From a virus, in IMG/VR virus record IMGVR_UViG_3300020427_000004, positions 1 through 39,131 of that record: a DNA stretch of 39,131 nucleotides; one strand, written 5' to 3'. The first letter of the stretch is position 1. Each line of letters begins with the position of its first letter. Position numbers and translations under genes: made by a program. The notes under the pieces are model-generated. The model was not told the origin of the DNA. It worked only from the letters and a program-made list of their open reading frames with translations, and did no database searches. Shown here piece after piece: positions 1-39,131 of the stretch.

Positions 1-2
1 TA

Positions 3-140
3 GAAAAGGTATCACTTGTACTTAATTCAATGGGTGTAAATACCCAGGCTAAAACCAAAGCAGGTTTACAAAAAAGAGTTGATGCTTTAAAACCCGATGA
101 TGTGACGGTTCTAATAAAGGGTTTACATGGTGAATTTTAA
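3..140 (+). CDS. 3' end of an unidentified CDS (5' truncated by the window)
   Basis: An open frame runs from the window edge to a TAA at 138-140 and gives 45 residues, ending ...IKGLHGEF. The fragment is basic and has the phage-like codon use of its neighbours. It is too short to assign a family. Its last codons overlap the first early promoter: the GGTG element at 129-132 encodes part of the C-terminal Gly-Glu. Confidence 0.6.
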   Translation, partial: EKVSLVLNSMGVNTQAKTKAGLQKRVDALKPDDVTVLIKGLHGEF

Positions 141-153
141 TTTATTATATTTG
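129..153 (+). promoter_or_regulatory. Early promoter P1 (RGTG-N13-TATATTTG)
   Basis: GGTG at 129-132 is followed after exactly 13 bp by TATATTTG at 146-153, a match to the Bacteroidota -7 consensus TAnnTTTG. An A/T-only leader with ATAAATTAATAAATAG follows, and the ATG is 22 bp downstream. It is one of ten copies with identical spacing in this window and drives the 176 gene. Confidence 0.8.
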
Positions 154-175
154 AATAAATTAATAAATAGAAATT

Positions 176-451
176 ATGATTAAAGAATTTATTAGATATT
201 TAGGTTATGGTGCTGTTACCTTATTCTATTTTACTAGTATATATGGCATGGTGCTATTTGTATTAGAGGTTAAAAATAAGGTTAATCTTTTAATGGTTTT
301 AATAGGTATATTAATGTTATTAATACTTATAATCTCTATCATATTTATAGGTTATTGTATACTAGGTATAGTTGAATCCTCTTTAAATATATTTGATAAG
401 GATGGTAAATTACCTATAGAAAAAATAAAAGATAAAATTCTTAATAAATAA
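176..451 (+). CDS. Small two-helix membrane protein
   Basis: The product has 91 residues. A hydrophobic helix spans about residues 8-30 and a longer one about residues 37-67, with a charged C-terminal tail ending in lysines. No family is recognised. It is the first gene behind promoter P1, and the ATG is in the ATTATG context used throughout this genome. The DenV-like gene starts 5 bp downstream, so the two are probably co-transcribed. An early inner-membrane protein fits the location, but no function can be inferred. Confidence 0.75.
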   Translation: MIKEFIRYLGYGAVTLFYFTSIYGMVLFVLEVKNKVNLLMVLIGILMLLILIISIIFIGYCILGIVESSLNIFDKDGKLPIEKIKDKILNK

Positions 452-456
452 CAATC

Positions 457-822
457 ATGACCAGAATTAATTGTGGGATACCTCCAGCCGAATTAACAGA
501 CAAACACCTATTAGCTGAGCATAGGGAGATAAAACGTATACCTAATACTATAAAATCGGGTAAAGCTAAGGTGGAAAACATACCCAGAGTATTTACATTA
601 GGTAAGGGGCACGTTAAATTCTTCTATGATAAGCTTTATTATTTACATATAAGGTATGTATTATTATATACTGAATGCATAAAGAGGGGTTTTAAAGTTA
701 CCTTTTATGGGGGTGCATTTGAAGGTTTACCTGACCACTTATATAGGGATTATTGTCCAACAACAGAAGATGAAAGAATCATCAGAGAGAGGATTAAATT
801 GAGATTATCCGGTGTAAAATAA
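457..822 (+). CDS. denV: Pyrimidine dimer DNA glycosylase, T4 endonuclease V (DenV) family
   Basis: The 121-residue protein opens with MTRIN, as in T4 DenV, where Thr2 (after Met removal) is the nucleophile that forms a Schiff base with the damaged sugar. The LLAEHREIKR stretch at residues 18-27 matches the DenV LMAEYRELPR segment. That places the catalytic Glu at residue 24 and the binding arginines at 3, 23 and 27, one position later than in T4. GKGHVKFFYDKL (about 49-61) and the ECIKRGF segment are also conserved. The enzyme would excise UV-induced cyclobutane dimers from phage DNA. T4 DenV has 138 residues; the C-terminal aromatic WYKYY tail that helps bind the dimer there is missing here. 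The family call is firm, but activity is inferred. Confidence 0.92.
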   Translation: MTRINCGIPPAELTDKHLLAEHREIKRIPNTIKSGKAKVENIPRVFTLGKGHVKFFYDKLYYLHIRYVLLYTECIKRGFKVTFYGGAFEGLPDHLYRDYCPTTEDERIIRERIKLRLSGVK

Positions 823-835
823 TAATTTATATTTG
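811..835 (+). promoter_or_regulatory. Early promoter P2 (RGTG-N13-TATATTTG)
   Basis: GGTG lies at 811-814 inside the last codons of the DenV-like gene, and TATATTTG at 828-835 follows with the same 13-bp spacer. An A/T leader runs to the ATG at 859. Confidence 0.8.
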
Positions 836-858
836 TATAAATTAAATAAAAAATAAGA

Positions 859-1242
859 ATGGTATTATTTGATAAATTAAGCCCAGCGCAAAAACAAATA
901 ATTGTTGATATATCCCGTATTCAATTATCCTCATTACGTAGAATATATAATAATGAGCATTTAACCGATGATGACCTGGTAATGTTATTTATTTATAATG
1001 ATATTACTAAGGAGGATTTTATAGCCGAACTTGATATTAAAATCGCAAAAATAAATAATTTTATCAAGGACCCGGATTCTATTCAAAAAATGGATAAATA
1101 CGAGCTATCAATATATAAGCATATACTTTTTCAAATCGAGGATAATTATAAGGATAGGTATCCTCAGGCACTATCCTCTATATGGGAAAGGTTATTTATT
1201 TTAACTGATTTTAAAATTGATTGGCCAATGGCCTTAAATTAA
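859..1242 (+). CDS. Unidentified acidic-helical protein
   Basis: The 127-residue protein is soluble and predicted mostly helical, with alternating Asp/Glu and Lys. There are no membrane segments, cysteines or recognisable motifs. It is the first gene of the P2 unit. The KTSC-domain gene follows after 6 bp, so the two form a short operon that ends at the terminator near 1512. Confidence 0.7.
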   Translation: MVLFDKLSPAQKQIIVDISRIQLSSLRRIYNNEHLTDDDLVMLFIYNDITKEDFIAELDIKIAKINNFIKDPDSIQKMDKYELSIYKHILFQIEDNYKDRYPQALSSIWERLFILTDFKIDWPMALN

Positions 1243-1248
1243 ATTATT

Positions 1249-1470
1249 ATGAAAAAAGGTGAGTGGGTAAAAACGGTATCCTCAAATATTAACCGTGTAA
1301 AGTATGACCAAGATAAACAGATATTATCTGTAGAATTTTTTAATCATATTATATATCATTATCATGATGTACCTGAAACAGAATATGCTATGCTTTTAGC
1401 AGCAGATTCAATTGGTTCTTATTTCGCAAGGAATATTAAAGACCAATTTGAATATACTAAAGAGGACTAA
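1249..1470 (+). CDS. KTSC domain protein
   Basis: The 73-residue product is almost entirely a KTSC domain (a short domain resembling a lysyl-tRNA synthetase C-terminal part). The pattern is a VSSNINRVKYD start, a central short beta segment followed by a Y-H-Y-H-DVP motif, then the GSYFARNIKDQF end, where the family has a G-x-YF-x-x-x-I-x-x pattern. Such stand-alone proteins are common in phages and bacteria and have no settled role. The start is ATTATG, 6 bp after the previous stop, and it is the last gene before a strong hairpin terminator. Confidence 0.82.
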   Translation: MKKGEWVKTVSSNINRVKYDQDKQILSVEFFNHIIYHYHDVPETEYAMLLAADSIGSYFARNIKDQFEYTKED

Positions 1471-1511
1471 GCGATTTTTTCTGTATTTTTATTTATTAGT
1501 TAATTACACCT

Positions 1512-1546
1512 GAAAGACCCCAATAATATGGGGTCTTTCTCTGTTT
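1512..1546 (+). terminator. Rho-independent-type terminator
   Basis: A perfect 10-bp stem, GAAAGACCCC (1512-1521) with GGGGTCTTTC (1530-1539), has an 8-nt loop and is followed by a T-rich tract. It ends the 859-1470 unit just before promoter P3. Confidence 0.85.
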
Positions 1547-1550
1547 ATAT

Positions 1551-1575
1551 GGTGTTCTTTTAATTATTATATTTG
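1551..1575 (+). promoter_or_regulatory. Early promoter P3 (RGTG-N13-TATATTTG)
   Basis: GGTG at 1551-1554 and TATATTTG at 1568-1575 are 13 bp apart. The site lies between a strong terminator and the 1604 gene, which supports its reading as a true promoter. No TTG is present at the canonical -33 distance. Confidence 0.85.
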
Positions 1576-1603
1576 AATAAATTAATAAATAAAATAAATA
1601 GTT

Positions 1604-1864
1604 ATGGCAAACATGAGTTATTGTAGATTCGAAAATACCCTATCTGATTTAAGGGATTGTTTAGAAGCATTCAAGGATATTAAACTTGATCCAGAATGCG
1701 AAGAAAATCAATTAAGTACAAGAGAATTAGGATCTCTTGTAGAGATGATAGATATCATGAGAGAATTCTCTGAGGAACTCATTGAAATAGATTTAGATCT
1801 AGAAGATGATATAACTAAAGAAGATTTAATAAAAGCATTACCTGGCATAGATGGAAAATATTAA
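1604..1864 (+). CDS. Conserved phage-type hypothetical protein (MANMSYCRFENT family)
   Basis: The 86-residue acidic protein begins MANMSYCRFENTLSDLRDC, a start I associate with a widespread family of small uncharacterised phage and bacterial proteins. The remainder is helical and Asp/Glu rich. It is the first gene behind P3, and its 3' end overlaps the next gene by 14 bp. Function is unknown. Confidence 0.75.
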   Translation: MANMSYCRFENTLSDLRDCLEAFKDIKLDPECEENQLSTRELGSLVEMIDIMREFSEELIEIDLDLEDDITKEDLIKALPGIDGKY

Positions 1865-2573
1865 AAAGAAAATAGCAGCTTTATTCAAGAAAGCAGAATC
1901 AGCAAAAGAGATAGATTCATTAGAAGAAGCCCAGGCCTTTATGGCTAAGGCCCAGGATTTACTAGCCAAATATAATCTAGAAAAATCCCAATTAGATTTA
2001 GATGATGAAACTATTAAAATAGAGCATGATGTATTCAACATGAGGGATAAATTTAAATGGCAAAAAACAGATGGTAATTGGTTAATTAGCCTTTATCATA
2101 CTGTATCCATATTTAACTTTGGTAAAATTGTAAAACATAACATGTATGAATTTACTATCATCGGTGAGCAGGCCAATATAGATATGATAGATTATATGTG
2201 TAGCAATATAATCCCAAAAATAAAGGAGTTAAGATTAAAGGCTTGGAAAGAATATAATGGGCCAGATAAATCCAATGCTTTTAAAAGGGGTTATTATAAA
2301 GGGGCTGTTAGTGGTATCTATTTTAAACTAAGGGAAATAAGAGAACAGGCCAAAAAGGAATACTCGGGTATGTCATCTCTGGTTATATCACATAATAGAG
2401 CTATATCAGAAGAAGCTAGTAAACTATTTAATACCATAAGAACGGGTAAAGCCCGAAGTTATTCATCTGAATCCGGTAGAGAATTAGGTTTTAGGGATGG
2501 TAAAAACCTAAACCTAAATAAAGGGGTCTCGGGTAAAAGTAAAACAAGTAGAACTTTAAAATTAGGACAATGA
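1851..2573 (+). CDS. DUF2786 domain protein
   Basis: In this 240-residue protein, residues about 2-47 match the DUF2786 pattern: a basic IKKKIAALFKKAESA helix followed by an EEAQAFMAKAQDLLAKYNLE helix. The middle holds a mixed segment with conserved aromatics, and the C-terminal third (GRELGFRDGKNLNL) is basic and glycine rich, as in many phage members. The function of the family is unknown, although its occurrence in phages and plasmids suggests a nucleic-acid context. The start codon lies inside the preceding gene and the stop overlaps the next start (ATGA). Confidence 0.8.
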   Translation: MENIKKKIAALFKKAESAKEIDSLEEAQAFMAKAQDLLAKYNLEKSQLDLDDETIKIEHDVFNMRDKFKWQKTDGNWLISLYHTVSIFNFGKIVKHNMYEFTIIGEQANIDMIDYMCSNIIPKIKELRLKAWKEYNGPDKSNAFKRGYYKGAVSGIYFKLREIREQAKKEYSGMSSLVISHNRAISEEASKLFNTIRTGKARSYSSESGRELGFRDGKNLNLNKGVSGKSKTSRTLKLGQ

Positions 2574-2926
2574 GAAAGGTATTAGCTTGGTTAGCAATAA
2601 CCAGTATAATAAGTTCAGGATATTTATTACAAAGGAATAGTTCTAGAGCTAGGCAGAAAGAATTAGAAGAGAATACAGTAGGACCCCCTAAACAAGAAAC
2701 TACCTATCAAGAAATCAGGGGCTACAACTATAATGAAGGGGATGGTTATAAATCCTACTCTGACGAGGAGATAAGGATGTTAAGAGAAAAACAGTCCTTT
2801 AAAAGTGAAGGTAGTTATATTTATACACCTGGTAGGCATGTACCTACCAGAGAAGAGGAAATTGAAAGATACCTAGAAGATAACCCAGATTTAATAGAAG
2901 AGATTTATGAAAAATACCGAGACTAG
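2570..2926 (+). CDS. Small protein with N-terminal signal or anchor helix
   Basis: The 118-residue protein has a basic start followed by a hydrophobic stretch at about residues 4-20, which reads as a signal peptide or membrane anchor without a lipobox cysteine. The rest is charged and rich in Glu, Arg and Tyr, so a periplasmic domain is plausible. It overlaps the upstream stop by 4 bp and the downstream gene by 20 bp. No family is recognised. Confidence 0.7.
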   Translation: MRKVLAWLAITSIISSGYLLQRNSSRARQKELEENTVGPPKQETTYQEIRGYNYNEGDGYKSYSDEEIRMLREKQSFKSEGSYIYTPGRHVPTREEEIERYLEDNPDLIEEIYEKYRD

Positions 2927-3233
2927 TGATTGGGAGTTAAGATATTACTATAACTTTGGTAGAGATTATGATGTACTGGGTAATTATGGAAATAATAAGA
3001 CTTTAGCATTTGGTATGCGTAAGGTAAAAGCTAGGGAATCAAATTTCCCCCTACAAAGCCTAAAAGTAATTGATAAGGGGAAAGAACAGAAGAAAATAAA
3101 AAAGTTTGGATTGGTATTATCCCGATTAGACATAACACCTATTAGGAAAAGATTTTATAAGGATCTTAATAAGAAGCCTAAGAAAAAGAAAAAGCCTAAA
3201 AAGGTTAATAATGGGCAATTAAGGCTATTCTAG
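2907..3233 (+). CDS. Unidentified basic protein
   Basis: The 108-residue protein has an aromatic N-terminal half and a very basic C-terminal tail (KKPKKKKKPKK, about residues 90-100) that ends GQLRLF. The tail suggests nucleic-acid or envelope binding, but that is only inference. The start is inside the preceding gene. It is the last gene before promoter P4. Confidence 0.65.
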   Translation: MKNTETSDWELRYYYNFGRDYDVLGNYGNNKTLAFGMRKVKARESNFPLQSLKVIDKGKEQKKIKKFGLVLSRLDITPIRKRFYKDLNKKPKKKKKPKKVNNGQLRLF

Positions 3234-3261
3234 TTCAAATTAGTTGTCAAACGGCTATTAC

Positions 3262-3286
3262 GGTGAATTATTATAAAATATATTTG
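3262..3286 (+). promoter_or_regulatory. Early promoter P4 (RGTG-N13-TATATTTG)
   Basis: GGTG at 3262-3265 and TATATTTG at 3279-3286 have the 13-bp spacer. The leader to the ATG at 3331 is unusually long (44 bp). Confidence 0.8.
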
Positions 3287-3330
3287 TATTATCAAATTAA
3301 AATAAATTATTAATTAAAACCATTTAGATT

Positions 3331-3681
3331 ATGGCAACTGTTAAAAAAGTAAGTAGTAAAGCTAAAACGTCCAAAAGTACAAAAGCTAAAGTAGGTAATA
3401 CCAAAAAGGTAACCAGAAAAAAGGTAAACAAAAAAGACCTTGATCAAAAGAATATCAAGGATACCGTTACCAAGGTAGTAGAGACCAAAAGGGAATTGAA
3501 ATATGATTACCCAAACGAAATGAAGGATACTCTTAAAAGGAAAAAATTTCGCCAAAAAGTTAGAAATAAAATCAATTCCTTCCAATTGCATTTACTTAAA
3601 TTGGATGAAAAATCCAAAGAATATAAAAAATTGGATAGGGAATATAAATCTTATAGGAAAGAGGTATTATTGGTACCTTAA
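3331..3681 (+). CDS. Lysine-rich small protein, distant paralogue of the 13164 product
   Basis: In this 116-residue protein, residues 1-56 form a Lys/Ser/Thr-rich tail with no hydrophobic core, like a histone tail. Residues about 65-116 form a helical region with KDTLKRKKFRQKVRNKINSF. The same order (lysine tail, KDT, K-x-FR-x-[KR]-[IV]-RN, amphipathic helix, F/Y-rich end) is found in the 13164 product. Each is a single-gene unit with its own promoter and a following hairpin. A nucleic-acid-binding role is suggested by composition only. Confidence 0.75.
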   Translation: MATVKKVSSKAKTSKSTKAKVGNTKKVTRKKVNKKDLDQKNIKDTVTKVVETKRELKYDYPNEMKDTLKRKKFRQKVRNKINSFQLHLLKLDEKSKEYKKLDREYKSYRKEVLLVP

Positions 3682-3702
3682 TCATATGGAAACTGTATTA
3701 GT

Positions 3703-3740
3703 ATAAGGGGGTTGTATTTAATGGTATAATCCCCTTATTA
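3703..3740 (+). terminator. Possible weak terminator hairpin
   Basis: An 8-bp stem, ATAAGGGG (3703-3710) with CCCCTTAT (3731-3738), encloses a 20-nt loop. It follows the lysine-rich gene and precedes P5. The long loop and the missing T-tract make it weak. Confidence 0.45.
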
Positions 3741-3752
3741 ATGTGTTATACC

Positions 3753-3777
3753 GGTGTTCTTTAATTTATTATATTTG
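3753..3777 (+). promoter_or_regulatory. Early promoter P5 (RGTG-N13-TATATTTG)
   Basis: GGTG at 3753-3756 and TATATTTG at 3770-3777 are 13 bp apart. The spacer TTCTTTAATTTAT is almost identical to that of P3. It drives the 3812-5150 operon. Confidence 0.82.
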
Positions 3778-3811
3778 AATAACTAATAAAATAAAAAAAA
3801 ATATAGAAACT

Positions 3812-4087
3812 ATGAGTAATTTAAATCACGGGGAAATTAAAGATTCCAACCTATTACAAGAACATAGGGATTTAGTTGAATCATATCTTAATAATGAAAC
3901 TAAATTAGAACTAGAAGCTAAAAATAAGATACTAAAACTTTATGACCATTATTTACATAAAGATAATATCCGGTATTATATTAACCAACATGTTAAAGTA
4001 CTTATAGTACATATAGCCCAAGGTCAAGTAAAGAAAGCTGCTAAATACTTTCCTAAAGGATACCTAGAGGATGAGAATACTATTTAA
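3812..4087 (+). CDS. Unidentified helical protein
   Basis: The 91-residue protein is predicted helical, with many charged residues and aromatic Tyr/His in the C-terminal half. It has no motif I can name. It heads the P5 operon of seven small genes that continues to 5150. Confidence 0.65.
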   Translation: MSNLNHGEIKDSNLLQEHRDLVESYLNNETKLELEAKNKILKLYDHYLHKDNIRYYINQHVKVLIVHIAQGQVKKAAKYFPKGYLEDENTI

Positions 4088-4104
4088 TCTAAAACACATA
4101 TAAA

Positions 4105-4299
4105 ATGGAAAATCAAACTAATTCTTTAAATCAAAAAGCTACATTATTCTATGCAAGATATGCATTTAAAACACAAGGCCTTAAAAAAGTTAAGGTTCAC
4201 TATGAGGGATTAATTGATAAATGCCCTGGTGATTTAAAACAAGGCTTAAAAGGTTTAGAGAATTTTAAATACATAAGGATATGGCAGAAGGCAATTTAA
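4105..4299 (+). CDS. Unidentified small basic protein
   Basis: The 64-residue protein is basic, with a KTQGLKKVKVHYEGL core. Its start follows the previous stop by 17 bp. The end overlaps the next small gene by 19 bp. Confidence 0.6.
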   Translation: MENQTNSLNQKATLFYARYAFKTQGLKKVKVHYEGLIDKCPGDLKQGLKGLENFKYIRIWQKAI

Positions 4300-4457
4300 A
4301 TTGGGATTATGAAGGTTCGCCAAGTGGGCTTAAAAATAAAGCTCAAGAAATATTAAACCTTGCAAAGAAAAAAGAACTAAATATACCTAAAGGGTATAAA
4401 GCTATATGGGTTGATGGTCCCCTTAGAGCCAAAATAAGGAAAATAGTAAAAGAATAA
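4281..4457 (+). CDS. Unidentified 58-residue protein
   Basis: An ATG at 4281 inside the preceding gene opens a 58-codon frame ending TAA at 4455-4457. The product is basic, with a Trp-containing start (NLNWDYEG) and a KIRKIVKE end. Overlap on both sides with genes in the same direction and matching codon use make it a likely real gene of the P5 operon. Confidence 0.6.
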   Translation: MAEGNLNWDYEGSPSGLKNKAQEILNLAKKKELNIPKGYKAIWVDGPLRAKIRKIVKE

Positions 4458-4458
4458 T

Positions 4459-4608
4459 ATGGAAAGTCTTGGCGAATATAAGAATGATATTTATATATTA
4501 GCCCAAAGGGTTAATGAATTTAGGGATTGGTGGGATAATAAAGTTAAATCACCAAATCGGATATCAGAAAGTCAATATGTTTCACTTTTAACTAAAATGG
4601 ATTATTAA
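4459..4608 (+). CDS. Unidentified 49-residue protein
   Basis: ATG at 4459 begins 1 bp after the previous stop, and the TAA at 4606-4608 overlaps the next ATG (TAATG). The product has a central FRDWWDNKVK motif and is otherwise helical. The stop-start overlap supports translational coupling. Confidence 0.6.
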   Translation: MESLGEYKNDIYILAQRVNEFRDWWDNKVKSPNRISESQYVSLLTKMDY

Positions 4609-4928
4609 TGGTGATACATGATGCTAACTATATAGATAGGAAAGAGTTCTTAAGTATGGGCTATAATCATAATATTATGTTTTTGTTTATATTCTATAAT
4701 AATGAAATCCTAAATAAAAAACCATTCAATTTAGGCCCAGAATTAAATAGGGATTGGTTATATTCTAAAGAGTTTGAGGATAGGATAGACAACCTAGTAA
4801 AAAGGGGTTATATTAAAAAGGTATTCAAACCTTTCAAAAACCAATCTTACAAACTTTACTCAATTACACCTTATGGTTTAAAACAAGCAGAAAATGGCCT
4901 CAAAAATAAAATTTCAACCACAGCCTAA
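4608..4928 (+). CDS. Possible winged-helix protein
   Basis: The 106-residue protein has a helical N-terminal part, then NLVKRGYIKKV followed by YKLYSITPYGLKQAE. That hints at a winged-helix (MarR/PadR-like) arrangement, with a recognition helix ending in a Gly-Tyr turn, a beta wing and then a T-x-x-G helix. It could be a small DNA-binding regulator of the early region. The fold is inferred from pattern only. Confidence 0.6.
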   Translation: MVIHDANYIDRKEFLSMGYNHNIMFLFIFYNNEILNKKPFNLGPELNRDWLYSKEFEDRIDNLVKRGYIKKVFKPFKNQSYKLYSITPYGLKQAENGLKNKISTTA

Positions 4929-5031
4929 ATTAGGGCCTCAACAACAGGTACTTTCCTTTATAGAGAAAAATTATAAAGGCCCTAAAAGAACACATCTCAT
5001 TAACTATTATAAAAACAACCCTATATCATGA
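4894..5031 (+). CDS. Unidentified 45-residue protein
   Basis: The ATG at 4894 lies inside the preceding gene. The frame is 45 codons long and the TGA overlaps the next ATG (ATGA at 5028-5031). The product is basic, with a proline- and glutamine-rich start. It is kept because of the unbroken coupling in the operon. Confidence 0.5.
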   Translation: MASKIKFQPQPKLGPQQQVLSFIEKNYKGPKRTHLINYYKNNPIS

Positions 5032-5150
5032 AAGATTTAAAACCCTGGGAAATTATAGGCTTAATATATATTGCCTATGCTATATTTTTATTTATGATAG
5101 CCTGGGCCTTAAGTAAGGATAAAAAACCTAAAAAAGGTGATAAAAGGTGA
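5028..5150 (+). CDS. Single-helix membrane microprotein (40 aa)
   Basis: ATG at 5028 overlaps the previous stop. The product has one hydrophobic helix (about residues 9-28, IIGLIYIAYAIFLFMIAWAL) and a lysine-rich C-terminus. Its final codons overlap the GGTG of promoter P6. It is one of several one-helix proteins encoded by this phage. Confidence 0.6.
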   Translation: MKDLKPWEIIGLIYIAYAIFLFMIAWALSKDKKPKKGDKR

Positions 5151-5170
5151 ATTATTAATTTCTATATTTG
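5146..5170 (+). promoter_or_regulatory. Early promoter P6 (RGTG-N13-TATATTTG)
   Basis: GGTG at 5146-5149 sits in the 3' end of the upstream microprotein gene, and TATATTTG is at 5163-5170 with a 13-bp spacer. It serves the 5203-6458 gene pair. Confidence 0.82.
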
Positions 5171-5202
5171 AATAAATTAATAATAAATAAAAATAAGTAA
5201 TT

Positions 5203-5847
5203 ATGGAAAATTCAATTAAAACACCCTTTTGTTATCAAATCACCCAAGATATTATTTGGGAGTACATTGAACTGAAATATGGTATCTTAACCGTAGAAAA
5301 TTCTTTAGGTATAAGCGATATATTTGATCTAGCCAAAAACCTGGAAGAAGATGTACCTCAAAATGATAGGGTTAAACGTAATATATTAATCCTTGCTTTA
5401 TTTGAAAATCCTTGTAATGATTTAAAACTTAACGAGGTAATAATTGATTTAAGGAAACCAATAAATGATCAAATAAGTTGGAGTATAGCATCATATGAAA
5501 AAATTCTTTGGTTAAACTATATAAGTCAACCAGAAGGTTATTATGGGGAATTTAGCATTGAATTTCAGGAAACCGATATAAATCCCAGTATATTTGAAGA
5601 GGCCTTAGAAAAAGGTTTGATTAAACCGGGACCTAATTATTTAGATAAATATTGGGAAATAATGGAATGGTTCTTAAAACCAGTGTCATTTATAGATTGG
5701 GAATCTATAGAAAAAAGTAAAGGTGATACTTTCCTAGATGATGATCAGGTCATAGATATAGTTAAGCAATTAGACTTAGATAGGAAAACCTTAAGTACCC
5801 ATAAATTAAATCAAATTAGAGTACAACTTATAAAAACATTATTATAA
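5203..5847 (+). CDS. Unidentified acidic protein
   Basis: The 214-residue soluble protein is acidic and rich in Ile, Leu and Trp, without cysteine motifs or membrane helices. It starts in ATTATG behind P6, and its stop overlaps the next start by one base (TAATG). The two genes form a bicistronic unit closed by the terminator at 6484. No family is recognised. Confidence 0.72.
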   Translation: MENSIKTPFCYQITQDIIWEYIELKYGILTVENSLGISDIFDLAKNLEEDVPQNDRVKRNILILALFENPCNDLKLNEVIIDLRKPINDQISWSIASYEKILWLNYISQPEGYYGEFSIEFQETDINPSIFEEALEKGLIKPGPNYLDKYWEIMEWFLKPVSFIDWESIEKSKGDTFLDDDQVIDIVKQLDLDRKTLSTHKLNQIRVQLIKTLL

Positions 5848-6458
5848 TGGAACTAGAAAATTTTAAATTCAGAATTACAAGAGAAGCAATAAGAGATCTA
5901 AATGGTTTATTAGGGAGTCTAAGTGATTTAAGTGATACACTTGGCCTTACCGGAAATGAGGATATAATGGTAGAATTTAGAGATCGCCGGGGATTTAATG
6001 AAAGGCCTATTGTTATTATTTATGACCTATATGCAGGGTTAAGTGATTTCCCAACTGGAGAAGAAGCGGCCGGTATAAGGGATTACAGTTATGAGGACCT
6101 AATAGATGCTGGTATAGAAGATGGTAAGGCCATAAGGAAATTGATAGAAAAAGATTATATCGAGAAAGTAGACCCTGATGGGGAATTCCTGTTAGCGGTA
6201 AACGGTATATTCACCTTCCAAGATAAACCTAGCCCTAAATATATTTTAATTAGGGATAAAATACCTATGGATTCTTTACCCGGTATAGGTGAACAATGGG
6301 AACCTGTTTTAAGGTTATTGGATAAAGAGTTTAAGTATTCAATTATAAAAAATTATAAAGAGATTTGTCATAAAAATGAGGATCACTGTAAGACCAATCT
6401 AGAATTTGGATTTAAGGGATTAAGAACCCTAATATTTAAAAAATTGGGGATTTTATAA
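5847..6458 (+). CDS. Unidentified protein
   Basis: The 203-residue protein is acidic in its first two thirds, with a basic C-terminal helix (GFKGLRTLIFKKLG). A central segment with several Tyr-Asp pairs looks structured, but I cannot assign a family. It is coupled to the preceding gene. Confidence 0.72.
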   Translation: MELENFKFRITREAIRDLNGLLGSLSDLSDTLGLTGNEDIMVEFRDRRGFNERPIVIIYDLYAGLSDFPTGEEAAGIRDYSYEDLIDAGIEDGKAIRKLIEKDYIEKVDPDGEFLLAVNGIFTFQDKPSPKYILIRDKIPMDSLPGIGEQWEPVLRLLDKEFKYSIIKNYKEICHKNEDHCKTNLEFGFKGLRTLIFKKLGIL

Positions 6459-6483
6459 TAATCCCTAAAAATTATAATATATT

Positions 6484-6518
6484 ACAAAGGCTCTACACTA
6501 AGGGCCTTTGTTTGTTTA
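6484..6518 (+). terminator. Terminator after the 5203-6458 unit
   Basis: The 8-bp stem ACAAAGGC (6484-6491) with GCCTTTGT (6504-6511) has a 12-nt loop and a TTGTTTATA tail. Further AGGCCTTA-type palindromes follow at about 6522 and 6542. The remaining sequence up to P7 holds no gene. Confidence 0.7.
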
Positions 6519-6619
6519 TAGGCCTTAAACCCTTACAAATAAAGGCCTTATAATATATTATATTAAATCAAATCCTTTGGGCTTCCTAGAGCTCGACAAA
6601 AGAAGACAGTTGTTTATAT

Positions 6620-6644
6620 AGTGAATTATTAATTACTATATTTG
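6620..6644 (+). promoter_or_regulatory. Early promoter P7 (RGTG-N13-TATATTTG)
   Basis: AGTG at 6620-6623 replaces GGTG, with 13 bp to TATATTTG at 6637-6644. It precedes the 6669-8434 operon. Confidence 0.8.
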
Positions 6645-6668
6645 AATATAATTAATAAATAAAATAAA

Positions 6669-6893
6669 ATGGAAAAACACCTAACATCTAATGAAATAAA
6701 ATTAATAGGCTTATTAGTTCACTCTTCACAAAACCATGAGCTTATAGAAGAGCTTATCGAAGACTCTTGGGATGAAATGGAAATGGATATTCCCAAGGAT
6801 TTTGATTACGTAGAAGAACTAGAACAACTTAAAAGGTTATTCCCAGACCCTGAAGAGAATGTGTTAGAATATTTAACTATAAAAAACAAATAA
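6669..6893 (+). CDS. Unidentified acidic small protein
   Basis: The 74-residue protein is very acidic (LIEELIEDSWDEMEMDIP, then many Glu). A small, strongly acidic early protein could be a DNA mimic, but nothing beyond charge supports this. First gene behind P7. Stop and next start overlap (TAATG). Confidence 0.68.
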   Translation: MEKHLTSNEIKLIGLLVHSSQNHELIEELIEDSWDEMEMDIPKDFDYVEELEQLKRLFPDPEENVLEYLTIKNK

Positions 6894-7381
6894 TGGAAAA
6901 CTCAAATTACACCTTCGAAGATTTCGAAAAAGAAAGAGAACACCTATTACAATATATTGAGGTAGTAGGTAAGAAAGCCCCCAGTAAAGAATTTTGTCAA
7001 ATGTTCTTTAATAGAATTACTAAAGGCTGGGAATTATCCCAGGAAAAATGGAGGGGTGATTTAATAGATTACCATGCTTGGGGTTATGCTTTTTATGGTG
7101 ATATAGATTATAATGGTGAAATCATAGCAAATTCCCTAAATATATGGCATTGGTTATCAGTTTATGGTATAAATGGAACTGACCCAGAGGAAGGTGTTTC
7201 TATAGAGATTACTTATAACCAGTATAGTTTCCTTTGGGATTTATTACAAAAGAACAAAACCTTTAATCAAGGGGTTATAGATAAGGCTCATACTATAAAT
7301 AGGAATACTTCTGGATTAGAGAAAAAAGCCCAGGATAATATAGATATGATTAATAAATTGTTAGATTCATTAACCGAGTAA
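6893..7381 (+). CDS. Unidentified protein
   Basis: The 162-residue protein is rich in Trp and Tyr in the middle (residues about 48-90, including a WHWL motif), with a helical C-terminus. There is no recognised domain and no signal sequence. It is coupled to the previous gene by a one-base overlap and followed by a lipoprotein gene 3 bp later. Confidence 0.72.
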   Translation: MENSNYTFEDFEKEREHLLQYIEVVGKKAPSKEFCQMFFNRITKGWELSQEKWRGDLIDYHAWGYAFYGDIDYNGEIIANSLNIWHWLSVYGINGTDPEEGVSIEITYNQYSFLWDLLQKNKTFNQGVIDKAHTINRNTSGLEKKAQDNIDMINKLLDSLTE

Positions 7382-7383
7382 TT

Positions 7384-7788
7384 ATGAGAAAGTTATTTAT
7401 ATTAATGGTAGGCCTATTATTTATATCATGTGAGTATATTGGCCCTGGGGAAACAGAAAGGGGTTTTACTACTTATGTATGGTTTAACCCCGATAACCTT
7501 GAAAAAATAGATATATCTGCTTACCCGGATAGGGAGATATATACGGTAGAAAATGGTAATATGTTTAAAATAGGCTGGGAAATACAAGGAATAGATTACC
7601 ATTTAAGGGTAGAATTTCCTGATGGTATTATAGATAAAGTAAACTTTACTGGTACCGATATAAGAAAAGGAGAAGAATATCCCAATGATTCAACATTTAC
7701 CCAGGTACAACCTCAGGTAAATTTATTGGATACACAGGATGGTAAATATCTATTAATAATATATACAGATTGTTATAAATGTCAATAG
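7384..7788 (+). CDS. Phage-encoded lipoprotein
   Basis: The 134-residue protein has a short basic N-terminus, a hydrophobic core and a lipobox ending in Cys16 (LLFISC). It should be processed by signal peptidase II and lipidated. The mature part is predicted beta-rich, with Tyr/Trp and Gly-Asp turns and a final CYKCQ. A phage lipoprotein in an early operon recalls superinfection-exclusion lipoproteins of other phages, but no sequence similarity is claimed. Confidence 0.78.
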   Translation: MRKLFILMVGLLFISCEYIGPGETERGFTTYVWFNPDNLEKIDISAYPDREIYTVENGNMFKIGWEIQGIDYHLRVEFPDGIIDKVNFTGTDIRKGEEYPNDSTFTQVQPQVNLLDTQDGKYLLIIYTDCYKCQ

Positions 7789-7877
7789 AGATATATCAAA
7801 TATTCGGCGGATTAGAGATTTTAATAATCCTAGTTTTATTATTAATGTTTTTAAAAGAATATCCAAAACTGAGATGA
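7779..7877 (+). CDS. Single-helix membrane microprotein (32 aa)
   Basis: ATG at 7779 lies within the lipoprotein gene's last codons. The 32-codon frame ends TGA at 7875-7877, overlapping the next ATG. The product is essentially one hydrophobic helix (about residues 9-25) with a KEYPKLR tail. Coupling on both sides supports it. Confidence 0.6.
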   Translation: MSIEIYQIFGGLEILIILVLLLMFLKEYPKLR

Positions 7878-8038
7878 GAAAGAATACACTAGAACCTAAT
7901 AAAAAAGCTATAAAATTATTAAACCATTATAGTAAGAAAAATGCTCTAGCTAAGGCTATATCTAAAAGAAAAGAGATGCCAAAAGGAACTATTGGGTACT
8001 TCTACTGGAAAGATGTAATTAAAATTATAAAAAAATGA
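7874..8038 (+). CDS. Unidentified 54-residue basic protein
   Basis: The start overlaps the preceding stop (ATGA at 7874) and the stop overlaps the next ATG (ATGA at 8035). The product is very basic and helical, with ALAKAISKRKEMPKGTIGYF suggesting a helix-turn-helix-like segment. Function unknown. Confidence 0.62.
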   Translation: MRKNTLEPNKKAIKLLNHYSKKNALAKAISKRKEMPKGTIGYFYWKDVIKIIKK

Positions 8039-8250
8039 TTAGTAATATAAGTCCAGAAATAGAAGCAAAAGTATTATCCTGTGTAGATAATATAAAAAGA
8101 AAGAATATACCTAAAGTATTAGGTGTAACAACAGCTTTGGTTAACTATATATTTGCTAAACATAAGATCAAGAGAAAGCCTAATAAGTATGATAAATATG
8201 GTAGGCTAAAAGAAACACATAAAACAATATACCATTATGACAAAGATTAA
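8035..8250 (+). CDS. Small basic protein with helix-turn-helix-like segment
   Basis: In this 71-residue basic protein, residues about 22-46 (KNIPKVLGVTTALVNYIFAKH) read as a helix, a Gly-containing turn and a second helix, like a small homeodomain-type or resolvase-type DNA-binding motif. It overlaps both neighbours. Possible regulator; assigned only from pattern. Confidence 0.62.
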   Translation: MISNISPEIEAKVLSCVDNIKRKNIPKVLGVTTALVNYIFAKHKIKRKPNKYDKYGRLKETHKTIYHYDKD

Positions 8251-8434
8251 GATGATCACAGTATTTGATCCACTATCAGGTAAAGATATTAATCTACCTT
8301 TACCAACTACTAAGTATGAATTGGTAAAGGCTACTATAAACGATATGAAAAAGGCTAACCCGGGTAAGGATATCAAAATAACCAGGGTTCAAGATGAGTT
8401 AATTTATGAGCCCGTGGACCCTAAAAATGAGTAA
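8237..8434 (+). CDS. Unidentified small protein
   Basis: The 65-residue protein has beta-type segments (MITVFDPLSGKDINL; DIKITRVQDELIYEP). The start is 14 bp inside the previous gene. It is the last gene before promoter P8. Confidence 0.6.
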   Translation: MTKIKMITVFDPLSGKDINLPLPTTKYELVKATINDMKKANPGKDIKITRVQDELIYEPVDPKNE

Positions 8435-8438
8435 TACC

Positions 8439-8463
8439 AGTGTTTTTTAATTTCTTATATTTG
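8439..8463 (+). promoter_or_regulatory. Early promoter P8 (RGTG-N13-TATATTTG)
   Basis: AGTG at 8439-8442 and TATATTTG at 8456-8463 have the 13-bp spacer. The downstream leader is nearly the same as that of P7. Confidence 0.8.
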
Positions 8464-8487
8464 AATATAATTAATAAATAAAAAATA

Positions 8488-8733
8488 ATGGAAAATTTTA
8501 TTGTAGGCAAAACAGTATTAAAAGGCATAGATAAACAAACCTTCCAAGACGCAAAGAATTGGTTAGACCAACAAAATGGCTGCCCTTATGATATTGATGA
8601 ACATGTATTAGATGCAGCTAATAATATATCACAAGAAACCGGTGAAACAGTAGTGGAAGTAATAGAATCATGGGCATATAGTTATAATGACCTAATGGCA
8701 GAGAAAGGTTTAAAAGAATTAAATAAACAATAG
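8488..8733 (+). CDS. Unidentified acidic small protein
   Basis: The 81-residue acidic helical protein contains an NWLDQQNGCPYDIDEH segment. It is the first gene behind P8. No family is recognised. Confidence 0.68.
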   Translation: MENFIVGKTVLKGIDKQTFQDAKNWLDQQNGCPYDIDEHVLDAANNISQETGETVVEVIESWAYSYNDLMAEKGLKELNKQ

Positions 8734-8741
8734 TTATAGTT

Positions 8742-9260
8742 ATGGATAAAGGGATACTAAATGCAAAGCTTCTCCAAGATGGGAGATCATTCTGGACAAC
8801 AGACAATGGGTTCACATTTAAAATGCAGGACCAAAAAGGTGAAATCTTAGAAGTAACAGAGGCTTATTATAAGAAAATGCTAACACTGTGGAGAAAGGAG
8901 CAAAAACAATATAAGAAGGCGGGTAAGATTTTGGATAAAACTCATAAAACTATCGAAAAAGGTTTTGAAAAAGCAGAGTCTGAAAGAGTTGAATTTGTAA
9001 AAGCTTTAAAGAAAGGTATACCAGTAAGACCCTTAGGGATAGGTTATGCACATACTGATTTACATGATAATGAGCTTAGGAGTATAGGTCATAAGGCTTC
9101 TCATTATTTACCAAAGGATGAGATTACAATAAACCTAAGAGCACTAGATGAAGAAGCCTTGGATGACCTTAAGTTTATATTAGAAGATCAACTAGGAATG
9201 AAACCAGATGACACCAACGAGAAGGCATTAGATGCTATTAATAACTATAAAGAACTATAA
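8742..9260 (+). CDS. Unidentified protein with central charged helix
   Basis: The 172-residue protein has a short beta-like N-terminal part (about 1-40), then a long Lys/Glu-rich helix (about 45-90, probably coiled coil), then a region with several His residues, and an acidic C-terminus. No family is recognised. The next gene begins 4 bp after its stop. Confidence 0.68.
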   Translation: MDKGILNAKLLQDGRSFWTTDNGFTFKMQDQKGEILEVTEAYYKKMLTLWRKEQKQYKKAGKILDKTHKTIEKGFEKAESERVEFVKALKKGIPVRPLGIGYAHTDLHDNELRSIGHKASHYLPKDEITINLRALDEEALDDLKFILEDQLGMKPDDTNEKALDAINNYKEL

Positions 9261-9264
9261 GATC

Positions 9265-9585
9265 ATGAAACACATAAGAGTTAAACTAGCAGAGACAAAA
9301 ACCCAGGTAAATATCCTAACAATAAAGGATAACAATAGTGTTTATCAAACTGTACTGGATAATCAAGAACTACAAAACCTAAAGGATGAGCTAAATATCA
9401 ATAAGGCCGAATCAGAAGATAATCACCTATCACCTGTAAAAATTAGGGCCTTAGCAGAACTAAGAAAGGCATATAGACAATACGAAAACCATAAAAACCT
9501 AAGATATCTAGAATTAAAGGATAACTACCTTAAGATAGGACTAATCACCCAAGCGGATATAACAGAACTACTCCTAAAACAATAA
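9265..9585 (+). CDS. Unidentified protein, member 1 of a tandem paralogue set
   Basis: The 106 residues are counted from ATG 9265. An upstream in-frame ATG at 9232 would overlap the previous gene by 29 bp and adds residues with no counterpart in the paralogues. The N-terminal 45 residues are beta strands followed by LDNQELQNLKDELN. The same strand-then-L-[DS]-x-x-EL-x-x-L plan recurs in the next two genes. The C-terminal half is helical and basic. Confidence 0.65.
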   Translation: MKHIRVKLAETKTQVNILTIKDNNSVYQTVLDNQELQNLKDELNINKAESEDNHLSPVKIRALAELRKAYRQYENHKNLRYLELKDNYLKIGLITQADITELLLKQ

Positions 9586-9590
9586 TAACA

Positions 9591-10097
9591 ATGAAACAAC
9601 CAGTAGAAATAAAGGTAATCAAAACCTTATACAAAGGTAACCAAAACCTAACACAAATAATGTTCACCAATCGCAATAAGGGAGGCATTATAAGTAAACA
9701 ATCCTTAATCACCTTAGATGAGAAAGAACTACAATCACTTAAAAGCCAATTAAACGATAACGGTAAATCTAATAGATTAAGTTATACACCTAACCCTTGT
9801 AAAGGTGAAGCAGATAAAGAAGTTAACCAATGGATAAGCGTGGAAGATAGATTGCCAAATGGTGACACAGAATCCAATGAAACTGAAGTTGAAGTAATTG
9901 GTTATAATGAAAATTGGGTTCATCCAGATTTTAACCCCAATGGAACTAGAGTTTGTTGCATGGATGATTTTGGTTGGTATTCCGCTAGGTGGAATAATGA
10001 ACATACTTTTTACAAAGATGTTAGTCCAGAAGAAGAGGATAATCCAACACATTGGAGACCAATACCAAAATCACCTAATCACCCAAAACACAAATAA
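9591..10097 (+). CDS. DUF551 protein with N-terminal domain shared with its neighbours
   Basis: In this 168-residue protein, residues about 1-55 resemble the small domain of the flanking genes (LDEKELQSLKSQLND). Residues about 79-163 match DUF551: QWISVEDRLPNG at the start, a GWYSARWN stretch, and a closing P-THWRPIPKSP. DUF551 occurs in many phage accessory proteins and has no known function. It follows the preceding gene by 5 bp, and the next small gene starts 2 bp after its stop. Confidence 0.78.
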   Translation: MKQPVEIKVIKTLYKGNQNLTQIMFTNRNKGGIISKQSLITLDEKELQSLKSQLNDNGKSNRLSYTPNPCKGEADKEVNQWISVEDRLPNGDTESNETEVEVIGYNENWVHPDFNPNGTRVCCMDDFGWYSARWNNEHTFYKDVSPEEEDNPTHWRPIPKSPNHPKHK

Positions 10098-10099
10098 CA

Positions 10100-10273
10100 A
10101 TGAATACAATAGAATTAAAAACCAACACACCTATAATAGGTAATCACCAACTAATTATCACAGACGAATGTGATAATGAAACCACCCACAACCTTAGTGA
10201 CTATGAATTAGAACAACTAATCACCCAGGTATCAAACCTAACCAACAACCCAAAAACAAAAATAAATCTTTAA
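10100..10273 (+). CDS. 57-residue protein, member 3 of the tandem paralogue set
   Basis: ATG at 10100, 2 bp after the DUF551 stop; TAA at 10271-10273. It consists only of the shared small domain: beta-rich start, then LSDYELEQLITQVSNL. The codons are markedly C- and A-rich (ACC, AAC, CCA). Confidence 0.6.
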   Translation: MNTIELKTNTPIIGNHQLIITDECDNETTHNLSDYELEQLITQVSNLTNNPKTKINL

Positions 10274-10288
10274 ATAAATAAAACAATT

Positions 10289-11095
10289 ATGAGAACACCA
10301 AGGCCAATAGGAACAACAAACATAGGGGCATCAATAAATAATAATCAAGATAACAACCTATTACAATTACATATAATAGATTCATATATCAATAGCAATT
10401 TCACTTACTGTAATAAGGCCATGAGCATAGAAGTATTTGCAAGGTATATAGGAATAGACAGACAGATGATATTAGAAAGGATTACTAATAAGGGTAAAGA
10501 TCTATATCAAATGGTAGACCCAGAACAACAAGGTGATCAACTCAGGGCACTAATTGGAATCACTCTAGGAAATGCACTGACTGACCGTAGCTTAGCTCTA
10601 GAGCAGCATAGTATACTAGCTTCTGAGCAAGGGGGTGTATACAAACCTTTCATTTCCGGAGAGGTCAATAAGGCCCTAAAGCTAGTTATGGAATCCACAT
10701 CCGGAATCCTTAATATCGCCAAATCGCTAGGGGGCAACCAAGGCCTTAATATAACTCTGAACAACCACAATGGCGATAACAACCAAGAGAACCATAATTA
10801 CCTTACTGCCCATCAAGCATTAGAACTTATGCATCAGCAGGCTAAGTTAGAAGACGGCCCCTCGTTGCTGGAAGATCCATCCGCTAAGAAGGCCTTATTT
10901 GAAAAGTATAATATAGGGGCTACTCCTATTGTAAAGGCTAATGAACAACAAGGCCTTGATGATAGTCGAGAGGGCCTTAATTTTAAGGATCTGGCACAGT
11001 TATCAGATAGCAAGGTAGACCGGCCAGCTAAGGCTACACATATAGATAGAAGGGCTAGGGAGATTGAGATAGATCCTGATGAGGATCAGATATAG
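10289..11095 (+). CDS. Putative DNA-binding protein, possibly terminase small subunit
   Basis: In this 268-residue protein, residues about 44-65 (MSIEVFARYIGIDRQMILERI) look like a helix-turn-helix. The middle (about 85-150) is helical, with VYKPFISGEVNKALKLV, a pattern I associate with some small-terminase proteins. A low-complexity Asn-rich linker and an acidic, charged C-terminus follow. A small terminase would recognise packaging sites and hand DNA to TerL, whose gene is about 11 kb away at 22002. The gene and the 200 bp after it are rich in AGGGCCTT and AAGGCC motifs, which could be binding sites. The call is tentative; a regulator is the alternative. Confidence 0.45.
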   Translation: MRTPRPIGTTNIGASINNNQDNNLLQLHIIDSYINSNFTYCNKAMSIEVFARYIGIDRQMILERITNKGKDLYQMVDPEQQGDQLRALIGITLGNALTDRSLALEQHSILASEQGGVYKPFISGEVNKALKLVMESTSGILNIAKSLGGNQGLNITLNNHNGDNNQENHNYLTAHQALELMHQQAKLEDGPSLLEDPSAKKALFEKYNIGATPIVKANEQQGLDDSREGLNFKDLAQLSDSKVDRPAKATHIDRRAREIEIDPDEDQI

Positions 11096-11312
11096 GGCCT
11101 TAAGTCCTTAATACATATTGAAAGTTTTGTTGGGGGTAAAGTACTCGTGGTAGGGCTCTGGGATTAATATCTTAGGGCCTTATTTATGTTGTTTTAGGGC
11201 CCCCAGCAAAGGTGCTTTACTTACGATCTTAGGGCCTTCAATGGTAGGGCCTTATTGTTGAGGTGATTTAGGGCCTTAATAGACTAGGGCCTTTAAGCAG
11301 TCTACGGCCGTA
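11094..11312. repeat. AGGGCCTT repeat cluster in the 11096-11381 intergenic region
   Basis: AGGGCCTT occurs six times, at 11094, 11174, 11231, 11246, 11270 and 11286, plus a TTAGGGCCC at 11194. The motif contains the GGCC palindrome, and several copies extend to TTAGGGCCTTA. The region has no convincing ORF. A TACGGCCGTA palindrome (11303-11312) closes it, 11 bp before P9. Confidence 0.7.
11304..11311. promoter_or_regulatory. ACGGCCGT palindrome upstream of P9 (possible operator)
   Basis: This 8-bp perfect palindrome lies exactly 12 bp before the GGTG of P9. The same octamer at the same distance precedes P10. Confidence 0.5.
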
Positions 11313-11323
11313 AAGGATAATCT

Positions 11324-11348
11324 GGTGTTTTATTAATTATTATATTTG
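11324..11348 (+). promoter_or_regulatory. Early promoter P9 (RGTG-N13-TATATTTG)
   Basis: GGTG at 11324-11327 and TATATTTG at 11341-11348 have the 13-bp spacer. It drives the single-gene unit at 11382. Confidence 0.82.
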
Positions 11349-11381
11349 TATTATAAATAAATAATTAAATAAATAGAAATT

Positions 11382-11786
11382 ATGAAATCAATTACAGCAG
11401 ATCAAATCCTTAAAAACACCTACACATTAGGCAAAGCATTTAGGGAATTACCAACTAACCTTATAAGTAAACTTTTATCAGATGACCTTAAAACACCTAG
11501 GGATTTAAATTCATTTAACCCCTGGAAAAACTATTTACCAAAAAGGACCTTTTTTCAAACAGAGGGTGATTTAAATGAGCTCTACCTTATGGCCATAAGG
11601 GATATGTTATCACCTTATGATTTGATTAATCCCAGGGTACCAGGTTTTATTAATCTGGTGGATTTTGCAATGGCATCCAGTGATATTATGGGTTATGAGG
11701 AATTTGAGAAACTAGAGGTAGTTCAGGATTGGAAACATGAATACCCTAATATGTTCAAGACACTATTGGTATGGGCTTGGGGTTAA
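11382..11786 (+). CDS. Unidentified protein
   Basis: The 134-residue soluble protein contains NSFNPWKNYLPKRTFF and a Trp-rich C-terminus. No motif is recognised. It is a single-gene unit between P9 and the hairpin terminator at 11794, starting in ATTATG. Confidence 0.72.
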   Translation: MKSITADQILKNTYTLGKAFRELPTNLISKLLSDDLKTPRDLNSFNPWKNYLPKRTFFQTEGDLNELYLMAIRDMLSPYDLINPRVPGFINLVDFAMASSDIMGYEEFEKLEVVQDWKHEYPNMFKTLLVWAWG

Positions 11787-11793
11787 TTTATAT

Positions 11794-11820
11794 AAGGCCT
11801 AGGATTATATCCTGGGCTTT
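11794..11820 (+). terminator. Terminator hairpin after the 11382 gene
   Basis: A 12-bp stem, AAGGCCTAGGAT (11794-11805) with ATCCTGGGCTTT (11809-11820), has two G-U pairs and a 3-nt loop, and ends in a TTTGTTG tract. The intergenic sequence to P10 also has TTAGGGCCC (11840), AGGGCCTT (11878) and AAAGGCCTTA (11901). Confidence 0.7.
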
Positions 11821-11921
11821 GTTGTGTAAGGATACTGTGTTAGGGCCCAGGAGCAATGGGTGTATGTATATGGCTTGAGGGCCTTATAGAGGATTAACCT
11901 AAAGGCCTTAATACTCCTTCG

Positions 11922-11929
11922 ACGGCCGT
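11922..11929. promoter_or_regulatory. ACGGCCGT palindrome upstream of P10 (possible operator)
   Basis: Same octamer and same 12-bp gap to GGTG as at P9. Confidence 0.5.
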
Positions 11930-11941
11930 GGTAGTATTACT

Positions 11942-11966
11942 GGTGAACTTTAATAAATTATATTTG
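11942..11966 (+). promoter_or_regulatory. Early promoter P10 (RGTG-N13-TATATTTG)
   Basis: GGTG at 11942-11945 and TATATTTG at 11959-11966 have the 13-bp spacer. It serves the 11991-12323 genes. Confidence 0.82.
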
Positions 11967-11990
11967 TATAAATAAATAAATAATTATATT

Positions 11991-12194
11991 ATGGAAAATA
12001 AAAAAACACCTTATCATTATGCTTCAACCAAAACATATCCAAATGCCAAAGTGGGGGATATATTACATGCATCCTCTGGAGCACCAGGTTTTGGTAGAAC
12101 AGAAAATAAAGTTACTGAAATAAAAGGTAATGAGATTTGGGCTATAGAGATATTTAATAATATCCAAATAATGGATCCAGATGACTGTTATTAA
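11991..12194 (+). CDS. Unidentified small protein
   Basis: The 67-residue protein is probably a small beta-barrel-like fold: KVGDILHASSGAPGFGRTENKV, then KGNEIWAIEIFNNIQIM. Gly-rich turns between strands are evident. No family is recognised. First gene behind P10. Confidence 0.65.
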   Translation: MENKKTPYHYASTKTYPNAKVGDILHASSGAPGFGRTENKVTEIKGNEIWAIEIFNNIQIMDPDDCY

Positions 12195-12218
12195 CCAACA
12201 CAATTAAATAAATAAATT

Positions 12219-12323
12219 ATGTTAAGATTAAATAAGATACCAACTAACGTTATTATCATAGCCCTAGTCCTAATCGATTTATTAATCACATACATAATCA
12301 TATTTGGAATCCCTACATTCTAA
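12219..12323 (+). CDS. Single-helix membrane microprotein (34 aa)
   Basis: ATG at 12219 (context AATTATG), TAA at 12321-12323. A short basic start precedes one hydrophobic helix over about residues 10-31. A GC-rich hairpin follows at once. Confidence 0.6.
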   Translation: MLRLNKIPTNVIIIALVLIDLLITYIIIFGIPTF

Positions 12324-12332
12324 ATATAACCT

Positions 12333-12365
12333 GGGCCCTTATCCCTACATAGGGCCCTCTTATAA
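12333..12365 (+). terminator. GGGCCC hairpin, probable terminator
   Basis: GGGCCCT (12333-12339) pairs with AGGGCCC (12351-12357) around an 11-nt loop, followed by TCTTATAAAA. It uses the same GGGCCC core as the palindromes nearby. The T-tract is poor. Confidence 0.5.
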
Positions 12366-12374
12366 AACATTACT

Positions 12375-12614
12375 ATGGAAACATTATATAAGGTTACACT
12401 AATACTAAGACAATTACAATTCCGATCAATATTCCTAAAGGATTTAGATGATGAATTTGAGGATTTAAATGAAAACCTTTTAGATTTCGACATGAGTGTG
12501 TCAGATAGGGTAAAACATTTAGATAATTTCCATGATAAGTATTACAGGGATTACCTTGTATACCTACACAGTATGGACTTTAATGAGCAGGATATAGAAA
12601 ATCTTAGATCATGA
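12375..12614 (+). CDS. Unidentified acidic helical protein
   Basis: The 79-residue protein is helical and acidic (LDDEFEDLNENLLDFD). It has no RGTG promoter of its own, so it is either read through from P10 or uses a signal I do not see. The stop overlaps the next start (ATGA). Confidence 0.65.
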   Translation: METLYKVTLILRQLQFRSIFLKDLDDEFEDLNENLLDFDMSVSDRVKHLDNFHDKYYRDYLVYLHSMDFNEQDIENLRS

Positions 12615-12805
12615 GAAAGGTATTTTACACGGAATCCGGCATAGGGCTAACATTGCTTAATATAGATTCCATTATCAGGCAAAGGATTATAAATAGGGAC
12701 TACTACCCAAGATGTTTTTCAGAGATGGACAAAGAAGTCTTTAATAAGAAATATGTAGTTCCATATAAGACTACACTAGATAAATTAAAAGGTACACAAG
12801 GTTAG
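12611..12805 (+). CDS. Unidentified small protein
   Basis: The 64-residue basic protein overlaps the upstream gene by 4 bp. It is the last gene before the strong terminator at 12834. No motif is recognised. Confidence 0.6.
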   Translation: MRKVFYTESGIGLTLLNIDSIIRQRIINRDYYPRCFSEMDKEVFNKKYVVPYKTTLDKLKGTQG

Positions 12806-12833
12806 ATTTCTATTGTTTATTTATTTGTTAGAG

Positions 12834-12868
12834 AAGGGGACCTTTTTGCTGGGGTCCCTTTTTTTGTG
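12834..12868 (+). terminator. Strong terminator upstream of the moron
   Basis: The stem GGGACC (12837-12842) with GGTCCC (12853-12858) is extended by A-T and G-U pairs, has a loop of about 10 nt, and is followed by a run of T residues to 12865. It insulates the downstream unit. Confidence 0.85.
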
Positions 12869-12872
12869 TTTT

Positions 12873-13004
12873 CCCACGAGCTAAGGCATTATTGAAAAGT
12901 TACCTAGAAGGCCCTATTACACAATAACCATAAAGCCTTTGAAGGCCTTCTGGCGCTTATAGCGAATCCCACCAGCTAAGGCGCTTTTAGCAAGTTCCTG
13001 ACGG
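12873..13004. repeat. Imperfect direct repeat pair in the 12806-13163 intergenic region
   Basis: Two roughly 37-bp copies start at 12873 and 12968, 95 bp apart. Both begin CCCAC[GC]AGCTAAGGC and continue with related TT..AAAGTT/CAAGTT..CCT[AG] segments. A perfect GAAGGCCTTC palindrome lies between them (12941-12950). The 358-bp interval has no gene and is more GC-rich than its surroundings up to about 13015. After that it turns very A/T-rich and carries the promoter of the 13164 gene. Confidence 0.6.
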
Positions 13005-13091
13005 CACCCTAAAGGAGAAAAAGGGATAAATTTCTTAATAAATTTTATCTATGAAAATATTTTTTTCTATAAGAAAATGAAATAAAAAATA

Positions 13092-13123
13092 TTTGTATGT
13101 AATACTAAAAGGACATATATTTG
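13092..13123 (+). promoter_or_regulatory. Host-like Bacteroidota promoter for the 13164 gene
   Basis: TTTG at 13092-13095, then 20 bp, then TATATTTG at 13116-13123 match the canonical TTG-N19-21-TAnnTTTG promoter. There is no RGTG 13 bp upstream of the -7 element, unlike the ten early promoters. The ATG is 40 bp downstream. Confidence 0.75.
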
Positions 13124-13163
13124 TAATGTAATTAATTAATAAACAAATAAATATTTTAACATT

Positions 13164-13643
13164 ATGAAAAATTCAGTAAAAAATTCAGCAAAAAAAGTTT
13201 CTAATAAAAAAGAAACTGTAAAAGAAATTGACGTTACAAAATTAAGTAATGAACAATTATTAAATATAGATTTAGATAAAGTAAATCTATACGACTTATT
13301 AGAAAATAATCCCGATCTAAAACCAAAATTAAAAGGGAATAAAGGCAGTAAAGAAAAAATGTATAAAGATACTGCTAAAAAAGAAAATGAAAGCGACAAA
13401 AATTTTCGCAGACGTATAAGAAATACAAGAAATACTTTTGTAGAAAATATTCTTTTATTGTTTCAAAATAAAAATGATAAAGAATTAAAAGAACAAATAA
13501 ATTCTTTTGAAGATTTTTATTTTGAAACATATACAAAGAACGATTTTAGTTTAGAATCAATTTGTAGATTAAATTCTGATGAAGCAACCAAAGCAAAAAT
13601 AAAATTATTCTTTCATATATTAAAAATGAATAAGACTAAATAA
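13164..13643 (+). CDS. Moron-like lysine-tailed protein
   Basis: In this 159-residue protein, residues 1-30 form a Lys/Ser/Asn tail, 30-50 an acidic LSNEQLLNIDLDKVNL helix, and about 75-140 a helical core with NFRRRIRNTRNTF and an aromatic EDFYFETY. The core resembles the C-terminal half of the 3331 product. It stands alone with its own canonical host promoter and strong terminators on both sides. Its arginines use AGA, CGC and CGT with no AGG, the codon its neighbours favour. These features suggest recent transfer and expression independent of the lytic programme. No function is known; a role in host takeover or defence is only a guess. Confidence 0.8.
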   Translation: MKNSVKNSAKKVSNKKETVKEIDVTKLSNEQLLNIDLDKVNLYDLLENNPDLKPKLKGNKGSKEKMYKDTAKKENESDKNFRRRIRNTRNTFVENILLLFQNKNDKELKEQINSFEDFYFETYTKNDFSLESICRLNSDEATKAKIKLFFHILKMNKTK

Positions 13644-13650
13644 TTTTAGA

Positions 13651-13683
13651 GGGGGGCAATTAATTTTGTCCCCCATCTTTTTT
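13651..13683 (+). terminator. Strong terminator after the moron
   Basis: A stem of GGGGG (13651-13655) with CCCCC (13670-13674), extended inward by four pairs including one G-U, has a 6-nt loop and is followed by ATCTTTTTTT. Confidence 0.88.
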
Positions 13684-13758
13684 TATCTTTTTTTTATATT
13701 ATTACATACCGAGTGCCCGTTTTACTACCACAACTTTTTACGCATGAGATAAGGGGAG

Positions 13759-13770
13759 TTAGGGCCCTAA
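13759..13770. promoter_or_regulatory. TTAGGGCCCTAA perfect palindrome
   Basis: A 12-bp perfect palindrome lies 13 bp before the ATG of the next gene. Partial copies (TTAGGGCCC) lie at 11194 and 11840. A dimeric repressor or activator site is plausible. No RGTG-type promoter is seen ahead of this operon. Confidence 0.45.
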
Positions 13771-13783
13771 ACACACAACAACA

Positions 13784-13954
13784 ATGACAACACAACAAAT
13801 ACAACAACGTATATATAGACTACATGATAAAGCTTGGGACTTATATGATAAAAGGCACCAAGACCTTTTTTGGTCTATACCCTGGAGAAGATATTGGGTA
13901 GTAATTGAATACTATCAAGGAAAAATAAGAGAGCGATATAAACACTTAAGATAA
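13784..13954 (+). CDS. Unidentified 56-residue protein
   Basis: ATG at 13784, TAA at 13952-13954, 6 bp before the next gene. The product is basic and aromatic, with a WSIPWRRYWVV segment that could lie in a membrane interface. It heads the long 13784-18756 gene run. Confidence 0.6.
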   Translation: MTTQQIQQRIYRLHDKAWDLYDKRHQDLFWSIPWRRYWVVIEYYQGKIRERYKHLR

Positions 13955-13960
13955 CACATC

Positions 13961-14347
13961 ATGAAAAAAGAACAAATTGAAAGTTTAGCCATCGAAGAAT
14001 TAGAAGATGATGGAAATGTATCCGGACTAGATATAGATATATGGGTAAAAGGATTCGAAAAAGCCCAGGGGATATATAATGTAGAGTGGGCTAAAAGAAT
14101 AACAAGGCAAAGAGTTTTAGTATCTACTTTATCACAACTTTGTACTAAGGCCCCAGACTTACCTACTTTTGCTTCCCATAATAAGGTTATAAAACAAACA
14201 CTTAAAAAGGCAGCCAGAACTTATGAGAAAATCAAAGCTGACCCCCTTTATATACCTAGGCAGGGTGATACAGTGCCTAATAAAGGGTTATATGAATTTA
14301 TAAATAAGTATTCATTCTGGGTTTACAGAGAAGAAAAAAGAAAATAA
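13961..14347 (+). CDS. Unidentified helical protein
   Basis: The 128-residue soluble helical protein has a MKKEQIESLAIEELEDDG start and a basic C-terminus. No motif is recognised. The next gene begins 2 bp after its stop. Confidence 0.68.
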   Translation: MKKEQIESLAIEELEDDGNVSGLDIDIWVKGFEKAQGIYNVEWAKRITRQRVLVSTLSQLCTKAPDLPTFASHNKVIKQTLKKAARTYEKIKADPLYIPRQGDTVPNKGLYEFINKYSFWVYREEKRK

Positions 14348-14349
14348 GT

Positions 14350-14646
14350 ATGGGAAAGAAACCAACTAAATTTAGTTTTAAGAAACATGCCCCAACTGGT
14401 AGGTACCGAAGTTTTGAAAACAGCTACTGGGATATAAAGATAAAAGGTAGACAAGTAGGAAATATATGGGAAAAGGATTATGGGACTTATTTTAGGATAG
14501 GACTAATGGTTAAGAAAGGTGATGGTTTTAAATTTATCTATCTTAAAGCCAAACCTAAAACCATAGAAAAGGCTAAGGATTTCCTTAATAGAAATTTCGA
14601 TAGGATATTAGAAAGATACGACTTACATTACCAACCTAAAGAATAA
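14350..14646 (+). CDS. Unidentified basic beta-rich protein
   Basis: The 98-residue protein is very basic, with alternating beta strands (YWDIKIKGRQVGNIWEKDYG) and a final helix. The shape would suit a small nucleic-acid-binding fold, but no family is recognised. Confidence 0.68.
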   Translation: MGKKPTKFSFKKHAPTGRYRSFENSYWDIKIKGRQVGNIWEKDYGTYFRIGLMVKKGDGFKFIYLKAKPKTIEKAKDFLNRNFDRILERYDLHYQPKE

Positions 14647-14658
14647 AAAAATAACATT

Positions 14659-14973
14659 ATGATAACATTTTCAACAGACCTAATATGGTCACAACCAAAT
14701 CCCTACCCGGGTAAGAATATAGATAAGACTCCACCAATGCCTAAACAAAGTAAAAAGGAATCTAAAGAGGAACTTGAGAAAAAATTATTTATTACCTGTA
14801 AGTATGCGGTGGATATTTCTAAGAAAGTATCTGAGCCTATAACTATGGAAGTTTCCCATAGATATATTGATTATATTACTATCATTGTATACCCTAATCA
14901 AAGGCCAGAGGATTTACATAAGATAATATTACTAACCAGGGAAATAAAAGAACTTAAAAATGAAAAATTATGA
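14659..14973 (+). CDS. Unidentified protein
   Basis: The 104-residue protein has a Pro/Lys-rich N-terminal third and an alpha/beta remainder (EVSHRYIDYITIIVYP). Starts in ATTATG. The stop overlaps the next start (ATGA). Confidence 0.65.
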   Translation: MITFSTDLIWSQPNPYPGKNIDKTPPMPKQSKKESKEELEKKLFITCKYAVDISKKVSEPITMEVSHRYIDYITIIVYPNQRPEDLHKIILLTREIKELKNEKL

Positions 14974-15161
14974 AAATTAAAACTATTACATCACTACTTT
15001 GGGCTAATGATGGTAGTGAAGATTATCACGATAAAAAGGTTAATCGGTTCATAGGTTCACTTAACCCCCATGCTATAGAGAATATAAATACAACCACAAC
15101 TGGGGCCGGAACTTCCCACAATATTAGATTTTTAATCACAACAACAATAACTTACAGATAA
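14970..15161 (+). CDS. Unidentified small protein
   Basis: The 63-residue protein starts by 4-bp overlap with its neighbour and ends 2 bp before the next ATG. It has a Thr-rich C-terminus. No motif. Confidence 0.6.
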   Translation: MKIKTITSLLWANDGSEDYHDKKVNRFIGSLNPHAIENINTTTTGAGTSHNIRFLITTTITYR

Positions 15162-15163
15162 CC

Positions 15164-15496
15164 ATGGAAGAAGGAGTAAATTACCTAATCACAACAGATG
15201 ATTGGTTTATGGGCCCAAATGGGAAACAATACAAAGCAGTATGGGGCCCAGTAGAAATATTACAGGATAATGAAATTCTGGGTATTAAAACCAATGCTCG
15301 TAGTAGTAATTGGTATGCAAAAGTGGGTTACTTTAATGACCATATTATAGTAGCTGGTTGTCAGATACACTATGCTGCTAGATGTAACCAAGAACCTAAA
15401 TTGGAAAACGATAATAATTGGGAATTTCACCAAGGGCAGAAAATAGATTTTGAAATCAAGAATAAGGTATATATTACCCAAAATAAAAACTTTTAA
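15164..15496 (+). CDS. Unidentified beta-rich protein
   Basis: The 110-residue protein is rich in Trp, Tyr and Asn, with strand-type alternation (YKAVWGPVEIL). It resembles small beta-barrel phage accessory proteins in character only. The next gene starts 2 bp after its stop. Confidence 0.68.
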   Translation: MEEGVNYLITTDDWFMGPNGKQYKAVWGPVEILQDNEILGIKTNARSSNWYAKVGYFNDHIIVAGCQIHYAARCNQEPKLENDNNWEFHQGQKIDFEIKNKVYITQNKNF

Positions 15497-15498
15497 TT

Positions 15499-16011
15499 AT
15501 GGACTTATTAAAAAAAGGGGAAAACCCAAAAGATATAACATTTATTACCACCTGTGGTTGTGGTACTAAGTTTAAATATAATAACAAAGAGATAATCTCT
15601 GACCAAAGGGATGGGGATTATATTATATGCCCCTTATGTAAATCTGGTATAATACATAAGGAAGAAAACAAGGTAATCAAAAAACCCATTTGGTCGCCAG
15701 CATTGAGCACATTACCACCCAAGCTTTTTATAGATGGTATTAGTGAAAATGATAAAGAACATTTTAGGGAGATGTACTTTGGGAATTTTAAACCCATTAA
15801 AGATGTTCCCTTTATTGTAAGTTGTTACGATCCTACTAGCCCTAATGAAAAAGATTATAGTGTTATGCAAATAACCCATAGAGGTGAAAATGGTAAAGTA
15901 TTCCATTTAGGCGAGTACCGAACCCAAGATAGAAAAGATTTTAAGGAGGTGGTGGATAACTTAAAAAAATTCTTTACACCACTTAATTCAAAATGGTTAA
16001 CCGAAAAATAA
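15499..16011 (+). CDS. Zinc-ribbon-like protein
   Basis: In this 170-residue protein, Cys19 and Cys21 (CGCG) pair with Cys44 and Cys47 (CPLC) on two knuckles, a probable zinc ribbon over residues 17-52. The rest is alpha/beta with a basic C-terminal helix. Zinc-ribbon proteins often bind nucleic acid or polymerase, but the role here is unknown. Confidence 0.72.
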   Translation: MDLLKKGENPKDITFITTCGCGTKFKYNNKEIISDQRDGDYIICPLCKSGIIHKEENKVIKKPIWSPALSTLPPKLFIDGISENDKEHFREMYFGNFKPIKDVPFIVSCYDPTSPNEKDYSVMQITHRGENGKVFHLGEYRTQDRKDFKEVVDNLKKFFTPLNSKWLTEK

Positions 16012-16017
16012 TATATT

Positions 16018-16209
16018 ATGAAAATAGTAATTAGGGTTTTATTAACTTTAATAGGCATGGCCTTAATAGGGTTAATTATAGCCTTTATGGGTTGGCTTAC
16101 AAATAATCATGGAGAACTAGTTGGACAAATAATGATTACTATCGTAGTGCTTATAGTGTTCAGTGTATTCTTTTATTTAATATATAGTTTAATAAAAAAA
16201 ATATTTTAA
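16018..16209 (+). CDS. Small two-helix membrane protein
   Basis: The 63-residue protein is almost entirely two hydrophobic helices (about 4-26 and 37-58) with a short NNHGE loop and a KKIF end. Starts in ATTATG, and the next membrane protein gene begins 2 bp after its stop. Confidence 0.72.
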   Translation: MKIVIRVLLTLIGMALIGLIIAFMGWLTNNHGELVGQIMITIVVLIVFSVFFYLIYSLIKKIF

Positions 16210-16211
16210 TT

Positions 16212-16517
16212 ATGAAAACAAGTTTAGGAATTATCGAGATTTTAGGGATTGCATTTGTTATACTAAAACTAATGGGTTATATAGATTGGTCCTGGTGGTT
16301 AGTAACCCTTCCCTTATATGGGCCCTTAGCCTTATTATTTATTGTAACCATACTGGTACCTTTAATAGCTTATCCTTTTAGGCGTAAGAAGATAAAGGAA
16401 TTAGAGAAAAGGATGGCTGAGTATAATGAAAGAAGGTCCCAATCTCCAAGGTTTAAATCCAGGTTTCAGAAGAGATTGGAGGAATTAGAAAGAGAAAGAA
16501 ACCTTAAAAATAAATAA
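16212..16517 (+). CDS. Small membrane protein with cytoplasmic basic tail
   Basis: The 101-residue protein has two hydrophobic segments (about 5-22 and 27-56) and then a strongly charged helix (KKIKELEKRMAEYNERR onwards), probably a cytoplasmic coiled coil. It belongs to a cluster of three consecutive membrane proteins. Confidence 0.7.
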   Translation: MKTSLGIIEILGIAFVILKLMGYIDWSWWLVTLPLYGPLALLFIVTILVPLIAYPFRRKKIKELEKRMAEYNERRSQSPRFKSRFQKRLEELERERNLKNK

Positions 16518-16519
16518 CC

Positions 16520-16600
16520 ATGCATACCATACAAATAGTAATCATATGTTTATTTGGTATGCTTATATTGTGGAAAATATTTGAACCACCAACACATTAA
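16520..16600 (+). CDS. Single-helix membrane microprotein (26 aa)
   Basis: ATG at 16520 lies 2 bp after the previous stop, with TAA at 16598-16600 and the next ATG 4 bp on. The product is nearly all one hydrophobic helix (about residues 4-20). The tight fit between neighbours makes translation likely despite its size. Confidence 0.5.
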   Translation: MHTIQIVIICLFGMLILWKIFEPPTH

Positions 16601-16604
16601 TATT

Positions 16605-17123
16605 ATGAAAATAGAAGATTTAGAACCAGAGGTATTAAATTTTGCATTAGCCATGCAAAATGAATTAAATAATAATAAACAAAATAAAGGAGAAGGCTGG
16701 CGAGAGTGGAAAGATATAAACGCTATGTGGGCAGAAATAATATACCATCAAGGTAAATTAATTAAGGCCATGATAGATGGGGATAAGAAATTAATAATAG
16801 AGCACATAGCCGACTGTGCTAATTTCTATATGTTCATAGGGAATGCTTTAGAGGTATATACTCGTAAAATTTATATTGAGGGAGTATTGGATTTAAAATC
16901 TATATTAAGGGATAATCCTAATAAAGGTATCAGATTTAGTAAAAAGGGGGTTAATTATGATAATTATATTACTTTTTTACTTACAGAAAAAGATGGAAAA
17001 ATATATTTACATTATGAAGGTACTCCCTACTTTATTCATAAAACCAGGGGTTTTAGTAATACTGATGTAGATGGTATTTGTAGGGCTATATATGAACCCG
17101 GTTTATATTATTTAAAAACCTAA
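16605..17123 (+). CDS. MazG-like nucleotide pyrophosphohydrolase-type protein
   Basis: The 172 residues are counted from the ATG at 16605 (ATTATG context). A start at 16554 would overlap the preceding microprotein gene. Residues about 5-85 form the all-alpha MazG-like unit: FALAMQNEL, then MWAEIIYHQGKLIKAM and an IEHIADCANFYMFIG helix with the acidic and Asp residues expected near the metal site. The C-terminal half is a beta-rich extension of unknown role. Such enzymes hydrolyse nucleoside triphosphates to monophosphates; substrate cannot be told here. Confidence 0.65.
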   Translation: MKIEDLEPEVLNFALAMQNELNNNKQNKGEGWREWKDINAMWAEIIYHQGKLIKAMIDGDKKLIIEHIADCANFYMFIGNALEVYTRKIYIEGVLDLKSILRDNPNKGIRFSKKGVNYDNYITFLLTEKDGKIYLHYEGTPYFIHKTRGFSNTDVDGICRAIYEPGLYYLKT

Positions 17124-17127
17124 TAAA

Positions 17128-17370
17128 TTGAGAAAGTATAAAATCACATTGGACTCAGGGTCTATTTTTATAAAGTACAAAGAGTATAAAAATAATAAAC
17201 GGGTGGTATATTATATACCCGAGTTAATTAAAGCTAGAGATTTATATAAACTTACCCCACGTTTAAATAATATTATTCATGGTAGTAATTTTTGGCCGAT
17301 GACCCGTAAAGAGTTTGGTGATTTTAGGAAACATGTAAAAGCTAAAACCCTATATATAACACAGGTATGA
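17128..17370 (+). CDS. Tandem paralogue A, TTG start
   Basis: The 80-residue protein starts at TTG (17128). This start puts the conserved Gly at residue 11, exactly as in the next gene, which supports the unusual codon. The pattern is a KITLDSGSIFIKY strand pair, a middle loop, and a C-terminal MTRKEFGDFRKHVKA helix. It overlaps the next gene by 4 bp. Function unknown. Confidence 0.7.
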   Translation: MRKYKITLDSGSIFIKYKEYKNNKRVVYYIPELIKARDLYKLTPRLNNIIHGSNFWPMTRKEFGDFRKHVKAKTLYITQV

Positions 17371-17609
17371 AACATAAGATAGTAAAACTTAATACTGGTA
17401 CCAGATTCCTTAAAATAAAAAGGATTCATAATCCTAAAAAAAGCCCGCCTAAGTATTTCTACCAATTAATTACTATAACCCCAAAAGACAGGAGTAAACT
17501 AAATATTGGTGAATTAAGGGAAATTACAGATATTGATGATCCTATAAGCGAGAAAAGATTTAATCATATAGTTGAAAGACTTAAAGCAAATATAAAAGAT
17601 GTTGAGTAA
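17367..17609 (+). CDS. Tandem paralogue B
   Basis: The 80-residue protein has the same layout as the preceding gene: KIVKLNTGTRFLKIK, then YQLITITPKDRSKLN, then ISEKRFNHIVERLKANI. It overlaps the next start by 11 bp. Function unknown. Confidence 0.72.
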   Translation: MKHKIVKLNTGTRFLKIKRIHNPKKSPPKYFYQLITITPKDRSKLNIGELREITDIDDPISEKRFNHIVERLKANIKDVE

Positions 17610-18306
17610 TAAGGAATTTATTATAGAACTTGAGAGTGGTTCTATATTTACAAGGAAAAATGTAAATGGCGAAAATATTTACCGTATGATAAGTATTACC
17701 GCTAATGATTTAGCTAAGTTAAACCAGTATAATAAAGAGGTTATTATGCGGGACAGTATAAGCTATAATCAATTTGATAACCTTAAGAAAAGATTAGGTA
17801 CAAAAAATAAGAAAATAGAAACCTTTAGGTCAGAACTTGAATTTGGTAATTATAAACCCTGGTCTATAGCCGAGGTATTCTTACTTGGTAATGTATTTAA
17901 TGATAGCGTATATGCTAAAGGTTTTAATGAGAAATATCGAGCATTTGAACATTTGCATAGAAAATATTTCCCAAATATAGCTAGGACAAATGAACAAGTT
18001 AGAGAAAAAATTAAACTAATAAATAAAAATATAGGTAAACCAAGTGATAATAGTAAATCTGGTTATAACCTACCTTTAATGGATATTATAGAAACGCTTA
18101 GAGAAAATAATTTAATCGGTTTTCATATAACCCGGGATAGATATGAAAAGGGTGTTTTACATATAGAAGTAGAAGGGGTTATTAAAAAATGTAGAATAAG
18201 GGTTACCGATATTATTTTAGAAATAAATAATAAAATAATAACGAATATTGCTATTAATAATAATATTAGGGAAATAATCGAAGAAATTAAAGACTATGAA
18301 AAATAA
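17599..18306 (+). CDS. Tandem paralogue C with a long C-terminal extension
   Basis: In this 235-residue protein, residues about 1-72 repeat the domain of the two preceding genes (FIIELESGSIFTRK, then YRMISITANDLAKLN, then ISYNQFDNLKKRL). Residues about 84-140 begin KPWSIAEVFLLGN and look like a helical SANT/Myb-type segment. The last third is alpha/beta and Ile-rich. It may be a DNA-binding protein, judged by pattern only. The stop overlaps the next gene by 11 bp. Confidence 0.72.
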   Translation: MLSNKEFIIELESGSIFTRKNVNGENIYRMISITANDLAKLNQYNKEVIMRDSISYNQFDNLKKRLGTKNKKIETFRSELEFGNYKPWSIAEVFLLGNVFNDSVYAKGFNEKYRAFEHLHRKYFPNIARTNEQVREKIKLINKNIGKPSDNSKSGYNLPLMDIIETLRENNLIGFHITRDRYEKGVLHIEVEGVIKKCRIRVTDIILEINNKIITNIAINNNIREIIEEIKDYEK

Positions 18307-18577
18307 TATTGTAAATCAGTTGCATCCAATAGATGCCGAGCCAGTAGAATTAAAAGATATAGATATATCATACCCAATATTAAGTAGGTATAAACTTAAA
18401 GAAGCTATTGCTGAGATTAATAGGAAGGATTGGGATATTAATTCAGAAAATCAGGCTATAAAATATAGAAAAATGATGGGGGCTATATTTAACACTTTTA
18501 AAAGAAAACCACGGGTTTTTGATAATAGGGATTTTTATTTACCAGAAATTAAATTCAAACACAAGGTAAAATGGTAA
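18296..18577 (+). CDS. Unidentified small protein
   Basis: The 93-residue protein has an acidic N-terminal third (AEPVELKDIDISYP) and a basic C-terminus ending KHKVKW. It overlaps both neighbours. No motif is recognised. Confidence 0.65.
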   Translation: MKNNIVNQLHPIDAEPVELKDIDISYPILSRYKLKEAIAEINRKDWDINSENQAIKYRKMMGAIFNTFKRKPRVFDNRDFYLPEIKFKHKVKW

Positions 18578-18756
18578 AGAAGGAAAATATCATGACATTA
18601 ACTTTTAAAGGGTCACAAATAAAAACCTTTAATAGCTTAATTAATAAACTATCTAATAAAACAGTTGGCTTTAATAAAATAACAACACTAACTGATACTG
18701 AAGAATCATTATTAGATAAAATTAATAAAGAACTTAATAAAAAGAAAGATGACTAA
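18571..18756 (+). CDS. Unidentified small protein
   Basis: The 61-residue basic helical protein overlaps the methyltransferase start by 8 bp. A second in-frame ATG at 18592 is an alternative start. No motif is recognised. Confidence 0.6.
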   Translation: MVKKENIMTLTFKGSQIKTFNSLINKLSNKTVGFNKITTLTDTEESLLDKINKELNKKKDD

Positions 18757-19789
18757 AACTAGAAGGCGTAAATTAAAAATATTAGGCGTATGTGGGGGTA
18801 ATGGGGTAATTCTCCACCCCCTACGTAGGTACGTCATAGGAAATATAGAAGATAGGGGGGTATTTAAAACCCCCAAGAATTTACAATGGTACACTAATTT
18901 CAAGGTACCATTTGTTGATGATGTAATGGTTGCTGGTTTTTTATTTAAAAAGGTAGACATAGTAATAGGGGCACCCAATTGTGGTAGTTCTTCTATACTG
19001 GGTTTTACTGGTAATAAGAAAAGAAAAAACCCTACTGATGATCCATCCATGAAGATGTATTTTGAAACAGTTTTGAAATATAATCCTAAGATATGGATAA
19101 TGGAAAACCTACCAGCTTTGTTAAACCATATAACCATGCAGGACTTTAAGGAAAAATTTCCAGATTATCTTTTCGTTTTTCATACAATGAGTATGGCTGA
19201 ATTAGGTAATTCCCAGAAAACCCGTAAAAGGTTAGTGATTGTAGCTTTACATAAATCACTACCAGCAGAAGTATATATGGCCTTTTCACAGGTAGAACCC
19301 CAGGCTGAGCCTAAAAGGATTAAGGATTTAATTGGCGATTTGGAAAAGGATAATCCTAAGTTAGCAAATGTAAGAGAACCTGGTAAGTATAAAATTAAAA
19401 TGGGTAAGAAAGCTTATTCTATGAACGATATAAAGGTTACATGGGATGAAAATCTTAAAGGTAAGAAATATTGGCCCATGGATTTTGAAAAGAAGGATTC
19501 ACCTTATATACCAGGAGTTTATAGGTTGTTACCGGAAAATTTCCCACAAACAGTTAGGCAAGATGCTAGGCAATTTAGACCAGATGGAAAACCTATGTCC
19601 CCAAGGGAATTAGCCAGGATTCAAGGTATACCAGATAAATTTAAATTATATGTACCAGAAGAAGTTACCCATGGTAAAAAACCTAGTTATTATATAAATA
19701 GAGCTAGGATAACAGTAGCTAAGGGAGCTCCGTATGAATTAGGTTTATGGGTTAAAGAAAAGATAAAGGTTGCTAGAAAATTTCTTTAA
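18749..19789 (+). CDS. DNA (cytosine-5) methyltransferase
   Basis: The 346-residue enzyme shows the ordered C5-methylase motifs. Motif I is LGVCGGNG (12-19, AdoMet loop). Motif IV is GAPNCGSSS (74-82) with catalytic Cys78. Motif VI is ENLPAL (119-124), motif VIII QKTRKR (156-161) and motif IX RELARIQGIP (286-295). It transfers a methyl group from AdoMet to C5 of cytosine. Motif IV has Asn before the Cys where the canonical enzymes have Pro-Pro-Cys, a divergence I associate with some phage-borne orphan methylases. No restriction enzyme gene is adjacent, so host-restriction evasion or marking of phage DNA is likely. The target site cannot be read from sequence. Confidence 0.85.
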   Translation: MTKTRRRKLKILGVCGGNGVILHPLRRYVIGNIEDRGVFKTPKNLQWYTNFKVPFVDDVMVAGFLFKKVDIVIGAPNCGSSSILGFTGNKKRKNPTDDPSMKMYFETVLKYNPKIWIMENLPALLNHITMQDFKEKFPDYLFVFHTMSMAELGNSQKTRKRLVIVALHKSLPAEVYMAFSQVEPQAEPKRIKDLIGDLEKDNPKLANVREPGKYKIKMGKKAYSMNDIKVTWDENLKGKKYWPMDFEKKDSPYIPGVYRLLPENFPQTVRQDARQFRPDGKPMSPRELARIQGIPDKFKLYVPEEVTHGKKPSYYINRARITVAKGAPYELGLWVKEKIKVARKFL

Positions 19790-19794
19790 TGACC

Positions 19795-19830
19795 ATAAAA
19801 AAGCCCGGTAGTCCCGGGCTTAATTGTGTT
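19795..19830. terminator. Bidirectional terminator between convergent genes
   Basis: AAGCCCGG (19801-19808) pairs with CCGGGCTT (19814-19821) around a 5-nt loop. On the minus strand the stem is followed by six T residues, serving the leftward genes. On the plus strand it ends the methyltransferase transcript. Confidence 0.88.
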
Positions 19831-20189
19831 TATACCCTATGAAAGGATATTTTGTAATTATCTATAATATTAATATTAACGGGTGTTGGCCCATTTTTCC
19901 GAGGATTAATTATGGGTTCTATAATTAATAAATACTCAGGTATAACTTCACCCTCTTTTACTTTATCAAATTCCATTGATAAACAGTGGTACTCTCTATT
20001 ATCAAAAACATTAAAACCATATTCTGGGTTTATATCTATAGGTATTATCTTACTAAATATAATACTGAGTAATTCTGGTGGGCTAGTCTTTATAAAAGAA
20101 TTTGATATAATAACTTTCCCTCTATTGAAATTAAAGAAATCTGTTTGACCTTTAATATTAAAATTTTTAATAAATTCTGATTGCTCCAT
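19830..20189 (-). CDS. Unidentified protein (leftward unit)
   Basis: The 119-residue protein is rich in Ile, Asn and Phe with strand-like alternation. No motif is recognised. It starts in ATTATG on the minus strand, 12 bp after the upstream gene's stop, and ends just before the bidirectional terminator. Confidence 0.7.
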   Translation of the reverse strand: MEQSEFIKNFNIKGQTDFFNFNRGKVIISNSFIKTSPPELLSIIFSKIIPIDINPEYGFNVFDNREYHCLSMEFDKVKEGEVIPEYLLIIEPIINPRKNGPTPVNINIIDNYKISFHRV

Positions 20190-20201
20190 AATAATTAATT
20201 T

Positions 20202-20435
20202 TTAATGTGTATCTTCTAAATCACCAATATCCCCACGGCTATCATTATATTCTTTTTCCCAATCCTTATAATGATAGTTAAGTAAAGCCAACGCACCAGA
20301 TTCCCAACTAGTAAGTTTCTTTTTATTGTTTAACATTAGCCTAAACCATAATAAATAATCTATAGGTATATCTTGGAATCTTTCCCCTGAATGTTTGCCA
20401 TATTTCATAAAACTTTTAAGTGTAACCTTTTCCAT
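20202..20435 (-). CDS. DUF3820-like protein
   Basis: The 77-residue protein starts with TLKSFMKYGKHSGERF and continues with DIPIDYLLWF. This is the DUF3820 signature ([MF]-x-[FY]-GK-x-x-G-x-x-[FL]-x-[DE]-[IL]-P-x-x-YL-W), also found after the nuclease domain of some exonucleases. The charged C-terminus is short. Function of stand-alone members is unclear. Confidence 0.75.
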   Translation of the reverse strand: MEKVTLKSFMKYGKHSGERFQDIPIDYLLWFRLMLNNKKKLTSWESGALALLNYHYKDWEKEYNDSRGDIGDLEDTH

Positions 20436-20443
20436 AATAACAT

Positions 20444-20475
20444 AAATAAAAGGCCCCTTAATTAAAAGAGGCCTT
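20444..20475 (-). terminator. Terminator after the dUTPase-like gene (minus strand)
   Basis: Read on the minus strand, AAGGCCTC and GGGGCCTT form an 8-bp stem with one G-U pair and a 10-nt A/T loop, followed by TTATTT. It separates the dUTPase-like gene from the next leftward gene, perhaps as a partial terminator. Confidence 0.7.
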
Positions 20476-20505
20476 GACTTAAAAATAAACCTAACCTAAA
20501 GATGA

Positions 20506-20964
20506 TTAATAACCATCTTTAATCCTTCTATAATTTTCTTCGTTCTTAGCCATATAAGCATTAGCAATATCTGAACCAGTGAATCCAGCTGATACAACAA
20601 AATTCATAAAGAAATGAAAAGCATCGACCATTTCCATAAGTAATTCTTGTCTATCTCCCTTTGATAAATCTAATGGGCTCATAGTTATAGCTTCTTCATT
20701 TTTTGTTTTCCAAGGTTTCCATGCTGCATTACCTATACCATCTTTGATTCCTCCTAATGCATCAAACATTTCTGAAAATTCATCCTCAATAGCATGTTTA
20801 TTCATGAACCAGAATTTAGCTATATCCTGTATAGACATATCTTTGAATTTATAACCATAACCCGATTCTTGTAACTCTTTTTGCATTTGGAAGATCTTAT
20901 CGAATTGGTCATATTTATTTTGATCAATCTTTAAGTCTTTACAACTATTATCTGTGTTTGCCAT
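20506..20964 (-). CDS. Dimeric dUTPase-like all-alpha NTP pyrophosphatase
   Basis: The 152-residue protein carries the acidic helix HAIEDEFSEMFDALGG (57-72), then LLMEMVDAFHFFMNF (108-122), then the AYMAKNEENYRR helix (136-147) ending DGY. The E-x-x-DE, E-x-x-DA-x-HF and KNE-x-N-x-x-R elements match the all-alpha dimeric dUTPase/dCTPase family, which hydrolyses dUTP to dUMP and keeps uracil out of DNA. First gene of the leftward unit, start ATTATGGC on the minus strand. I see no TAnnTTTG promoter directly upstream on that strand. Confidence 0.82.
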   Translation of the reverse strand: MANTDNSCKDLKIDQNKYDQFDKIFQMQKELQESGYGYKFKDMSIQDIAKFWFMNKHAIEDEFSEMFDALGGIKDGIGNAAWKPWKTKNEEAITMSPLDLSKGDRQELLMEMVDAFHFFMNFVVSAGFTGSDIANAYMAKNEENYRRIKDGY

Positions 20965-21001
20965 AATATATTTGTTTGATAACTAATAGTATACAAAAGA
21001 A

Positions 21002-21034
21002 ATGGGATACCCGTCCATTGGTACCCCATCTTTT
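21002..21034. terminator. Hairpin in the divergent intergenic region
   Basis: ATGGGATACC (21002-21011) faces GGTACCCCAT (21020-21029). The pairing is complete on the minus strand through one G-U pair and has one mismatch on the plus strand. T-rich tracts follow on both sides. It could end transcripts approaching from either direction. Confidence 0.55.
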
Positions 21035-21043
21035 TCAATACTA

Positions 21044-21129
21044 ATCAAAGTTTGTTAGCTATAAGACAACTTCATTTATTAATAGTATATTCCTTTAGGT
21101 CACTCACAGTGACCAGTGATAACTTTGAT
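21044..21129. promoter_or_regulatory. Nested inverted repeats (possible operator) in the 20965-21282 divergent region
   Basis: GGTCACT-CAC-AGTGACC is a perfect 7-bp inverted repeat at 21098-21114. Around it, ATCAAAGTT (21044-21052) and AACTTTGAT (21121-21129) form a perfect 9-bp inverted pair. A further TACC-ACA-GGTA hairpin lies near 21200. The 318-bp region separates the leftward unit from the structural operon and carries no gene. The only TATATTTG in it (20967) is on the plus strand without an RGTG partner. Confidence 0.6.
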
Positions 21130-21282
21130 ATTAAGGATATAATGATAAATTGTTAGATTAACATATTGATGGGTCTAGTGATATAAACCAGATATAGTAT
21201 ACCACAGGTACTATTTTAAATTGCTTACAATATTTAAGCTATTGTTGGGAATTTAAAATAACCCTCTAATACCTTTAACCTT

Positions 21283-21990
21283 ATGACAAAAATTAATACA
21301 TACCTTTTGGTGATAATAGGTATATTATTATTAATATTATCTTTCGAAACCTGTAATAGGGAAAAGGCAACCCCAGAAAATATTTATAATACCTACCAAA
21401 CAGATACATCTTATATTGATGAAAAATATTCTGGTATAGAAAAAAGGATTGATAAGATTATAAAAGACCTTAAAAAAACACCTCCTAAAGAAATATATTA
21501 CTATCAAACACCAAACCCAGAAAAAGTGGTAATTGAAAAAATACCAGACTCATTATTAGTATACATAGATAGTTTAGAAAACCTGGTAAAAATATCAGAT
21601 AAATATATTAAGAATTATCCAACAGCAGATAAATTAATAGATTTTGAACTTAATAAAAACCTATTAGATATAACATCATTAAATATTGAAGGTAATACCA
21701 AAAGGCAGAAATACCCTTTGGATTTAAATAAATTTAATTATTACTGGTACAATAATACCTTGAATTATGAGATCAGAGACAAACCTTATGTGGAGCCTAC
21801 TAAAAATATATGGAATCAGTTATATATTAATGGTGGCTTTGACCTATTAAATCAGGCTCCTAAAGCTGGTTTAGATTATTCATTACGTCTTAAAAGGTTT
21901 AGAATCCAAACTGAAGCTTCAACACTATTTTTACCAACCGGTGCTAAATTATATGGTGAAGTAACATTAGGGTACAGACTATTAAGATAA
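21283..21990 (+). CDS. Membrane-anchored protein with beta-rich C-terminus
   Basis: In this 235-residue protein, residues about 7-20 are a hydrophobic anchor followed by Cys24, which lacks a good lipobox. Residues 25-70 are charged and probably coiled coil, followed by an acidic helical middle. The last 60 residues alternate hydrophobic and polar residues in strands (INGGFDLLN, DYSLRLKRFRIQTEAS) and end YGEVTLGYRLLR, like the closing strand of an outer-membrane barrel. It is the first gene of the structural operon, 11 bp before TerL. Spanin-like or envelope-spanning roles are possible but unproven. Confidence 0.7.
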   Translation: MTKINTYLLVIIGILLLILSFETCNREKATPENIYNTYQTDTSYIDEKYSGIEKRIDKIIKDLKKTPPKEIYYYQTPNPEKVVIEKIPDSLLVYIDSLENLVKISDKYIKNYPTADKLIDFELNKNLLDITSLNIEGNTKRQKYPLDLNKFNYYWYNNTLNYEIRDKPYVEPTKNIWNQLYINGGFDLLNQAPKAGLDYSLRLKRFRIQTEASTLFLPTGAKLYGEVTLGYRLLR

Positions 21991-22001
21991 AAGGGATATA
22001 A

Positions 22002-23504
22002 ATGGCTAAGAAAGTAGAAGATAATCTAGATAGGCCTTTAACAACTAAAGAATTTGAGGAATTAAGAAAGGCTAAAATAGATCCTTTCTTTTTTTCTTTG
22101 TTTATATACGTTATACACCCGTTAAAGGGTAAGGTTAAATTCTTACTCTATGAATACCAAAAAAGGGTACTATACCACTTCTTAAACGATCAATTCAATA
22201 TAATCCTTAAGTTCAGACAAGCTGGGATTACAGAGTTGATATCCATGTACTGTTTATGGTTAGCAATGTTCCACCCTAATAAGAACATTGTAATTATATC
22301 AATTAAGGATAGGGTAGCTAAAAAGGTACTAAGGAAGATTAAGTACATGTACAAAAACCTACCAGATCACCTTAAAATTCCGGTAGTAAATGGGCGTACT
22401 GGTGAATATGGTACAGCTACAGATATGGAATTTTCCAATGGTTCCATAATATCATCAGTACCTACTACAGAAGACGCCGGTCGTTCAGAAGCTGTAACAT
22501 TATTAGTAATTGATGAAGCTGCAATAGTTAGATGGGCTAACCAAATATGGGCAGCGGCTTTTCCTACTTTATCAACGGGGGGTTCAGCTATAGTAAATTC
22601 TACCCCATATGGTATTGGTAATTGGTATCATAGCCAATGGGTAGATGCAGTGGCTAATGGTAATAATTTTAATGCTATACGTTTAAAATGGCATATGCAT
22701 CCCGAAAGGGATATTAATTGGTATACTAAGATGGCTAATTCCTTGGGTAAACGTAGAACAGCCCAGGAAATAGATGGTGACTTTTTAAGTTCTGGATTTA
22801 ATGTATTTGATTTAGATGATATTAAGGCTATTGAGGATTTATTAATTGAGCAAAGGGTAGTAGAGACAAGATTCAATGGTCAACTTAAAATATTTGAGAA
22901 GGCTAAGAAAGGTACATACTATTATATTGGGGCCGATATAGCTACGGGGAGATCACAAGATTACTCAGCCTTTAGTATAATGGATAGATTCGGTGATGAA
23001 GTAGCTTGTTTTAAAGGTAAAATATCTGTTGATAGATTTGCTGACCTCCTGGTTGAAATGGGTAAAAAATATAATAATGCTATTTTAGCCCCAGAAGGAA
23101 ATGATATAGGTTTAGCTGTAATTAGTTTAATACAAAAACAAAATTATAAAAACCTTTACTATAGTACTAAGATTTTAAGGAAAAAAGGAAAGAAAAGACC
23201 TGAAACTGAAGAAATACCAGGTTGGTTAACCACTAGTAAAAATAGGCCAGTGATTATAGATGAACTTGAACAGGATATAAGGAATGAGGATGTTTATATA
23301 AAAGACCCATATTTTGTTCAAGAAGCCTACACCTTTATTTATGATGCATCAAATAGGCCTGTTGCTTTAGGTAAGGGTAGGAAAGGAAAAGGTGATGAAG
23401 ACCCAGATGCACAAGTTTTCCATGATGATTCTATTATGGCTAAGGCTATAACCAACTTTATTAGAAAAGGTAAACATAAATCAATAATGGTAGCACCACA
23501 ATAA
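22002..23504 (+). CDS. terL: Terminase large subunit (TerL)
   Basis: The 500-residue DNA-packaging motor has an ATPase with a Walker A-like LKFRQAGITEL (69-79), Walker B LLVIDEAA (167-174) and a coupling motif around NSTPYG (199-204). The RNase H-like nuclease has acidic residues in IGADIATG (Asp312), APEGND (Glu365) and FHDDS (Asp475/476). It cuts concatemeric DNA and pumps it into proheads through the portal, whose gene starts 1 bp after this stop. The complete set of motifs makes the call firm. Confidence 0.95.
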   Translation: MAKKVEDNLDRPLTTKEFEELRKAKIDPFFFSLFIYVIHPLKGKVKFLLYEYQKRVLYHFLNDQFNIILKFRQAGITELISMYCLWLAMFHPNKNIVIISIKDRVAKKVLRKIKYMYKNLPDHLKIPVVNGRTGEYGTATDMEFSNGSIISSVPTTEDAGRSEAVTLLVIDEAAIVRWANQIWAAAFPTLSTGGSAIVNSTPYGIGNWYHSQWVDAVANGNNFNAIRLKWHMHPERDINWYTKMANSLGKRRTAQEIDGDFLSSGFNVFDLDDIKAIEDLLIEQRVVETRFNGQLKIFEKAKKGTYYYIGADIATGRSQDYSAFSIMDRFGDEVACFKGKISVDRFADLLVEMGKKYNNAILAPEGNDIGLAVISLIQKQNYKNLYYSTKILRKKGKKRPETEEIPGWLTTSKNRPVIIDELEQDIRNEDVYIKDPYFVQEAYTFIYDASNRPVALGKGRKGKGDEDPDAQVFHDDSIMAKAITNFIRKGKHKSIMVAPQ

Positions 23505-23505
23505 T

Positions 23506-24990
23506 ATGAAATTCAATTTATTTGGGAGTAAATTAAGAACACCCCGGGAAAAACCAATACCATCTAAGAGTAAACCAGAAGATGCTACTAAGGATAATAC
23601 TAAAGTAGCACCACCTGGTAGGATATCATCACCTAATGATGGTACTGATTTTAATAATATTTTTTATCAATTTAAAAATAAGAAAATATTAAGCCCTTTA
23701 AAGTACTTAGAATTAGTACCACATATAAGGTCAGCATACAAGGTCAATGAGGACCTTGGTTCTGTGTTATTTGATTTAGTTCAATTAACAAATACTGGCC
23801 ATAAAATATCTTTCGACCAGGATGTCAACCCAAAGTTAGCAGACAAGATGCGTGACCATTTAAAAGCAAGGTCAAAAGAATGGGGTTATGGCACAGCCGG
23901 TATGGAAGGTATTATAAATAAATGGATAGCCCAAATATGGGTAGGTGGAGCTTTATCATTTGAATCAGCACCTGACAGAAGATTAACAAAGGTTGAATCA
24001 GTTTTTATGGTTAACCCAGAAACTATCAGGTTTGGGCGTAATAATAAAGGTCAATATGAAACCTACCAAAAAGTAAATGGTTGGAAAAAACCAGGTGATG
24101 AATTAATTAAACTAAACACTAACACCTTTACCTATGTTGGTTTATGGGGCGATGAGGATTTACCATATGGAATACCCCCTTTAATTACTGCTTTAAGTTC
24201 TTTAGCAACTCAAGCTGACATGAAAACTAATATAAACCATATATTAAAACAATTAGGTTTATTGGGTTACTTAGAAGTTATGTTAGATAAACCTGACCAA
24301 TTAGCTAATGAAAGTGAAAGTAAATATAAAGATAGATTAAATGGGTTATTAATTGAGGCTAAGAAAAATACCAAAGCAGGTTTCTTGGATGGTGTAGTAG
24401 TTGGTTACCGAGAAGATCATGAATTTAACTTTAACTCAACTACTAAAAATCTTGCAGGTGTAAATGATGTATTCAACCTTAATGAAAATCAATTAGCTAA
24501 TGGTTTGAAAAGTCCAGCTGCATTCCTAGGTTTAGACCAAAAAGGTGGTGAAGGCCAACTAGGTATAGTATTTACCAAAATGTTATCCCAATTAAAAAAT
24601 GTACAACAAATATTATCATTTGGGTTAGCCAGGTTATACCAATTAGAACTTGATCTAGCGGGTTATAATTATAATGGTAATATTATGGTAGAGTTTAAAA
24701 CTTCTACTATATCTGATGATCTTAAACTATGGCAGGGTAGGGAAATTAAACAAAGGGTATTACATGCTTTATGGGTTGACCGTATTATTTCATCTGAGAA
24801 ATATGCTGAAGAGATGGATCAACAAAAACCCCATAAAGTTATTGAGCCACCAGAACCTGGTCAAACTGCAGGAGCTGATTCTGTTAAAAAAGAAGAAAGG
24901 GAAAAGAAAAAAGATGAATCAGATAGAAGATCAAGGGATAAATCAAACCCACAACCAAAAAGAAAAGATAGATCAACTAAAACCCGTTAA
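23506..24990 (+). CDS. Portal protein
   Basis: The 494-residue protein is placed directly between TerL and the protease-scaffold gene. Its core has the portal pattern: an early YKVNEDLGSVLFDLV helix (clip and stem entry), FMVNPETIRFGRN and FTYVGLWG strands, DEDLPYGIPPL, and a long helical stem region with an Asn/Gln-rich loop. The C-terminal 60 residues are a charged, Lys/Glu/Arg-rich disordered tail. It forms the dodecameric DNA channel of the head vertex. Confidence 0.88.
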   Translation: MKFNLFGSKLRTPREKPIPSKSKPEDATKDNTKVAPPGRISSPNDGTDFNNIFYQFKNKKILSPLKYLELVPHIRSAYKVNEDLGSVLFDLVQLTNTGHKISFDQDVNPKLADKMRDHLKARSKEWGYGTAGMEGIINKWIAQIWVGGALSFESAPDRRLTKVESVFMVNPETIRFGRNNKGQYETYQKVNGWKKPGDELIKLNTNTFTYVGLWGDEDLPYGIPPLITALSSLATQADMKTNINHILKQLGLLGYLEVMLDKPDQLANESESKYKDRLNGLLIEAKKNTKAGFLDGVVVGYREDHEFNFNSTTKNLAGVNDVFNLNENQLANGLKSPAAFLGLDQKGGEGQLGIVFTKMLSQLKNVQQILSFGLARLYQLELDLAGYNYNGNIMVEFKTSTISDDLKLWQGREIKQRVLHALWVDRIISSEKYAEEMDQQKPHKVIEPPEPGQTAGADSVKKEEREKKKDESDRRSRDKSNPQPKRKDRSTKTR

Positions 24991-24992
24991 AT

Positions 24993-26492
24993 ATGAAAAT
25001 AGATAAACAAAATTTAACTGGGGAAATAACCCTTAATGCTGGGCATTCAATAATAGTGGGGCATAAACCTATTGATGTACCTACAGAAAGCTTTAAAGAA
25101 AGGATAGAAAATAAACCAAATATAGATATACTTAGTTTTGGTTTATTTGAAACGGCTAGTCCTAATTATACTACCTATTATCCTGAAGTTACTGCTGATG
25201 ATTTAGACCCAAAAGAAGAGGAATTTATTTACCCAATATTTAGAATGCTTTCTGAAACAATAGTTTCTAAGGGTGCTCCAATTGATTTTTCAAAGAAAAA
25301 TGTACTAAAGAAATCAATGGGTATGTTATTAGGTCAAACTATAAATATTGATCATGAGTTTGCAGTTGGTAATGCTATTGGTGCAGTAAAAGAAGTATTT
25401 TGGCAAAAATCTTATAAAGATGGTGATATAGTAGTACCTGCTGGGATAAATGCTGTAATGATGATAGATGGTAAATCTAATCCCCGTATAGCTAGGGGTA
25501 TAAACATGAATCCACCTTCTATTCATTCTAATAGCGTAACTGTTAGATTCAAATGGGAACCCTCACATGAATTTGAGGATCAAAATGAATTTTATTGGAA
25601 AGTTGGTACTTACGATGAGGATGGTAAATTAATAAGATTGATAGTAACAGAAATAACCTCATACCATGAAACTTCTTTGGTATCACATGGGGCTGATGCC
25701 TTTGCCCAAAAAATTGGTGAAGATGGTAAGATAGTAAACCCCAAATATGCTAGTAAAGTATATAGCTTTGCTGTTGATAAACCTATAACAGGTATATTCC
25801 AATTAGATTATAAAAGCCAAAACTTAAATTTCATGGCTGATTCAATACCTGATAGTATTAATAATAACCATAATAAAAACAATAACCTTGAAAATATGGA
25901 TAAAATCTTAGATGAGTTAAACTCACAGTTTGGTTTTGAAGGTGACAAAAAACTTACCAAAGAAAATTTGGTATCTTCTTTAAAAACCAATTTTGACACT
26001 GTACAGGGCCAAAAAGATAAATTGGAAACCGAGGTACAAACACTTAAGGATGAAAAAGCTGATTTACAAAATAGCTTAGATGATTCTGAAAAAGAAGTTG
26101 AAAAACTTAAGGGTTATAAAGATCAGTCAGATAAAATTGACAAGCTTACTTCAGATGTAAGAGCAGAAGCACTTAAACATTATAAATTAGCTAAAGGTAA
26201 AGATGCAGATGAGGGTATCATTAACCTTATTAATACTGCTAACCTAGAAACTGCTAAATCATTACTTAATGATTACAGTAAAGAAAGTGATTCTAAATTT
26301 GCGGCTACATGTAACAAATGCGGTTCAGATGACGTAAGCCGGGCATCAGCTAAGACTACATCAAATACTGGTGGTGATGAAGGTGATGATACACCTGTAT
26401 CTGGTGGTAAGGATTCTGAAGTTAAGAAATCTCTTACCATGAAAAAAAGAAGAAAAAGCCGATTTTATTTAGGTGAATCTGATAATAATTAA
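24993..26492 (+). CDS. Prohead protease fused to scaffold
   Basis: In this 499-residue protein, residues about 50-265 resemble a head-maturation protease, with NIDHEF (His121), the IHSNSVTVRF strand (candidate Ser179/181) and a SYHETSLVSHGAD segment. A flexible Asn-rich linker (288-300) leads into a coiled-coil scaffold (about 303-390), an acidic helical region and a CNKCG element near residue 440. The last 60 residues are Gly/Asp and then Lys/Arg rich. In-frame Met302 follows the linker in an A-rich context, so a scaffold-only product is possible, as in lambda C/Nu3. It sits between portal and cement genes, as expected. Confidence 0.8.
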   Translation: MKIDKQNLTGEITLNAGHSIIVGHKPIDVPTESFKERIENKPNIDILSFGLFETASPNYTTYYPEVTADDLDPKEEEFIYPIFRMLSETIVSKGAPIDFSKKNVLKKSMGMLLGQTINIDHEFAVGNAIGAVKEVFWQKSYKDGDIVVPAGINAVMMIDGKSNPRIARGINMNPPSIHSNSVTVRFKWEPSHEFEDQNEFYWKVGTYDEDGKLIRLIVTEITSYHETSLVSHGADAFAQKIGEDGKIVNPKYASKVYSFAVDKPITGIFQLDYKSQNLNFMADSIPDSINNNHNKNNNLENMDKILDELNSQFGFEGDKKLTKENLVSSLKTNFDTVQGQKDKLETEVQTLKDEKADLQNSLDDSEKEVEKLKGYKDQSDKIDKLTSDVRAEALKHYKLAKGKDADEGIINLINTANLETAKSLLNDYSKESDSKFAATCNKCGSDDVSRASAKTTSNTGGDEGDDTPVSGGKDSEVKKSLTMKKRRKSRFYLGESDNN

Positions 26493-26518
26493 TACTAATC
26501 ATAAACTAGGATATAAAG

Positions 26519-26947
26519 ATGGCATTTGATCAATTCGGGGAAACTACTAAAACCCTATTATTAAAAACTCAATCCCATAAGCTTTCACATGCTTTTGATG
26601 TAGCAGCTGGGGCAGAAGTAAAAATTGGACAACCAGTTAAACTTAATACAACTGGTGATATTTTACCAGCAGCAGCTGGGGAATTAAGTAGAAACATCAT
26701 AGGATACGCTATACAAAATGGTAAGGCTAATGATACCGTAACAATTGTTATGAAAGCACATGTTATAATCTTCGCTAAACCTAATGCTGCTTTAGCTTCC
26801 GGGCCAGTTGCATACGGTGGTACTAATGATGAAGAAGAAGCATACATGTCTTTTCAGGCTGGGGCTACAGATACTGAAGATATTGTTGGTTGGGCTTTAG
26901 ATGCAGCCGGAGCTGGTGATGAGGAAATCAGAGTAGCATTATTATAA
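26519..26947 (+). CDS. Capsid decoration (cement) protein
   Basis: The 142-residue protein is Ala/Gly rich with a short-strand beta-barrel pattern (AGAEVKIGQPVKL, TVTIVMKAHVIIF) typical of small head-decoration proteins of the DUF2190 kind. It lies immediately before the major capsid gene, the usual place. It would stabilise the expanded shell. Confidence 0.75.
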   Translation: MAFDQFGETTKTLLLKTQSHKLSHAFDVAAGAEVKIGQPVKLNTTGDILPAAAGELSRNIIGYAIQNGKANDTVTIVMKAHVIIFAKPNAALASGPVAYGGTNDEEEAYMSFQAGATDTEDIVGWALDAAGAGDEEIRVALL

Positions 26948-26979
26948 AAACAAAGTATAACTATAATATAATTTAGACA

Positions 26980-28083
26980 ATGAACATTGATAAATATTTA
27001 GAATCACAGTTCAGTGGTAAGGTTAAAGGCCTTACCAAGTTGGCTGAGAATATCAGAACTGATAAGGAATCTCCTCAAGATGTTACATTTGATGAGGTAC
27101 TTAAAGAAAAATTTGATACTACATTAGAATCATTCTTGGATGATATAGGTATTGACCCAATGATAGATACTATCAGTAACATCATGTCAACTCCTGATGA
27201 TGATGTTAAATGGGTAGTACCAGAATTAATTAGGTCAGCAATAAGACTTGGTTTAAGAGATGCCCCAATTTGGCCAACTATAACTTCTTCTGAGCAAGAT
27301 ATCTCACAGAAATCCATTACAATGCCATATATAAATATGTCTGATGCCGCTCCTAGGAAAGTTAATGAAGGTGAAACTATCCCATTAGGGTCTATCAGTT
27401 ATGGGGATAAATCAGTTAAAGCCTTCAAGATTGGTAGGGGTATTAAAATTACATACGAAGTAAGACAGTATGTTTCACTTGACGTAATTTCTATATTTTT
27501 CCAGGATTTTGGTATTAAACTAGGACAATCCCTTGATACATTGGCTATAGATGTACTTATCAATGGTGATCAAGCAGATGGGTCTGCTTCAGCTCCTGTA
27601 ATTGGTGTAGGTACAGCTAATAGTAAAGAATACAAGGATTTACTTAAAGTTTGGATTAGAGCCGGTAGGTTGGGTAGAAATCTTACTACCTTGATTGGTG
27701 GGGAAGAAGCTGCCCTGGAAACACTCGATATGGATGAGTTCAAAAAGAGAGAGAGTGGTACTACTAAAGCCAACTTAAATCTTAGAACACCAGTTCCTCG
27801 TAATGCTGATTACTTTGTACATGGTAATGTACCAGCTGATCAAGAAATTATGTTAGACCCTAGATTTGCTTTAGTAAAATATAATGTTCAACCATTATTA
27901 ATTGAATCAGATAAGATTGTATCTAACCAAACCGAGGAATTTTATGCATCATTAACTTTAGGTTTCGGTAAATTATTTAGGGATGCGGCTGTGGTATTAG
28001 ATAAATCAGTAGCTTTTGCAGATAATGGTTTCCCAGCTTATATGGATAAAGACCCTTATCAAGACGTTAAAATTGAAGATTAA
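26980..28083 (+). CDS. Major capsid protein (HK97 fold)
   Basis: The 367-residue protein has a helical N-terminal delta-like part (about 1-55), then the E-loop/P-domain region with ITMPYINMSDAAPRKVNEGE and IGRGIKITYEVRQYV. The A-domain follows, with LDPRFALVKYNVQPLLIES near the C-terminus. Position after protease-scaffold and cement genes, and a strong terminator after the stop, fit a highly expressed coat protein. Confidence 0.88.
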   Translation: MNIDKYLESQFSGKVKGLTKLAENIRTDKESPQDVTFDEVLKEKFDTTLESFLDDIGIDPMIDTISNIMSTPDDDVKWVVPELIRSAIRLGLRDAPIWPTITSSEQDISQKSITMPYINMSDAAPRKVNEGETIPLGSISYGDKSVKAFKIGRGIKITYEVRQYVSLDVISIFFQDFGIKLGQSLDTLAIDVLINGDQADGSASAPVIGVGTANSKEYKDLLKVWIRAGRLGRNLTTLIGGEEAALETLDMDEFKKRESGTTKANLNLRTPVPRNADYFVHGNVPADQEIMLDPRFALVKYNVQPLLIESDKIVSNQTEEFYASLTLGFGKLFRDAAVVLDKSVAFADNGFPAYMDKDPYQDVKIED

Positions 28084-28101
28084 TTTTATATAGTTATACT
28101 T

Positions 28102-28140
28102 ATAAGCCATAGGAAAAATACTCTTATGGCTTATTTTGTT
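28102..28140 (+). terminator. Terminator after the major capsid gene
   Basis: A perfect 10-bp stem, ATAAGCCATA (28102-28111) with TATGGCTTAT (28125-28134), has a 13-nt loop, then TTTGTTTA. It probably raises capsid expression relative to the genes downstream. Confidence 0.85.
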
Positions 28141-28179
28141 TAACTACTATTATCATATAACTATTTAAAAAACATTATT

Positions 28180-28629
28180 ATGGCAAACGACAGATATTTT
28201 GCTTTAGGTAAAAAAGCTTCTTTATTTTATGACCCAAGTACGGGGTTAAAATTATTACCCGGTATGGCTGTTAAACAAACTGCTAAACTTAAGAGATCTA
28301 AAAAAATATCGGTGGCTTTAAAGGGAGGCCATTTAGAATATATCGATTCAGGTGAAAAAGAAAACTACAAAATTGTAAGTTTAGAAAATGAAACCAAAAA
28401 AGATGATTCTAAAAAAGAAAAAGAGGATGAACCAAAACCCGGGGAAGAAGGTTTTGATACCAAAGAACCTGAGGATGGTTGGGATAAAGATTCTTTAGAT
28501 AAACATTTAAAACCTCACTTATATAATCTTGCCATCCATTACGGTACAGAAGTAGAAGAGAAGGAATTAAAGAAATATTCTAAAGATGAATTAGTAGAAG
28601 AAATCCTTGATATACTTGAAGAAGAGTAA
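28180..28629 (+). CDS. Small virion-module protein with SAP/HeH-like C-terminus
   Basis: In this 149-residue protein, residues 1-65 are beta-rich (YFALGKKASLFYDPSTGLKLLPGM). A charged Lys/Glu linker follows, then a C-terminal helix-extended loop-helix (LKKYSKDELVEEILDIL) like those found in small phage head proteins. Function unknown. Confidence 0.68.
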   Translation: MANDRYFALGKKASLFYDPSTGLKLLPGMAVKQTAKLKRSKKISVALKGGHLEYIDSGEKENYKIVSLENETKKDDSKKEKEDEPKPGEEGFDTKEPEDGWDKDSLDKHLKPHLYNLAIHYGTEVEEKELKKYSKDELVEEILDILEEE

Positions 28630-28650
28630 TAATTAAAAAAAACCAATTCC

Positions 28651-29496
28651 ATGGCGAAACCAATAGCATACTTTGGTTATTCCAGGGAAGGTAAAACAAT
28701 TACTTTCAACAACCTATCTTACAATGCTCCCACCTCATTCAGGTGGGAGTTTGGTGATGGGACACCTGGAATAAACGAAAAAAATCCAGTAAAAACATTT
28801 AATGAAGATGGTTTTTACAAAATAAGTTTAATAGCTTCTAATGATGAAGGGGATTCTGAACCCTTATCTATCGTAATAAATATTAGTGATCAAAATACAT
28901 TAGGACAACCTATAATGGAATTGATAAATAATATATTACCACCAGTTATTAGCGATGATTCTAGTAATGATTCCCGATTAAATAGTATAAACTATTGGCA
29001 GAGTTATCTACAACCACTTGTAGAAGACCCAGTGCCAGTTAGTTTAGAAGATACACATAATGAAGCTAAGTGGCCTACATTAGTTAATAATTTAATTGCT
29101 AATTTAGTAGCTAGAGATTTAATTTTAAAAGGTTCTATGAAATTCCTAAGTCAAATAGGTGAAGGTACACAATCTTCTAATGATGAAAATATTAAAGCGC
29201 AAGTAAAATCTATAGAGACTGGGCCAGGTAAAACTGAATGGTATGAAAAAGGTTCTGGTAGAGCTTTAAGTGAACAAATGAAGGATTTAGCTAATGCCTA
29301 TAAAATAATGATGGGCGATGGGGGTATTTATGATGCTTTAATTAAAGACATATGTTTATTAGCTAATAGGGTAAGGATATTTTTACCAATATGCGAAAAC
29401 CCAAACAGTATATCACCAGGATTTGTAGTAACAAAAAATAACTGTAAAACTGGGCATAATGCTAATCCTTTTGGTATAACTAAAAGAATGATATAA
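28651..29496 (+). CDS. Virion protein with N-terminal PKD domain
   Basis: In this 281-residue protein, residues about 5-85 form a PKD/Ig-like beta sandwich, with the signature FRWEFGDGTPG, NPVKTFNEDGFYKISLIASN and a closing SIVINI strand. The C-terminal 190 residues are mainly helical and carry three Cys. It lies between head and neck genes, so it is probably a head or neck surface protein. PKD domains of phage virions are thought to bind glycans or to mediate protein contacts. The stop overlaps the next start (TAATG). Confidence 0.75.
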   Translation: MAKPIAYFGYSREGKTITFNNLSYNAPTSFRWEFGDGTPGINEKNPVKTFNEDGFYKISLIASNDEGDSEPLSIVINISDQNTLGQPIMELINNILPPVISDDSSNDSRLNSINYWQSYLQPLVEDPVPVSLEDTHNEAKWPTLVNNLIANLVARDLILKGSMKFLSQIGEGTQSSNDENIKAQVKSIETGPGKTEWYEKGSGRALSEQMKDLANAYKIMMGDGGIYDALIKDICLLANRVRIFLPICENPNSISPGFVVTKNNCKTGHNANPFGITKRMI

Positions 29497-30050
29497 TGGG
29501 ATACATGACACCAGAAGATTGGGCAGAATACCAAAAGGTTATGAATGAATGGCAAGAAGATGCCTTCCAACAAGAAATAATTTGGAAAAGAAACTATACA
29601 CAAGATAGTAAGACTGGGGAAGGTAATAATATTAGGTATATGCCTATAAGTCTAAGATGTTTAGTACAATATAATTATTTTAGATCATGGCCAGTTAATC
29701 AAACAGAAGATTCTGGGGAAATTGATAAAAATTCAATAGTTATATACCTAAATATTGAATACCTTAGGAATTTAGGATATGTTAACAAGGATAATCAATT
29801 TACATTTAATCCGGGTTATGATAGGTTTATATTAAATGGTTTAGAATATACTGCTTCTGGCGATACACATGTGGCACAAGCTTATGATAAACCTTTATTC
29901 ATGTTTATAGTTTTAAAAAGAGAGGAAATTAAAACTAGTGAAACAAAATACCCAGAAGATCAACCACAACCACAAGATTTATATGTAGAAGAATTTTATT
30001 GGTATGGGGGTTATATAGAAGAAAGTGATAACGGATATCTAGAAAATTAA
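29496..30050 (+). CDS. Putative head-tail connector/neck protein
   Basis: The 184-residue protein has a Trp/Glu-rich helical N-terminus ([13 protein letters not shown]) and then beta-type alternation. Assigned by position between head genes and fibre/completion genes; no signature motif is recognised. Confidence 0.5.
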
Positions 30051-30052
30051 TT

Positions 30053-32545
30053 ATGGCTATAATAACAAGAAAACAAAAAGGTTCTCCACTTAGTTGGGAG
30101 GAAATAGATGAAAATTTCAAAACCCTACAAGATGTACAAGATAATTCCTACTTTAACTCATTACAAGAAGTTATAGACTTAGAGGAAAAACCAACATTTG
30201 GTACATTCTTTGTTAATGATAACAATGATTCTAATAAGGGGGTTTACAGATGGGCCGGTAATGAACAAGGGTTTGAACAGACTTTATCAAAAGGTGATTT
30301 AGTTGGACCACAAGGCCCACAAGGAAACCAAGGCCCAGAAGGAGAATTAGGACCAGAAGGCCCACAAGGCCCACAAGGCCCACAAGGTCCCCAAGGAGAA
30401 AAAGGGGAACAAGGATCCCAAGGCCCTGCCGGACCTAAAGGAGACAAAGGAGAAGGTGGTGACTGGTATAAATCGTTCAACACCCACACTGCTGCAAAAA
30501 GTTTTTACGATGAAAATATACTAGGGACGCCAAATGAAATGTTGTTCGAAAATTCAGAACTAAAAATAGTAAACACTTCGGATTCAATTAACTATCCTAA
30601 TGCAAATTACAGATGGAAAGCTGCACAGACGGACAGAATAGAATTTTCATCTCCTTTAAGTGAAAAGTCAGGAAATTACATTTTTGCAACAGGCGCGAGT
30701 CCTAATTCTACACTAATTCAAACGATTAGAAACATTAAGATAGTAGGCGCTTCCGAGGACACCGATCTAACTATTGCTGTTTTCAAGAGAACTGACGGAG
30801 GTTTGTTTCAAATACGTGTATACAAATGGGTTAATAACGCTTTTGGTGACCTAGTTTGTGAATTCAACAATTCCAACTATACTCCCTCAAAAAACCTTGA
30901 ATCGCTAAAATTAACAGAGGTTTCAGATAGTGGCATATCGGGTTATATTGATGTAGATTGGGGTAATTTCCCAAACGGTACGTCCTTAACGAGTATGGGA
31001 TATGCAGTTTCCGGAATATCTAAATTATATTATGCTGCTTCTAGCGCCTCACCATCTTCTAGCGTAGAAACGTCTTACACACCATTCAATCAAGCTAATA
31101 ACATTAACGTTCATTTGTTAGCGGCGGTTAAACAATTAACATTGTTTACGAGCGACATGTCAAAAAAATACGCAGTTACTTTTGTAAACGTTCAGAGTAA
31201 TAGAAGGGCGTTTAAGGTTTTTGAGGACAAAGACGGCACATTAACAGAAGTTTGCTCAGTAGATAACTCTAATGCAGGTACCATAGGGGTAGAAGATTTG
31301 TTTATCCCGTCAGTAGGTTTAAGGTCTGAATATGCTTACGTAACAATTGATTGGGATTATTTGATTGCCAACCTGCCGAATCGGGTGCTATCAGGTGCAA
31401 ATTACTCGATAGCAGGTATAGATATTAATAACTTAAGAGTTATTCACGAAGAATCTAGCGGTAATAACTATAGTGGTATAAGTGTGCTTAAAGAGGGGTT
31501 TGCAAATACTTTAAACGTAAATTGGTCTGAAACAACAAGTGGCTATCAAACCACTTCCACAGGTGTGGCTAACTATTTTTTATTCAACACTCAGTTTAAT
31601 GTTGAGAAACGAACTACTTCTGTTAGATTCAAATTGAGCTCTAATGGAGTAGCTAATTTTCATTTTGTCGGGAAAGAAAACTATCCAGATAGAAAATATT
31701 CAGAAGTTATAGTTAATTCGAATGGTACATTCTATCTAGGAGATAAGAATTTGAATAACACCGTTAATCCGAATTTAGCAGCAGTTAATTTCACCTTTAA
31801 CGCTAGTGATGAATATCAGTTAGACATATATAGAGAGGGGCTTAGATACCTAGCTGTTTTGATTAATGTGAGAACAGCTAACAGGTGGGAATTACAATTA
31901 ATATCTACAAGTTATACCTACTTCACCGACAAAGATTCTCTTAAAGTTTTCTTGCAATCGGGGTCAAGCCTTGAAATAACTAAGTATAGAGTTAGTGTTC
32001 CTAGATCAGTTCTCGAAGTGATGGGAGACTCTATTACCGAAGGTGATAGGCTCACGAATAACGATCCAAATTCAGATATGCGTTGGTTTGACTTTGTACA
32101 AACAAATTGCATAAGGGAAGCTAATGTTTCCGGTAGGTCGGCAGGGGTTGTACAGGGCGTTATAAACAAGATAGAAAGTGAGTTGAACATCACACGTCCA
32201 GAGTGGTTAATGCTTACTATAGGAACTAATGCAGGAGGTACAGAGTCGCAGTATCGAACAATATTAGATTCGTTAATAGCAAAAGGTATAAAGCCGATTC
32301 TTAATGTAATTCCGCTGAAAGGGACAGAAACAAATCACAATAGTACACATAATGCTATTTTGAATATTGTCGAAGAGTACAAAATACCTTCAGTGCGATT
32401 CGACTTAGCCCTTGCATTAAACAACGATATAAGCCAAGGAAGGGATATTAATTTGTTTGAAGATGATTCTCATCCAAACGCAGCAGGAAGTATAGCTATG
32501 TACAATAGATGCTTATTGGATGTGCCTTTTTTATTCAAAAAGTAA
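30053..32545 (+). CDS. Collagen-like tail fibre with C-terminal SGNH esterase domain
   Basis: In this 830-residue protein, residues 1-84 start with [19 protein letters not shown], an attachment segment known from phage fibres. Residues 85-137 are Gly-x-y collagen repeats forming a trimeric stalk. About 140-640 are beta-sandwich receptor-binding domains. About 650-830 form an SGNH/GDSL hydrolase with GDSIT (Ser660), GTN near 724 and DDSH (Asp804/His807). It probably deacetylates host surface glycans during adsorption. DNA after the stalk (from about 30466) is richer in TCG, ACG and CGN codons than the neighbours, suggesting a swapped receptor module. Confidence 0.85.
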
Positions 32546-32562
32546 ATTATGATAAATCAAAC

Positions 32563-32690
32563 CCTCATATAATGTAGACCGGTAAGAGAAGTTAATAATA
32601 CCTTTTCTATTATTATACTGGAATTAGACAAGTATAAACGAATATACAGTACTCATATTCCTATTTGATATGAGGTTGAATTTTTATATT
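32563..32690 (+). other. Structured 145-bp leader between the fibre and completion genes
   Basis: TAATAATA (32593-32600) and TATTATTA (32608-32615) form a perfect hairpin. CTCATAT (32652-32658) pairs with ATATGAG (32668-32674), but the same right arm can also pair with CCTCATAT at 32563-32570, giving two exclusive structures. No gene is visible in the interval. Confidence 0.45.
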
Positions 32691-33248
32691 ATGGCAAATA
32701 AAAAGTTTTATAATCCTAAAATAAACATACAAAAATTTGGTGATTGGTATATTACTAAAAACCTCTTAATTCAATTAGAACCCGCTATAAAAAAGGGAAG
32801 TATAGCTGGCCAAAAAAGAGCAGCCCAAGAATTAAAGAGAATAGTAAGAAGAAATATTAGAGAGAATGGGGGTAAAATAGGTTGGCCCCCAGTTTCTGAG
32901 AAATATGCTAAATATAAAAGAAAAAAGGGTTTTGACCCAGAAAATCTATATGTGATGACTGGTTTATATTATCGTTCTATAAAAATATATAGGGACGGAA
33001 ACAATATATCAATAGGTTTAAAAAGGTATACTAGGCATCAAGGTAGGACAAATAATAATTTAACACTTATAAAAATAGCAAACATATTAGAAAATGGTAG
33101 TGCTGTAAGAAATATAAAAGCTAGACCTTTATGGAAACCATCTTATAAACAGTTTGGTGGTAGTAAAAGATTAAAAGGTTTTATATTATGGCATGTACGT
33201 AATGAGATTAAAAAAAGAACTGGTGTTACACCTAAATTAACTTATTAA
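32691..33248 (+). CDS. Virion morphogenesis / tail-completion protein
   Basis: The 185-residue protein is counted from ATG 32691 (ATTATG context); an ATG at 32670 would add seven residues within a hairpin. It has the pattern of HK97-gp10/virion-morphogenesis proteins: a helical basic N-terminus, WPPVSEKYAKYKRKKGF, LYVMTGLYYRSI, then a basic strand pair, IANILENGS and RPLWKPSY near the C-terminus. It would join the neck to the tail. It overlaps the next start by one base. Confidence 0.72.
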   Translation: MANKKFYNPKINIQKFGDWYITKNLLIQLEPAIKKGSIAGQKRAAQELKRIVRRNIRENGGKIGWPPVSEKYAKYKRKKGFDPENLYVMTGLYYRSIKIYRDGNNISIGLKRYTRHQGRTNNNLTLIKIANILENGSAVRNIKARPLWKPSYKQFGGSKRLKGFILWHVRNEIKKRTGVTPKLTY

Positions 33249-33934
33249 TGGCTTTACCAATAACGCAACAATTGATTGAAAGATCTATATTCAAGGCTAT
33301 AAAAGAAATTATAGTTAAAGAAGGTTATTTTCCAGATGTAGATAATTATAGTATAGATAATCCAGAACCAGCTATAGCTGAATCTGAGCAAAAAAGGTTA
33401 AAACATGATGTTAAGATAATAGCAGCAGAAAAAGGTTATGCTGTAGAATTATTTAGTAATGGTACACAAGAAGACAGGGGTCAAATTAAACCCCCCAGGA
33501 TAGTCATAGAATCAGAGTCATTCCTACCGGGTGAATTAGGTATAGATACTACTAAAACTTTTGAAAAAAAAGAAAACGGTAATTATAAAGCTATAGATAA
33601 TTCATTTCTGACCCAATTATCAGATTATTATTTTTACATAAGACTTATATCAAATAGTGTAGAACAAGAAAGAGTATTAAATTCTATAATAATATCATCT
33701 ATACCCAGGAGGGGTTATTTGAAATGGGCAGATCAAGCAATACTAAACCCTCATTCTAATATAATGATACAATACCTTTCACATACAGAAACCAATTGGG
33801 ATCAAGGCATAAAGGAAAAAAGTTTTAGGTATGAAATTAAGGATATAATGGAAATAGGGCCAAAAGAGATACCCGGGGAAATACCTGCAATAAAGAATCT
33901 ATCTATTAATGATTTAGAAATTGAAATAAAATGA
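33248..33934 (+). CDS. Putative neck or tail-terminator protein
   Basis: The 228-residue alpha/beta protein has a helical start and several strands ([24 protein letters not shown]). It is assigned by position after the completion protein. It is coupled to the next gene by a 4-bp overlap. Confidence 0.5.
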
Positions 33935-36705
33935 ATATCCAGGATTTAATTGATGAAATCTTCTCTAAATTACCAGATAATAACCGTTTAAAGGTTAAGG
34001 TATTCAGAGAAGTTTTTCAGCGTATAATAAATGAATTAGGCACCGATGAAAATGATGGTGGTGATACAGTTTCAGAAAATAGTTTACAAGCTATATTAAA
34101 CAACTCCTCACAGGCTACCATTAATAAGATATTAAAATTAGTAGCTACTAATTTCGAGATAACTGAAAACGGTATACTCAAAATAAAAGATAATTCCAAC
34201 CTACTTTTACAAAATGGTTCTAGGATTAATTTAGGTAATTCTAGTTTAGACTTACTAGATACTGTTATAGATATAAATGATTTAGATGCTTTAATTCAAA
34301 CTACATCGCTATTATTTGATAATTTATACCTAAATTTAGTTAATTCAAACTTAGACTTAGAATCTATTGATATCATAGGAGATAACGAGAAAATCTCTGT
34401 AGGATTAACTGATAACCTACCAACCTATAATTTTTATCATAGCGGCGATAATAAGGGTATATTTTCTATAAATAATGATAATAATATAACTTATGTAAAA
34501 GCGGATGATGGGAAAATATTATGGTCTTCTAATTTAATTGGTCCCTGGAATACCAATATTGAAAGAAGTGGTGAAAGTACAGAACCTTTTACATCTATAG
34601 CTTTTATAACATTAGAGGAATATGAAAACTTAGTAGACCCAACACCCGGTATTTATTATTTACCAACAGAATTACCAAGTGGTCCACAAGGCCCAACAGG
34701 ACCCATAGGACCGCAAGGTCCAGAAGGCCCAGAAGGACCCCAAGGAGAAATAGGACCAGAAGGTCCCCAAGGCCCACAAGGTGAACAAGGAAACCCAGGC
34801 CCAGCTGGACCGCAAGGAAACCAAGGACCAATGGGACCGCAAGGAAACCAAGGACCAAAAGGAGATCAAGGTATACCTGGTCCTGCCGGCCCTATGGGAC
34901 CTTCGGGACCACAAGGGGAACCAGGTCCCGAAGGCCCAGCGGGATCTGGTATAATAATAAAAGGCGAAATAGGTAGTGGTGATCCTTCTGATTTACCAGC
35001 AAGTAGTGATATTAATGATGGTTATTTAGTTTCTGGTGATTTATATGTATGGGATGGTTCCTCCTGGAATAACTTGGGTCCAATAAAGGGACCACAAGGA
35101 GAAGTAGGTCCACAAGGCCCCCAGGGAAACCAAGGACCTGAAGGTCCTATTGGCCCCCAGGGACCAGAAGGAGAATTAGGCCCAGCGGGACCGCAGGGTG
35201 AACAAGGGGAACAAGGCCCACAAGGTATAAAAGGTGACCAAGGATCCACAGGCCCAGAAGGACCGCAAGGTCCAGAAGGCCCAGCGGGACCGCAGGGTCC
35301 AGAAGGACCCCAAGGAGAAAAAGGAGAAAAAGGAAATCAAGGTCCTCAAGGTTTACAAGGTAATCCAGGACCCATAGGACCGCAAGGTCCAGAAGGCCCA
35401 GAAGGACCCCAAGGAGAAATAGGACCAGAAGGTCCCCAAGGCCCACAAGGTGAACAAGGCCCAGAAGGACCTCAAGGTCCAGAAGGCCCAGCGGGACCGG
35501 AAGGACCACAGGGTCCAGAAGGACCACAGGGAGAGCCAGGTGAATCAGGTCCAGAACCACAAAATATAAAAACTGCAGTATTAGACTTAAGTAAAATAAT
35601 TTCAGATACTTATAATTATGCCCCATGTGATAATATAAGTATAGTTGAGTTTACAACTATAAATACCGTGGTAAAAGGGGTAGCTATAGCCCTTATAAAA
35701 GTAAAACAACAAGATTTAGATGCTGCTGGGTTAGATGAACCAGTAGTATATAATCCAGAAGGATTAAGAGCACAAAGAACTGGGAATACTGATTTCTTAG
35801 TGGATACTTATATGGAGTTGGTAGTAAGAAGTGATGATGGTTACAATGTAGAATATTATTTTAGAAATATAAATTATAAACTAGAAACTGAAACAGAGTC
35901 TTTTATAACCTCTATTATAAATGATGGGGGTTCTAATATAAAACCAAAACAAATTAATATGATAATATCCGCTTTAAAGGATATAGAAGTATTAGATAAT
36001 ATAGTATTTTCAGTAGACCATAGTTTTGGTTATAAAGCTACAGGTAATTTAGTAGATAAAATATATTCAGTGAATGGTAATCATTTAACACAAACAATAG
36101 AAAATGAGAAACCTATAGTTAATGATTGTTATTTTGATCTAAGGTCGGGTAAAAATCTAAAAGCTAATTATACTTTTTCAGAGCCTTCTCCAGCTTTAGA
36201 AATAATAGCCCTTATCAGGATGGACCCTAGTATAGAATATAGTACTGGAGCACCTTATAATGATTCAGCTACACAATATGGTTTATTAATATCATTTGGT
36301 GAACCTAATTTTTTCTCTCCAAATAATTGTATATTATTTTATACTTCTGTACAAGCTTTTGGTAATGCAGGAAGAACAGGTACTTTTAGTAGGAATCCTT
36401 TAGATACATGGTTAGTTTCAACTGGTTCAAAACCTTTAAATGGGCTACTATCAGGTTGTAGATATTTTAGAAATAAAATTGAAGAAACTATAACAGCTTC
36501 TTATGGTAATAGTATAAACACTAACAATAGTAATATTATAATAGGTGGAGCAGAAGGAGATAGTGGGGGAAATATAACATCTAATTTTCAATTCCTAGGG
36601 GATTTAAAACACTTAACTGTAATTAATAAAACTATAACAGATGCTCAAAGGTTATCACTAATAGGGACTATATTAAGGGTACACAATACACCTGGGGCAT
36701 TTTAA
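33931..36705 (+). CDS. Collagen-like tail fibre with two stalks
   Basis: In this 924-residue protein, residues about 1-35 form an amphipathic N-terminal helix. About 40-250 are Asn/Ile-rich strands. 251-340 is collagen stalk 1 (Gly-Pro-Gln/Glu repeats). 341-386 is a small beta module with [14 protein letters not shown]. 387-540 is collagen stalk 2. About 545-924 is a beta-rich C-terminal adhesion region resembling lectin-like jelly rolls. It is probably a side or tip fibre used for adsorption. A 94-bp exact repeat links the two stalks (34697 and 35366). Confidence 0.82.
34697..35459. repeat. 94-bp exact direct repeat within the fibre gene
   Basis: Positions 34697-34790 and 35366-35459 are identical over 94 bp. 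The offset is 669 bp, a multiple of three, so unequal recombination would keep the reading frame and remove or add one stalk plus the intervening module. Confidence 0.88.
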
Positions 36706-36764
36706 AAACCAAAACAAAAGACTAAATTACCTTAACCTTAAATAATAGGAGAAACTTAATTAGG

Positions 36765-37190
36765 ATGAAACTAATAAACCGAACATACACTTACTTTTTC
36801 TTATTAACTTTCAAACCTATAGGGGAAGGTTTTATAGATTTAAGTAATATAACATTTAATACTATAGCTATAAAATTCCTTGTATTAGGTATAACGGCTC
36901 CATTAGTAGCTATATATATGTTATATAAAGACACCCCTGAGGAATCACCAACTAAAGCTGATATATTTATAACTATGTTGATGTCTATGGTTTTTGTATG
37001 GTTAGGGTATGAAATAAGTAAAGGTTTTAATATACCAGAAGGTGTTACTTTAACGTTATGTTTCTTTTTAGGTATAATGGCTTTACCATTAGCTATTAAA
37101 ATAAAGGTTGAAATAATATTAGCGGTAAGTAAGTTGATAGATGTTGTAGTAAAAGCCTTTAATAATTTCGTGGATAAATTCTCTAAATAA
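36765..37190 (+). CDS. Holin-like membrane protein
   Basis: The 141-residue protein has three hydrophobic helices at about 33-52, 65-85 and 92-115 and a C-terminal amphipathic helix ending DKFSK. It lies directly before the lysozyme gene and follows a leader with AGGAG, one of the few Shine-Dalgarno-like stretches here. The position suggests a holin; the sequence itself only shows a small polytopic membrane protein. Confidence 0.6.
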   Translation: MKLINRTYTYFFLLTFKPIGEGFIDLSNITFNTIAIKFLVLGITAPLVAIYMLYKDTPEESPTKADIFITMLMSMVFVWLGYEISKGFNIPEGVTLTLCFFLGIMALPLAIKIKVEIILAVSKLIDVVVKAFNNFVDKFSK

Positions 37191-37196
37191 AAAAAT

Positions 37197-38138
37197 ATGG
37201 ACTTCTATAGATATAATGATTATTTATGGGGTTTACCCAATTGGGTTCACACTGTAGCTTTATTAATATTAATTGCGGCATATGCCCACCTTATATTTGG
37301 ATATTGGTTAGTAAGATACCGTATACCTAGATATGTAAAGAAATATTTTGCATTAAGATGTATACTTTATATCTTATATATGATGTTTAAAGCCCAAGAT
37401 AAAAATTTTGGTATGGCAGACTTGTTTTTCCCAATTTATATTATAGGCTATATAGATGGTTTAATAACACTTAATGGTTGGGGTTTTTATAGGTGTAAAA
37501 ATCTAAAAGAAGGTATAATTAAATTAATAACTTTTAGAAGTGAAAAAAATTATTTAAATATGAGAATACACCCTTTGCTTATGAAAAAAGAAGCTTTTGA
37601 ATTAAGAGTTTCACAAAAGCTCTTAAACTTTATTAGGAGTTATGAAAACTTACATGATGGGGATAAATCTGTTATAGGTTTACAACCTAAACTAGATGCC
37701 CGTGGAAAAGATCCCATATGGACTGTAGGTTGGGGACACGCTTTAGTTGTAGATGGTAAATTTGCTACTAAAAGTAGATTCCCTACTATGGCTGATATAT
37801 TACCATATAATACTGTAAATACCATAGAAGAAGCAGATGCTCTTCTGGAAAAAGATATTACTAAATTCGAAAATTTAGTAAAGGCTAACTTAAAAATAAA
37901 AGTTAACCAACATCAATTTGACGCTTTGGTTAGCCATGCTTATAATTGTGGTATTTCCGAAGGTTTATATATTAGGGTTAATAATAGGGCAGAAAAAGCT
38001 CTTAAAGAATTTTGGTTAAATAGGTATATCACATCTGGTGGTATAAAATTAAATGGTTTAATACATAGGCGTATTGATGAATATGAAATATGGTTGGGTA
38101 TAAACTATAACAGGGAATATAAATTTACTTTTAATTAA
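37197..38138 (+). CDS. Membrane-anchored GH24 (T4-type) lysozyme
   Basis: In this 313-residue protein, residues 19-39, 52-65 and 76-92 are hydrophobic helices. Residues about 122-313 form a GH24 lysozyme: RSYENLHDG (catalytic Glu150), DPIWTVGWGHAL (Thr176), VNQHQFDALVSHAYNCG (237-252) and the closing GLIHRRIDEYEIW. It cleaves peptidoglycan between MurNAc and GlcNAc. The N-terminal membrane part makes it a holin-type/lysozyme fusion or a signal-anchor-release-like endolysin. Internal ATGs at residues 122 and 129 could give a soluble form. Confidence 0.82.
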   Translation: MDFYRYNDYLWGLPNWVHTVALLILIAAYAHLIFGYWLVRYRIPRYVKKYFALRCILYILYMMFKAQDKNFGMADLFFPIYIIGYIDGLITLNGWGFYRCKNLKEGIIKLITFRSEKNYLNMRIHPLLMKKEAFELRVSQKLLNFIRSYENLHDGDKSVIGLQPKLDARGKDPIWTVGWGHALVVDGKFATKSRFPTMADILPYNTVNTIEEADALLEKDITKFENLVKANLKIKVNQHQFDALVSHAYNCGISEGLYIRVNNRAEKALKEFWLNRYITSGGIKLNGLIHRRIDEYEIWLGINYNREYKFTFN

Positions 38139-38150
38139 AAAATAGGGAAT

Positions 38151-38408
38151 ATGAAAACAAAAACATTAAGTGTAAAGGATTTTAAGACTACTGCTTTTTA
38201 TAAATTTTTTAAAACCAGTAGGTTTGTTTATACATGGGCTGGCTTAGCTATATTAGTAATTTTCTTTGGTTTAAATGTATGGGCTGCTTTAGTATATGGG
38301 GCTTTACAAACCATAATGGAATTGCTACCAAATGTATTTAAACTACCTCTTTATAAACATTGGGATACTATAGAAGATAAATTTAACAAGCCCAAAAAGC
38401 ATTATTAA
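38151..38408 (+). CDS. Small membrane protein of the lysis region
   Basis: The 85-residue protein has a basic N-terminus, then a helix at about 25-52 (YTWAGLAILVIFFGLNVWAA), a short amphipathic stretch and a basic tail. It lies between lysozyme and tail sheath genes. It may be a second holin or an antiholin, but only the membrane helix is visible. Confidence 0.65.
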   Translation: MKTKTLSVKDFKTTAFYKFFKTSRFVYTWAGLAILVIFFGLNVWAALVYGALQTIMELLPNVFKLPLYKHWDTIEDKFNKPKKHY

Positions 38409-38433
38409 AAATAAGAATTTAAAATATTAAGAG

Positions 38434-39131
38434 ATGCCAGCACCAAAAGTTAGTTTTAATACTACAAATTTAACTCTACCAGAAATATCAAATTTAGGTG
38501 GGGTTAATTTTGTTATGGGCCAATCCATAAGAGGGGGGATAAACAAACCAGATAGGGTATTTAATTCTTGGCCAGCTTGGGTAAAAGAATTTGGAGGATT
38601 AATGGCCGATTCAGATGCACCAAGGTTTTGCAAGAAAATACTAGAACAAGGGGGAGCAGTAAGATTTTGTAGGGTAGCCCATTACTCTGACATAACAGAT
38701 GCTTCTAGTTTGACAGCCATAAAAGCTCAACAACCTAATACCGCTATAATAATTATAGGAGGTAATTTAATAACTGGTAATATCGTAAACCTTACTATTG
38801 ATGGAGAGGATTTAGATGCTATCAATTTTAGTAATGATAATGATGAAACAATAGAAAACATAATCTTAGCCATAAAAGCCGAGGCTGGTGTATCTAATGT
38901 TATATATTCAAAATCAGGAACTACACAATTTCTAACTATTGTTCCAGTAGATACAGATGCTGTTACTGTAGATACTGCTACTATTACTGGGGGGGCTTCT
39001 CAGGCAACTATCGGTGAAATAACTACCAACAAGGTAACAGACCAAACTGGTAACCCATTATTCTCTATCAAACCAAAACATGAAGGGGTTGATTATAATA
39101 ATTTAAGGGTCATTATATCTGGGGGTAGTAA
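38434..39131 (+). CDS. Tail sheath protein (3' truncated by the window)
   Basis: The frame is open from ATG 38434 to the window end (232 codons). The N-terminal domain shows the sheath pattern: GGVNFVMGQSIRG, a D-R-V-F-NSWPAWVKEFGG strand-turn, a helix FCKKILEQGGAVRFCRV that leads to a conserved Arg-Val, and a beta-rich Thr/Ile-Asp insertion. Sheath proteins contract to drive the tail tube into the host, which makes this phage a myovirus. The C-terminal domain lies beyond the window. Confidence 0.82.
   Translation, partial: MPAPKVSFNTTNLTLPEISNLGGVNFVMGQSIRGGINKPDRVFNSWPAWVKEFGGLMADSDAPRFCKKILEQGGAVRFCRVAHYSDITDASSLTAIKAQQPNTAIIIIGGNLITGNIVNLTIDGEDLDAINFSNDNDETIENIILAIKAEAGVSNVIYSKSGTTQFLTIVPVDTDAVTVDTATITGGASQATIGEITTNKVTDQTGNPLFSIKPKHEGVDYNNLRVIISGGS

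Follow-up and report, generated by a model that had tools for sequence, protein, structure and literature searches.

At the middle promoters of phage T4, the MotA box occupies -35 to -26, lies 12 ± 1 bp from the -10 element and replaces the -35 element; its consensus is WWWTGCTTtA, and MotA and AsiA together remodel sigma region 4 (PMC2988021). The housekeeping promoter of Bacteroidota (TTTG / TAnnTTTG), which is read by sigma-ABfr, has a -7 element and a TTG or TTTG at -33. Activated promoters of the lambda CII type carry direct repeats that flank the -35 element. Herein, we describe an array of sites (RGTG class) in a virus that probably infects Bacteroidota bacteria. No promoter class of this kind was found described in the literature, and phage redirection of Bacteroidota RNA polymerase has seemingly been little published.

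The RGTG class resembles the T4 middle promoters in several respects. A host -10-type element is kept, and a phage box takes the place of the -35/-33 element 12-14 bp upstream; between the end of RGTG and TAWATTTG there are 13 bp at 36 sites and 14 bp at 4 sites, or 9-10 bp if the following TTYT is counted. The copies are many and stand ahead of non-structural gene runs, and the phage shares DenV, UvsX-like and gp32-like functions with T4. However, the box is RGTGTTYT with a G at -37 and not WWWTGCTTtA, and the host sigma factor and the -7 consensus are different. No homologue of MotA or AsiA was detected in the RGTG phages G001 and G002, both complete-size genomes (no PF09158 or PF09010 match in a profile search at E ≤ 1, which remote homologues would escape). 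With the sigma-ABfr promoter the sites share the -7 element TAWATTTG, the leader length and an AT-rich leader, but they have no TTTG or TTG at N17-23 and carry a GTG box 13-14 bp upstream. Promoters of phage alternative sigma factors have a -10 element that differs from the host box, whereas the -7 element of the RGTG class is the host consensus. As in the lambda CII type, the DNA upstream of the -10 region contains two blocks separated by roughly one helical turn; the sequence and position differ, and there is no CII homologue among the proteins scanned.

The RGTG array in the window and its parent phage

The window is the whole stretch of viral DNA analyzed, 39,131 nucleotides in length. A preliminary description had reported ten copies of RGTG-N13-TATATTTG in it, each ahead of a gene run. 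A pattern scan of the window recovered exactly these ten, all on the plus strand (Table 1), and nothing elsewhere or on the minus strand. Chance or base composition as the source of the array was ruled out, as evidenced by the absence of matches in 100 dinucleotide shuffles and of matches to the reversed pattern in the window. An ATG opening a gene run lies 22-44 nt downstream of each copy (10/10), and the copies themselves are in noncoding DNA or at the extreme end of the gene before them. The motif extends beyond the one described earlier: a G is found eight bases 5' of RGTG in nine of the ten copies, TTYT or AATT directly follows RGTG, and the spacer contains no G. Several copies come after terminator-like hairpins, two of which are listed in Table 1 and a third of which is at 11149-11184. 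The intergenic parts of 11090-12360 are also dense in AGGGCC repeats (12 of the 27 copies in the window are at 11094-12353), with CGGCCG nearby; this stretch is possibly a replication origin or a protein-binding array.

Table 1. Promoter-type sites and the DenV-like gene in the window (window coordinates).
Feature	Coordinates	Strand	RGTG start	ORF downstream	Remarks
RGTG-class promoter 1	121..153	+	129	176-451	G-37 at 121; GGTG 129-132; TATATTTG 146-153
RGTG-class promoter 2	803..835	+	811	859-1242	
RGTG-class promoter 3	1543..1575	+	1551	1604-1864	Terminator-like hairpin 1512-1539 just upstream
RGTG-class promoter 4	3254..3286	+	3262	3331-3681	Sister-phage orthologues with TTTG-N20 promoters
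RGTG-class promoter 5	3745..3777	+	3753	3812-4087	
RGTG-class promoter 6	5138..5170	+	5146	5203-5847	Sole window copy without G at -37
RGTG-class promoter 7	6612..6644	+	6620	6669-6893	AGTG; terminator-like hairpin 6484-6511 upstream
RGTG-class promoter 8	8431..8463	+	8439	8488-8733	AGTG
RGTG-class promoter 9	11316..11348	+	11324	11382-11786	
RGTG-class promoter 10	11934..11966	+	11942	11991-12194	
Host-type promoter TTTG-N20-TATATTTG	13092..13123	+		13164-13643	Sole canonical promoter found
DenV-like pyrimidine-dimer glycosylase gene	457..822	+			phrog_1183, E 4e-34; within array region; RGTG-clade-specific

The window is part of a 78,590-base (~78.6-kb) IMG/VR contig, IMGVR_UViG_2802429351_000001 (G001); window base 1 corresponds to G001 43801, and the two are identical across 34,790 bases except for one base. 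The end of the window runs on into the start of G001, indicating a circular or circularly permuted genome. The contig ends of G001 fall in collagen-like (Gly-X-Y) repeats; such repeats at window 34790-35366 break or collapse the G001 assembly, and its two ends meet there. Genes for a sheath, baseplate J, a tail tape-measure-type protein, portal, capsid and TerL identify the virus as a contractile-tailed phage (myovirus).

A search of the whole phage genome, which the preliminary description had proposed, yielded 12 copies in G001, two of them outside the window at 37681 and 41844. All 12 lie within 37.6-56 kb, a region of small orphan ORFs that also holds DenV and a DUF2786 protein, and none was found in the structural and replication regions. 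This confinement to the non-structural orphan-ORF region speaks for an early or middle class without proving it. Middle timing is as possible as early timing and would suit an activator whose synthesis has to come first. The structural intergenic gaps contained no clear motif for late promoters.

Relatives and the pooled motif

Two relatives with the same gene order and a TerL that is ~70-73% identical carry 15 and 14 RGTG-class sites. The first (G002; 77,888 bases, TerL 70%) has 15 copies with the consensus AGTGTTCTAWTAATTTG-TAWATTTG-TCCTATAATTAATTAAAAT; a further, variant copy with ACTG is at 70541. The second (G054:C36, CALNCH010000036; 77,408 bases, TerL 73%) carries 14, of which ten are N13 and four N14, and a fragment (G004) has one RGTG-class copy. 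The spacing of exactly 13 bp claimed earlier therefore applies to this phage but is too strict for the class, since it is 14 bp at four sites in G054. In IMG/VR scans, multi-copy arrays were found in this phage and G002 only, and the other contigs gave single scattered matches.

Two side observations concern G054. Its contig, CALNCH010000036.1, is a complete-size phage contig of this group that GTDB lists within a Spirochaetaceae MAG, probably through a binning error. Its N14 copies in L155 (~15547, 16550 and 18096) overlap hairpins such as AGTGAACA...TGTTCACT, so that the same bases may belong to both a terminator and the promoter box at these sites. The inverted repeat GTWWAC-N-GTGTT, seen at a few G054 sites, was discarded as the box since it is not conserved in the window copies.

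We pooled 38 N13 sites and numbered them with TAWATTTG at -12 to -5, the -7 element numbering of F. johnsoniae promoters (PMC6847099). GTG occupies -28 to -26 in all 38 sites, with a purine at -29 and a C at -31. A G is present at -37 in 32 of the 38 (p about 5e-22), and the selection of sites was independent of it. The pooled sites are also G-rich at -39/-38, have T, T, Y and T at -25 to -22, and have a spacer poor in G. TAnnTTTG (TAHHTTTG) is invariant in all copies, in agreement with the claim that the -7 element fits the Bacteroidota consensus. The claim that TTG is missing at the usual distance also held, as TTG at N17-N23 occurs in 0/10 window copies and 0/38 pooled sites, and so did the closer placement of RGTG, the box being 6-7 bp nearer to the -7 element than the -33 TTG is. 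The sites thus possess the -7 element of a Bacteroidota sigma-A promoter and lack its -33 TTG/TTTG 17-23 bp upstream. In the three phages, 46 noncoding TAWATTTG elements lie shortly before a gene; GTG is at N13 in 36 of them and at N14 in four, and TTTG is at N20 in one. Coding TATATTTG elsewhere in the three phages showed no GTG spacing peak.

Canonical promoters in sister phages and the motif in host genomes

The TTTG-N20 promoter in Table 1 indicates that an RGTG phage also carries a host-type promoter. The ORF behind it is a single-gene unit that ends in a strong terminator of its own (13651-13674). The orthologues of this ORF in several sister phages (L112 ~1139; L117 ~672-; L133, L139) have a boxA-like leader, CGTTCTTTGAAATAYTGA, upstream instead, which we take to resemble Bacteroidota rRNA-leader antitermination signals.

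Sister phages with the same gene order (G010, G013, G014, G015, G017, G022 and the human-faecal MT121964) carry repeated TTTGCA-N18-TAnnTTTGCA, that is, TTTG at N20; this canonical-promoter clade is mostly from gut or rumen. The first array gene (G001 37734) is preceded by GTG-N13 in G001, G002 and G054 and by TTTG-N20 in G010 and MT121964. Likewise, the gene at G001 47131 has GTG-N13/N14 in G001, G002 and G054 and TTTG-N20 in G015 and MT121964. Since orthologous genes have TTTG-N20 in the sister clade, the RGTG box occupies the place where the -33 box normally acts. On the TerL tree, each promoter class forms one group with full support. Two phages near the RGTG phages, G008 and G005, have other arrangements; as judged by eye, three of the four sites in G008 have TTTG at N18 or N21. 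At G008 35316-41344 on the minus strand (L121-L124), TTTG at N18 or N21 is accompanied by a G at -26 before TATATTTG; the G008 arrangement is possibly intermediate between the two promoter classes.

The frequency of the motif in bacterial genomes was determined next to reversed controls. RGTGTT-N11-TATATTTG gave 37 matches versus 28 for the controls in 296 Bacteroidota genomes (~1 Gb). The canonical TTTG-N20 pattern gave ~115 versus 49 in 61 of these genomes (counts summed by hand), an enrichment of ~2.3-fold, indicating that the scan is able to detect a real promoter. With a stricter RGTG pattern, repeated matches in 84,980 GTDB species genomes occurred on the G054 phage contig only, besides two single matches. 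The preliminary description had named equal frequency of the motif in the host genome as a refuting outcome, and the scans speak against such an outcome: the motif is at chance level in Bacteroidota genomes, which stand in here for the actual host. A TerL search of genome contigs for a host genome found none. A role of the RGTG box as a general Bacteroidota host promoter was ruled out by this chance-level frequency.

Proposed mechanism, alternatives and significance

The preliminary description had offered a phage-specific activator or an alternative sigma-type contact. Of these, a phage-specific factor best accounts for the host -7 element, the lack of TTG, the box 6-7 bp closer, the fixed geometry and the chance frequency in Bacteroidota genomes. 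An alternative sigma factor is the less likely choice, given the housekeeping type of the -7 element and the failure to find a homologue of sigma70 region 2, although one conserved minus-strand phage protein has a faint sigma-like fold. We give a probability of about 0.6 to a phage-specific promoter class in which the host sigma-A polymerase acts on the -7 element and a separate protein acts on a composite upstream site that replaces the -33 contact. The activator would best be read as phage-encoded and, less likely, as borrowed from the host. Host sigma-A RNA polymerase would read TAWATTTG at -12 to -5 in the usual way, and the separate protein, on the composite site G(-37)-N7-[A/G]GTGTTYT (box at -29 to -22), would take over from the -33 TTTG contact. 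The activator would bind from about -37 to -22, on a site centred near -30. The two G blocks, 9-11 bp apart or about one helical turn, could present successive major grooves on one face to one protein or a dimer, and the bound protein would touch RNA polymerase or sigma region 4. Sigma region 4 normally reads TTTG 20 bp upstream; a box ~7 bp closer would lie on another face of the helix, so that a separate protein or a remodelled sigma would be needed. The -33 element is weak in Flavobacterium (PMC6847099), and the missing TTG alone is therefore no proof of an activator. We infer dependence on an activator from the replacement, the geometry and the conservation, and likewise infer that transcription starts at these sites, that the activator originates from the phage and that the timing is early or middle. 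We further propose, tentatively and at somewhat less than even odds, an independently evolved appropriation of sigma in a lineage of Bacteroidota phages, as a counterpart to T4 middle transcription: a novel activator unrelated in sequence to MotA/AsiA would use the G-N7-RGTGTTYT box, the -33 contact of the divergent Bacteroidota sigma-A would be replaced across a regulon, and the canonical promoters of orthologues would have been swapped out.

Few proteins are restricted to the RGTG-class phages: a tail-region protein, a dCMP deaminase, DenV, a lipoprotein-like protein and two basic proteins. The basic proteins (G001 38773-39549 and 41138-41848), which are RGTG-clade-specific and belong to no recognizable family, are the first activator candidates. 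A conserved 222-aa protein is encoded at G001 16404-17072 on the minus strand, against the rest of the genome. Its predicted structure is all-helical, and the three top PDB matches are all sigma factors, although the best E is 0.6 and not significant. The protein, whose resemblance to sigma factors is weak, is found in both promoter classes and may be a late sigma-like factor.

A phage sigma factor such as this protein might recognize the entire RGTG-N13-TATATTTG unit, whose fixed two-box geometry is like that of a sigma promoter. We consider this quite improbable: profile searches of G001 and G002 with Sigma70_r2 gave no match, the structural matches are not significant, the protein also occurs in canonical-promoter phages, the -7 box matches that of housekeeping promoters exactly, and a role in late genes would be more natural. 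It is unlikely, though less remote, that a host activator or a host-lineage-specific preference of sigma-A reads the box and that the phage has adapted to its host's regulator. Immediate-early use would then be possible without a phage protein, and the hosts of the two clades probably differ, given that the TerL tree sets the clades apart and that some of the canonical phages are faecal. Genome scans would also miss a rare regulator that has few sites in its host. However, the motif is not enriched in the 296 Bacteroidota genomes and is nearly absent from the 84,980 species genomes apart from the phage-like contig, and the sigma motifs that the text of a study of F. psychrophilum describes show nothing similar (PMC9723704).

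The box could also be an operator at which a phage repressor shuts off the promoters, which would themselves require no more than the -7 element and an AT-rich stretch upstream of it. A weak -33 element is tolerated in Flavobacterium promoters (PMC6847099), and the site and the footprint of the polymerase overlap, but an operator could coexist with TTG, and TTG never occurs together with the box (0/38). Moreover, sister phages without the box have a strong TTTGCA, which argues for replacement and not addition, and the spacing to the -7 element is held at 13-14 bp; we therefore regard an operator as very improbable. That the copies are a dispersed recent repeat with no function as a signal is scarcely credible. 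The AT-rich leaders downstream are also similar, but the boxes have stayed fixed as the spacers and the sequence upstream drifted towards background, and the copies are kept in three phages, nearly always 5' of genes and on the coding strand.

The proposed phage-specific promoter class has a sharply defined box and a natural comparison in orthologues with and without it, which makes the mechanism testable, and the array points to a phage regulon and its activator. RGTG promoters could serve as phage-responsive or orthogonal promoters in Bacteroidota genetics. For the virus itself, the array suggests a takeover of the host transcription machinery by means of a switch protein that the virus either supplies or recruits.
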